From positions 9,881,501 through 9,945,500 of the forward strand of contig NC_084808.1 of NCBI RefSeq assembly GCF_963583255.1: 64,000 nucleotides of DNA, in the 5' to 3' direction. This DNA is from Pyrus communis (Eukaryota; Streptophyta; Magnoliopsida; Rosales; Rosaceae). The notes under the pieces were generated by a model that saw only the letters and a program-made list of their open reading frames with translations, ran no database searches and was not told the DNA's origin. Position numbers and translations under genes: made by a program. Positions 1 through 64,000 of the stretch are shown here, piece by piece; position 1 is the first letter of the stretch; the number at the start of each line of letters is the position of its first letter.

Positions 1-1130
1 GCATGTTTTGCGTATTAATTTCAGCCACTTTCCTTACTTTAGCCGAATTTAAGAACCGTGTTGCCTATTTTGTGAGCAATCTTCAATTCTTACTTGTTTG
101 ATGAAGATGCTTTAACTTCTTTTTTTTTTTCCGATTTTGAAAGATTTTGGACCTCCTTTGTCGAATTTAAATAAAGTTTCTTCTTTTAGCCGAATTTAGG
201 GAATGTTCTATATTCCCTTTCTTGATTTGTGCTACATGTCATTGATGACTTGTCCATTTGTGATGAGTCATATGCCACGTGGAGCTTTGTGATGCATTGT
301 TTTATATGCAACAAAATTTACATGTCTACAAATGCCCCCACTTCAAGGCGCATTGTAGGCATGTGCTTGTCACATGTAGGAAACATGTTTTGAAGTCCTA
401 CAATGGGAATGTTTTAACTCAAGGGTGGTTGAGACTTGATCTTGAATTAGTTTGTTTCTTCAAAGGTCGTAGAGGCGTATTTCTTGAATTGCAATGATGA
501 ACTTCGTTAAGGGCCATCGAGGCATGTTTCTTGATCGAAGCATTTCTTCAAGGGCCTTAGAGGCTTGGTCTTAAATTGAAGTGGTGAATTTCGTCAACGG
601 CGGTGAGGCGTATTTCTTGAACGGAACATTTTTTCAAGGGCCGTAGAGGCTTGATCATGAAAGAAATGAAAACTTTTCTTCAAGGGCCATAGAGGCTTGA
701 TCTTGATGAAATGAGCTTCTTTCTTCAAGGGCTGTAGAGGCTTGATCTTTAAGGAAAACTTGAAAATGGATGAATCAGCACGTACTTATTGTGCATATTG
801 ATTTTCCATAATTTTTTACAAAATGCATTTGGCGCATTCTGAACTTTCCTTGTGGTTGTAGGTTGTAGGACAACAAACTTCTTACCTTGTGGTATCGATA
901 GGAATCCTCTTCAATTTTAGTAACGAAGGTGACTTGCTTCAAAATGTTGGAATGCTTTGGTGATTTCCTTCAAGGTTTTGGGAAGATTTAATGCTTATCC
1001 TTGGGTGAGTAGGATGTGCATTTTTACTTTCTTTTTTTTTTTTTTTTTTTTTTCTCTTTTCCCACGGCAAGGGGGAAATTTTTTTTTGTTTCTTGTTTTG
1101 ATTTCCCATGGCATGAACAGCAGGGAAGAA
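1..1130 (-). repeat. Antisense LTR-like repeat block
   Basis: No gene is visible here. Positions about 455-760 hold five to six degenerate tandem copies of a unit of roughly 50-60 bp built around CTTCAAGGGCC-TAGAGGCTTGATCTTGA. The reverse complement of that core (TCAAGATCAAGCC...GGCCCTTGAAG) is the repeat that fills the LTRs and the 3' internal part of the young element at 47687-58733. I infer that this block is part of a minus-strand relative of that element, cut off by the window edge. A homopolymer T run lies at 1030-1052. No LTR end was located. Confidence 0.5.
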
Positions 1131-2660
1131 GTTTTTAATAAGTAATAACCATATCACATAATATTAAATCACTCACATAAATCCTCCGCATTTCCAAATG
1201 CACCAACACTACTCCAATGAACCTAATACAATACACAATTCCCCACTTAAGAAACTTAGAAAGGCTGACACCTGAAATGAGACCACGTGCCCCTAGCATG
1301 TAAGTCAAGACACTCGTCAGTCGGGAACGACATGTCATCATGATAAGTCAACTAAGCTCTATCAAGTCTCAACAACATTCTAAAAATAAACAACACTAAA
1401 ATAATTCTGTTCGGTTTCACAGTCCCCAGCTTTTATGCCCACCCCTACCCTAAACATATTTTTTTACATATCTAAACTACCAATTAAAAAACTCTCTTTG
1501 TCAACCAAATGACGGTAAAACAATCTCTAGGGTTCATATATGGTAACGCAATCTCTACACACTTATCATTTTGCCCATTGCTTGAGTCTTAATATTGCTT
1601 ACCAACTTAACCGTCAGAGAGCCTTTGACTGGCACACTCCCTCCATTGGTCTTTACTTACTCACGGTTGTGTGTTCTTTTATAGGTAAATGATTTTGAAC
1701 ATCTCCACCTCTTATGGCGGTGTGCAAATATGGTTTTAACAGTCGAATAATACCTGCAATGTCCTCCAGCTCTTTTGGGTCTTCTTTTGGACTAGCTCAA
1801 TTATTGGCCTTCATAAGTTTGTTCGTTCACTTTGTTCCATTCCTAGTCCAAGGATTTTAAATATTGCAACGTGTAAGAAGCAGCTTCCTTCATAGTTCGA
1901 ATTGCATGTCCGTTCTTAGTGAATTTTTGGCAAAAGTTCATTAAGGACTTGGTCACTTGCATGTAGGTCAGAAATGCCATTAGAATCCTTTTGTCAGACC
2001 TTATGCATTGGGCCTCAGCATTTCCGATTGGACTACACTTAGCTAAATTGGCCAAGGAATTTTTGAGTATTGGAACACCTTTAGAATAAAATTCCTCTTG
2101 AGGATTTCCTAGTCTAGATGCCTCATTCGGACCTGCTTAAACACATGGTGTCACAGAATGTACTTGACTTAGCATGCTAGTCTAGGATGGAAGTAATCGT
2201 TCTTGAGGTAAGAACTCAGAGCCACCCCTCAAATGATTCTCGAATCGCCCTTTCAATCATTCCCTTGAATGTTGCAGAACCTAGATTTGAATGTTATAAC
2301 CCATAACCATTAAGTTGTATAAACTTTTCGGAAGTCGGATGGTGCATTGGACTTCTAGGTCAGGGGACTATGTCCCTGTGACCATAGCCCACCTATCGTA
2401 ACTACACTAATTATGACTTGAGCCTCCCAAGAAGTTAACCGAGCACTATAGATTGGACTAAAGGAGACTCGAACCCTGTTGGGGATCATTTTTGTCGAGT
2501 AGCCCTTGGTGAGGTGGTAAGGAGATGAGTTCTCCAGGGACTTGTCTTCGCATAGTCTACAGCGTTTAAGTGTAATAACACCAAAGCTTGGTGATATTCC
2601 ATATTTTAGTGATTAGATTTCCATCCATATGGTCCAGATTATAGGTTCCTTTGCACCCCT
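1131..2660. other. Decayed, unassigned sequence
   Basis: I find no open frame of convincing length and no recognisable protein. A minus-strand stretch at 1843-2055 could be a fragment of a retroelement polyprotein, but I cannot name a domain. Composition and the adjoining LTR-like start at 2661 suggest the internal part of an old retroelement. Confidence 0.3.
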
Positions 2661-4040
2661 TGTAAGAACCCGAATTTTTGTATTATTAATTAGTTAGTAG
2701 TGCAATTGTATGATTTAACTCTCTAATTTACATAGTTAGATTAGTATGCAAATTGGTCCATATGTTTGAGATTCGTTATATATAAAATACACATATTTTT
2801 TACAAAAAGGACAAATATAATATTTAGTTGTTATAAATTTATTGATTTTTTTTTAAATATTTGTTTCTTTCTTCCTGGTCGATAACTCCAAGAAGGAGTT
2901 CACAAACCCCTTTTCTCAAACCTACCGTAGTCTGAAAAAGGGGAAAAAGCCCTAGCTTATTCTCTCTTCGAATTTCAGAAGCAAGAGATAAATTTTGTCT
3001 TTGGGTCTACAATTCCATGCTTATCTAGAGTCGAATTGGAGTAGCCAACAAATAATTTATGAGGTAAGTTTGTTTTTATTTCCTTATGACTGTACAATTG
3101 AGCTTGTGATTTCCATACCTCTCTCTCTTACCACTATGTAAGAATTTAAAATCAAGAGGTGTATGATTTTCATTTGCTAGGACTTTTCAGCTCAATCTAG
3201 TTACCATGTAGTAGTTAGGTGAATCCTCCTCTTACTGCTAGAAAGCAGGAGGTGTCCAATTTATGTGGCTCGGTGGCTTGTGTCACCTAAGTGTTAGTTC
3301 TATGACAACTTGTGCAGTCTATGGAAGCATGAGGTGGAGGTCTAAGAAGTAGGTGGGTCTAGAGTTAGGCCCCATGATTGTTAGTATTTATTTGAGTTTT
3401 TAGCCAATTAAAAAGAAGCAAAAAGTTGTATAAATAGGGAGTCAGTTCTCTTGAGAATCAATGATAATAGAAATGTCAAACAAAAAACATTATAGTTTCA
3501 GAAGGCTAGTGAAGGAGAAAGAATGCTAAGAGTTGATGTAATCTTTTATTTGGTTAAACTTCTCATTCCTTTTACTTGATTCATCTTTTCGATAATTTTG
3601 GTGGGGTTTGAAGATGTTGGTTAATCAATGGTCAATCTTTTTCAGCCAAAACCCTATAATTCCATATTATAAAAATGTTCAGTTTCCTCTTTGATTTCAA
3701 AATATACTTATGTTCTGTTATGTTTAGTTTAAATATAGAGAGCTTTCATAAACTAAAAAAGAAAGAGTCTTTTATGTCGAGGTTTTGGTTATGGATTGGT
3801 AGGAAGGAAAGGTTTCAAGGTGAAATTTTGAAACATGAAACTTTTGAACTAGTCATCTAAGTCAGTAAACAAATTTTGGTTTTGGAAACAAGTTCTGATT
3901 GTAATAATATATTTAGATATGATTGGTGGGTTTGTGCTAGTATGCAATATTAATTGTGCATAACAAATTTACAACATACAAAAACTTTTAGTTTTAAAAC
4001 TATTTTACTAGAGAATCGAAGCATGTTTTGTTTGGGTTCT
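2661..4040 (+). repeat. Putative old LTR, interrupted at 4040
   Basis: The segment begins TGTAAGAACCCGAATTTTTG, a start seen in many plant gypsy LTRs, directly after a pyrimidine- and C-rich stretch. It has the AT-rich, ORF-poor character of an LTR. It is interrupted by the element at 4041-13376 and resumes at 13377, because the 5 bp GTTCT is duplicated on both sides. The right end, possibly near 13690, and a partner LTR were not found, so this is a tentative call. Confidence 0.35.
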
Positions 4041-4354
4041 TGATAGGAGCATATTCATGCGACTTAAATAGCTTGTTCTCGTGCATTTACGTTATGTTTC
4101 TTTAGTTATTTTAGTACTTTAAGCTATTTTCGTGTGTTTGTAGGTCCAAAGGGCTAAAGGAGCAAAAAGATGCATTTTGGAGACTTTTGGAGCACTTTTG
4201 GGCTAAGGACGGATAGCTTATGCTTGAAGCCAAAGTGTTGGACGAAATTGAAGACCTAATTAAAGACCAAAGTGTTGGAACCTTGTTCCCTTTAGTTTTA
4301 GGACATTTAAACCTTTCCTTTATCCTTAGCCGTGCATAACATTCCAACATTCCA

Positions 4355-4620
4355 CACTATCACATATCATACACCACATATCACTTATCACATATCATTC
4401 ACCACTTATCATATCATACACTCAATCACTTATCACATATCACTTATCACACACCACATATCACTTATCACATATCACTTACCACTTATCATTCACCACA
4501 TATCATTCACCACTTATCATATCATACATTCATTTATCACTTATCATAATCATTCACTTATCACTTAACATATCATACACTTATCACTTATCACTCATAA
4601 TCATCTACACATTTCAACCA
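4355..4620 (+). repeat. Degenerate CACATATCACTTATCAC array in LTR
   Basis: About 260 bp made almost entirely of degenerate 5-10 bp words (CACATATCAC, CACTTATCAC, CATTCACCAC). The strand is very poor in G. The copy in the 3' LTR (about 11033-11300) has a slightly different repeat number. It lies upstream of the LTR TATA box. Confidence 0.85.
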
Positions 4621-4766
4621 TTTAAACACATGTACTTCACCCACAACATCCACCTACTTCACCTACAACATCCACCTACTTCACCTACAACCTCCACTTA
4701 CTTCACCAACCTCACACACTTACTTCACCTACAAATGACATAGCCATATGTTCCCTCCACTACTCC

Positions 4767-4774
4767 TATAAATA
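4767..4774 (+). promoter_or_regulatory. TATA box of the 5' LTR
   Basis: TATAAATA sits in CTCCTATAAATACCC and is repeated at 11451-11458 in the 3' LTR. Position in the middle of the LTR and the pyrimidine-rich leader after it fit the U3/R boundary of a plant LTR promoter. Confidence 0.6.
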
Positions 4775-4965
4775 CCCTTGCATTCATTCATTCAAAACCA
4801 TCTCATTTCATACACAACACACCACAAACACTTCCATTCCTTCTCTTTGCCGTGAGTTCCCTTGTAATCCAAACACCATTTTTCCATTTCCCTATTAATC
4901 CAAACACCACTCCCCAAACCATTCACACCATCAAACTATCCTTAGACCTTGTGCTACAACAACGA

Positions 4966-5165
4966 GGAAGAGAAGAGTGCCTAAACGTTCATACAATTCA
5001 AGTTTGAGTTGTTGGAATGTTTAGGTGTTTCTTTGATTTCAATGTTTAAATTCAATTCTCTTTGTTTGTACGTATGAGGAATGGAAGAGAAGAGTGCCTA
5101 AACGTTCATACAATTCAAGTTTGAGTTGTTGGAATGTTTAGGTATTTCTTTGATTTCAAAGTTAT
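4966..5165 (+). repeat. Direct duplication inside the LTR
   Basis: A unit of about 80 bp beginning GGAAGAGAAGAGTGCC occurs at 4966 and again at 5083 (period 117), almost unchanged. The same pair is present in the 3' LTR. Confidence 0.8.
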
Positions 5166-5279
5166 AATAAACTAAACCCCCTTTGGCTAGGGGGTGATTC
5201 GAAATATATGTTTATGCTTGCATTTTGATTTGATTAATTCTAATTACGTTTCATAAGTTGTGGATTCAATTTGTTTAAC

Positions 5280-6420
5280 CGTTTGATTGATAACTTATTT
5301 ATGAATGTTTATTAAGAATGCGCGCTTAATTTTCATGCATCAATATGACGCTAGAATATAAGTGAGTTTCACCTAATAGTTACGAACTTATATTCACAAG
5401 TAGTGGAGGTTGCTTATAAACAATCGCGTTAAATAAATTCTTGGCATAAGTTTCATGCGTATTCCATAGTAACGAATGCCTCGTCAACACTTAAAGTTTT
5501 CATGATGCTTAATGATCTTTGATTGTATCTTTATTGTGCTTTTCACGTAAAGGACTTTTGGAGAATGTTGTGAATTGCGTTGCGCTAACCCATCCAATTC
5601 ATTAACTTAAGGAAAACTTGACGGTTAATTTAAGCGGACCTAATTGACCCGGGGCGTTGAGAATTAATGATTTGTTGAAATGCAATTGGAAATCGTTTTA
5701 TTATGCAAGTATAACATATGTGGAGATGAACCCCGTAGCTAACTTTCCATCCATTCAATTCCATCCATTTGTTCTTTCTTTTCTTGTTTCTGTTTTCATG
5801 TTTAATTTAACTTGTTATTCAATTATGTTAAACATGTGAAACTAATTTCTTTTTAGTTAGAGGCGATTTTGAAGCCATGGACATATGTTGGTTATGATTT
5901 GATTTACTCCAGTTATGAATTCATGAACTTTAGATGTGGGTTACTTTTCTGTTTTGATTAAGAACTTGTTTATGTATGTGGGTTGAGGGTCGACACTTAA
6001 TTTGCATGCCTAAGACTTGATGCTAGGATATAAGGGAATTTCACCTAATCGTTATGAACTTATATTCATGAGTAGTAAAAATCGCTAGTCACGATTGTGT
6101 TTAGTAAACCCTAGGCTGGATTAACATGCGTATTCCATAGTTATGAATGCCTAGTCAATGTTTATGATTTCCGTTGAACTTAATGATCTTTGTTGAATGT
6201 CTCTATCATGCGTATTCCATGTGAGAGACTTTGATTAGGAATAATTTGGTTGTAATGCGTATCCCATTCAATCCAATGAATCTAGGGAAATCTGAAGGTT
6301 AATTTAAGCGGACCTAATTAACTTGGAGCATTGTCATTCATCGTTTGTTGAAGTCATAACTGGGAGTCAAATTATATGCTTATGTTCATGTGTGGATAAG
6401 GAACCCTCTAACTAGTTTTT
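5280..6420 (+). repeat. Diverged tandem duplication inside the LTR
   Basis: Two diverged copies of a block of roughly 460-500 bp lie at about 5280-5740 and 5920-6420. Shared landmarks, in the same order, are a TTTCACCTAAT-GTTA-GAACTTATATTCA segment, a GCGTATTCCATAGT-A-GAATGCCT segment and AAGCGGACCTAATT. This is an old internal duplication inside the long LTR. Confidence 0.75.
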
Positions 6421-6698
6421 CTTCATGCCATTCCATCAATTTCATATTTACATTCTGTCTAGTTTATTTAACTTGTTTCGTTATTTCAATTTTCGTATAA
6501 ACTTAAATCCCCCTTTACTTTAATGTCAATTTAGTTAGAAATACATTTATTTTGTGTTTTTACGTTTTTTTGAGTCAAATCCAAGTGATTAACAATCCCT
6601 CCTAATCCCCGGTCCAGAACGATCCCTACTTATACATATACTACAATTTGACGAAAAGAGGGTTTAATTTGTGTGCGTATAAATCACGCATCAAATTT

Positions 6699-6716
6699 TG
6701 GCGCCGTTGCCGGGGA
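6699..6716 (+). other. Primer binding site (tRNA-Asp type)
   Basis: TGGCGCCGTTGCCGGGGA begins five bases after the 5' LTR end. It is complementary to the CCA-bearing 3' end of plant tRNA-Asp, the primer used by Athila-type elements. Confidence 0.8.
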
Positions 6717-6936
6717 TTAGAAAATTTGCTAATCCCTTGGATTGTTTTATTTTCGTTTGTTTTTATTCCAGATTCTTAATGTTGTTTTGTTTCTTGTTCT
6801 AGGTACTAGTTTATGACTCGGAGTTCTCATCCGATTCGTAAACATATCCTGGAGTGATTGGGTTCTTCGTCCGGCTGCAAGACGTAAAAGAAAGTGCTAC
6901 TTGGGAGGCAACCCAATGCATTTTGAAAAAAAAAAA

Positions 6937-6970
<34 letters not shown>

Positions 6971-6974
6971 GTGG

Positions 6975-8790
6975 CGAGGCTTCACAAAGGTTGTTTACTT
7001 AAAGACCCACTACGTGGCAAAACTCTTGAAGTGGAAGGCATCGAGACGGAAGGCATCGGGGCATAAGACATATGAGCGGAAGGCATCGGAGCTAGAGGCA
7101 TCGAAGATAGAGCATTCGAGGCCTCAATACTTGGCCAAATGCTGGATGATCCAGGAAAAAGGTGCATCTGGAGGAAAGACGAAAACCTTTGACGGTCACT
7201 TTGAATCCGACCTTCAGACTCTTGCAGTTCATCAAGCTTCCTCTTCATGCCCGTCGAATAGTTGTTGGCAAGCACGTGCAAACTTCTATTCTCATGCTTA
7301 AGCAGTTTGATCTCCTGCTTAAGACTTTCCACCTCTGCCATCAATGATTCCACCTGACGGGAGCGGGCAAGCAGGCGTTGGCCCATGTTGGACATAGAAC
7401 TCGCACACTGAACACTAAGTGCGAGGGACTCTTGAACGGCCAACTCATCGGACCGTCCTGACAGCAGCCTACTATCTTTTGGAGTGAGGAGGTTCCTAGC
7501 TACTATTGTAGCTGTTGTGGCGTCCTGCATCACGGAGTCTTCACCTGTGAGAGGACCGTTAGAAGATAAGAAAGAAGGGCGCCATACGTTACCTTGACGC
7601 GGCGCGGCCGTATCACTGCTGAGACTCAATTCTAAGCTAAGGTTCGATGGGTTTGCCATTTTTCAAAAGTGTTCAAAGAGATGGGGTGGATGGAGTTAAT
7701 TCTCAAAGGGCCGGAGTCGATTTTCAAGAATGGGAATTCTTCAGAGTGTGTTGTTGTGGTGATCGATAGCTCTATAAGAAGCCAAGGCGACGCGTCCACC
7801 AATTCAAAAAGCCGGAATTTCCGGCGTAAGTTGGGCGACGCTTTCTCGGCTTTTCAGAAGACGCGTTCAACTTTGTCAAAAGATTTCTTCTTTTCAGACA
7901 ACACGTGGAGGCCATCATCGCAACTACACATCTTTAGCCGACAAGCTCAAAGTTCGGCGACGCTTTCTCTGCTTTTCAGAAAACGCGTGCAGCTTTGTCA
8001 AAAGGAGCCGCATCCGTACTACTACGTGTTGTTCAGAAAGCAAAGGGGCGTCGTTCAGAGATCGAAGAGGCGTCTGCTCAGAAATCGAAGAGGCGTTTTC
8101 AAAGATCGAAGAGGCGCCACTATTTCAAAAAGCCGGATTTGCGGGATCAAAACGTTTGTCGACAAAGGTAAAAGAACAATACCACCACTTGATATTATCT
8201 CTATATATGTCGACCTTCGTCTTTTATGGCAAGGCAAACCTGAAGAAAAATGCCCAACTCTCTCTCACCTCTGAGGGCGCACTCCCAGCAAAGCCTTTCG
8301 AAATACTCAATTCTTTCTTCTTCCCCAAAGATGATACCAGATGCCTGGAGTACATATGACCCAGGAGGAAACGGCGGATTGAAGCATGTGCTAATTCATT
8401 CACCGCTTCTTCAAAGCAAAGGTATCTCATATCATCAATGTCAAAAGCAAAAATATCTCATATCATGCTCTTTCCCTGTCTTTTTCTTTGTCCTTGTTCT
8501 TACTTGCATGGCAAAGTAAAAGAAGCAATCAGCCGGCACTTGGAGTCAGTCTACCGATCTGGAGCCAACTGCCTGGAATCTATTCCTGATTGCTTACCTA
8601 GCGTTGCTCTCGAGTAGTCATCTTCAACGGTTGATACACTTCCAGATAAGGGACCACTCCTGCAAAGATTGAATAAAGAAACAGATAGCAGGAGGAAGCT
8701 CAGACCTTCGGGGGAGACACTAAAGGGAATCCTGCTGCCCAGTTCAAGAAGTAGCACAAAGGAAAATCAACGATGGGCAGAAACCAGTTC
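6975..8790. repeat. Module shared with the element at 47687-58733
   Basis: This stretch has a collinear, clearly homologous counterpart at about 55165-57265. Both contain the antisense coiled-coil ORF, a GGCGACGCTTTCTC... / AAACGCGT... repeat region, the segment CACCTCTGAGGGCGCACTCC and the segment CTGATTGCTTACCTAG followed by CTCGAGTAGTCATC. The flanking LTRs, primer sites and remaining internal sequence of the two elements are unrelated. Confidence 0.85.
6982..7659 (-). CDS. Antisense coiled-coil ORF of unknown function
   Basis: The open frame encodes 225 residues and runs opposite to the host retroelement. I do not recognise a named domain. The N-terminal 90 residues are polar and include a Ser/Leu-rich start and a conserved-looking GPLTGEDSVM segment. 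Residues about 98-155 form a strong heptad pattern rich in Glu, Lys and Leu (ESLMAEVESLKQEIKLLKHE), so a coiled coil is likely. The C-terminal 50 residues carry degenerate AP/SMPS repeats. A homologue sits in the other retroelement at 55168-55743. Additional antisense ORFs are known in plant Tat-lineage gypsy elements, but whether this belongs to those is inference. Expression has not been shown by anything in the sequence. Confidence 0.6.
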   Translation of the reverse strand: MANPSNLSLELSLSSDTAAPRQGNVWRPSFLSSNGPLTGEDSVMQDATTATIVARNLLTPKDSRLLSGRSDELAVQESLALSVQCASSMSNMGQRLLARSRQVESLMAEVESLKQEIKLLKHENRSLHVLANNYSTGMKRKLDELQESEGRIQSDRQRFSSFLQMHLFPGSSSIWPSIEASNALSSMPLAPMPSAHMSYAPMPSVSMPSTSRVLPRSGSLSKQPL

Positions 8791-10718
8791 AAGAGTAAGC
8801 CTGTGGAATCACAAAGATCAAAGCCTCAATGCAATCACCAAGGAGAAGAGGGAATTTACACTCCATAACCAGATTTGCGTCCCTAAACTCTTCTCTTTGT
8901 TAATTACATTATGCCATGTTTAATATGTTTAGTTGCTTTTTGTGTGTTTACTTATGTTTTGTGTGAATCTATGCTTAAAACATTGAGGACAATGTTTGAT
9001 TTAAGTGTGGGGGGGTAACTAAAGTATTTTTGATGCAAATTCGTAGGGTTTTATCCACCATAACTTCTAATGTTGTTCCTTGCTATTTTAAGGTGTTTTT
9101 AAGTTGTTTTAGAGTGTTTTAGTGTGTTTTGTTTTATAATTCGAAAATCCCATAAAAATTTGAAAAATTGTTTTGAAAAACCCAAAAAGAGTTGTTTTAA
9201 AGTTGTTTTTGTGTGTGTGTTTGTGTCTTAGGGTACCTTCCAACACAATGATAAGGATTTGGTTTATAATTGCATGACGGTTAGAAAGAGTTATAAACAT
9301 AGAGAAAAGTTTGATTTACTCTTGGTATATGCTTGGTTATGGTTATAATGTATGACTTCACATGCAATCATAAAAGAAAAAAAAATTCGTTTTTGTAACA
9401 TGCTTGAAGGAAGGAACTCAAACAAACGCTACAACCCTGAGAGACTTGAGCCTATAACGTTCTTTGGAGAGTATAATCTGTGATTTCTTGTTTTCTAAAG
9501 TCGTTGCATGATCTCATTATTCTTTGCTTGGTTACTACTTAGAAGGCGTTTTATCATATAGTTCCAAATGCTAGAACTCATGCCCATTTCATTCAAAGCA
9601 TGTTATTGATTTGCATGACACATATTCAAGAAGAAGTTGTGTAGTGACCACCACCATAGCCAAATAGCCTTACTTCCCATACTTCGTATATGTTGTAAGT
9701 TTTAACCCCGTTGAGCCTTGTTTAGCCTTTATTCTTTGTTTACCCACATTTTCCTCACCTAGCCTAGTTTAGGACAATCCCCACCCTTGTTCTTAAAAGA
9801 TAGTGAGCATGACTTAATTGAATTCCTTTTGAGTTACATTATGAAAGAAAATAAGTGTGGGGGAGAGAATGTTTAAGTGTTGATGTTTTGAGATTCAAAA
9901 GAAAAGAAAAAAAAGAGAAAAGAAAGAAAGAAAGAAAAAAAAAAGAGCTTGAAAAAAAAAAAAAAATGAAAGAATAAGTGATTGAAGAAAGGTTCCAAAA
10001 CACCAATTCTGGGCGTAAATTGTCTAAATTCTCCCTTTTTGTTCAAAAGTTGAGTTTTCATTCAAAAGTGAATTCTAAGTTGATTCAAATGCTTTGCTCA
10101 CTATTTCTTTAAAAACCTTTGTTTTCCATATCCCTTCTTTGTTATCCACATACCCCAAGCCCCGTTACAACCCTTGACTTCTATCTTGAGTGTTGTGTAT
10201 TTCAATTTGTGGAGTTTGAACTTGGTATGAGCATATGGTATCACTGGTTCTCGCGTCTAAGTAGTAGCATTCCATTCATGAGATCATATCTAAACATGCT
10301 TATTAACTCCAGAAATTGCTTCCTTTGAAATACATATATGTGAGTGTTCGTTTTTATGATTACATCAATCTTCTCACATATAACTAGTTTAGGGTGTGTA
10401 GTCAGAAAATCTGTGTGAAAAACGAGAGCATATCTTGTAAGGAATTGAGCAAATTCTCTAAGGCATGTTACTACATTCAAAATATAGTTTTAAATGCTTA
10501 ATTGTGAATTAGTATGTGGTGACTATGATTAAGAATGTACTTAAGTGTCAAGATGGCTAAAATCTGTGGGAATAATGATTTTTAACTTGTCTTGTGCATT
10601 GGAAATCCGTGAGACGATTGTTGGAAGGTGTAGGTTGTGTTTTGTTCGTTTTGTCTAGTTTCGTGTTCTTTTGTTTTGTTTTGCTCGAGGACTAGCAAAA
10701 GATAAGTGTGGGGGTATT
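8791..10718 (+). other. 3' internal region with three PPT-like motifs
   Basis: No coding sequence is visible. The motif AAGTGTGGGGG occurs at about 9003, at 9853 and at 10704; the last lies directly before the 3' LTR and is the functional polypurine tract by position. An A/G-rich low-complexity tract covers 9898-9970. This resembles the long non-coding tail between pol and the 3' LTR in Athila/Tat elements. Confidence 0.65.
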
Positions 10719-13376
10719 TGATGGGAGCATATTCATGCGACTTAAATAGCTTGTTCTCGTGCATTTACGTTATGTTTCTTTAGTTATTTTAGTACTTTAA
10801 GCTATTTTCGTGTGTTTGTAGGTCCAAAGGGCTAAAGGAGCAAAAAGATGCATTTTGGAGACTTTTGGAGACTTTTGGGCTAAGGACGGATAGCTTATGC
10901 TTGAAGCCAAAGTGTTGGACGAAATTGAAGACCTAATTAAAGACCAAAGTGTTGGAACCTTGTTCCCTTTAGTTTTAGGACATTTAAACCTTTCCTTTAT
11001 CCTTAGCCGTGCATAACATTCCAACATTCCACACTATCACATATCATACACCACATATCACTTATCACATATCATTCACCACTTATCATATCATACACTC
11101 AATCACTTATCACATATCACTTATCACACACCACATATCACTTATCACTTATCACATATCACTTACCACTTATCATTCACCACATATCATTCACCACTTA
11201 TCATATCATACATTCATTTATCACTTATCATAATCATTCACTTATCACTTAACATATCATACACTTATCACTTATCACTCATAATCATCTACACATTTCA
11301 ACCATTTAAACACATGTACTTCACCTACAACATCCACCTACTTCACCTACAACATCCACCTACTTCACCTACAACCTCCACTTACTTCACCAACCTCACA
11401 CACTTACTTCACCTACAAATGACATAGCCATATGTTCCCTCCACTACTCCTATAAATACCCTTGCATTCATTCATTCAAAACCATCTCATTTCATACACA
11501 ACACACCACAAACACTTCCATTCCTTCTCTTTGCCGTGAGTTCCCTTGTAATCCAAACACCATTTTTCCATTTCCCTATTAATCCAAACACCACTCCCCA
11601 AACCATTCACACCATCAAACTATCCTTAGACCTTGTGCTACAACAACGAGGAAGAGAAGAGTGCCTAAACGTTCATACAATTCAAGTTTGAGTTGTTGGA
11701 ATGTTTAGGTGTTTCTTTGATTTCAATGTTTAAATTCAATTCTCTTTGTTTGTACGTATGAGGAATGGAAGAGAAGAGTGCCTAAACGTTCATACAATTC
11801 AAGTTTGAGTTGTTGGAATGTTTAGGTATTTCTTTGATTTCAAAGTTATAATAAACTAAACCCCCCTTGGCTAGGGGGGATTCGAAATAAATGTTTATGC
11901 TTGCATTTTGATTTGATTACTTCTAATTACGTTTCATAAGTTGTGGATTCAATTTGTTTAACCGTTTGATTGATAACTTATTTATGAATGTTTATTAAGA
12001 ATGCGCGCTTAATTTTCATGCATCAATATGACGCTAGAATATAAGTGAGTTTCACCTAATAGTTACGAACTTATATTCACAAGTAGTGGAGGTTGCTTAT
12101 AAACAATCGCGTTAAATAAATTCTTGGCATAAGTTTCATGCGTATTCCATAGTAACGAATGCCTCGTCAACACTTAAAGTTTTCATGATGCTTAATGATC
12201 TTTGATTGTATCTTTATTGTGCTTTTCACGTAAAGGACTTTTGGAGAATGTTGTGAATTGCGTTGCGCTAACCCATCCAATTCATTAACTTAAGGAAAAC
12301 TTGACGGTTAATTTAAGCGGACCTAATTGACCCGGGGCGTTGAGAATTAATGATTTGTTGAAATGCAATTGGAAATCGTTTTATTATGCAAGTATAACAT
12401 ATGTGGAGATGAACCCCGTAGCTAACTTTCCATCCATTCAATTCCATCCATTTGTTCTTTCTTTTCTTGTTTCTGTTTTCATGTTTAATTTAACTTGTTA
12501 TTCAATTATGTTAAACATGTGAAACTAATTTCTTTTTAGTTAGAGGCGATTTTGAAGCCATGGACATATGTTGGTTATGATTTGATTTACTCCAGTTATG
12601 AATTCATGAACTTTAGATGTGGGTTACTTTTCTGTTTTGATTAAGAACTTGTTTATGTATGTGGGTTGAGGGTCGACACTTAATTTGCATGCCTAAGACT
12701 TGATGCTAGGATATAAGGGAATTTCACCTAATCGTTATGAACTTATATTCATGAGTAGTAAAAATCGCTAGTCACGATTGTGTTTAGTAAACCCTAGGCT
12801 GGATTAACATGCGTATTCCATAGTTATGAATGCCTAGTCAATGTTTATGATTTCCGTTGAACTTAATGATCTTTGTTGAATGTCTCTATCATGCGTATTC
12901 CATGTGAGAGACTTTGATTAGGAATAATTTGGTTGTAATGCGTATCCCATTCAATCCAATGAATCTAGGGAAATCTGAAGGTTAATTTAAGCGGACCTAA
13001 TTAACTTGGAGCATTGTCATTCATCGTTTGTTGAAGTCATAACTGGGAGTCAAATTATATGCTTATGTTCATGTGTGGATAAGGAACCCTCTAACTAGTT
13101 TTTCTTCATGCCATTCCATCAATTTCATATTTACATTCTGTCTAGTTTATTTAACTTGTTTCGTTATTTCAATTTTCGTATAAACTTAAATCCCCCTTTA
13201 CTTTAATGTCAATTTAGTTAGAAATACATTTATTTTGTGTTTTTACGTTTTTTTGAGTCAAATCCAAGTGATTAACAATCCCTCCTAATCCCCGGTCCAG
13301 AACGATCCCTACTTATACATATACTACAATTTGACGAAAAGAGGGTTTAATTTGTGTGCGTATAAATCACGCATCA
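10719..13376 (+). repeat. 3' LTR of Athila-like element
   Basis: The LTR is 2658 bp, starts TGATGGGAGC and ends CGCATCA, and is followed immediately by the GTTCT duplication at 13377. It is nearly identical to 4041-6693. Confidence 0.92.
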
Positions 13377-13381
13377 GTTCT

Positions 13382-13690
13382 CATTATACATACTTATCAA
13401 AGTATCTATTATACAAAGTCTGTTTATAATATATGAGTTGTATTTTAAATTGTGTGCTTAAATAGTGATAGTTTATACTTTGAATAGGAACTCACGAGAT
13501 GGACCAAGATACTTGATTAGTTTGGTAGTTACGTGGACTTATGTTGTAGCTTTGGAACCAGGTAGGGGTTGCTTGGGAAACTTCATAACAATTTGTCTGT
13601 ATATTCTGATTATTATATGTTAATTTATTGATATTGATCCGCTTGGTTGGATATAAAATGATTGCTTATGACTTATTGGATGTATTGACA
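13382..13690 (+). repeat. Continuation of the interrupted old LTR
   Basis: This sequence joins to 4040 once the Athila-like element and one GTTCT copy are removed. It is AT-rich and non-coding, and includes a segment GGAACTCACGAGATGGACC that looks like the late part of a gypsy LTR. Assignment is tentative. Confidence 0.3.
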
Positions 13691-14600
13691 GATTTGATTT
13701 TCAATCCCTTAGTTTTAGAGTGGCTCTTCTGTAGGTTCTTGAGGGTATCATTCAACCCCCTAAACATCTTCTTAACAGGGTCCATGAATGTAGTCAAGGG
13801 CCTCTTTCTTCGGCATAAGGTCTGAGTAGGGATTCCTGCAGAGGTGGCATCAGCCTCAACAATGGCACGAGTGCCTAAATCGGGTCGGGTTGGTCGTGTT
13901 GATCTACCATGTATCTTAGTAGAGTGATTAGTAGGGGAATATGAGTTGAAATCTCAGTGAAAGCGTCATATATTAGAATGATTTGTACACATGTGATTCC
14001 TGTAGCCAGAGTGAGTCTACAAGAACAAGGACAAAAAAATGGTACCCGGGGGAGGGGCGGGTGGTTTCGGCATAGGTTATCCAATGATCAAGTTAGTATC
14101 TGAGAGAGAAGATGAGCAGAATGCTTTGAGTGGAAAATAAGTGTCTCTTACATTGTGAGAAGTAGAGGTGCCTATTTATAGGCATTCACAATATATCTCC
14201 AGAACACTCTGCCAACTGTTTGAAGTGTCAGAGTAGTTGGAGTTAGATCCATGGCTTAGAGAAGTCAGACCATGTGCATCATGGCCTGATGCTACAGTCC
14301 CCCATCAGATCAGTAGTTGGGGTTGGCAGTTGAGACTTGACTGAACCTCATGAGACATGAGTGGATAGTGGTTGAACATAACGTGGAGAACTGACGTGGA
14401 ATGGCAAACTGGAACCTCATCTATCAAAAGTCTGATGTATATTTGTCCTATTCGTAACAAACTCGACCGCATCAATTCCCTGCGCAGCCGTCCCAACATC
14501 ATTTCCCTCAACTTTCCTAAATAGTGGGGTAGTGGACAACATACTCTCATAAGGACTCTGATTATTGGGTATAGACCCTATGTGGTGGTAGACCACATAC
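13691..14600 (-). mobile_element. Antisense LTR-retrotransposon fragment
   Basis: Read on the minus strand, this segment contains a TATA box (TATAAATA, complement of 14173-14180), a leader, and then C-rich sequence leading into a frame with GTRAIVEADATSAGI, followed by a Lys/Arg-rich stretch. The layout resembles the end of an LTR followed by the start of a gag gene. No LTR ends or primer site could be placed with certainty. It is probably an old truncated gypsy fragment. Confidence 0.4.
14173..14180 (-). promoter_or_regulatory. TATA box in antisense LTR fragment
   Basis: TATTTATA on the plus strand reads TATAAATA on the minus strand, inside GCCTATAAATAGGC. It probably marks the promoter of the old minus-strand LTR. 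Confidence 0.4.
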
Positions 14601-14925
14601 TTCCATTAAGACTTTGGTCAATGGGTTTGTTTAGGACCCCTTTCAATAACCACCCTGAGTCGACGGATCCGTGCAATTAGATTGTCGTTATATGGCTCGA
14701 GTAGCTCTACTTATTAGACGAGGATATTAATAGGATCCATATTAAGGTGAAGACCCAACGACCATATGAATCACTATTGTGGAGAGGTGAAAAATATGAT
14801 CTCACATTTATATTTACACACATGTAGTGTGTGGCTTCATCTAGTGTCAAAATAAGAAAATTGATATAATCAAAATAAGAAGATTGATATAAACAAATGC
14901 TAGTTAAAAATTAAATGATACAGTC
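14601..14925. other. No feature recognised
   Basis: AT-rich sequence without a convincing reading frame, repeat unit or RNA gene. Confidence 0.4.
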
Positions 14926-15093
14926 TTTTTGAACAAACGACCTTATCTACATAAAAAGGAGTGGTGAATGGGCTAAGCCTTATAATAAGTAACCAATAAT
15001 GTGGTTCAAATTTGCCCTTAGCAAGAATCAAACTTAAGACATCTCACTTACAAATAAAAATAATTACCACTAAACTGTAGTACTAAGTGACTT
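14926..15093 (-). mobile_element. tRNA-derived SINE (Au-like), minus strand
   Basis: Read on the minus strand it begins with a tRNA-like head containing an A-box-like TTTAGTGGTA, then a B-box-like segment (complement of CAAGAATCAAACTTAAGAC), then TTTGAACCACATTATTG and GGCTTAGCCCA, and ends in an A-run (plus-strand TTTTT at 14926). A second, shorter copy is at 34326-34481. Order and wording fit the Au family of plant SINEs as I remember it. Target-site duplications are not clear. Confidence 0.6.
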
Positions 15094-15933
15094 AAATAAT
15101 AGTCTTTGCATACTTCAAAACAGTAAAATGTGTGTGGAGGCAAGCTACATGCAACTTTCAAATCATTATTGAAGTTATCTACATGATTTTTATTACGATT
15201 TGTTTGGAAATAAAAAATCTGATATTGAATGATACATATTTTTAGAAATAAAAAATATGATATTACATTCAATATAACAACATTAATTAATTCATGGCGT
15301 GTTTACCAAACGTGAGAGGCGTATGGGGAAATGGAATTACACTCATTTGGAAGGATTCTGACGTTTACTAACACATAGGGAATAAAAAAAAGTGTGGGGG
15401 TCCACCTAAAATCTGGAATCGAATTCCGGAATTACCGCGATGGAGCTAGTATTTGGATTTCGGGGAGAAGCCTCCATCCATAATCAAATGTTTCTTTCCA
15501 AAATACCCTTCTGTCTTGTGGTTGTCCTCCACTATCCTTTCCAGCAGCCCTATGTAGCAGCTCTCTGTTATCTTTCACAATCCTTTCATTGAGTCCAACC
15601 TCAACAAGAAGTTACAAGGCCTCAATTCGTCCATTTTGCCTAACCTAATCTCCAATCGTTTCGAACTAGCTTTGTAATTGATCTGCGCTAGACCATGATT
15701 TGCCGACGAGACCGCTCTGCGCTGGACCATGACTAGCCGATCTATGGGCGGTGGATATGGGGTAAGTGGGGTGGAGGGCAAGGAAAGGCGGGGATGGTGG
15801 AGGGCTATTGTGGTTGGGAAAAGGATGAGAGGGGCGTTGTGGGGAAGACAAATAATGGGTTTTTGGTGGTAGGGAAGACAGCAAATGGAAATATGTTAAA
15901 TAACCATCTTCTAACAAAAAGAAACCTTTTTAA
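15094..15933. other. Left arm of a possible TIR element split by the MULE
   Basis: No gene. GGCGTGTTTACC at about 15297 is matched in inverted orientation by GTAAACGCGTCC ending near 24349, beyond the MULE. Both arms carry similar ATTCCxATT-rich subterminal sequence. I infer an older Harbinger-like MITE into which the MULE inserted. The expected 3 bp TSD is not clean, so this is weak. Confidence 0.3.
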
Positions 15934-15942
15934 TTATTTTTA

Positions 15943-16179
15943 GGGTAAAGTACAAAAAACTATCTCAACTATTGGCTTCTCGACACTTTCATTCCTCATC
16001 TTTTAAAATTGACAATGTCATACCTCATCTTTAGAATTTGGTCCAATGTTATACCTCTGTTAGCTTGTCTGTGAATTGGTCTGTTAAATGCTAAGATGGC
16101 ATGACCTGGGGCCCAGTTCCTTGCCTAGATGGATTCCACATGGCACCACACCCAATGTTTTCCCGCGAAATGTCATCCA
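15943..16179 (+). repeat. Left TIR of the MULE
   Basis: Pairs with 23784-24020 in inverted orientation. Identity is roughly 85-90 percent by eye, with several transitions, so the element is not very young. Confidence 0.9.
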
Positions 16180-16626
16180 GCTAGATTCCCAATACACGTG
16201 GCTTTCTCACAAGACGACACATGGATATTCCATTAAAATTTAAATTTAAATTTAAAAAATTTTAAAAAGTAAGGGAACATTGTAAAGTGTGCCTATTGAA
16301 TTGGTTTCCCTCCCCCCGGTTCCCAAATCTTGTCGATCTAATTCCCCATTCCTATTTCCAGAATATCAAGAACCCTAACCCTAGTTCTTGCGGCTCCAAA
16401 TCTCGATCAGAAATTCAACGAAAAACCCAAATCATCTTGTCTACTCGCTTCCCTGACTTTGTTGGTGTTGGAAAGGGCTTTCATCTGGGTTCCATTGGCT
16501 TCGAAGGAAAATCGAAGGATTCGCCATGGGGTGGTACGTGCGCGAAGATCCCGACGAAACGACTCCTACCTATTGTAAGTTTTTTGTGCTTTTGATGATT
16601 CTAAATGTATAGTGGACTTATTTTTT

Positions 16627-16940
16627 GTTTATTCTTGTTTGAAAATGTGGGTTCATGCTTTGTGAATTCAAAATGGTACCTAAGGTGTTGGAATGGGTTG
16701 AATGTGGGTTTTGTTTATTCTTCTAGCATTGTTTATTCTTGTTTGAAAAGGTGGATTTATGCTTTGTTAATTTGAAATGGTTCCTACGGTGTTGGAATGG
16801 GTTGAATGTGGGTTTTGTTTATTCTTTTAGCATTGTTTATTCTTGTTTGAAAATGTGGTTTATGCTTTCTTAATTCGAAATGGTTACTGAGTTGTTGGAT
16901 AATGGGTTGGTTGCTTTGTTGCTTTGTTTATTGTTGTGAA
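16627..16940 (+). repeat. Tandem repeat, period about 104 bp, in MULE leader
   Basis: GTTTATTCTTGTTTGAAAA recurs at 16627, 16731 and 16834, with surrounding sequence (ATGGTxCCTAxGGTGTTGGAATGGG) repeated too. It lies between the TIR and the first transposase exon, so it is probably leader or intron sequence. Confidence 0.75.
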
Positions 16941-17265
16941 GATAAGGTGGTTGGATAGTGGGTTTGTTGCTTTGTTTATTCTTGTGAAGATAAGGTGGTT
17001 TGTTGTGGTTTGTTGCTTGGTTTGTTGTTGTTGAGAAATGGTTAATGTGCATTGCCTATTTGCATATAGCTGTGGTTTGTTGCAATTGCATATAGTTGCA
17101 TATAAAATGTTGTGCATTGATTTTTGTTGTTGGCTTTTAAAATGCAATTAGTTGCATATAGAATGTTGTGCATTAATTGCATATAGAATGATTTGTTAGG
17201 TTAAAATGCAATTGCTTATGTTTGTTGTTGGCTTTTAATTAGGGTTTGTTTTTGTGAATTTCAGT

Positions 17266-20196
17266 TTTTCCAGAACTATTCTTTATTGAATTGCATCATG
17301 GTAGGGAGATAAGTTATGACATGTACGTTGGGGGAAAAGTGACATATATAGATAACTGTGATAAAGACCTCATGTCATTGCCGGTGATAGATGATATGGT
17401 GGAGGCAGTTGGATACATTGAGCGGTTCATGAACTATTATTTCAAGATTCCCGACATGGACTTTTCCAATGGTTTGAAGCAGATTCAAAGTGATTCCAAT
17501 GTTCAGTCCATGTGCAATTTTGTTCCAAAAGATAAAGTGATTGAGATGTACATCGAAGAATTGACGACAGAAGAAGTCGTAACCCAAGAGCAATAGTTTC
17601 TGAAGTCCATGGAAGTGACAGGCCCAAGTAAAGTGGTTATTGAAGAGATAACTAGTTCAGAAGAGGATGTTGGGCCAACAACACTTAAACCAATAAGATC
17701 TAAGGGCTTACTAGCTATTGAAGGGCTAGAAGTGGATGATTGTTGCACATCTCAAGTAGTGTAAACATGTGTAACTGAGGTAGGAGAGATAAATGTTGAA
17801 GAAGGGAATGGTCAGAAAAAGAAAAATTGTGAAGGGCCAAAGAAGAGTAAGGGGAAATTTGTGGCTGAGGTAGGTGAAGGGGATGTAGGCGAAGGGGATA
17901 CTGAAGTATTCTTTGATATACCTATTAGTTTGGAGGGGAATGTTGAAGAAGAGAATGAAGAAGCTACTGAAGAAGATGATAGTGACTTTGAAGAGAGTGA
18001 ATATGGGAATGATGCTGATAACCCAATGTTTTCCAAGTTTGATGAAAAGGATTCTAAGCAAAGAAGTGCAAGGCAATCTGAGCAAAGCCGGGAAAGAGAA
18101 GAAGAGCAAAGGGAAGAAGAATTTGATACAGCAAATGTGGAACAAAATGTGGTTGAGATCCAGACTATAACTCTGATGCTCTTGAAAGTGTACACTCTTC
18201 GGATGATGAAGGAGGCAAAAAACATGAGCGATTTCCAGAGTTCAATGAGAAAACTGATATGAAGAATCCCACTCTTACACTCGGGCTTGTTTTCAGGAAT
18301 CATGTCCAATTCAAGCGAGGTGTCATCATGTACTCCCTAGTGAATGGATATGGAGAAATCCATTTTCCTAGGAATGAGAAATTGAAAGTCGTAGCAAAGT
18401 GTGCAAAAGGGTGCCCTTGGAAGTGTTGTGCTGGAAAAATGTATGGTTCGAACAGCACACAGATCAATACCATACTTGATGAACACACATATGGGAGAAC
18501 TTGGGCAAACAAGAACACAAAGTCCCCTTTGCTGACTGATTTGTACATGGACAGGATAAAACTGAATCCCACATGGTCTGTGGATTCTTTTTTGGCAATT
18601 GTCAAATCAGAGTGGAATCACGGTTGTACAAAGAGGAAGGCTTACATGGCTTTAGATAAGGCTTTAAAGATCATTGAGGGAAAACATGCAGAGCAGTACA
18701 CAAAGTTGTGGGACTTTGCTGAGGAAGTGAAGAAGACTAACCCTGGAAGCACAGTGAAGGTGAAGTTGGATAGAGGGAGGTTCCAAAGGATATATGTGTG
18801 CTTGGGGGCTTGTAAAAAGGGGTTTAAGTCAGGGTGCAGACCATTGATAGGATTAGATGGGTGTCATTTAAAGAGTGTATATGGAGGTCAACTACTTTGT
18901 GTTGTTGGCATTGACCCAAATGATGAAACATGGGTTATAGCGTATGCAGTTGTAGAAATGGAGAATAAGTCCAGTTGGATTTGGTTCTTAGAGTTATTAG
19001 CCGTTGATGTTGGGATTGTCAATCAAAGGGGATGGACATTTATCAGTGATCAGCAAAAGGGGTTAATTCCAACCTTTAAAAAAGTCCTCCCTAATTCCCA
19101 CCACATATTTTGTATGAGACATCTGCATACCGACTTCAGAAATCTGTTCAAAGGGAAAACATTGAAGGATGCTTTGTGGTCAGTAGCCAGAACAACAACA
19201 GTTCCTTACTTCAAAAAAGCAATGGAGAATCTGAAGAAGCTCGATGAAAAGCTCTACGATTGGTTGGTGAAGTTGCCTGCACATCATTGGAGCAAGTCCC
19301 ATTTTGAAACACATCTCAAGTGTGACATGTTGCTGAACAATCTCTGTGACAGTTTCAATGCTGTCATACTTATACCGAGACAACAACCTATTATCACCAT
19401 GTTGCTCTTTATTCATACACTCTTGATGAAGAGAATTCAGATGAGAAGGGATATAATGGCGAACAAAGTTGGAGATCTCTGTCCTAAAATCAAGAAAAAG
19501 TTGGAGGAAGCCAAAATTGAGAGTGGCAGGTGCATTGCACAATGGTCAGGGGGCTCTAAATTTCAAGTTGATGCTGGAGGGGGGGAGCAATATGTGGTTG
19601 ACTTGGTTGAGAAGACCCGTTTTTGCAGAAAATATGCCTTGACAGGAATCCCATGCAACCATGCAATATCGGCCATAAATTTCAAGAAGGAAAAACCGGA
19701 GGACTATGTCAATGCTTATTATTCGAAGGCGCGGTACTTAGAGTTGTATTCTTATTTAGTAATGCCAATGAGTGAGATGTCTATGTAGGAGGAAACTGAT
19801 AAACCACCAACATTGCCTCCAACATATACAAGGCAACTTGGAAGGCCGAGGAAGAAGAGAAATAAGGAAGCTGCTGAGAGGGACAATGAAGGTGAACAAA
19901 CTCCCACAAACCCAACCAATAATCCTCGAGGTCTTCCTCAACCACTTAAGCTAGGAAGGCAAGGCCAAGGCACTTTGAAATGTACCATATGCAAAAAGGA
20001 AGGTCATAATGCAAGAACCCATCATAGACATCTTCCTCCAAGGGACAAACAGGTAACATTTTCTACTTTATATGATTTTTTAAATCCCTTAACATCATAT
20101 TACACTCTTAATCCTTTTAACATCATTTTCTACTTTGTAGGCATCCACATCTGCTCAAGGACAAACTGCACCTAAAAAGAGGATAAGGAAAACAAA
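17266..20196 (+). pseudogene. MURA-type MULE transposase, inactivated
   Basis: The reading frame after a splice-like TTTCAG at 17265 starts with a PB1-like N-terminus (FFIELHHGREISYDMYVGG) typical of plant MULE proteins. An acidic linker follows. The core (18259-19788) contains the MuDR N-terminal zinc-ribbon-like segment (CAKGCPWKC), then the DDE transposase with GLDGCHLK and FISDQQKGL as the two Asp motifs and CMRHLHTDF. A SWIM motif (GIPCNHAISAI), an AT-hook (GRPRKKR) and a zinc knuckle (CTICKKEGHN) complete the order. Breaks: in-frame stops at 17594 and 17762, a frame change near 18260, and a stop at 19786 before the AT-hook. The first Cys of the SWIM CxC is Arg (KTRFCRKY), and the knuckle lacks its last Cys. 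The 20141-20196 stretch looks like a small further exon. It cannot encode an active transposase as it stands. Confidence 0.88.
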
Positions 20197-20257
20197 GGTA
20201 AAAACTTAACCATTTCCTTAGTTGTAATACATTTGGATTTAGTTAAAAAGCTTGCTT

Positions 20258-23225
20258 TGTCACGCCCCGATCCCGACATACGTCCAGGATCGACACGTGA
20301 TGTCACTCAAAACTCGTATATCTCACATACCCCGTCTCAGAAATATGGCAAATCACAATTCGAGAATCAAATCGCAAAGAAATTTTTCGTTTACCTTATG
20401 ACTGCATCTAACCTCCTCGTTAGACTGCTTACGTACCCTCAAATAAAGATCAAGCCATTCGTAGTTCATTAACACAAAATCAGACGTTTATTCCACTAAG
20501 TTCAAAAAGAAAACATAGCATTCCTCAATCATTTATTATAACATGATAACATGTAGTTCCTGGACTCAGGCTACATAAGCAACCCTTATGAAAACATGAT
20601 TTCTCTCCCATCCAACATATAAATCATTATGTCTCATCATGATATCGCAATTCACAACATACATCATATTTAAGAACCGACGAAACACAAACCATTCTCT
20701 AACCGCACTAATTAATTAATTTCAATCTTTCCCATATCTTCTAAATTCAGACCTTATGAAATCAAAATCGAATCATGAAGACTCCCGAAGGAATCACTCA
20801 GACGTCCAACATATTTTATAACTCAATTCAAACTCAATGAAACCCAAGGTGGATACGATCCCGGACCGTCACTCAATGGAATCGGGGAGTAGAAGGGATT
20901 CCGGACCATCTCCTAACGGAATCCGAGTGGATACGATTCCGGACCATCACTCAACGGAATCGCGGAGTAGGAGGGATTCCAGACCATCTCTCAACGGAAT
21001 CCAAGTGGATACGATTCCGGACCATCACTCAACGGAATCGCGGAGGGCCAACAACCATATATACAATGGCTCAAAGAAATGAGACAAGCACAAGTTACTT
21101 AATTTACAAAAGTTCAACCAAGGGAAATAAGGCACAAATACTAAATTTAGAATGAATTAACGAAATGGGAGATAAAACCATATCGAAGCAACAAATCCCC
21201 ATCACCACGGGTTAACGGTCTACCACTAGTCCTCACATTTCATTACAACATGCCAAGCAAACCAATCAAACCATATTTCAATATATACATGTCAAACCTC
21301 ATTTCATAAACTTAAATCAGTATTGGAAATAACAATTCAATAGAAACATATTCATAAAACCAAATCATATCCACATAGGATGATAATTACGAAAATATAA
21401 TAATCACCAATATCACTTATATTAAAGTCACTCACAGAAATGATAAACCTATATCAAATCAAACCATCTACTATGTAACATTGCATAACTAGAAATAACC
21501 AAATGTTGTGCACGTAGTTTGTCTTCATAAATGGTAAAATGCCACCTATTGGTAATCACACATCTTGTTCCTTTGTGGAACAATATTTAACATGATATGA
21601 GTAATGATCCATCGGAGCTATCACTGAGATGTGAAACCATGCCAACTACACAACATTTTTTCTTAAACATAAATGTTTGGACTTCATTAATAGCAACTAG
21701 ATCATAAAAAAAATCCATATTATTTGTAGCACATTCCTGCATAGCAATTACAGGAAAGCAAGACAACCTTGGAAGGAGCATGAGAATAAAACTTGATCCC
21801 ACTTTTAATCCCACATGACTTGTAGAATAGCTAACTAACGTACCACCGTTGAAGGCATCCGGAAAACATAATCAAGACCAATATACATCTTTGAGGGTTG
21901 GAAATGTAGAAGTATAGTTAAACTAAAGCTGTAAGGGACTTTCCAGCATGCACTTATGTACTATTAGATTACCACATAACACAAGTATTTACAGCTCGGT
22001 GCAAAGAAAGTAGAGATGTTATTTGACGAGGTCTTGCTCGAAGGAGATAATATCAATAACCACTTCCCAATAGTGTAAAAGAGTTAATTCAATACTACCA
22101 TATGTGCATCGTCATGGTGCAAAGATTGCAGCTCATGTCTCACAAATTCTATAATCTACAGAGACATTGTGATCTGGTGACAACTAAATAGAGAGCACCT
22201 CCCTTGTTGCTTCACTAATCTCCCCATGACAGCACGATAATCAACCAAAGCATTTCATCCAAATGTATGTTCTTACAGTAAATTAATAATCATAATTCTG
22301 CAGATATATAGTATCTCAAGAAATACACTTTCCAATCTTTAATTATGGGAATTCTAGTTCTTTAATTCAAAAACCACCTCTCATCCATATTGAAGCATGC
22401 CAATTTGAAATAACAAAACTCATTGAAAAAAAATCAAAATAACAGAACCAAAGCAATCCAAATCCAATGACAAGAAACCAAAGTGGAAAACCTTATCCCA
22501 ATAATCTGAACTCGGAAAGCTAGAAACTATAGATACCATGCTGCTGAAGCTGGATCAAGAACTCGTTTGGTTTCTCCTTGAACCCAAAAACCCAAGGCTG
22601 AGACTTGATAAATGATGGGGGTATCACTATCACCTTATCAGTGAACAAAACAAAGCAAATCGAAAATGATAGTGGTTGGAGAAGTTGAGTTTAGGTAGGA
22701 AAATAGGAAGAGAGTAGAAGACCGCAGGCCCCCCTGCACTCGTCCACACCCTTCTCCGATTCGTCCCCCTTCTTTTCCCTCCTTGATTTGCAGCTCGTCT
22801 CCTTTCTCCCCTTTCTCCTTGGTCCCCTTTTCCCCTTAAGATGGCCGATCCTTTCATCCCAAAAAAGGGTTTGGGCCACTTCTACCAATAATTTCCACAA
22901 TCTATAGTTTCACAACTTCAAAAGTTCGTAACTATACCGTTATAATTCGGACTCGCAAACGGCTTTCTTCTATGCGCTCATGGCTTCGAGACCTATTTGA
23001 AAACGTTACTTGTGACCTCAAAAGGTCAACGAGTAAATAATAACTTTCCAAACTTCACTCTTTGTAACTAGTTTATTTGAAATCTAATTTCAAATAAACT
23101 AATATAAATTCTCGAAAAATAATATAAAATCTCAATAATACAAATACGTAGATTATAATAGTGAAATCAGGAAATGGGATTTCACATGCTTGGTCTCTAA
23201 ATGAACTTTGGATTTAGGCATCACA
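20258..23225 (-). repeat. Minus-strand LTR (probably solo) inside the MULE
   Basis: On the minus strand this 2.97 kb segment starts TGTGATGCC and ends TCGGGATCGGGGCGTGACA. That resembles the start and end of the gypsy LTR at 40637-43249 (ending GGGTCGGGATGTGTCA). No primer site, gag or pol accompanies it, so a solo LTR left by recombination is the simplest reading. The expected 5 bp TSD was not found (TGCTT versus ATCAG), so the exact ends remain uncertain. Transposase-like sequence is visible on the left; on the right only possible remnants. Confidence 0.55.
20849..21047 (-). repeat. 78 bp tandem repeat inside the LTR
   Basis: GTGGATACGATxCCGGACC starts at 20849, 20927 and 21005. Each unit is itself two related halves of about 39 bp (CGGACCATCxCTxAACGGAATC). 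Apparent open frames across it are repeat translations. Confidence 0.85.
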
Positions 23226-23783
23226 ATCAGTAGCTGAATCACCTAGAAGCACCAAGCAGAGAAAGACCAAGCAATCCACTAACTGAATCATCCAAAGGCA
23301 CCAAGCACAAAAATACCAACCAACCCAGCCACAACCATGTTTTTTGCACAGATGGTTGTTTTTTGTAAAGGAATTGTAAAGTTTGAACAGGTTTTATGCA
23401 TCCAATAGGTCTTTTGTGGATTGAATGGATGATGTAGCAGGTTTTATGAATTCAGTAGGTTTTTGTAATGTTGGTTGGAGATGCTAGATGAATTTTGTTA
23501 GTTTTTTGAACAGGTTTAACAATTTATGGATAAGTAAGCAGGTTTTATGCTTAATTTGGTCTATTTCATATTTTTCTTGCAAATGATGAGTAGTTTGTGC
23601 TTAAATACACTTGTTTTGCTGTTGTTGTGGTTATATCATTATTTTTGGGTGAGATTTTTCAAATTTGAGGTCAAGGATGATATAATATGTGCTTAAAATG
23701 GTATATCATAGGTTTTTTTTTTTTGACGAGAAAATTCAAAATTCAAATTACCAAAAAGAAAAAACCAAATATATTTTTTGACG
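23226..23783 (+). other. 3' part of the MULE
   Basis: No intact gene. Sequence just right of the LTR (from 23226) is rich in CCAAGCA and AAGACCAAGCAA words and may be the last transposase exon. The rest is T-rich non-coding sequence running to the right TIR. Confidence 0.4.
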
Positions 23784-24020
23784 TGGATGCCATTTGGCGG
23801 GAAAACATTGGGTGTGGTGCCACGTGGAATCCATCTGGGCGAGGAACTGGGTCCCAAATCATGCCATGTCAACATTTAACAGACCAATTCATGGACAAGC
23901 TAACAAAGGTATAACATCGGACCAAATTCTAAAGATGAGGTATGACATTGTCAATTTTAAAAGATGAGGTATGAAAATGTCGTGACGCTAATAGATGAGG
24001 TAGTTTTTTGTACTTTACCT
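23784..24020 (-). repeat. Right TIR of the MULE
   Basis: Inverted partner of 15943-16179, followed directly by TTATTTTTA at 24021-24029. Confidence 0.9.
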
Positions 24021-24029
24021 TTATTTTTA

Positions 24030-24644
24030 TATAGATAGGTTTTGGTATATAAAATTAGTTTGATTAAATTTTTTTTTTTTTGAACAATAAATTAGTTTGA
24101 TTAATTAGTATAAAATAATTTATTTATATAAGGGCAATTTAGTAATCAAGCTAGTTTTAATTTCAATTCCAATGAATTGTTAACAATTTATATGAAACCA
24201 ATATCATTCTTTTTCGATTCCAAACAGTTTTAGTAAACAACTTCAACAGGAATCTGATTGTGCTTCTACCTCATTCCAATTCTTTTTCAACCCAATTCCT
24301 CCTCAATTTAATTCTTCTTAACCTGATTATGGATGAGTAAACGCGTCCTCAAACAGATACAAACACTACTCTACATTTACATTCCAGATGATATTTTTGA
24401 ATTTTGTCTTTTCTTTAATGAATAAGAGCGGGAAAAATCAAATTTGGAAGAAAAAGAGTTTCACTTTTTCTTATTAGTTTTGTTTCGTATCCTTCGACTT
24501 GTATCTTGTGGTGGAACTTGCCACGTGTCCTTTTGATATGGTGGTAGTTGAACCAGTGACACATTTAATATCCAACTTACTCCCGCCGACATTTTCCCAC
24601 CTCCATTAAACCCTCGTAAATCCCCCAAAACCTCCACAACCACC
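24030..24644 (+). promoter_or_regulatory. Upstream region of BIO3-BIO1
   Basis: Between the MULE and the ATG there is AT-rich sequence up to about 24450 and then a CT-rich leader. I see no unambiguous TATA box. The first 320 bp may be the right arm of an older TIR element. The promoter must therefore lie within this short interval or within transposon sequence. Confidence 0.45.
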
Positions 24645-27600
24645 ATGCTCACCCTCACTTCTCTCCTCCTGCGCCCCGCCCGCCACTTCGTCAAACCCCT
24701 ATCCACCGGAACCGCCTCCACCGCCACCACTCCTCCGCCTCCTCTCACCGTCCCCCTCTCTCACCCCATCTACCTCGTATGGTCCGCCAACACCTCCCTC
24801 GGCAAAACCCTAGTCTCCACCGGCCTCGCCGCCTCCTCTCTCCTCTCCAGTCGCCACCCCCGCCGCCGCTCTTTCCTCTATCTCAAGCCCATCCAAACCG
24901 GCTACCCGGCCGACTCCGACTCCCATTTCGTCTTCTCCAAACTCACCTCCCTCGCCCCCCGCCGCTCTCCCCACCTCTCTCTCCTCGCCTCCAATCACGT
25001 TCTCAAGGCCTCTGCCTCCGCCGCCAGCTCCATCTTAGCCCCCCAAATTCTGCCAAATCACGGAAAGGGCATGTGTGATTTGGACTGGTGTGAAGAGAGC
25101 AGGGTTGATGGTGGCAATTCTGGGAATGCACCAAATTCGGAGCTGGTTTGTAAGACAATGTACGCTTGGGGAGACCCTGTCTCACCGCACTTAGCGGCTG
25201 AGAGAGAAAGCGGTGCGGTGGAGGACTCGACCTTGCTCGAATTGCTGCAGAGGTGTTTGGACATTGGGGTTGGAAAGGAGAAAATGGATTCTTTCTGTGT
25301 GGTTGAGACCGCTGGTGGGGTTGCTAGTCCAGGGCCTTCTGGATCGCTTCAATGTGACTTGTACAGGTACTTCAAATTCGTAGTTGATAACATATGCTCT
25401 GTATATCCTTGTTATTGTTATTCTTAATCAGTCAAATCATAAATGTGAGAACTTGGTGCATGTTTGCAGACCTTTCCGTTTACCTGCAATTCTTGTTGGA
25501 GATGGACGGCTAGGTGGTATTTCCGGAACCATTTCAGCTTATGAAACTTTGAAACTCAGAGGTTATGATGTTGTTGCTGTTGTTCTTGAGGATCATGGCC
25601 TTGTAAATGAGGTTCCGTTAGCATCATATTTTCGAAACAGGTAATCTGATTATTTTTTTATTTATTTTTATAGTGGCTATATACTGGTCTGTATGTACCT
25701 ATATGTCAATATGTGGACATAAATACGCAAACATGGCTCGCATATTTGCATTTCATTGTCTTTGAACGGATATGATAATTATGTTTTTGATGTCAGACGT
25801 GTTTAATATCCTTCTACTCATGTAAAAATCCAGATATGGTAACTGTTATAATTTTTTTTAGTGTTCCAGTACTTGTGCTGCCGCCTATTCCACAAGACTT
25901 GTCAGATGACCTTGTGGAATGGTATGACGATACTCAGAATGTATTTGATTCGCTGATGGAAATAATGCTATTAGCCCACTCTGAACGAATCAAGAGATTG
26001 CATAACATGCCGAAAAGGGCTGTAGATGTTTTTTGGTGGCCATTTACTCAGCACACATTTATACCAGAAGGAGATGTTACAGTGATTGATTCACGCTGTG
26101 GTGAAAACTTTTCAGTCTTCAAGGTTTGTGTATGTGGCTTCACAAATTACCAATGAAGGCAGAATATGTCATGCTTGACTGTTTGTTGTTTCTTCCTAGG
26201 TGATAATTATAATCGACTCTTTCCTAGCATGCCTACCTAACTTTTGTTTTATTTCATCTTAGGCTCGGAATGATGATGTTATGATTCAACAATTTGACGC
26301 ATGTGCAAGTTGGTGGACTCAGGGACCCGATGCTACTTTACAGGTCATCTTTATAAATATCTTTCTGTTAAATGTTTTCACTGGGACTCGATTTCAATCT
26401 AGATAATTGGTGGTCAGACTTTGACATAGCTCACAATCATCGTGCAAATTTATAATTTCCAAATCCTTGATTGTGTCATTCCTGGAATGGATGCCTATGA
26501 TAGTATGCATCTTGTATGTTTATTATGCTGTTGCCCATTTGCATCGTTGTTGATTCATTCACTGTCTTTTTGCTTAGACTATTTATAATGTTGTCCATTC
26601 GCACCTTTTGGTCTATCCAACTGGTGTTGAACCCTCTCATTGAGAGCAGAGATTTTCTGTTATTAGTTTTTGGCTTCCATATGGATGGTCAGGACAAAGA
26701 CTGTTCCCCCTGTGTTCACACTTTTCAATCTTTCTTGGGTTTTTTCGTTTCTTTGTGTTTTTAGTTTTGGAAGTTATATCTCATCGACACTGATTGTGCC
26801 TCCCGGTTGTTTCAATAAATTTATTAATAGAAGTACCAAACAATAATATGGAATGCCTGAAGTTTTTTAATCTGGTTTTTGTTTAGGTGGTTTCAGACTG
26901 AGCTTGCAAGGGATATGGGTTATGCAGCTGCAAGATTTGGGCATGTGATGTTTCCTGAGAATGTTTATGAGCCAGCCTTAGAATGTGCTGAACTTTTGCT
27001 TGAAGGTGTTGGAAAAGGTTGTTACGGTGTCGCTTTTATTCCTTTTATTTCTTTTCTTGTACGCTGTTTTCTGTATTCTTAAAACATACTTGTTCTAACT
27101 TTTCAGTGCTTTATTATTTGGGTAATGAATCTTTTATTTGAGTATTATTTGTGGTACATGCGGAATCAAAGTTTGTTTTAAAATATCTTAAATATGTCAT
27201 CTATATTCTATCTATTTTCCTTATTTTTTCTACATTTGCGTATATGTGACTGATGACCATTTATGCAGGTTGGGCTTCTCGAACATATTTTTCGGATAAT
27301 GGATCGACAGCAATTGAGATTGCATTGAAGATGGCGTTCCGTAAATTCTCTTATGAACATGGAATTCTTTTAGATCATCTCAAGGATAACTCAGCTGAGA
27401 GACATCCGGAGCTTGTGGTGGGTCACATTAATTCTTCTCTTCATCTGCATAACCACTGTCTTTATCAGAGTAGACAAGTACTTCTAATGTGTGATTTCTA
27501 ACTTGATAAAAGCTCTGTTCCCTGAAACCAGTAAAAGAAACAGTTCTGTTGGTTAAAAAAGTCCTAAGCTTCTCTGCCTGGCGCACATGGTTATTCAACC

Positions 27601-30600
27601 TTTGTATCTGTACTGAAAAACTAATAATCTATTAACACAGTTGTAAAATAACATACTCCAATTCCAGCTTGGCATACTACTTGGATAGTGAAGTATACTC
27701 AATGAGTATCAGGTATTTTTTAATAGATAGCATCAAATATCTCTATCCAAAAAATATTTTACATTAGCAATGAACTAAGAAAGTGTGCACTTTCAGAAAT
27801 TTTCTGATTGAGGCTTGATGTGAACACCTACCTCTAAGCCAGCATTAACTAAGCAGTCTTCTAGGCATTATTGGTTTAACATAATTTGTGGAACATGTGT
27901 TATGATGTGAATCAACTAATGCACAACTGCATTGTGGTGAGTGAATCAAATTTTGTTGGACTATCCCTTTCGTTAATTGACTTGGGAGTAAGAATAATAA
28001 TATGTCCATCTTTCCTAGTGTTAGCTTGACCGTATTTATATCTTTTGCAGCATAATTTGAGTTTTCAGTATTTTCTTTAACAATAATAGAAAGGGTTGAG
28101 AAGACAAATGGTAGTGAGAGCACACTATTTTGGCAAAATTTATAAATTTGGTACCCCATAGAGTCGAAACTTTGAAGGATATTCTGAATTCAATGTTCTT
28201 CTCTCCCCTGTTTCACGTTTACAGATAAATTAACCTTTACCTGCTGTATGTTTATTTATTTTTATTTGTGATTGGTATGCTACCTTTTGCGCAGGTAGGA
28301 TTCATTGCCTTGCCTATTGTATTGATCCATTAATGTGATGTAATTTTGGAGTTATGGTGAGAATTTTCTTCAATTCTGTTGACCTAGGAGTTGTATATTT
28401 CAGGTCCTTGCTCTGAGAGGATCTTATCATGGCGATACTTTGGGTGCTATGGAAGCACAGGCACCATCATCTTATACAGGCTTTCTCCAACAACCATGGT
28501 ATGGGATGTTCTGTTGCAAGCAACATTACTACAATTCTTCAAAATCAATAAATGGTATTCTTGACTGTCTATCATTCATTCTCTTGCAAGACGTGTAAAT
28601 ATCAGGTATATATTCATATGTAAGAATCAGACATCAATGCCATAAGGAGGGCATTGCGATTTCGTCACGTTGATCATTTATTTCTTGATTCCAGAGTTGT
28701 GTCTAGGAATGTAGCCAGATATTAGCATTATAGAAGAACCTTTTTTATCATCAAACCTTCTCAAGATTTATATGTTTTACCTGCAGGTATAATGGAAGAG
28801 GTTTTTTTCTTGATCCTCCCACAATCTTTTTGTACAACAATATGTGGAGCCTTTCGCTACCTAAAGGGTTGGATTCTCAGATTTTGGATCTTAAAAATTT
28901 GAGTAAGAGACCTTTCTTGTCACGGTTAACCTATTATATTCAGACCTGTTAATTCGGTTACAATTTCTGACATTTTGTTGGCACGTCTACAGCCTTTTGT
29001 TCCCGTAATAATGTTTTCGACAAGAGCAGGGACAAGTCAGATATTGCTGCTCTTTATTCAACACACATATCAGAACAGTTATCAAAGTTCCCTGAATCAA
29101 AAGGGTTAATTGGATCTTTGATTATTGAACCAGGCAAGGTTACTCATATCAGTAACTTTATTCCGATATCTGATTGGATGTGATTACTGTTTTTTATTTC
29201 TTTCTTTATCAGTCAGGTGATATATTTAATAATGTCTCTAATATTTGGATGGGCAATGAAATTTCACTTCACTCCTAAGATGAAATATAGTTAATTATGA
29301 ATTCCCAAGCCCGACCTTCATTTACTGAATCTGCACCTGTTTTTGGTTTTTTTTTTTTTTTTTTTTTGAGCATTGTCGCTTCTGAGCTACCACTTGTTTT
29401 TCATCTTTGAGATGTCTTACATTTGAAGTTCTTTTATTGGGCTTTCTTCTAGTCTATAAAGTGAGCACAGCTGTGTTTGGCGTCTATTGTTCGATGAGGC
29501 TGAGAATTATGACCTGAGTTAAATTTTAATAAATAAAGATTATATACCCTCAGTTGCTTTATGTCTTTCCCTTTTATATGTATTTAGCAATTTTTTCATT
29601 CTTTGTTTGGAATTGTTCTGTAGTCATACAAGCTGCCGGAGGAATGCATATGGTTGATCCACTTTTCCAGCGGGTTCTTGTAAATGAGTGCCGGACTAGA
29701 AATATTCCCATTATCTTTGATGAGGTATTCACTGGTTTCTGGCGGCTAGGAACAGAGGTTCGACTCTCTTTGTTGCATTTCATGCTCTCCTTAAAAAGTT
29801 TCTATATGTTTTATTTAATTGATTGGGAAAGTTACTTTTGTTTTACAGTCCGCAGCAGAATTACTATGTTGTTTTCCAGATATTGCATGCTTCGGGAAGT
29901 TGCTGACTGGTGGGACCGTGCCCTTGGCTGCCACATTAGCTACAAATGCCGTATTTGACTCATTTATTGGAGACTCAAAGGTAATTTATTACGGTGTACT
30001 GCCTTGTATGAGAAGCACTTAATTTTATTTTGCAACTTGGTTTGATTGTATATGTTATTATACATTTGTTTAGCATTATTCACTCTAAAGACAAATCATG
30101 AATAAACAGTTAATATTGGCCAGTATAACAGCCTTCTGAAGATAAATTATAATTTTATTGGTTACATTGGAGGGAATCAGACCCTTGACCTATAACCCAT
30201 TATCCACTCTCTCCGTCACCACTTGGGTTAACCCCCAAGTTTTTAATGGAATTTGTTGTCTCTATTTTAATATTTTGGACCTACATTTGGTGTTATGCAT
30301 AGACTAAGAAGCCCCTGCTGTTGATTTTATAGCTAAAGGCCCTTCTGCATGGACACTCGTATTCTGCACATGCCATCGGGTGCACAGCAGCTGCTAAATC
30401 CATAAGATGGTTTAAGGATTCGCAGAGAAATCCTAATATCACGTCCAAAGGAAGCTTGCTTAGCGAGGTATGTCTAATATCTTTTACTTGTGCTTGTGTC
30501 GCACTTGTATGATACAAAATACAAAAGGGGTAACTTAATGTTTTTTCATTACTGGGATTTAGTTAATTATGAGACTAAAAAAGGGCTTTACATGAGTACG

Positions 30601-31336
30601 GTCATTAAATGATTCCATATTTTAACATGGTGGTACTGGATCCTAAATTATTAACTGCTGAAACTGTTTATATTAAATTTTACCAAAGCCCGCTGTCTTT
30701 GCTCCGTCATTGTGCGGTCTTTTATTAGCTTTGCTTCCTTTTATTTTCTTTAACCACATGGCATCACGTTCAAATGCTTGCAGTTATGGGATGAAAAGCT
30801 AGTGTACCAGATCTCTTCACATCCTGCAATTCAAAGAGTGGTTGTGTTGGGGACACTCTGTGCTGTAGAGCTTCGAGTAGAAGGCTCCAATGCTGGGTAT
30901 GATCTTATTACTCCATCTTTTATATTTTATGTGGTGCCTACCATGCATATTTGTTATTTAGATTTTATTATACATGTTATACACTTGAAAAGTACGAGTT
31001 GAAATATCATGTGCATGTATTGAGTCTTTGTTTATATACTGTTATCATCACCGGTACTTTTTTGACTAAAAACTGATAGCTGATAATTAGCAGGCGGTGT
31101 AATGTTTTTTTGAACGTTGTTTGAAATGTTTTGTTCTATGGATTTTGAATAGGTATGGGTCACTCTATGCAAGCTCTCTTCTGAAGAAGCTCCGGGAAGA
31201 CGGAGTTTACATGAGGGCGCTGGGACATGTCATATATCTCATGGGCGGACCCTGCACGTCTCCTAAAGTCTGCAAGCTAGTACTCGTTAAAGTTTACAGA
31301 AGACTCGAAGAACTTAGCCAAACTCAAAACAATTAA
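24645..31336 (+). CDS. BIO3-BIO1: Bifunctional dethiobiotin synthetase / DAPA aminotransferase
   Basis: Two consecutive steps of biotin synthesis in one protein: 7-keto-8-aminopelargonate to 7,8-diaminopelargonate (C-terminal, PLP) and then to dethiobiotin (N-terminal, ATP and CO2). The plant enzyme is mitochondrial. Exons: 24645-25366, 25470-25640, 25862-26123, 26263-26343, 26897-27017, 27269-27417, 28404-28498, 28787-28902, 28993-29133, 29624-29757, 29849-29980, 30333-30467, 30784-30896, 31153-31336; they sum to 2556 nt, 851 residues, with matching phases throughout. An Arg/Ser/Thr-rich N-terminus fits a transit peptide. The BioD half shows the P-loop (NTSLGKT, to residue 55), YLKPIQTGYPAD and AGGVASPGPSG. 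The BioA half starts near WWPFTQHTF and shows SDNGSTAIEIALKMA, GSYHGDT, FDEVFTGF (Asp about 652) and the PLP lysine about 681 (GKLLTGG). Exon 1 is GC-rich. No breaks were seen, so it is probably functional. Confidence 0.95.
29134..29623 (+). other. GC-AG intron of BIO3-BIO1
   Basis: The donor reads CAG|GCAAGG and the acceptor TTCTGTAG. Joining here keeps the frame (IIEPV then IQAAGG). The only nearby GT, four bases on, would shift the frame. A GC donor with a strong consensus around it is the known minor class of U2 introns. Confidence 0.8.
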
Positions 31337-32253
31337 ACTATCTGCAACTGAGAGTTCAAGTAATCTATCGACAACTTTCCGTTCTTGTTTGTTATTTACA
31401 TTTATCTCATGTGTTGTTCTCATGCCAATTGCTTTTAGCCCTAATAATGCCTTCCCTCACCTGCTTATGAACAAGGGAGGGAATGTGACAGTTCATCTGC
31501 TTATATTTTGTATAATTTGATTGGATGGGGTAAAACAAATAAGGGAAGCAAAGTTGATGTATTCTATCATATCTTTTTATATTGTTGTTTTAGGATAAAT
31601 GAGTTCTGTACTACAAATTTTACAAGGACTACTTGTTTTCGTCCTACATATTCATTCCTTATTATTTGTATATCACAGTTTGATATATGTGCAAACGTAA
31701 CTCAATAAAATGAAATAAACATGAATTTGTGCACGAGTAATGTTGATATGTCCGTCGGAAGAAGCAAGGAGTCCAGGGTTTTCCTTTTGCTTCCATTTTT
31801 TTCTTCTTGTATAGTAGCATTATAGTGTGTTCCTCCATAAAAACAATACTTGGCTGCTCATGGTTTTGAAGGAGTCTTCCTCAAAACACTTGTGACCGTT
31901 TTCATGCTTATCATTAGAAACACTTCATGTTATAAATCACACTTTGAAGATCATGGTTGTTTGGTCAGTCAACTGTAGTAAATAATAAATGGTTTGTAAT
32001 ACTTTAATCGATTTCGTCTTTGTTTTTATATTGTTCGATGATTAAATGACTTTAAGTTTTTATTGATTTTTGTTGAGATAATCTTTACATAGTGAATATA
32101 ATAAAAATGATTCTGACTGTAAGTAGAAAGTTTTGTAAAACGACCACATTGTTTTGTGTAAGAAATTCTACAGAGTTTGTGTAGAGCCAAGTTTTCTTCC
32201 CCATTATCTAGTTTCCCTTATCATCCTCCTCTTTCTACCCTTACTTTTTGATC
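31337..32253 (+). other. 3' UTR and downstream spacer of BIO3-BIO1
   Basis: T-rich sequence follows the stop codon. A candidate polyadenylation signal AATAAA lies at 31704-31709, about 370 bp downstream of the stop. No further gene is visible before the TIR element at 32254. Confidence 0.5.
31704..31709 (+). terminator. Candidate poly(A) signal
   Basis: AATAAA in CTCAATAAAATGAAATAAAC, in a T-rich 3' region. Plant poly(A) signals are loose, so the actual site may differ. Confidence 0.4.
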
Positions 32254-33621
32254 TAGGGTTGGGCATGGGCCGGGCCGGGCCCAAATTTGGAAGAACTGGG
32301 CCTACTTGTTTTAAAATGTAACGGGCTGGGTATAGGGATTTTAAGTTCGGGAACCGGACCTAACTCGGCTCGTATCAAACGGGCCAATTTGGGACGGGTC
32401 CACAGGTCCAATAACTTTTTTTTTTTAATCTGGTTATGGGCATGCTAAGATTGAAGCAGAATGAGGTGTGGTTCCGGTGCCGATCGAAAAGGAAGAAGCT
32501 TGTAGAACCAAAGAGCAGGTTACGTCCATCATGAAAATTTTCTGTTACAAATTAACAAAAACCAGTAAATTACATGATTTCTAATGCATGGTTGATGAAC
32601 TACTTAGGAAAGAAAAAAATACCTGCAAAACCCTTATCACAAAATTTTCCCAAACCCCTCAAAAACCCAAAAAAAACCCAAATTAAATTCCCCTACAAAA
32701 CCATCGGGGAACCCAAATCAAAACCAATTTGGGTCTTTTTGAAAATTGGAAGAATAATCGTAGTGGGGGGCTCACCAACCTCAAGTTCTTGGTGTCGATG
32801 AACTTGTTTGATGAAGATGGTAGTCAGGTGGTGCATGACAGGGACCTCGATATATGGTAATGGTGATGGTGATCAGGTGGTGGGTGAGAGGGACCTCGTT
32901 TAGGTTAATGGTGATATGGCGGTACAGACTCAACCTGCAGATCCCTACGGTGACCCTTGTGGTAGTGAACAGTGGATAAACCTACATGCATACAATACGA
33001 CGCTGGATTGAAAGCCGAGCCAACAGAATCAAAGCTGATTTGGCAAAAAGCGAAAGGAAAAGATCAAGTATCGGAGGTAGATCTGTGCTTACCTCAGGCC
33101 TCAGCCAACAATTTGCAGCCATTGATTGAAACACACCGTACAGAGATTACCAGAGACAAAGATGCGATGAGGGCTAGGAATGCGAAAATAGGGACGAAGG
33201 AAGGAGTAAAGAGACACGACCTGAGCCGCCACTTTTATCCCTCGTTTATATAAGGATCTGGATCCCCTAACGGAGATGGGACGGAGAGTCAGTCCGGGGG
33301 AGAGAGATCGAGATGGATGAGAGTCCAGAGTCAAGATGTTTGAGAGTTGAGATGGAAGAAGGTCAGTCTGGAAAAGATCGAGTCTTCGAGAAATTGAGAA
33401 GACATTTGCAGATGACTAGGAGATCAAATCTCCAGATATTGGATGGGGTAAACGGTTTGGGCCGGGGGCCCGTTTTCTTAACAATTTATACCCGCCTTGC
33501 CCCGCAACTAACATGAACCCTATCCGGCCTGCCCCGTTTCAGATTTTAAAACACTAGACCCGCCCGTACCTGCCTGTACCTGCCCCTACCCGCGGGTCCA
33601 ATACCCGTTTGCCCACCCCTA
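32254..33621. mobile_element. hAT-like non-autonomous TIR element
   Basis: The left end TAGGGTTGGGCATGGGC and the inverted right end TAGGGGTGGGCAAACGG form short imperfect TIRs of hAT style. They are flanked by an imperfect 8 bp TSD (TTTTGATC and CTTTGAAC, 6 of 8). The 1368 bp interior has no transposase. Subterminal regions are rich in CGGGTC/GGCCC words. It lies about 0.9 kb downstream of the BIO3-BIO1 stop codon. Confidence 0.6.
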
Positions 33622-33707
33622 CTTTGAACTCCCACTAATATGTCCCAATGGTTGGACTGAGGATCTCATCCGGTTTTTCTTTGTGAGGATCATAGGAATT
33701 AATTTAT

Positions 33708-33934
33708 GGAAAATGTTCCTCACTGGATCCTTTTCCTAGGGGATCTTAGGGATCCTGTGATCGTGACCGTTTATCGTATATTGTGCGGTCAGAAATCATT
33801 TCCAAATTTTAAAATTTTAAAATTAAATATAAATAGTACCTAACAAAAATTGACCACACAATGTACGATGAACGGTCACAATCGCGGGATCCCTAAGATC
33901 CCCTAGGAAAAGGATTTGGCAAGAATCCTATTCC
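33708..33934. mobile_element. Hairpin MITE with 9 bp TSD (MULE-type)
   Basis: The 227 bp element is almost wholly an inverted repeat with arms of about 90 bp. The core CCTTTTCCTAGGGGATCTTA on the left has an exact inverted partner on the right. It is flanked by a perfect 9 bp duplication TTAATTTAT (33699-33707 and 33935-33943), which fits a Mutator-type MITE. There is no coding capacity. Confidence 0.8.
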
Positions 33935-33943
33935 TTAATTTAT

Positions 33944-34325
33944 ATTAGTCGTTTATCGTACATCGTACGGTCTGCTTTCGTTATGCATTGTTTGTGTTTA
34001 ATTTTAAATAAAAAATTCAAAACGATTTCTCATTGCAGAATGACTAATGAACGAATAGGATGAACTGATGTTTAGGATTTTGAGGATTCAGATAGATTTT
34101 ATTCCCAATGATTGGAGGGTGGGATGCTTATGTAGTTTGCCTACGGTGGGATTTTATATACCAATTATATCCCTCCAGTCCCCTCGTAACTGGTGCCGCC
34201 CTATAAATATCTTTTGTCAATTATGCCAAAGAGAGACACCACAACAAATTCAAAAGGTTCTTTTTCTCTTTCATCTCTTTTTTCTTTTCTTTCACGTCTC
34301 TGATTTTCTCGTTGATAACTTTTCC
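33944..34325. other. No gene recognised
   Basis: AT-rich spacer between the MITE and the SINE. One open frame at 34068 onward has no recognisable features and ends in pyrimidine-rich low-complexity sequence. Confidence 0.4.
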
Positions 34326-34481
34326 TTTTTTTTTTTTTTGGAACAACCAATATTATATATGCTAAGGAGTGAGAGAGTGAGGTAAGCCTTACAATTGGTC
34401 AGCCATAATAATGTGGTTCAAATTCTTCTTTGACGAAAATCAAACCTAAGACATCTCACTTACAAGTGAAAAGAAATACAA
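34326..34481 (-). mobile_element. SINE copy, 5'-truncated, minus strand
   Basis: Same family as 14926-15093. Poly-T at 34326-34339 is the reversed A-tail. The segments AATGTGGTTCAAATT and GACATCTCACTTACAA are shared. The tRNA-like A box is missing, so it is truncated at its 5' end. Confidence 0.6.
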
Positions 34482-34513
34482 AAAAGGAAAATTAAAGACA
34501 TAATAATATATAT

Positions 34514-34780
34514 TGTTGCAGTCCTATTAGATTAGGAATGTGATTGTGTAAATCTTAGTGTATCTAGAGATATCTTGGAATATTCTCTAGGGTTAGATAT
34601 TATCCTATTAGAGTTGTAATCCTATTAGGGTAAAGAATTAACCTTCCCTACTATTATAAATAAAGGCACAATGAGGTGAGATAACACACACCTCACAATT
34701 ACACATTTCTCTTCTCCCTATGTGTCACATCCCCTTCTCTCTCTATGGCCTCCATAATTGTTCAGTAAATTATGCCTACA
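34514..34780 (+). repeat. 5' LTR of the copia element
   Basis: 267 bp, TGTTG...CTACA. A TATA box (TATAAAT, 34655-34661) lies in the middle, followed by a CT-rich leader. The sequence right after it, CGTCATCAGCAC, is the usual start of the internal region in this copia type as I remember it. No partner LTR is available for comparison. Confidence 0.65.
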
Positions 34781-35892
34781 ATACGTCATCAGCACACTCT
34801 TGACGCTGCACTAAAGAGAGTTTGATCTTCAATCAGGGGAATATTACATTTTAATCATTCTTTTTATGATTAATTTATTATTTTATTGAATTGATCTACA
34901 TGCTATTGATTCAATATACTTTTTTTTTGTGTTGAATGTGATACAATGCATTGAAGATGCAATTCCGGCTTTCCAAGAAGGATCTTCTACAAATTCAAAG
35001 GCCTTTGTTGTTTTTTGCCATTAGGTACGCTTAAAATAAAGAAAGATATTTGAAACGACCATGAAGCATGAAAACATTCCCCATGATGCATGAACCCCCT
35101 ACATTTATATTTACCTTCCAATATATTTATATTGTATATGTTCATATATTTGTCAATATATATATATACGTTTCATGCATTACGTAATTTTTGCTATGTC
35201 AAAGAATCGAAATAAATTAGAAGCAATTAGGTTTTTATTTATTTATTTATTTTTCAAACCCTAGCAAAAATCAGGAAAAAGAAAAAGAAAAAAGTGAAAA
35301 GAAAAGGGAAAACTCGGTTGAGCCACGATTTGCAGCCGCGCTGGTGCATTGGAGCCACGCGCTTGTGCTGAGTTGCCAAACCGGGTCATGTTAGGTAGCC
35401 AAGCCGTGAGCTATCAAGCCACTGAGTTGCTACCCAGCCCAACCCGAGGTCACCTAAAATACAGCGTTCTCGAGTTGTCTCCTCCATTGATCTGGGCCGT
35501 CATCTTGCCCAGCCAACCCTCGATAACCACCACTATCAACGGCCTGAAGTCATATCCTTTGGTGAGAACCATCGTCCTCGACGATAATCAATAAGATTCC
35601 AGTAGAATCTTGGTTAGGTTTTGGGCAATTCCGATTAAACCCCACCGATTCTTTTTGGACACCATCGAAGTTCACAGCCACCCGTGTGCTTGACTTCTTC
35701 TTTGTCGTTGCTTATTGCGATAGATAGCCTTGAACACCACCTTGAATAGCCGCCTGAAATGGCACTGTTCCCTTTTTCCAGCGTAACCCACAACCTAGCT
35801 TTTCTGGGATTGTTTCAAACCCACTGCTCATAAAGACCTAGCCTGGACCACAAACCAAACCCGTGGGTTTCCAAGACTAGATTGGGCATTTA
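34781..35892 (+). other. Copia 5' internal region, no intact ORF
   Basis: An AT-rich stretch (34850-35230) is followed by A/G-rich and then more GC-rich sequence without an identifiable domain. The 35349-35594 frame has no recognisable features. It is probably untranslated leader plus decayed or inserted sequence. Confidence 0.35.
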
Positions 35893-36971
35893 GGGTGCGT
35901 TTGTTGCACCAGACTGTCTCGGACTAGATTAGCTTCAGGGATTAAGTTGTACTGGTTTAGACTAAATTAAGCTGGACTAGTTTAGTGAAGCGTTTGATGC
36001 AGTGTCGGACTAAGAAGTTGGATAATTATCTATCTCAAATATTATATTATTTTATCTATATTTATTAATATTATATTATTAATTTATCATTTTATTTGTT
36101 TCTAGAATCATATATCCTTTTGTAAGGGCCAAAATCTTTTTATTTATTTATTCCTAAAATTATCTCTCTCTAGCCTATTCCTCTTTTCCTCCGCCATTCT
36201 CTCTCTTATCTTCCTCTTTTTATTATGTTTCACCATTTTTCTAGAATATTCTTCCTCTTTCTGCATACTTCTCCCTATTTTCTTCCACCAACTCTTTCCC
36301 TCCCCTCTCCCTTTTTTTCCTTCGTCCACTTTATCCTTAACCTTTCCCTCTTGACCTTATGCAGAAAATTCACACGGAGGATTCATCGGAGCTCTCCACA
36401 CAGCACTTCCTCTTATTTCTAGGAAAATCTCAGGGTTCTCTGGTGATTTTGCCTTTCTGTTTTGAATTTATGTGGGGATTCGCAGGTGCTTGAGCGTTTG
36501 GTCCCGACTTGCATCTGGGTTGCGCTCGAACGCGGAGATCGACGGCGAGCTTCTGGTGATGGTTGTCTGGTGGTGGTCTGGTGGTTGCAACCATAACGAT
36601 TTTGCTGAGAAAGAGAGTGAATTGAACGAAGAAGAAAGGAAGGGAATCAGTGGATTGTTGTTCAATTTTTGTTTGAGGTCTGGGTTTAGGCTTTTGGGTG
36701 GGATAGTGAAGGCCCAAAGGAGTGGGCGAAGGTGCGAATTAGAAGGGAGAGGGCGAAGAAGAAGGGATACGACGAGGGATCAACGGCGGGGGAAAGAACG
36801 GGACTAGCAGTCCGCTTGAAATCGAGGGGTCTCTTTAAGAATGTTTAGCAAAACGTTCATTCGGGGCGAGTCCCCTTTAGTCCCATTAAACCTAATCCTT
36901 GTCCAAACCAAACAAAGGATTACAGTCTAGTCTAGTCCAATCCCCCCTAATCTAGTCAAACAAACGCCCCC
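35893..36971. mobile_element. PIF/Harbinger-type non-autonomous element
   Basis: TIRs GGGTGCGTTTGTT (left) and GGGGGCGTTTGTT (right, inverted), with shared subterminal GACTAGATTAG, flanked by TTA at 35890-35892 and 36972-36974, the Harbinger target. The element is 1079 bp. The interior at about 36430-36810 is GC-richer and open on both strands, with a splice-like TTCGCAG before it. It may be captured host sequence, but I do not recognise a protein. It sits within the copia element. Confidence 0.75.
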
Positions 36972-37382
36972 TTAGGTTTTTTTGGCCTGTTACCCATTGG
37001 CCTGTCTTTACTGCAGCAGTTGTTGTTGACTTACATAACTTGCAACCCACACGAGCTCACGCTAGGTTCCACAACCAACAGTATGGCTACCTTTTTTTAA
37101 CATATCAAGCCCAATTGGGCTTCCCTCTTAATTCGGCCCGCAACCCAGCTTAGGCTGGGGTTGTCCATAGCAGATTTGAGTCCATATTTTTGGGCTACCT
37201 CCTACAACCAACATGATTTATGTGCATAAGCCTAAATCTTTATATTATTTTGCTTCTACAATTGACCCCGTATGGTCCCAATCTATTGAATTAATTAAAA
37301 GTGACTAACAGTCCATTAATTTGACAATAAATCCAAAATTATTGACATGAAGATCACTTTTGGACATTAACGATTCAATAAT

Positions 37383-40300
37383 TTGTTTCTCTTCTTTGAA
37401 TCGTTGACATCCTTTTGTAGTCCTGAAGCACTCACACTTGAGTTCCCGAAGCAACTCAAATCCATTACACTTCAATTAGTACATTGTATTATGTGTTCTT
37501 GCAATAGATTGTTGAACTGCAACAAGTTCAATTTCCTTGATTTGGACGCTTCTAACATAAACCACTTTATGTGGGGTACAAGACGTGAATCTCCACTTGA
37601 CTATCAAAAAGCTGAGAAACCATTGAAGCCAACAATGTCATAGAAGGGCTAAATAAGCCTCTGCCATGATCTTCACTTGAAGACCTATGCCCGAAGCACT
37701 ATAAACGAAAGTATCTTCCGAACGAAGATTTCATGGCTCTTTGGCTCGATCCTATGGACCGTCTAATCATGAATGATATTGCCTAAAGCATACCATGATT
37801 ACGTCCATGAATAAGTACGATTCTGAAGTTTATAAATCCGATCAAATTTTGAATGGAGAATACTTTTCTTGTCCTTCCTTGTTTCTCACTTGCTCCTGAA
37901 GCAGCAGTGTAGATAGTGGAAGTTTACCAAATTCTCAAATCTGATTACTACCACACTTGTGAGAGAAAGGTACCCCAACAATTCGGCTCGGAGGTACCGA
38001 ACGATATAAACCCATTTTGGCTAGAGTTTACTGAATGGCTCGATCCAATTCGATCAAGGCCTATCGAATGGTGATTCTTAGTTTCAGATAGGGCCCACCG
38101 AAATGTATTGCTCTGCTTTGGTGGAGGCCTACCGAACAGATCCTTCCAGCTTCGGCTAGAGCCTACAGAATCCAATTTTGGGTTTCTCTCTTTCACAATC
38201 CAATTTCGAGTTTGTTTTTACATCATATGGTAGAATCAAGGCTTGCCAAGGTGTGGCATCATGCCCAAAACATGATCCTTGGCACCTAACACCTAAAACT
38301 TCAAGAATGAGGGATAGTATTTCCAAACCTTTACCCTGCAAAATCTACTTTCGTCTTAATAGAATAGATCATTGGTTATGCACCTGTTCGTGCCCCTACC
38401 AATGTCGTTGAGGAGTACCATTCTCGTAGTCAATATGTGAAACTAATTTTGCTCTACTGAACACCGTTGGAAGAGTAGAATTTTGACATGAATGACCTTG
38501 TTGGTCGAATCCACTCTAGTAACTTTGGTTTACTTCGTGAACATTTTTCCATGTTCTTGGAATCAAGTTTAGTGTATGTTTTAGTTATGGATAATCTTAT
38601 TGATATTTTCCTCGAATACGAGTCAATTGAATCATGTTCTTGTATGCATGTGACCGAATTCAATTAAACACTTGATTAGGTACAAATGTGGAAAAGTTAG
38701 TTGTCTCACATCTCTAGCAACGACTTCAGATCTATCCAACCTAATTAAGAGCATTGGCACGCTCATCGTTGTATGAATGGTACTAAATTACCATGTCAGA
38801 GACCTTATATTATCCTTGTTCCGAAAGAACATCGTTAAGTTTTAACAATATTCGAGATGACAATGATCATGAATGAAACCACTGAAGAAAATCAAGTGAA
38901 ATATCTTAGCACCACCTCCAAAAATGAGCCTGAAGCTTTGATTTGGGGCCAATGGGCTGTCTCCCAACTGGAGAACATGCCACAGATAGCAGGCCTGGAG
39001 CCTAGCGATTGAGCAATTTACATGCCTTGGCATGACCGTTTGGGACACTTAGGCTGAACAATGATGCTACGACGCATCTCCTTACCCAAAGTAATGATCT
39101 TGTGCCTACAAGCACACTTTGTTAAGCCTGCACGTTGGGGAAATTGATTTTCTAAATCATCCCTTGCAAAGATACGAAATCACCATTTTTCACAATGGAT
39201 TCAATGGAATATATGTAGACTAATCCAACCAAAATGTGGACCATATAAATACTTATGGTTTTGGTTGATGAATCAACAAACTGGTCATATATTTGTCCAC
39301 ACACATTGCTGCTAAACCTCCTGGCTGGTTTTAAGGGTTCACCACCCTACTTATCCTTTAAAGTTTGGGAAACTGGATAATGTCGAAGAGTTTATATCGA
39401 TGGTTTTCAATAAAGTATTGCATGTTTTTTGGGTTTATAATTGAATATCAAATTTCCATGTTCACCCCTAATAGCCTCACATAGTGATCATAAAGCGCAA
39501 TTTAAATGATCGCCCGGACCTTGGTGAACGTACCAAGTTTTCAGTTTCTGCCTAGGGCTATGCAATCTTGTACGCAGCTATGTTGGTCTGCCTTGAGGCC
39601 CATTGCCACCCGACCTATTTGACGTTACAGTTGGTTACTAGGTACGAACCTGACGTTTCATACTTACGCATTTGGGTGTGCATTCTATGTGCCAAGTTGC
39701 GCAGTCGCAACATACCAATATGGGTCCTCAAAGAAGTATGTGAATCTTTGTCGATTATGATTCTCCTTCACACTAGCTCTCTCAGAGCCCTTGCATGCGA
39801 TCTCTTTAGCGCTCATTTTGTGGATTGCCATTTCAATGAGACAGTCTTCCCGTCGTCAGGGGGAGATAAAAACTTCAATGTTCTTGTAGAACGGTGGGAA
39901 TTTGCGTGGACGTTGCCCATTGTCTCATCTCGATCCCTGTACCACACAAGTGTGATAAGCAAGTACGATGTATTCTAGCTTTCAGAATATTGCTCCAAAC
40001 GCATTCCTCTGATGTAGCTAAAGTGACGAAATCATATACCAGTTGCAAACATGCTTGCAAGGATAGAGGTACTTAATGGACGTCCAGTCAACATCCCTGG
40101 AGGTCTGCCGCTCCTGTTGGACGGTTTGGCCACCCCTATTAGATGGTCCGGTACACTAACAGATAGCCAATCAATCTGTCTTAGCCTGGAGCACGACATA
40201 TCACTCGGTTTCTAGGATTCACTTCCCTAGAAGAAGAATGTCATGACATAACAACGAATCCATATTAATCACTATCTTAAATCATTTCCATTTCATGAGA

Positions 40301-40636
40301 TTAATCCAGATTACTCCTAAGACTTGAAGTTCTTAATCTAGTATACTAGTTTAGATGAGTTAATGGAATTGAAATGAGATTACCATCGATGATGTTTTCA
40401 CTTATATGGTAGCTACCGACATAGATGAAAAAAGACGATATCGAACCGTGTTCCGTTGATTAATGACAATGTAAAACTTATTGGACAATCGAAATTACAA
40501 TCCAGGTTAAAATTCCTTACCAAAATGTGTTTGGACCTATCATTCCTACATTGCCTAAGGTAACTTTGTTGTGTTACAAGTGGGAAAATAAGCGTAATGA
40601 GATAAATGAAATAGTGCAATATGATGCACCCCTTAT
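37383..40636 (+). pseudogene. Copia gag-pol remnants
   Basis: Scattered in-frame pieces in the expected order. A gag start is near 37540 (FLDLDASNINHFMWG, compare the copia LDISGKNYLSW motif). Integrase pieces run from about 39120. At 39600-39880 the stretch LQLVTRYEPDVSYLRIW and then DLFSAHFVDCHFNETVFP matches the integrase C-terminal region of plant copia elements. A reverse-transcriptase start is at 40510-40636 (CYKWENKRNEINEIVQYDA). Many stops and frame changes separate them, so this is an old copy. It is cut at 40636 by the next LTR. Confidence 0.75.
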
Positions 40637-43249
40637 TGACACATCCCGACCCGAAATGTCCACTTGCACTCCGAATCGAGTTGTGCTGGCCAACACCTGG
40701 AGGGTGACGAAGCCATAAAGTGTAGTGTAGTGTAAAAAGTATGTGAATAAATTTAAACCTAAAAGTGCCTAATCAAAAGAGTGTGCTGGTGAGCGAGATT
40801 GAACCCATTTCACACGTGATGTCAGAGCATAAGACAGTATAGTAAATAGGATGAGGGTTATACCACTGAAGATAACCATCTCTTGAGATTTTCCAGAATA
40901 CTTGTTTACACATAAGCCCAGCTACTAAACCTGGAAGGGTTAAAAACAAAGTTGAGTGGGTTAGAAAATAACGTTGTGTAAAAACCTTTTCAAAAACATT
41001 ATAACCTTTTGCCATAAAACCAAGTATAGTTTTAAAAAATATACGTACTACATATAATAAGAAAATACTTACCGTAGCATGCAAGTCTCAAAAATCAATA
41101 AAGTATAGCTATCAAGAGAAGCACAAGGTGACCGCAATCACATAATCTTGAAATAGTAAACACATCATAACGAATGCTCATCAACCTATGCTGACACATG
41201 AGTTCGTAAAGATAATTTCTGAAACAAACAGGACTGGCTGTAATCAATGCGCTATAGTACTACGATCACGTGAAGGTTGGCGCCGAAGCGCGGTCATATA
41301 AAAGTCAAAATTGCCTAATGCAATCTGTATGACAGGACTGACACCTAACTTGGATCTAAGGTGAGCAAATGGTTTGGATGTGAACATGCACGTGAAGGAC
41401 TAGCCCTAGCCCTGGGGCGAGTACTAACACTGGGGTGCAACAATGATGAGCAGATAACATAAATATAATCATGCCATAACAATTCAATAATTCTAGTCAA
41501 CAAAGTAACTTACCAGTGCATCCTGTAGGATTATTTTAGCATTTCACAATAGCACAACAATTCTTGTAACATTAATTAATCATAGCTGTAAAATATAATC
41601 ATGGTATCTCATGTATACCTGTGAACCTATAAGGTTTAGAATAATTTCCTAAATTCCATCTTTTTGCTACTTCATGTAACTTTAGTCTAAGCTAAGCATA
41701 TGTAGTAAATTCTTTTCAAAGTATAACTGGAAACTAGCAATATGCGTATACTTATAAAAAGAAATGACCCACTCACAGTTACTTGTGTTGCCACATTCAT
41801 TCGAGCTAGGAAGCTGGAGTCTCCAATAATAATTGTAGCTAACCACATAAAAGGTACAATTAATAAAACTCTACTTAAACAATTGAATTTAAGAAAACGG
41901 ATGTCGGAAACGGGTTTAGGACTTCAAAATTAGCCTATAAGGGGTCCCGAACAAAAACTTGAAAAAGTTAAAAAGTCAACGGTGATCATTGACCGCAAAG
42001 TCAAAGTCAACGGGTCAAGGGGTTTGGGTTGGACCAGGTTGGGCCTAAAGGGTTTGGGTCTAATGGGTTTTAGGGTTTAAAGGGTATTGGGCTTGAAAGC
42101 CCAGCCCAATACCTTTTGGTTTTTTTTTTTAAAAGAAAATAAATAAATAACAATAATTAGGTTAGCCCTAAATCCATGGCCCAAAGGCCTTGTTAGATTT
42201 TCTGAGTTTTGGGTTTATTGGGCTGGGTAACCCGTGGGTTTTGGGCTAGGTTCAAGGAACTTGGGTCGGGTTGACCTATTTTCAGGCCAAAGAAATGGCC
42301 AGTTTCTGGGCATCACTTCAAATGCCCATTACTTCTTCGTTGCTCAACCAAATCAAGTGATCTAAACATGAAAGTTGTAGTACTTGACGAGACGAAGAGA
42401 ATGGTACCTTGCACGCCAGCTAACTAACCGTGATTTGGCCGGAAAACGCCTTGAAAGGGGTGGTGCTCGCCGAAAAATTTGGAAAAGCTACTCTGAGCTA
42501 TTTTCTATGATTCAAATGTAAACACAGCTTAAAACAAGCTTCAATCTAACCCTAAAACACAACCCAAGGGTTTTTAGAAGCTTACCAATGTCGGAAAACA
42601 TGAAACTCATCGAAGAAGATGATGAATAGTGATAACGTAGCTAGAGGGTTCCTCCGCTTGTCACAAGGTTTTCGAAGCTTCTACGTCCACATGGTGGTGG
42701 TGCTTGCTCTGTGTGTGTGTTTTCAAAGGATAGATGGATAGTTGTAGAGAGAGAGAAAGCACGGCATGAGGGAGAGAGATTTAGAGAAAATGAGAGAAAG
42801 TGATGGAGAGAAATAAGAGTGTTGTGAGAGAAAGAAAGATGATTCACCAGTCCAAAAGGAAAAGGGGAAGTAAAGGGGATGCAAGGGGACCGGATCCCAT
42901 TTTTTGAGGAAAGGGATTTAAATATCAAATTTTGTACAATTTTTAATGTATAAAATCTACTTCCTTACTGTGTTTCAAACACTTATAATTTTGTATGCGC
43001 ATGTACAAAATTACCCGTGGTTAATGTACTTTATTGGAGCATAACTTTTTCATTATAGATCCGATTCGAGTCTAACTCGCATTCACGCGTTCGTGATGAC
43101 AAGTACTAATTAACTACTATACCAGGACAAAGAATTAAAAGCCGAAAACCACATCCACGTCAGGGTCCACTTTTTCCAAGAAAAAGGCAAAATCGTCAAA
43201 TTACATCAACTGAAAAGAAATTACAGTGAAAAATAGGGATGGGTCATCA
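40637..43249 (-). repeat. Gypsy LTR, minus strand
   Basis: On the minus strand it begins TGATGACCC, preceded by a polypurine-like AAGGGGTAGGTTG, and ends GGGTCGGGATGTGTCA. It is 2613 bp long. It shares long segments with the plus-strand LTR copies at 43527-44166 and 62071-64000. The sequence after its end is copia reverse transcriptase, not a primer site, so it is a 3' LTR by position. The associated internal region is only the 43250-43526 remnant. Confidence 0.75.
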
Positions 43250-43526
43250 CAACCTACCCCTTGAGGAAATTTCATCCACGAAATTTAAATCATTTGTTAC
43301 ACAAAACTCGAAGATAGGAAGAATAAAATATGTGTACGTAACGAAGAAATCAAGTTAGAGTGGTTGCACAAAAGGGGAGAATGCCGCTCCATCGCGATCG
43401 GAGTGCATTAATTCCTTTTTCATGCCTTCAACTCATACTTTCCTTCTTCTTCAGTACAATACTATAATATAATAGTTTTCGCAAAAACAAAACGTCGAAA
43501 ATATTTATATGTACTAACGTGCCGTT
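43250..43526 (-). other. Remnant of minus-strand gypsy 3' internal end
   Basis: Contains the polypurine-like tract (43250-43265 on the opposite strand) and AAATTTCGTGGATGAAATTTCC, the usual wording before a gypsy PPT. It ends abruptly against an oppositely oriented LTR fragment. Confidence 0.45.
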
Positions 43527-44166
43527 GTGATTGTAGCATTAAAGCATATATTATTGTTACACCTAGTCCTATTCATGTCAGAATACCTCTGCATGAACTC
43601 ATGTGTTAGCATGTGTCGATGAGCACCCCATATGATATGTTCGCTTAGGCGAGATTATGTGTTATTGGTTGTTACATGTTCATTTATGTAATATTGCGAC
43701 GTATGGCAATCTTGTGATTTTGTAGGCTACGATAGGTATTTTCATACTATACGTAGTATGTATATTTTGAAAACTATACTTGTTTTATGGCGAGGGTTTA
43801 CAATGTTTTCAGAAAGGTTTTCATAAAACTTTATTATTAGGCCCACTCACCCTTGTTTGTCGCCCCTCCAGGTTTTAGTAGCTGAGCTTTCATATCGACG
43901 AGGAATCTTGGCAAATCTTGGTGTAGACAATTACCTTCAATGGTATAATTCTCACCCAATCTTACTGTACTGTACTTATGCTCTGACATCTCGTGTGAAA
44001 TGGGTTCATTTCGGCTCACATAGCACTCTTATATTTAGGCACTTTTAGGTTTAAATTTATTCACATTTTCCACATCACTGCACTTTATGGCTTCGTCACA
44101 TTCTAGGTGTCGGCCAACACAACTCGTTTCAGAATCCTAGTGGACATTCCGGGTCATCGTGTGTCA
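43527..44166 (+). repeat. Truncated 5' LTR of plus-strand gypsy element
   Basis: Matches the distal part of the LTR at 62071 onward: 43527-43660 corresponds to 63885-64000 (GTAGCA-TA-AGC-TATATTATT, then GTGTCGATGAGCACC). About 1.8 kb of its start are missing. It ends TGTGTCA, and the primer site follows at 44170. Confidence 0.75.
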
Positions 44167-44169
44167 GTT

Positions 44170-44181
44170 TGGTATCAGAGC
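44170..44181 (+). other. Primer binding site (tRNA-iMet)
   Basis: TGGTATCAGAGC lies three bases after the LTR end and is complementary to the 3' end of plant initiator tRNA-Met. Confidence 0.85.
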
Positions 44182-45052
44182 ATAAGTTGGGCATTATTGG
44201 TTTCAACACACGTGTGATATAAGCATTCTTGGTTCTTGAACCAAATCTTTGAATCTTGTCACCTCGTCTAATACGAAAAACATGTTAACTTTTTCTAAGT
44301 TCTGAGTGACTTAGATGACTTATTGCCTTTGTTGAAGAATATTTGATGGCCACCTCTTGACTTAAACGAAGAACTTTCCTGCCAAAGAAAATCCCGTTTT
44401 GGAATGAGTTGATGGCCCTGAAGCAGGGTTAACGTATCGATAATTGTGTGCCATCAGAGGTTTACCTATCAATCCCACTACCATCTAGTCATTTCTACCA
44501 ACCCATCCAAGTTAGGAACCAAGTATAACTTTGATTCCTTGGCAGTACCCATTAGTATACCACCTATTAGAATCGCTACGAAGTTTTACTTTCATCGAAA
44601 TTTCCAGAAATGTCTCTAGTGACGATATGGTGCTAAAATGGTAGCACTTGATGGAAGAACATCTTGGGACAGTCACTTTTGGTCCCTGATAACACTAATC
44701 TTTTCAAACGCACTAGTGAATCATTCCAGATCTTCAAGAGGAATATCAACTTTCGTTTAAGTCCATTCTAAAGTAGAATATTGGCAATTGTTTTTTTTTT
44801 TTTTCCAGCTTTAGGACGTTCCAACCAATACTAGTTTCCCAAATTTCTTTTGGTGATGTACTCATCATTTCGATGAGCATAGACACAGGTGTACGAGTTG
44901 TTCTACCTATGGTCAGTAGAGATCCCCAAAATGGTAAGTATCTTTCCTAGAATTAATGAAACCATTTCACAGGACTAGTTCCTTACCAATCATTTGAAAC
45001 CATCCACCCAAGTGGGCTCTAACCTGTAATTAGCCTACGGCGGTGCTACTAA
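44182..45052 (+). pseudogene. Decayed gypsy 5' internal region
   Basis: No frame is open for long. Position after the primer site makes this the gag region. I cannot name individual motifs with confidence. Confidence 0.4.
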
Positions 45053-47676
45053 GGTACCGTTTGACACGTGGTACGGGATGGAAAGCAGTGGGACGAGGTG
45101 TTCCGTCCCACGTTTGGTGCATCCAGAAATCGTGGAATGCGTTGTCCCATGGGACGAAATTTGGCTGATTTTTCGTTCCGCCTTCCCCCTAGAACGACTA
45201 GTTCAACATCTGTGATACACAAATTTTTTAACATTTTAAGACAAAATTAACCCTTATCTTTTTCAATATTTACAACATCCAAATCATAAAACAAACCCTG
45301 ACCATCTCTGCTGCTGCCTTTCTCTTCCCATCATCCTTCCTCCTTATCCTCATCTTCTCCCGTAGCCGGCGACTGCACCTAGCCAGCACGCATCAGCACA
45401 GAGCCACTGTCGCGCTGCAGATTGACCCAGGTATGCGATTGATAGCTTGTTGAATCTTAGTTTTTTATTTTAATCGATGAATCTTTTCTGATTCAATTTG
45501 TTTTGTGCTCGTTTTGTTTCATTGTTTTGCGTTTCGGTTGAAAGTTTTTTGTGCCTCTCCCTCGATTCCAAAAACAAAAATAATCTTACGATGCGGACCT
45601 GATGCAACATTTACAACTATTCCATATATATTCCCTCACTTGAAACCTCAGTTCTATCTGTGCCTCCCCCTCGACTCCAAAGCTCCATACTGCTCTTCAT
45701 CTCAGTCAGGTTCGAAACCCTTATCTCTGATCTTCTTCCATTTCCAAAAATCCAAGATTTTCTAACCTAGTATCTGCAACAATGGTTAGATGCGTTTTTC
45801 CTCAAATTTAATTTTACTGAACGCGTGATTTTGTTGTTGTTTTTTAAGTGACAGGAAAAATGGTCGTCTTTTTGCTGAAGAAGCAAATTGTGAAGAAGCG
45901 CAAGACACACTTCAAGAGGCCCCAAAGTGACTGGAAGCACTACGTCAAGGTATGAATCTCTGGCTCATTTCATTTCTGTTCATATTTATTTAATTTTTTG
46001 AATCATTACATTTATGTGGGGATTTCAGATCTAATATATTAGAAATTTTCTGTTTTGGATATGAATTTTTAATGGGCTATTTGAGTGGGATTAATAAATT
46101 CATAACCTATTAAGTTATGGGTAAATTGGGGTTAATTCACTTAATTGTGAGATTTGCTAGTTAATGGTGTGAAGTGCTAGTTACTACAGTTGTATTTGTT
46201 TGTAGTGATTTGGGTCCAATAAAGTTGACATTTAAACTTAAATCTTGAATGAGAGGTGTCAAACTGTTTTTATAGTGCCGGTTCTGTATCGCTTTAATGA
46301 TGTTGGGCATAACAGTGGTCAAGTGCTCTTCACAACCTTGAATCATGGGACGTGTTCATTGCAGTTGCCTGAAGTGGGAATGATTCATAGTTTTGTTTGT
46401 AGTTTGAGATTTGTATATCTCAATGGCTAAAAATTGAATTAGAATGTGAGAAAGATCGAAAATGACTTGTAGAGAGGCGATGAATTCATTGTGCATCTTT
46501 TCCTGATCAGCAATGAATTTGTTACTATTCTCAGTTTAGGGTAGATAGTGTTGCCTGTTAAGCATCCATGATTCTACCCTTGTCTCCGTGTGTCTGTATA
46601 GTCGATGCATCTAGGGTGATCATGTGGTTCAATGTCTTATTTCTAAGATATATTGCTTTTCTTTCATTTGTGACCTGATTAAGTAACTCGGGGATGCATA
46701 TTTCTCTGTGCATCTTCGCTTCTTGGAGCCTTAGCATTAAGTTGTTATGTTTTAATGCATGTTGCTTATGACAAGAAAGATGGAGAAGGCCTAAGCGTAT
46801 TGATTCACGTGTCAGGCGAAAGTTCAAGGGATGTGCATTGATGCCCAACATTGGCTATGGGTCAGACAAGAAGACTCGTCACTATCTGCCTAACAAGTTC
46901 AAGAAATATTTTGCTATGTGTGTTTCCTATATGCTAGTCTTCAAAATTTTGGGAGAAATTTATTCAAGATGCTACTTTTGTTTTCGATTTAGTACTGTTG
47001 AATTTTATTCAGAATTTTACTAATCTAGTCATCTTAGACGACATGAAGTTCTACCAATTTGTTTGATTTTGCCATTTTACTGCAATTCCTGGAGTAAATT
47101 TTCAGTTTTTATTACTCGTTTTCACTTTTATTATCTAGTGTCGCTTTTGAAGCAGCATATTCTGCCAAACGAAATGATTCCAATCGAATTATCTATGTTT
47201 TCCATTGTTGTATCCATGATTTATGCTATAATTTGGAACATGTTTAACTTGGTTGTTCACCTCGCTTGGGACTGCCTTTCTAGGAAGCAATTATGCACAT
47301 GCTTGCTTCTACTAGAACTGTAGAAATGCTTATCTCATTATAAAGTCAGTTCATGGGAGAAAAACAAATAATGAATAAGTAAATAAGTATATATGTGTTC
47401 AAATATGAAAAAGTTAAAAAATAAAAATAAAAATAAATAAAAAAATAACTGTCCCGTCCCGTACCACACATAAATGTTGTACCAAACAACAGACGAAACA
47501 TGGATAATTTAGTCATTTACCTTTGGGTTCCGTTCCGTCCATGTGCTTACCAAACGTAGAACGGAACAACCATACCTTTCCGTCTTGTGCATACCACACA
47601 TAACACAGAACATCAGTTCCATCCCATCCCTTTTCGTCCCGTTCCATTTCGTCCCATCTGCGTACCAAACGGTACC
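45053..47676. mobile_element. Pack-type PIF/Harbinger element with captured RPL32
   Basis: TIRs GGTACCGTTTG (left) and CAAACGGTACC (right) match exactly over 11 bp. More loosely matched subterminal sequence follows, rich in CGTCCC/GGGACG words on both sides. It is flanked by TAA (45050-45052 and 47677-47679), the 3 bp target of PIF/Harbinger elements. The 2624 bp interior has no transposase but carries a decayed ribosomal protein L32 gene. This is the layout of a Pack-TIR element. Confidence 0.8.
45860..46916 (+). pseudogene. RPL32: Captured ribosomal protein L32 gene fragment
   Basis: Two exon-like blocks remain, with an intron between them (45950-46774). The first (45860-45949, 30 codons, GT donor) reads LLKKQIVKK and FKRPQSDWKHYVK. 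The second (46775-46916) reads [17 protein letters not shown] and [18 protein letters not shown], the hallmark of eukaryotic eL32. The C-terminal half of L32 is absent. The base before GAAAGATGG is A where a splice acceptor AG is expected, so the intron can probably not be removed in frame. Several replacements in the first block also argue for decay. CT-rich leader sequence upstream (45300-45430) may have been captured with it. Confidence 0.85.
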
Positions 47677-47895
47677 TAAATGACAATGTAGACATCGAAA
47701 TTTCGGTGAAATGAATGTTAACCAATAATTAAAATTTCAACGCTCACGTGTCACATAAATTTTACATGTAGCGTGTGACTCAACAAAAAATCGAAATAAA
47801 TTGGAAAGGTCATCAAATAGGACACGTGTCAATATCTGGCAGAAATGATTTATTTCATCTGATTATTTAAATCCAAAAATCAAGTTTTGGAATTC

Positions 47896-47902
47896 TATAA
47901 AT
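47896..47902 (+). promoter_or_regulatory. TATA box of the 5' LTR
   Basis: TATAAAT in GGAATTCTATAAATGGGAGG, repeated at 57928-57934 in the 3' LTR. It is the only convincing TATA box in the LTR. Confidence 0.6.
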
Positions 47903-48125
47903 GGGAGGCCAAGGCATTCATTTCAGGGGGGAAGGAGAAGGAAGGAAAGGGGGGGAAGGAGAAGGAAGGAGGAGGAGGAAAGGAAAGAGAAAAAAAGGAA
48001 GAAGAAGAGAAAGAAAGAAGGGAATTTACATCACACCAAAACCTTGAAGCCTTGAAACTCTAAAGCTCTCAAGCAAAATCCCGAAGGATCAAGAAAACAC
48101 TCTTCGTTCTTCGTTAAACCCTCCT

Positions 48126-48570
48126 TCAAGGTCAAGCCCCAACGGCCCTTGAAGAACTTCCGCCGACTCAAGATCAAGCCCCAACGGCCCTTGAAGAACT
48201 TCCGCCGACTCAAGATCAAGCCCCGACGGCCCCTTGAAGAAAGTGTTCATCATCCGTTCGTCCTAAGATCAAGCCCCAACGGCCCTTTGGATCAACAACC
48301 TCAACAAATCCACACATCCAATCAGTCTTCAAGATTAGGCCCAAAAGCCCTTGAAGATCCGCTCATCCATCAACCCTCAAGATCAAGCCCCGACGGCCCC
48401 TTGAAGAAATCCATACACCCAGTCTTCAAGATTAGGCCCAAAAGCCCTTGAAGATCCGCTCATCCATCAACCTTCAAGATCAAGCCCAAAAGCCCTCGAA
48501 GATCCGTTCATCAACTGTTCATCCCTAGATCAAGCCCCGACGGCCCTTTGGATCAACAGCTCATCCACAA
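48126..48570 (+). repeat. 42 bp repeat array in the LTR
   Basis: TCAAG-TCAAGCCCC-ACGGCCC starts at 48126, 48168 and 48210 with almost perfect 42 bp period. Five or six diverged copies follow to about 48570, some reading GATTAGGCCCAAAAGCCC. The same core appears at 57350-57640 inside the element and, reversed, at 455-760. Confidence 0.85.
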
Positions 48571-48705
48571 ACCTACACCCTACGAAGATAGAATCAGAGG
48601 ATCAAATTACAAAGAGATTGTAACCCCAAAAATCATTAAACACAAAATATATTTTGTGCACGTATTCTTGTTTCTTGTTTCAGGAACTTTCCATGTTTAC
48701 AAATT

Positions 48706-48722
48706 TGGCACGCCCGGTGGGA
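48706..48722 (+). other. Putative primer binding site
   Basis: TGGCACGCCCGGTGGGA starts four bases after the 5' LTR. The position and TGG start fit a primer site. I could not assign the tRNA from memory. It differs from the tRNA-Asp site of the Athila-like element. Confidence 0.65.
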
Positions 48723-48773
48723 TAATCTCTACCTCTCATCTCTGTCTCCGTTCAAGATATTCAAGCACAGTCC

Positions 48774-51491
48774 ATGGCTTCAAACAAAGAACAAATCATG
48801 ACTATCGGCACTACCTCCATTGAAAAACAGCTGGTTCAGATGAAGGAAACAATTGCAAGGCTGATAAAGACTGCAGAGGAGAAAAACTTGCAAACCGCCG
48901 GACTCATCAACCGTCTGGAGGCGCAACATGGTGTCATAGTGAAACCAAGCTCTCTTCCAACTAAGAGGACCGAAGAAGGCTTCAACCCAAATGCCTACGA
49001 ACTCATGTCAAAGGCTGGACATGACTTTGCTTCCTCTTCAAATCTTGGAAAGAAGGTTTCAAACACCGTCAACGACAAAGATCGCGACCTCACCGAGACT
49101 CAAAAGAAGTTGAAGGAGCATGATTATGGAGTTGACAACAACAAGGCTGGACTTGGCTACACACCAAATGCACCCGTGAAGATTTCAAGCAAAGTGAAGA
49201 AAGCTAGCGCTCAACACATCAGCGTGAGCATTGAACAAGACCAAGAAGAGCCTAAACCCTCCCCTCGGACGTCGGTCTTCAATAGGATGAGTCATTCAAG
49301 CTCCAGAACTTCAGTGCTTAATCGCATTAGTGGTCAAGACCGAACCTCTGTCTTCAAGAGGCTTAACGCGCCGACATCCCAAAGCTCTGTTTTTGAAAGG
49401 TTGTTAAAGCCTAAGAAACAAAGCAACACAGCTATCTCTCCTCTGCGACGATCAGCTTCAGAAATATTTGAAGATAATGGTAAGCCTTTTGGAAAGAGGA
49501 AGACAACCCCAAAGGGAGAAAAGCTCGATGGGTTAGGAGAAAAAGACGACGCTCGAAGCTTGATTCCTTCAAGGATGGAGCGCCAAGCAATCCTAGAGGT
49601 CGACACAAAAGGACCACTGAAGGTAAGGAGGCGCATCATCGTCCCCACTGGCAAATCTTCATGCCAACAAACTCAAGAGAACGGCACTGAAGAGGAGATC
49701 CAAGATGTTTTCTACATCACGGTTCAAGAAGGTAAAGAAGACGAAAGCCCGAGGAAATACTCAGAGTCCCTACTCTCCGACCCTGATCCAAGCGGCAGTA
49801 CAACCATGCAAGTCATGACCACTGGAGCAACTTCAATCGAGGAGCAGCTAGCTCGGATGAATGAAGCAATCGCAAAGCTCACACGGACTGTGGAAGAGAA
49901 GGACTTGCAGATTGCCGCACTTGTCAACCAACTAGATGCGCTGCCCGACGTAAAAGTTGACCCAAATATTGGCCTATTAAAGAAAGAAGGCGACGAAGAA
50001 GAGGAGCCACCAGTGGAGAAAGTGGAAGAGAAGCCGAAGCTAGACCAAGCAACGGCATTCATGGGATCTCTCTCTATCCAGCAGCTACAGGAGATGATCG
50101 CAAGCACTGTCAAGACACAGTACGAAGGAAGCTCGCATGACTCCGCACTGTACTCAAAGCCTTACTCCAAGGAGATTGATGCTTTGAAGATGCCAAGGGG
50201 TTATCAGCCCCCAAAATTCATGCAGTTCGATGGAAAAGGCAACCCAAAGCAACATGTCGCCCATTTCAGTGAAACTTGCAACAATGCTGGGACAGAGGGA
50301 GACTACCTCGTCAAACAGTTCGTGCGTTCGCTGAAAAGTAACGCTTTTGACTGGTACACTGACCTCGAACCTGAGTCTATCAACAGTTGGGACCAGCTAG
50401 AAAGGGAATTCCTCAACCTTTTCTACAGCACTCGTCGTACTGTAAGCATGCTAGAGCTGACCAGTACGAAACAGTGGAAAGATGAACCTGTCATCGACTA
50501 CATAAATAGATGGCGTTCTTTAAGTCTGGATTGCAAAGATCGGCTTTCTGAAACCTCTGCCATTGAGATGTGCGTTCAAGGCATGCAATGGGGATTACAC
50601 TACATCCTTCAAGGCATCAAACCACGAACATTTGAGGAGTTAGCCACCCGCGCCCATGATATGGAGTTAAGCATCACCCGTCATGGGAAGAAAGAACAGA
50701 TCGCCGACTACAAGAATGACAAAGTTTTGGGGCCCAAGGTGGATAAGGCTGCGTGGAAACCCACCAAGGAAGCAATGACGGTCAACACAACTCCAGTCAA
50801 AACCCATACACGAGGCAAGGCGATTCAAACCGAAGCTTTTCGTGATCAAGAGATACGTAAACGCACTTTGAAAGAGCTTGAGGAGAAGACTTATCCATTC
50901 CCCGACTCTGACGTGGTTGCCATGTTAGATGACTTGCTGGAAAAAAAGGTGATCGACCTACCTGAGTGTAAACGGCCGGAAGAGATGAACCGTACTGACA
51001 GTCCAAGGTACTGTAAATTCCACCGCTTCATTGGTCATCCGACGGAAAAGTGCTTTGTGCTAAAAGATCTCATCATGAAGTTGGCTCAGAAAGGGATCAT
51101 CGAGCTAGATCTTAATGATGTGGTGAAATCAAACTATACCTCCGTCACTTCTGGCTCTTTGAACTCAAAATCTTCACCGCAACCGCTGGGGGCATGCTCC
51201 AAAACCATGTCAGTCAAGTCAAGTGAAGTTGAAGGATGGACTTATGTCACTCCAAAGAAAATGTACAAGAAACATAGGTCTCCTCCACAAGTTCACCAAT
51301 CGGAAAGGGGGCAAAGCAGCTACCGTCAACCTTCAAAGCTACATGAAAGTGTTGAGGATGATGAAGTTATGACACAAAGATCGTCCGTTGCCATCACGAT
51401 GCGCGATTTCTTCCCCAAAGACTTCTTCAATCACTCAGTCAAGACTCCTTGCTATGAAGATTGCAAGGAATGCCTCTCTAAGATCGTTTGA
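48774..51491 (+). CDS. Retrotransposon Gag polyprotein, no pol
   Basis: The intact frame encodes 905 residues and begins 72 bases after the LTR. Residues about 473-640 form a Retrotrans_gag domain ([39 protein letters not shown], then [14 protein letters not shown]). The C-terminal part holds [20 protein letters not shown], usual after gag in this family of plant elements. The N-terminal 470 residues are charged, with coiled-coil potential. Residues 1-60 and 345-400 are related ([18 protein letters not shown] versus [18 protein letters not shown]), which indicates an internal duplication. Gag ends in a normal stop and nothing resembling protease follows. It probably packages the element's RNA, with enzymes supplied by a partner. 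Confidence 0.9.
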
Positions 51492-51880
51492 CAAATTCAA
51501 AACGCTCCTCGTTCGCACGAGCCTAAAAGGCGACAACAAACGCTCCTTGTCTGCACGAGCTGAAACTGCAAACGGCACCAAAAGCTCCTTGTCTGCACGA
51601 GCCTAAAAGGTGACAACAAACGCTCCTGGCCCGCAAGAGCATAAACTGTGTACGGCAAAATCATCATCAAAACCATCACTCATTCGAACTACGTTATGAC
51701 TTGATCTCTTCTTTGGAAGAGTGTAGGCAACTTGAAACTTCAAAACTTCAAGTACAGTCACATCAAAATAAATAAATATTTCATTAAAGAAAGTCAATTT
51801 TATTACAAAAGAAAAGAAAAGAAAAAAAAAAAAATACATATGTTACTATGTATTAGGAAAAATATATAAATATATTTTCC

Positions 51881-51913
<33 letters not shown>

Positions 51914-51962
51914 TACACACATGTTAAAGTGGGTTTGCCCACACTTAAAACCCATGCCAACT

Positions 51963-52004
<42 letters not shown>

Positions 52005-52005
52005 A
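51492..52005 (+). repeat. Post-gag tandem repeats and A-rich tracts
   Basis: 51500-51660 contains about two units of an 80 bp repeat (GCACGAGCCTAAAAGG-GACAACAAACGCTCC at 51515 and 51595). Poly-A, (AT)n and a second long A-run (about 51966-52003) follow. Apparent frames there are Lys or Phe runs only. The long A-run lies directly before the captured gene fragments. Confidence 0.75.
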
Positions 52006-52351
52006 AACAGAAGTTGAAGACCACAAAAATGGAGCAGCCCAAATCCAAGCCCAAGCCAGCGAGCCTAGCAACAAATTCGGGCCCAGCTCTCAAAGCCCAT
52101 CCTCACTCCGCCAAACTCCACCTGCTACATATGGTGCGCACACCCGGAGCAAGGTGGCCTCCACCACCAGTCACCATCTCCCCTGGGAATCCTGTCCATA
52201 CTGGTATCACCTTTTTGGTCACTTACATCCCCATAAAGATCCCTAAATTTTGCCAGGTTGCTAGATGCAGATGTTCTATCCTTGGTTACATCTCTCTGTG
52301 GGCTCGAATGAAGAGTGCTGCCCGCTTGCAAACCCAACTTCTCTATCCGCC

Positions 52352-52560
52352 ATGGACTCTTATGAAGCTACAAGAATTGTGTTTTCGAGGATCCAAAATT
52401 TGGACCCAGAAAATGCTTAAAAAATCATGGGTCTGCTTCTGATACAGGACCATGGCGAGAAGGAAATGATAAGGCTAGCTTTTGGACCTGAAGCTTTTCT
52501 CCACTCGGTCATTCTCAAGTCAAGGAAGGAGCTGGGAGTGCCCCTATCATCAAACTCTTC
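52352..52560 (+). pseudogene. Captured CCCH zinc-finger protein N-terminus
   Basis: Starts ATGGACTCTTATGAAGC and reads MDSYEATRIVFSRIQNLDPE, then [20 protein letters not shown] and [19 protein letters not shown]. This is the N-terminal domain of the plant CCCH zinc-finger/RRM family (AtC3H46-like). One in-frame stop (TAA at residue 23) interrupts it. The zinc finger and RRM are absent. Sequence before it (52006-52351) may be the matching 5' leader, but I cannot identify it. Confidence 0.75.
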
Positions 52561-52683
52561 TTCTCTCCTTCTGCTTTATCTCTCTCTCTCTACCAATCGG
52601 CCATGAGAGCTAAACCAAAAGCTAAAGCTCGATAATCTTTCACTTCATTTTTTTTAATTTTTTGATTTGGGTTCGACCAGATT

Positions 52684-52930
52684 ATGGGGAACGGCTTCGG
52701 GAAAGTGAGCGGGTGCTTCACCGGCGTCAAGGAAGGCCGCCGTCACGGCAGACACGACGAGTCAGTTTTAGAATCGAACCAATACGACGAGGGACTCGGC
52801 CACTCCTTCTGCTATGTCCGACCCGACCCAGCTTGGCTCGCATCCTCCAAAGTCCACTCCGAAGAAGCAACCACCTTCAGAACCATCTCTGGCGCTTCCG
52901 TCAGCGCCAATAACTCCACCCCCATACTTT
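52684..52930 (+). pseudogene. Captured POLTERGEIST-like PP2C N-terminus
   Basis: Reads MGNGFGKVSGCFTG, then DEGLGHSFCYVRPDP, SSKVHSEEATTFRTISGASV and SANNSTP. These are hallmark N-terminal segments of the POL/PLL clade of plant protein phosphatase 2C, including the N-terminal Gly that can be myristoylated. The catalytic domain is absent. The preceding 120 bp look like a native 5' UTR with CT-rich sequence. The frame then runs into the next fragment and stops near 53020. Confidence 0.85.
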
Positions 52931-52982
52931 TACTCACACTCCCCACTCGCACTGATCAAATTTCAACAAAAAAAACCACCAA

Positions 52983-53311
52983 ATGGGTGTTCAAATACAC
53001 AATTTGTCTCTGTCCTCCCTGATTATTTTGATAATTTCAGCTGCAAGTCTGCAACTTTTAGCAGAATCCAAGACTTTCTGGGCCGACATTGAAGCTCTCA
53101 AGGAGTTCAAGAACTCACTCAACACCGATTCAGTGAGTCCCGGCTCGTGCGTCAGCTCCTGGGACCTCACCCTCGACCCCTGCGACAACCTCTTCAGCGA
53201 CCGATTCACCTGTGGCTTCCGAAGCGAACCGGTCGACAACTCCTCGTCCGCCAGCCGGCTCACCGAGCTCACCCTTGACCAGGCCGCTCACTCCGGCTCG
53301 CCCGCCTCCTC
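52983..53311 (+). pseudogene. Captured LRR protein N-terminus
   Basis: Reads a signal-peptide-like start (LSSLIILIISAASLQLLA), then KTFWADIEALKEFKNSLN, SPGSCVSSWDLTLDPCDNLF and RLTELTLDQAAHSGS. This is the LRRNT_2-type N-terminus of plant leucine-rich-repeat proteins (PII-2-like or receptor-like). The repeats themselves are missing. It starts inside the tail of the PP2C-derived frame, in a different reading frame. Confidence 0.8.
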
Positions 53312-53590
53312 CGCTTCCGGTCGATTGCAAAACCATGGCGGTCGCTCATCGACAGCTCATACTTCGTCCATCTCCACCTCACGCAATCGGCAAAGTCCAA
53401 ATCGCATCTCGGTTTGATTCTCAGAAAGGAATCTGACCTCTACTGCATCAGTTTCGACTCCTTAAACGACGCCGTCGAGCTCAATCATCCACTCATGTGC
53501 TACAGCAATCGAATTCGCGTTTTGGGATCCTGCAACGGCCTTCTGTGCCTCTGTAACGTGGCGGAAGACATCGCTCTTTGGAGCCCAACG
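53312..53590 (+). pseudogene. Captured F-box/kelch protein fragment
   Basis: In frame from about 53313: RFRSIAKPWRSLIDSSYFV, HLHLTQSAKSKSHLGLIL, SDLYCISFDSL, then NHPLMCYSNRIRV and VLGSCNGLLCLCN. This is the segment between the F-box and the F-box-associated/kelch domain in CPR1/CPR30-type proteins. The F-box start and the C-terminal domain are missing. No stop codon interrupts the fragment. Confidence 0.8.
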
Positions 53591-53879
53591 TCCGAAGCTC
53601 CTCTCCTTAACGCCTCCGCTGCTCGCGTCACTCTCCAACAGCAGCACAGAAGACGAAGAAGAGAGAGAGAAGCTGACTGGAAGCAGAAGCAGCACCGTCT
53701 GGACAGTACCACTGAAGTGAAGGTGCTTGCTCATCGGAGAAGAAGCTACAAGCCTCCTCACTGCTAAAGTTGTGTTCCTCCACCTTCACGGAAGGCTGAT
53801 AGCTCTTTTGGAACGGAAAGCAGTTCGTTGACGATGATGACGACAAGGATTATTAAACAAACATTTTGAAAAGCTTATC
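53591..53879 (+). other. Unassigned captured sequence
   Basis: GC-rich, with Arg/Glu-rich frames (RRRREREADWKQKQ) and then loss of an open frame. Composition is unlike the surrounding retroelement and like the host fragments. I do not recognise a protein. Confidence 0.4.
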
Positions 53880-54254
53880 CAGTGTGACACACGACTTTGT
53901 GTCTTAAGCCAGCAGCCAGAGATTGTTTTGAAATCACCATATTTTGAACCATGCTCTTCTGCTTTTGAAGATCCAGGCGAATGCAAAGGTCATGGTTTTG
54001 GTCAACTGGGGAATGGACCAAATGGTAAAGGTTCGTCTGTTGCTGGTTTTCAAGATATAGCATCACCATCTGCAAGCCAGTCATCTTCTTTGAATATTGA
54101 CCAGCAGGATACAGCTTCTATGGCATTCGAATATCAGTCCAGAGAAGCGCCTTCCCCCAGCTCAGTTATGGATGCTCGTGCAATGGAAGGAAATGACAGT
54201 TCAGAAGCTGTTAATTCCAGGGAGGAGCAAATGGAGCTCAAACTCCAACAGTAG
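53880..54254 (+). pseudogene. Captured unknown protein fragment
   Basis: An open frame reads PEIVLKSPYFEPCSSAFEDP, then GHGFGQLGNGPNGKG, SPSASQSSSLNIDQQDTASM and EEQMELKLQQ before a stop. It is rich in Ser, Gln and Asp with low-complexity character, like a disordered regulatory protein. I do not recognise the family. Base composition is close to neutral plant coding sequence and unlike the adjacent gag. Confidence 0.5.
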
Positions 54255-54560
54255 CTTGTTCGCTGCCCGTCAACGCCTCCACCGATTGCAGCAGCAACCA
54301 TCCTTGCCGTCTTTGCCGCTGTCAACTCCTCCCGCGGAGTGTTCCTTCTTCATCTCCACCGATGGAGATCTCACCAAAACGCAGCAACAGCATCCACTAA
54401 CTACCTCGAGTTCGTCACCCTGCCCACCATGATCAAAATCAACGAAGAGCTTCATTGACCGCTGTCAAACGACTAGCCGGTCTTCAAACTCGACGCTTTG
54501 CACTACTTCAAGCTCTGGCTGCTTCTGCACTTCCTCCATGGCTGCTGCCTGTGAATGTGA
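54255..54560 (+). other. Unassigned GC-rich captured sequence
   Basis: Frames are open on both strands but none is recognisable. One frame reads NYLEFVTLPTMIKINEELH, which could be host coding sequence. The segment is followed by a short direct repeat (CTGCTGCCTGTGAATGTGATTAAC at about 54542 and 54604). Confidence 0.35.
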
Positions 54561-54733
54561 TTAACAAAAAACAAAGTTTGTCAACTCACATCTGCTTGCC
54601 TCTGCTGCTGCCTGTGAATGTGATTAACAAAAACAAAGTTTGTCAACTCACACCCAAAGACCTCCTCCGTCTTCTCTCGAACTCGGCCTGGGTTTTCACC
54701 CACGAACTCAGCCTTGCAGATGGCCATATAAAG

Positions 54734-54768
<35 letters not shown>

Positions 54769-55164
54769 GCAATGATGATGCTGGGAAGCATCTTTCAAAA
54801 GAATAATAAAATAAAAAAAAAATAAATAAAAAGAAAAAAAAAATATATATATATATAATAAAAAGAAAGAAAAAAAAAAACAATGATGGTGCTTCTGGCA
54901 CCATCTGAAATATATATATATATATAAATCTTGGTGGATCATAACCACCGAAAGCAAAGAAAAGAAAAAAATAATAATAATAAAAAAAAAAGAGGATCTT
55001 GGTGCACCCGCACCATGTGGAAAAAAAAAATATATATATATATATATATATGCGCTCTATTTAGCACATTATGCTAAATAAAATAAAGTTTATTTATTGA
55101 TATCTCTGATAAATTACAGATATATGCTTACATATGAAAAAAAAAAAGAAATACAAGATTGGAG
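54561..55164 (+). repeat. Simple-repeat-rich spacer
   Basis: Long A-runs (about 54729-54765), several (AT)n tracts (54843-54858, 54910-54928, 55030-55052) and short unique islands of the type GATGGTGCTTCTGGCACCATC. No gene. Confidence 0.7.
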
Positions 55165-57265
55165 CTTTCACAAAGGTTGTTCACGTGAAGCCCCATTACT
55201 TGGCAAAACTCTAGAAGCGGAAGGCATCGGAGCAGAAGGCATTGGAGCGGGAGGCATCAAAGAAGAGGCCTCAATACTTGGTGGAAAGCTAGATGAGCCA
55301 GGAAAAATATGCCTCTGGAAGAAAGCCGCAAGCCTTTGACGGTCACTTTGACGGTCACTTTGCATTCGACCATTGGATTCTTGCAGCTCATCAAGCTTCC
55401 TCTTCATGCCCGACGAATAGTTATTTGCAAGCACATGCAAACTTCTATTCTCGTACTTAAGCAGTTTGATCTCTTGCTTAAGACTTTCCACCTCCGCCAT
55501 CAAGGATTCAACTTGGCGGGAGCGAGCAAGTAGGCGTTGGCCCATGTTGGACACAGAGCCTGCACACTGAACACTGAGAGCGAGGGACTCTTGAACGGCC
55601 AACTCATCGGACCGTCCTGAAAGCAGCCGACTATCTTCAGGAGTGAGGAGGTTCCTAGCTACTATCGTAGCTGTTGTTGCGTCCTTCATCACAGAGTCTT
55701 CACCTGTAAGAGGACCGTTAGAAGATAAAAAGAAGGGCGCCATACACTACCTTGATGGGGCACAACCGGATCGCTGCTGAGACTCAAATCTAAGCAAAGG
55801 TTCGATGAGTTAGTCATTTTTCAAAGGTGTTCAAAGAGAAGGGATGGAGTAAAATTTCAAAGGGTCGGAGACGATTTTTCAAGAATGGGCAATCTTCAGA
55901 GTGTGAATGTTGGGGTGATCAATACCGCTATAAAAAGCCAAGGCGACACGACCACCGATTCAAAAATCCGGATTTTCCTGCGTGAAGTTTGGCGACGCGT
56001 TCGCGGTTTTCAGAAAACGCGTTCAACTTTGTCAAAAGATATCTGACAAAGTCGAAAACACGTGGAGGCCATCATCGCAACTACACATCTTTAGCCGACA
56101 AGCGCAAAATTCGGCGACGCTTTCTCTGCTTTTCAGAAAACGCGTGCAACTTTGTCAAAAGTGGCGCTCGTTCAGAAATCGAAGAGGCGTCGTTCAGAAA
56201 TCGAAGAGGCGTCGTTCAGATATCGAAGAGACGTTTGTCGACAAGGGTAAAAGAACGGTACCACCACTTGCTATTGAGAAATCCCTATACATGTCGACCT
56301 TCATCTCTTATGGCAAGGCAGACCTGAAGAAAATGCCCAACTCTTCCTCACCTCTGAGGGCGCACTCCCAGCAAAGCCTCTCGAAATACACAATTCTTCT
56401 TCTTCCTTTGAGAAAACCTATTCAACCTTTGAAGATACCAGATGCCTGGAGTACAGATGACCCAGGAGGAAACGATAGATTGAAGCATGTGCTGATTCAT
56501 TCACCGCTTCTTCAAAAGCAAAGGTATCTCATATCATCAAGGGCGAAAGCATAGGTATCTCATATCATGTTTTTTCCCTATCTTTTCCTTTGCCCTTGTT
56601 CTCACTTGCCAAGACAAGGACAGAGGAAGCAATATGTCGGAACCTCCACTCAAACCAGTTGCCACCAAGGAGTGAAGCACCATTTAAATGCAAAGGTTGC
56701 ATTCAACTCCTGCATCGGAGGACAAATACTACAAGAGAAGATGCTAAACCTGCATAAGGAAATACCACTTCTGCAAAGGGGAGCAAGTAAGGCAAGTGAA
56801 AATGATACATCGAAGCATGTGGAGACAAGCACAACAAATATATGTGCTGATTCATTCGCTGCTTCTTCGAAAGCAAAGGTATCTCATATCATGCTTTTTC
56901 CCTGTCTTTTCCTTTGTCTTTGTTATTACTCGCATGGCAAAGTGAAAGAGAGCAGTCAGCGGCACTTGGAGTCAGTCTTCCGATCTGGAACCGACTACCT
57001 GGAATCTATTCCTGATTGCTTACCTAGTATTGCTCTCGAGTAGTCATCTTCAACGGTTGATACACTGCCAGAGAAGGGACAAGGAAACTTCAATCTTTCC
57101 AACCCTCTTCAATACGAATTGGAAAGATTGAACAAAGAAACAGGTCAGCACCTCCACCTCGTACTTGCCTGCCATATCCTGAAACCGCTCGTAGACCTTC
57201 GGGGAAGACCAAAAGAATCCTGCTGCCCAGTTCAAGAGTAGCACAAAGGAAAATCAACGATTGGA
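55165..57265. repeat. Module shared with the Athila-like element
   Basis: Counterpart of 6975-8790, in the same orientation relative to the element. It has extra sequence at about 56570-56900 and 57080-57190 that the other copy lacks. Similarity covers both the antisense ORF and the non-coding part. Confidence 0.85.
55168..55743 (-). CDS. Antisense coiled-coil ORF, second copy
   Basis: The frame encodes 191 residues on the strand opposite to gag. It is homologous to 6982-7659 over nearly its whole length, including GPLTGEDSVM, the heptad-rich ESLMAEVESLKQEIKLLKYE and the C-terminal PMPSAPMPSA repeats. A one-base deletion at about 55730 (a run of five A where the other copy has AAGAAA) throws the original N-terminus out of frame. 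The present start is an internal ATG, and the first 27 residues of the longer copy are lost or would need another start. Function unknown. Confidence 0.5.
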   Translation of the reverse strand: MAPFFLSSNGPLTGEDSVMKDATTATIVARNLLTPEDSRLLSGRSDELAVQESLALSVQCAGSVSNMGQRLLARSRQVESLMAEVESLKQEIKLLKYENRSLHVLANNYSSGMKRKLDELQESNGRMQSDRQSDRQRLAAFFQRHIFPGSSSFPPSIEASSLMPPAPMPSAPMPSASRVLPSNGASREQPL

Positions 57266-57704
57266 GGAAACCAAAAGAATCCTCCAGTCCAGTTCAAGAG
57301 TAGCACAAAGGAAAATCAACGATTGGAGGAAACCAGAAAATCTTCCAGTCGAACTCAAGATCAAGCCTCAATGGCCCTTGAAGAAATCACAAGTCCGATT
57401 CAAAATCAAGTGTTCACCACCCTTGAATCAAATTCAACTCCAGATAAAAGGAGTAAGTTCAGACCTTCGGAGGAGACCAAAAGAATCTTCCAGCCCAGTT
57501 CAAGATTAAGCTTGTGGGAAATCAACGATTGGAGGAAACCAGAAAATCTTCCAGTCGAACTCAAGATCAAGCCTCAATGGCCCTTGAAGAAATTTCCAGC
57601 TCAATTCAAGATCAAGCCTCGACGGCCCTTGGGTTGACATCTACATTAAGGGACTTCAAAACGCATCTTCTACACGTGACAAGCACATGTCAACGACGCG
57701 CCTT
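57266..57704 (+). repeat. Tandem repeats before the polypurine tract
   Basis: Blocks of AACGATTGGAGGAAACCAGAAA and CAAGATCAAGCCTCAATGGC recur at about 57310-57380 and 57520-57590 (period near 210). They share the CAAGATCAAGCC...GGCCCTTGAAG core with the LTR array. Open frames here are repeat translations. Confidence 0.7.
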
Positions 57705-57718
57705 GAAGTGGGGGCATT
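57705..57718 (+). other. Polypurine tract
   Basis: GAAGTGGGGGCATT immediately precedes the 3' LTR. Confidence 0.7.
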
Positions 57719-58733
57719 TGTAGACATCGAAATTTCGGTGAAATGAATGTTAACCAATAATTAAAATTTCAACGCTCACGTGTCACATAAATTTTACATG
57801 TAGCGTGTGACTCAACAAAAAATCGAAATAAATTGGAAAGGTCATCAAATAGGACACGTGTCAATATCTGGTAGAAATGATTTATTTCATCTGATTATTT
57901 AAATCCAAAAATCAAGTTTTGGAATTCTATAAATGGGAGGCCAAGGCATTCATTTCAGGGGGGAAGGAGAAGGAAGGAAAGGGGGGGAAGGAGAAGGAAG
58001 GAGGAGGAGGAAAGGAAAGAGAAAAAAAGGAAGAAGAAGAGAAAGAAAGAAGGGAATTTACATCACACCAAAACCTTGAAGCCTTGAAACTCTAAAGCTC
58101 TCAAGCAAAATCCCGAAGGATCAAGAAAACACTCTTCGTTCTTCGTTAAACCCTCCTTCAAGGTCAAGCCCCAACGGCCCTTGAAGAACTTCCGCCGACT
58201 CAAGATCAAGCCCCAACGGCCCTTGAAGAACTTCCGCCGACTCAAGATCAAGCCCCGACGGCCCCTTGAAGAAAGTGTTCATCATCCGTTCGTCCTAAGA
58301 TCAAGCCCCAACGGCCCTTTGGATCAACAACCTCAACAAATCCACACATCCAATCAGTCTTCAAGATTAGGCCCAAAAGCCCTTGAAGATCCGCTCATCC
58401 ATCAACCCTCAAGATCAAGCCCCGACGGCCCCTTGAAGAAATCCATACACCCAGTCTTCAAGATTAGGCCCAAAAGCCCTTGAAGATCCGCTCATCCATC
58501 AACCTTCAAGATCAAGCCCAAAAGCCCTCGAAGATCCGTTCATCAACTGTTCATCCCTAGATCAAGCCCCGACGGCCCTTTGGATCAACAGCTCATCCAC
58601 AAACCTACACCCTACGAAGATAGAATCAGAGGATCAAATTACAAAGAGATTGTAACCCCAAAAATCATTAAACACAAAATATATTTTGTGCACGTATTCT
58701 TGTTTCTTGTTTCAGGAACTTTCCGTGTTTACA
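57719..58733 (+). repeat. 3' LTR of the gag-only element
   Basis: 1015 bp, same length as the 5' LTR, followed by GACAA. Two differences from the 5' copy were noticed (CTGGTAG for CTGGCAG; CCGTG for CCATG). Confidence 0.92.
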
Positions 58734-58738
58734 GACAA

Positions 58739-61400
58739 TACTGTTCGATATTCAGAAATTGTCAACCAATATTCCAACGATATGATTTCTGAAACCGGCC
58801 ACACGCTAGTATCTAGGAGTGATACCTTTATGCTAGAACGCCGGTTCACAATTTCAGGGTAGTGAACAATATCAAAATATCTTATGTGTGTTAATTAGTA
58901 GTGCGACTATTAGACTGATTAACAATGACTATTTGAGCCGAAGAAATTAATCGTAGAAACTTAGGAGCAAGCTTTGTATTAGAACAGTAAACTCATGGTT
59001 GTTTCTACCTTATCACCTATCTAGGTACACAAAACCTTTTCAACTAGCCACATTTTCAATCACTTCCACAGGTAGATAGTAGAATTGAAGTATGAGTTAA
59101 TTTCTCACTATTAGAGTGAATCTAGTATTGGGAAAGCTATGAAGATCTATTAGCACGTGGCGTAGTGAAAGGAAGAAGTATGGTACGTTTCGAGGATGTA
59201 TACTTTTGGCGTTATTTCTCAAAATTTTACCTGGGATATCATGAAATGGTGAAGTGAAGTACACCATCCATCCACTTTCTCGTACTACATCAGTTTTCCC
59301 TTGCATCTTTTTCAATCAAGTCCTACATTACTAAGAGAAATTAGTCACTAAAGCTTATCTATTAGGAATTTACCCAACCAAACACATTATCTAGGGAACC
59401 TCGAACCTATTCATGAAGGTGAAAGATAGAAGTTTAGGTTCGTACCTAGATTTTAGCAACTTAATCAGATGACGATCAAAACCATTAACCCATACTTCAA
59501 ATTGATGGTCTACCTGAGCATTTTTGGAACTCGAGTTTTCTTCTGTAGCTTGTTGAATTCATTATAGTCTTACAGACGACTTTCCCCTTACTTCAGCAGC
59601 GAGATTAAACTTCCTAAATACCAACAGTTAGCTTTATACCAAATTTCTGAAATGTTAGTTGTTCAAATTGGTACTTTTCTTGGGAAATGTGATCTCAGTA
59701 GACAATATTCTTTTCTTTTTCCCAAAAGGTTGTAGCAGAAGAAAGTTGAAATCCTCACAAAGTGTTGTGAAATTCAAGATATCTTTGGTCTTGTTGATTT
59801 TATCGACAATTTGTTAGCAATCTTTCGGCTATAGTATTGGTTAGGATGTTGGATATGAATAAAGTTTTTGACAACTGAACTGTTGTCTCATCTCACCTTT
59901 GTTTTACACCTTTCGTTGACATCGATCATTTTCGACATTCATGATGATGTGTTCTTTGAACGTTTCGGCAGCATGACAGAGTGTCGCTTATATTTTCCAA
60001 TGGTTAGAGCCATTCGAAAAGAACCATCATATACATGACCTAGAGTCAACAGTCATCTTCTTCATTCGAAAATCGAATGATACTTCTCTGTGGAAAAACG
60101 TGTCCAGAACCTTCACCAATCTCACAAACTTCTCAAATGCACTTTCTCTTGAAAAAAGCTAAACTTTTGACAGCAATGATGGAGATACCAAATCAACGTC
60201 TACGCTTGCACTATCATGTATTACCTCGGTTGTGCAAATGTAATTGTTGTTACAGTAACAAAAGACATATCTACCCTAGAACATCTTTAGCTTGTCTTAT
60301 TCCATTCTAGTTAGGATTTAGGAGTATTGATATGATGTTACCTACGAATCCTCAAGAAATCGTTCGAGTGGTCATAATCACTTACTGTATTTGAAAAAAG
60401 ATGGAAAATATCACCATAATCTCCCAGTACGAGGTATCTTGTACATGTGGATGTTATGATGATGTTTCGATGTTATCTATCGACTTAACAAGTTAGCTCA
60501 CCTTCCGTTGGTCCGGAAGGACCACATTTTAGACCACTTATCAAAATTTCTCATTCTTGAACTTATCAGACTTTCTGACGTTTTGATCGACATCTACTTT
60601 GACCTTGATTCCATAGTCACATCTTTGTGCCGGAAGGCATTCCAGTCAACCTTGGGTACGTGTCAACCCCACTGCACTTCGTATTATTTTTTATTCAGAC
60701 AGATTGTCTAGAAGAATTGCTCAGACATTGAAGTTTTACTTGTGACCATTAATTTTTCAATCACCCAACAAATACTCTATTAAGTGAATCGTTACTGTTG
60801 GTGATTGAATATTCTAGAAACTATCGTTGTAGCGAGATGTTATGCATTAATCTCGTTACTTTCTATTCTAGATTGATGGACTTATGTTGACTCTCAATTC
60901 TTGATTGTTCTTTTGGTCTTCTCGACACAGTTTTTCACTAAATTTGAGAGAAAATTTCATAACGAATCTACTTGCTGAGGCATATGTGAATTACAATGTT
61001 CGGTTGCATAGTGTACATGACACTACTGTATCTTACTATGATGCGCGTTTCACTTCCAAAGTCTTGGGAAGCCTTCTTGAAAGTTATGTGTATTAAGTTT
61101 TGTCACATACCACATTTCACCCTCAGACTAGCGGTCGGTCTGAATGAACTATCCGGACCATAGAGAACATATTACTCTTGTATGTTTTATAGTTTTAGCT
61201 GGTTATGTTAGACACTTATCTCTGCTTATGTTGTGTACGACGATATTTATTATTCTGGTTTGGCTATGGTACTATTGAGCCGTGGTATAGAGATTCTACG
61301 CACAGTACATGATTGATAGATAAGTAATCTGAACATGTATTTGAATAATAGTGATTACAATTCAGGAAATTGTGCTAGTTGCGTTGTTGCCCTAGAGGGT
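58739..61400 (+). pseudogene. Gypsy pol remnants
   Basis: Decayed pieces lie in the expected order. Reverse transcriptase is near 59410-59900: a stretch reading LGSYLDFSNLIR resembles the VDYRQLN motif region. Integrase is at about 60950-61200, where LHSVHDTTVSYYDARFTSKV and then FHPQTSGRSE match the D(D)E core of gypsy integrase (SDRDARFTS and FHPQTDGQSE). Numerous stops and frame changes occur. It is on the same strand as the 44170 primer site, so I assign it to the same element. Confidence 0.75.
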
Positions 61401-62070
61401 AGTACGTGAGCGCGGTTGAGGTGCTAATCAGACGATGTATATGTATTTCCCAATGGGGGGCATGATGGTAATATTGCACCCTCGGGAATTGTTACTTACT
61501 TATCGGGACAACAATGAGTTGTCGGTATTGCGGGCTGCAAACCGTAATATCAATAACTTATTCGTTGGGTTCATTAAGTAATTAGACAATTAGGCCATCT
61601 ACGTTAGTATTTTCATCTATTTGTTTATATAGTTATATATTTATTTATTTATTTTTGGGCGTGATCCAAAGATACTACACGCTTATTTTCAGAGTACATG
61701 ACGCTACGAGTGCGTAGGTGAAATTTTTTTTATGTTCAGTTTAGATTTCAGTACAACTATTTTAAATTTTTCACGATATTATATACGTATTTTTTATGAC
61801 GTGTTATTATGTATATATTTTTGACCTTATGCTTTTCTAAAGGTATTATATTATAGTATGGTGCTAAAGGAAAAGGAAAGTATGAGTTTAGGGGGCATGA
61901 AAGAGGAATCACTGCACTCCAATTGTGATAGAATGACATTCTCTTTTATGCAACCGCTCTAACTTGATTTCTTCCTTATATATACTTTCTTCCTTCCTTG
62001 ATGGAGTATATTATGTATAGCAAATGATTTCAAATTTCAGGGATGAATTTTTTTTAAGGTGGGTAGATTG
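61401..62070 (+). other. Gypsy 3' internal tail and polypurine tract
   Basis: No coding sequence. It ends in TTTTTTTTAAGGTGGGTAGATTG (62048-62070), which contains the purine-rich tract directly before the LTR. Confidence 0.5.
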
Positions 62071-64000
62071 TGACAACTCGTCCCAAATATTATGATCTTA
62101 TTAATTTTAAATGAGTGAATTGACGAAAATGTCCCTAGAGGCGAGGATGTTGACTTTCATTGGCCATCTTTTCGTGACGTGTATAAGCTACTACTTTAGC
62201 GTATTCTCAAAGTACTCGATGATACGAACGTGTAGGTGCAAGCAGGATCGAATTTGGAGCTACGACTAAGATTTTACGGAACTACGAAACTTGAGGGTGT
62301 TTTATGAATTTTGAATTTTGGGTATTTTCTTATTTTAATATTTTCTATAAGCTTTCTGTCCAATGGGACCCACCCACGTGGGACTCCCCACTCCTTCCTC
62401 TAATCATGTGCCCTATCCTTCCTACCCCCCAGACAATCTCTTTCACTTCACTCTCCCAATGGATGACTACCACCTCACCACTTAACTCTTTTTCCTCACT
62501 TATCTCTCTCAACTCTCTCTTTCTTCTTCCTTGACAAGCACCGAAAGGTGCAACTGCTTGAACCATCACCACTTGTCATCTCCGGTAAGTCAAACCTTCA
62601 AGCCGCCATCAAATCTTGCCACATCGATGAAGGTTATCAACATTCCAACCTAAAACTAAAATCGAACTCTAGAACTCGACCACCATATTTTCCAATAAGG
62701 ACCTCTCGGATTTCAGTGTGGGTGAGTCTTGAAAATAACCCAAAACTTAGTGGATCGTGTTTTGGCTTGCATTTTTAGCTGCTTCTAAGGTTTTTGGTAG
62801 GAGCTTTGGTGCAGAAACAACGAGGGGGGAAACTCTCTAGTTTTCCAACGAGACTCTGGCACTGTGCAGGCCATTTCCGGCCACGACTCAACCCCAGATT
62901 GGTATATTTCGATCCCCTAACTCCTGAGCTTTTCTCAGCCAAATCTTTCCTCAAAATCTAGAGAAGAAGAAAAAGAAGGAAAAAAAAAGGGCCTTTGGCC
63001 CAAAGCCCGGCCCAAATCTTTACCCTAACTCGATTTTAATTGGGCCAGAATATTCTTTGGAATATTCTTAGAATATTCCTTATATTGTCATTTTCAAAAT
63101 TTCTCGGAAACCCTTTTAGGCTAATTTCGACGTCCCGAGTCCCTTTTTGACACCCATTTAGTGAAATTCTCAAGTTTTAACGTAGTTGACCATCGGGGCA
63201 TCTCGGTTACCTTTTTAGGGTTGATCGTTGACTATTTCGTTGACTTTTTAAAAAAATTTCCGAGGACTTTCCTTAGCGTATTTCGACACCTTGATTTTAA
63301 ATCCGCCATCCGTTTCTGAAATTTAACTATTTTCAGATGGTTCCTTTATTAGCTGTACTTTGTATGAAAATGCGTAATTACATTAGTACGTTATATTTAC
63401 CTAAATGGTTTCATTTCTAGGCGAAACGCTTCACAAGGATTCTTGATGCTACGAGGCGAGTTTGACTCGACGACATGATCTGTGAGCAGGTATTTTCTTT
63501 GATATTGATATATATATATATATATATATTGGTTAACTTCCATATATACAATTATTAATAAATTCTCTACGTGATTGTCAGGAAATGATGAAATAATCCT
63601 ACGGGATGCATAGGTAAACTTACTATAAGGGGATGCCTTAATTATATAATAGTATGATATTGACTAGAATTGTTGAATGGCTGGGGCATGATTATAATTA
63701 TGTTATTTGCTCATCGTTGCTGCACCGGTGTTAGTGCTCACCTAGGGCCAAGGCCAATCTTTCACTTGTATGTTCACATCCGCACCATACACTCGCCTTG
63801 GATCCAAGTAGGTACCAATCCTGTTATGCAGGTTGCAATAGGCAACTTCAACTCGTATGTAATCGCGAATAGCGCCAGTTTTCACTTAATTGTAGCACTA
63901 GAGCGTATATTATTATTACACCCGGTCCTATTCATGTTAGAATACCTCTACATGAACTTGTGTGTCAACATGTGTCGATGAGCACCTGATATGATATATT
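62071..64000 (+). repeat. 3' LTR of the gypsy element, cut by window end
   Basis: Begins TGACAACTCGTCCC, homologous to the minus-strand LTR start TGATGACCCATCCC. Its last visible 115 bp match 43527-43660, so about 500 bp of LTR lie beyond the window. A (TA)n tract lies at 63505-63530. A frame at 63670-63981 is LTR sequence, not a gene. Confidence 0.75.

Follow-up and report, generated by a model that had tools for sequence, protein, structure and literature searches.

How a gag-only LTR element came to carry fragments of several unrelated host genes, joined end to end, is the question raised by a locus of Pyrus communis. It was addressed in a window of 64,000 nucleotides (the whole stretch of DNA that was analysed), in which the complete, gag-only LTR element spans 47687-58733.

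The element and its cargo

The element is delimited and organised by the following features.

47682..47686, no strand: target site duplication GACAA, left copy (sequence comparison)
47687..48701, plus strand: 5′ LTR, TG...CA (aligned to the 3′ LTR)
48704..48721, plus strand: primer-binding-site-like stretch TTTGGCACGCCCGGTGGG (by look), which we take to be the primer binding site
48774..51491, plus strand: gag ORF, 905 aa (Retrotrans_gag match, E 4.3e-13)
51964..52003, plus strand: A-tract upstream of the cargo slot (sequence)
54380..54733, plus strand: the element's own tail, opening of the stretch that the compared copies share (copy comparison)
55168..55743, minus strand: antisense ORF of the element, 191 aa (open reading frame)
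57706..57718, plus strand: polypurine-tract-like AAGTGGGGGCATT (by look), presumably the polypurine tract
57719..58733, plus strand: 3′ LTR (aligned to the 5′ LTR)
58734..58738, no strand: target site duplication GACAA, right copy (sequence comparison)

The initial annotation had described a young element with nearly identical LTRs, in which an intact gag and an A-run precede the array. Both statements hold: the LTRs show 2 mismatches in 1015 sites and are flanked by GACAA on both sides, and the 905-aa gag is followed by the A-tract. Residues 56-198 of the gag ORF share 82% identity with residues 406-548 of the pol ORF of a relative. With the relative's domains as tblastn queries (E 1e-10), no match to RT, RNase H or integrase was observed in the element, and a plasmid DNA search gave no matches. 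The frame of the antisense ORF is open in 17 of 17 related copies, with a median dN/dS of 0.22. We define the cargo slot as the region between gag/pol and this antisense ORF. A short leader to ~52100 appears by eye to be element-derived; the cargo amounts to ~2.3 kb and consists of the following pieces.

52159..52341, no strand: piece 0b (host locus L032 on C6)
52331..52566, plus strand: CCCH zinc-finger, AtC3H53-like (intact donor L034, C10)
52556..52922, plus strand: PP2C, presumably of the POL/PLL-like subfamily (donor L006, C8)
52914..53301, plus strand: LRR protein (donor L004, C1)
53298..53588, plus strand: CPR1-like F-box protein, about residues 39-135 (donor L008, C3)
53589..53697, no strand: piece 5a (inside a block common to copy E_C10a)
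53698..53849, minus strand: C-terminal end of a gene that we take to be HD-Zip-like (donor L031, C16)
53844..54226, plus strand: TRF2/HOY1 PH-like protein, about residues 248-376 (donor L005, C4)
54221..54368, plus strand: piece 7a (copy comparison)

Five host genes were thus identified in the cargo, namely those for the CCCH zinc finger, PP2C, LRR protein, CPR1-like F-box protein and TRF2/HOY1-PH. The first four had been named before, and plant protein matches at the expected places bear them out. The best match of the CCCH stretch (52352-52543) reaches 92% at the amino acid level, that of the PP2C stretch (52684-52926) 79% among the matches listed, the LRR stretch (52983-53282) is 97% identical to a Pyrus communis protein and 95% to one of Malus baccata, and the F-box stretch (53324-53596) 90% to two Malus proteins. 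Further pieces had been proposed up to about 54560. More cargo is indeed present, including the fifth gene, but it ends near 54370; the final ~180 bp are element sequence, because sequence from ~54380 is common to other copies, whose tail match begins anywhere from 54221 to 54421.

The recognised pieces had all been regarded as early exons in sense orientation, which does not apply to every piece of the cargo. Three pieces begin in the 5′UTR and hold the ATG: CCCH (the 5′UTR end and about codons 1-72, with one in-frame stop), PP2C (5′UTR and codons 1-80) and LRR (5′UTR and about codons 1-106). In contrast, the F-box piece does not reach its ATG and begins at about residue 39 of the 409 of protein P0008 (counted by hand; protein alignments begin at residue 47). 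The TRF2/HOY1-PH piece is internal to its gene and covers an exon junction. Five of the six oriented pieces are sense, whereas the HD-Zip-like piece is antisense to its host gene, as judged from reading frames; in copy E_C14 it has the opposite orientation. Piece 0b differs from its host locus by 6 mismatches and 5 gap columns in 184. Piece 7a has no host donor; its sequence recurs with 100% identity in copy E_C10b and with 99.3% in L033. The latter had been considered as its donor and is itself an element copy. For pieces 0, 5 and 7, of which some frames were queried, no protein match was found among the best 120 of 146 (7995 candidates scored). PDB searches with the PP2C and LRR pieces gave no matches.

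One slot in a family of related copies

We compared 16 copies, this one and 15 others of the same genome, which have the LTR, the tail, and gag or pol in common. The array is not a one-off: in 15 of the 15 other copies examined cargo is found in the same slot, and at least 13 different cargoes occur over the 16 copies. Cargo genes in other copies include Aux/IAA, HMG-CoA reductase, triosephosphate isomerase, ATPase subunit C and TPP enzyme. The slot edges are nearly alike in copies with unlike cargo, and in 15 of 16 copies the 150 nt ahead of the slot contain a run of at least 10 A. Members with gag and pol also have the cargo slot. A split two-part system of gag-only and pol-only elements was dropped in view of E_C5 and E_C7, both of which have gag and pol (the pol of E_C7 in two parts). 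In the pol-bearing E_C10a, no gag capsid match was found within the 13 kb examined.

Blocks of cargo reappear between copies in new combinations. The left 851 bp of the cargo region is also present in E_C2a (98.7%), where the joints 0b/CCCH and CCCH/PP2C are found again, and 795 bp of the right part in E_C10a (98.6%), together with the joints 5a/HD-Zip-like, HD-Zip-like/TRF2 and TRF2/7a; both copies lie on other contigs. The three joints in the middle (PP2C/LRR, LRR/F-box and F-box/5a) occurred in this copy only, among the 16 compared.

The slot could be a selected functional cassette whose chimeric proteins or regulatory RNAs aid the element or the host. In E_C4 and E_C5, which differ at 7 of 939 sites, Aux/IAA is fused in frame with HMG-CoA reductase and the reading frame stays open over 313 aa, and the chimeric Bs1 gene is described as transcribed and translated in the available part of PMC13317346. 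However, cargo is unlike between most copies, which makes such a cassette unlikely. In addition, the pieces of this copy are mutually out of frame, with one in-frame stop and one antisense piece, and its cargo is therefore probably non-functional freight as far as its sequence tells.

Donor loci, spliced RNA and joints

A search for donor loci had been suggested, and they were found in the same genome with 93-100% identity for the five genes. The DNA identity of the best donors is 96% for CCCH, 93% for PP2C, 97% for LRR, 98% for F-box and 100% for TRF2/HOY1-PH, and these donors lie on five separate contigs (C10, C8, C1, C3 and C4, respectively). Donors adjacent in the order of the array, set beforehand as the observation that would speak against serial capture, were not seen. 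C3:10790155 and C7:23336828, considered as CCCH donors, both proved to be further element copies. The PP2C coding sequence (52684-52911) has 1 difference to its donor, with indels in the UTR, and the TRF2/HOY1-PH piece is identical to its donor at 322 of 322 positions in exon a and 59 of 61 in exon b (all counted on alignments).

These two exons are joined at 54165/54166, where a GT-AG intron of 556 bp interrupts the donor but is missing from the element. The absence of the donor intron argues that spliced RNA was copied, on the basis of one junction, that of TRF2/HOY1-PH in this copy. The CCCH, PP2C, LRR and F-box stretches are uninformative on splicing, since their donor alignments hold no intervening intron. 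Annotated TRF2/HOY1-PH proteins continue across 54165/54166 in the same way as the window; five ORFs predicted from public contigs diverge from the protein at this point.

At the six testable joints, the two donors share runs of 3, 4, 9, 4, 7 and 6 nt, 33 nt in sum. Random sets for six joints gave a mean of 4.17 and a maximum of 18, and 0 of 40,000 reached 33. In this test the intact gene L034 was used as the CCCH donor, and at piece 7a another element copy took the place of a host donor; the borders at ~52100-52159, 53588, 53697 and 54368-54380, which have no outside donor, lay outside it. For example, CTCCACCCC is common to both donors at the PP2C/LRR joint, and TCGC at the LRR/F-box joint.

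Serial arrays of gene fragments occur in Pack-MULEs and Helitrons, and such an element could have inserted into this one or its ancestor and delivered the array at the DNA level. Gene fragments are often captured by such elements; for maize, the available part of PMC2774510 gives 1194 cases for Helitrons and 462 for other DNA transposons. This origin is nevertheless very unlikely, given the exactly missing intron at one junction, which a Pack-MULE or Helitron would have kept, and the similar slot borders around different cargo. Furthermore, 16 Pfam families were found in the 60 sense slot segments and none in the 60 antisense ones, the sense segments being longer on average, and among the best 25 of 72 inverted-repeat pairs by length in 51480-55200 none lies around the cargo, the pairs being A/T-rich.

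Microhomology also features in double-strand-break repair of the filler-DNA kind, by which cDNA scraps would have been copied into the genomic element outside its own reverse transcription. In mouse zygotes, spliced mRNA is reported to be reverse-transcribed and captured at such breaks (PMC4516963, in part). On the other hand, no preference for one slot in 16 copies is expected from such repair, and cargo blocks common to other copies imply later transposition; we give this origin even slightly less weight than delivery by a DNA transposon. An assembly artefact that fused unrelated sequences would fit the three middle joints, seen in this copy alone among 16, but is harder still to believe, as two left joints recur in E_C2a and three right joints in E_C10a on other contigs, the target site duplication and LTRs are intact, and the joints lie at microhomology. 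Least probable of all is that the element transcript read through its 3′ end and transduced neighbouring genes, a process known for plant LTR elements (PMC13317346, in part), since the cargo is internal, upstream of the tail and the 3′ LTR, the best donors are on separate contigs and the intron is missing.

Probable template switching and comparison with known elements

Our data support the view, put forward in the initial annotation, that a young gag-only LTR element captured unrelated host genes in series. We consider it very likely, from sequence comparison, that the element is one copy of a Ty3/gypsy family with gag-only and gag-pol members, whose slot was filled by template switching of the reverse transcriptase. 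Cellular mRNAs would be packaged together with the element RNA, and during minus-strand synthesis the reverse transcriptase would jump between mRNA and element RNA at microhomologies. The enzyme would also run off mRNA 5′ ends, which may be the reason why several pieces start in the 5′UTR, a proposal that rests on three pieces. Later, co-packaged element RNAs would recombine, and cargo blocks could therefore be reshuffled and passed between pol-bearing and gag-only members. The element itself then inserted recently as an ordinary LTR element. The antisense HD-Zip-like piece is a point against template switching. A template-switching model that allows several switches is published (PMC5408686, part available).

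It is conceivable, if somewhat less than probable, that the slot acts as a permanent hot spot of recombination, where the A-tract/hairpin region ejects the reverse transcriptase from the element RNA, and that the family is an ongoing exon-shuffling machine. A spreading family would then keep exchanging pieces of host mRNA, also between gag-pol and gag-only members, and occasional open fusions such as Aux/IAA-HMG-CoA reductase would result.

The closest precedent is maize Bs1, which lacks a full pol. Like Bs1, an LTR element that took up parts of three host genes unrelated to each other (PMC13317346, in part), the present element holds several unrelated host genes inside its LTRs and has a trace of spliced-RNA capture, at one junction. 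It differs from Bs1 in that a single copy contains five identified genes and further pieces, and in that it belongs to a family with other cargo in the same slot, gag-pol members and blocks reshuffled between copies. TR-GAG elements consist of LTRs and a gag ORF without pol; their internal region is otherwise non-coding, which is perhaps not part of the definition. Two LTRs, a target site duplication, a gag ORF, no pol domains and, by look, a primer binding site and polypurine tract are present here as well. We did not assign the element to this class, as its internal region comprises ~2.3 kb of host cargo and the antisense ORF; in addition, close relatives are gag-pol elements with the same slot.

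In the pol of E_C10a, RT (717-876), RNase H (within 939-1068), RVT_3 (1120-1239) and integrase parts (within 1337-1505) follow each other in the order of Tat/Retand elements, which we take to be a mark of the Tat lineage. In Retand-type elements, according to PMC11963269, the 3′ part between pol and the 3′ LTR is long and contains an antisense ORF, as does the 3′ part of the present element. However, the available part of that paper describes no host-cargo slot, and the antisense ORF of the window, which alone was scanned, had no TRP28 match at E up to 1. The chimeric plant LTR elements Veju and BARE-2 are attributed to abnormal template switching from one RNA to another within a particle, according to the available part of PMC13317346; their partner is a second retrotransposon or DNA of unknown kind, whereas here host mRNAs in series take this place.

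Gene capture by plant LTR elements has so far been reported mostly with a single gene per element. Host gene pieces are documented in LTR elements of maize, rice, sorghum and pepper (PMC2774510, PMC3726574 and PMC5664825, each in part), with intron loss in captured genes in the pepper work. Among 425 elements of the maize survey, none combined pieces from two or more standard nuclear genes, as far as the available part of PMC2774510 goes, and the pepper methods mention single LTR elements with two or three genes (PMC5664825, in part). The present family represents a natural gene-fragment shuffling system and provides a series in which the entry of mRNA into particles, the jump sites of reverse transcriptase, and the frequency and use of fused reading frames can be studied. 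It also calls for caution in gene annotation, as pieces of housekeeping genes, e.g. triosephosphate isomerase, recur within elements.

The window element and its array

The LTR element at 47687-58733 is complete: its two 1015-bp LTRs differ at 2 positions, and the target site duplication GACAA flanks it on both sides. It encodes a gag ORF of 905 aa and an antisense ORF, and a search with pol domains found no match within it. Assuming the substitution rate of 1.3e-8 used in PMC5664825, the 0.2% LTR difference would place insertion about 76,000 years ago; the pear rate may be lower. The gag ORF itself looks chimeric: residues 56-198 (48939-49368) align at 82% identity with residues 406-548 in the pol ORF of a relative, and residues 2-59 find their counterpart (52-55%) at one place in two relatives, from residue 324 on. 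Self-comparison of this ORF at E 1e-5 gave no internal repeat.

Matches to plant proteins, those of Pyrus and Malus among them, confirmed all four host genes named in the initial annotation (CCCH, PP2C, LRR and F-box). The count rises to five with a TRF2/HOY1 PH-like protein (PF24818, as listed with the protein matches), found among the pieces previously left unassigned. The array had also been described as entirely in sense orientation, which does not hold for 53698-53849: its protein frames read on the other strand, as the C-terminal end of what we take to be an HD-Zip-like protein. Donors were placed by DNA search of the pear genome (487 Mb, 29 contigs), in which the window occupies C6:9881501-9945500.

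Array pieces, left to right, with genomic loci (L) and contigs (C) matched
0b: L032, C6; DNA match to a host locus
CCCH: donor L034, C10; intact over the stretch read
PP2C: donor L006, C8; DNA match
LRR: donor L004, C1; DNA match
F-box: donor L008, C3; DNA match
5a: no host donor among 40 of 212 candidates scored
53698-53849, antisense, presumably HD-Zip-like: match to L031, C16
TRF2/HOY1-PH: donor L005, C4; DNA match
7a: no host donor among the same candidates

Spliced RNA, joints and a template-switching model

The sole exon junction in the array open to test lies in the TRF2/HOY1 piece, which reads AGCTCAG/TTATGG at 54165/54166. In its donor, AGCTCAG closes the exon and GTATAATAAATG follows; the next exon begins after ...CCTATCCTATTAG, 556 bp on. 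Five ORFs predicted from public contigs depart from the protein sequence at this point, and in two Prunus protein models the eight residues after the junction are missing, as an alternative acceptor would give. The absence of the donor's 556-bp intron, together with the agreeing ORFs and Prunus models, shows that the piece was copied from spliced RNA.

Six joints had sequences from both sides at hand and were compared, with positions placed by eye on alignments; for TRF2/7a another element copy was used in place of the 7a donor. The shared nucleotides number 3 (0b/CCCH), 4 (CCCH/PP2C), 9 (PP2C/LRR), 4 (LRR/F-box), 7 (HD-Zip-like/TRF2) and 6 (TRF2/7a). Their sum of 33 compares with a mean of 4.17 and a maximum of 18 in 40,000 random sets, drawn as random break points within the same sequences. 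With an alternative CCCH sequence (an element copy, not the donor), the overlaps were 5, 9, 9, 4, 7 and 6.

The best supported explanation is mRNA packaging with repeated template switching. Cellular mRNAs would be packaged by chance alongside element RNA, and reverse transcriptase would jump from template to template at microhomologies, several times over, before resuming on the element RNA. Three cargo pieces include 5'UTR and ATG, as might be expected if the enzyme ran off mRNA 5' ends and then jumped. The template-switching model, with repeated switches possible, is already in print (PMC5408686). The novelty lies in the fixed slot, in how broad the cargo is and in the exchange among copies. 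Among 425 intact fragment-bearing maize LTR elements, none held fragments of two or more standard nuclear genes under the conditions applied (PMC2774510); Bs1 holds three genes (PMC13317346), and single elements with two or three genes are mentioned in the pepper methods (PMC5664825). The titles and abstract openings listed, mostly outside subscription journals, described no family with a variable host-cargo slot, which is no proof.

A family with a variable cargo slot

The genome DNA search listed 54 places; because 40 of 212 candidates were scored, family counts are lower bounds. Twenty fetched stretches yielded 15 copies besides the window element, all matching its 3' LTR, tail and antisense-ORF region; L029, L030 and L033 are three further copies. 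Within the stretches fetched, 11 of the 15 have a gag capsid domain without a pol domain and the other four pol domains without gag (E_C10b the last pol part only). With upstream DNA added, E_C5 and E_C7 have both. Every copy carries a slot between the end of gag/pol and the tail, about 1.2 to 3.4 kb long (about 1.8 kb, 3' of pol, in E_C10a); in 15 of 16 copies a run of at least 10 A lies within 150 nt before it. Where both LTRs were at hand, they differ at 2/980 (E_C2a), 3/971 (E_C12), 21/970 (E_C3a) and 3/848 sites (E_C17, with 37 gap columns).

The 16 slots hold 13 different cargoes, counting E_C4 and E_C5 as one (989 bp in common, 99.3%). One shared set fills E_C3b and E_C9 (99.4%) and another E_C12 and E_C2b (95.5%); E_C1b and E_C3b have 1055 bp in common (99.0%), and the remaining slots overlap partially or showed no overlap. 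The slot of the window element matches E_C2a at 98.7% identity over its left 851 bp, and the pol-bearing E_C10a at 98.6% over 795 bp in its right part. Cargo is thus both captured and recombined between element lineages, and the window copy is a mosaic. The LRR piece recurs in E_C17, E_C3a and E_C2a with different end points relative to the donor; these may be either separate captures or trimmed descendants.

Cargo orientation in other copies was judged from Pfam and frames. The Pfam scan covered stop-free segments of at least 60 aa in 14 of the slots (E_C9 and E_C2b excluded as near-duplicates, one E_C10a segment split between loci removed): 60 out of 127 in sense and 60 out of 115 in antisense, picked mostly by length within each list, with repeats removed. 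The sense segments matched 16 Pfam families, 5 of whose names are LRR or the window element's own pieces, and the 60 antisense segments none. This contrast is somewhat tilted to sense, because the mean length is greater in sense (15,746 aa in 127 segments) than in antisense (10,355 aa in 115). Matches include Aux/IAA (4e-71), triosephosphate isomerase (4e-56), HMG-CoA reductase (2e-35), ATP synthase subunit C (1e-32; by frame, presumably the V-ATPase proteolipid), TPP-enzyme domains (by frame, presumably pyruvate decarboxylase), UbiA, acid phosphatase, EAF, ribosomal protein L3, AtC3H46 and LRR. In the one copy checked, a match to leucine aminopeptidase fell under its cut-off. Reading by eye, we take cargo of E_C12 and E_C17 to include MAX2, MSBP1 and DAHP synthase. 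In gag-only E_C4 and gag-pol E_C5, Aux/IAA and HMG-CoA reductase are joined in one open frame, with 7 of 939 sites differing, 4 of them protein-changing.

L026:4900-5838 and L025:4927-5865, (-): Aux/IAA-HMG-CoA reductase fusion, 313 aa, open

Antisense ORF and other elements in the window

The family's antisense ORF (163-225 aa) is open in 17 of 17 copies: the window element, its 15 relatives and a piece in 4041-13377. Its median dN/dS is 0.22 (range 0.06-0.62; 131 of 136 pairs, dS above 0.02), which suggests purifying selection on an antisense gene. The window element's ORF gave no Pfam match above cut-off.

55168-55743 (-): antisense ORF, window element
6982-7659 (-): antisense ORF, second element
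L009-L028 copies: antisense ORF also present

The second LTR element, at 4041-13377, is another chimeric retroelement in the window. Its LTRs of about 2.66 kb are 99.4% identical, with the target site duplication GTTCT by eye, and a sense piece at 6981-8787, beginning directly 3' of an A-tract, shares about 79.5% identity with the gag element's 55167-57336. Three other features were observed.

309-757 (-): further related element, tail plus beginning of its LTR, reverse orientation, left window edge
18259-19788 (+): 509-aa ORF, by-eye likeness to MULE transposase
24645-25427 (+): 260-aa ORF, by-eye likeness to BIO3-BIO1
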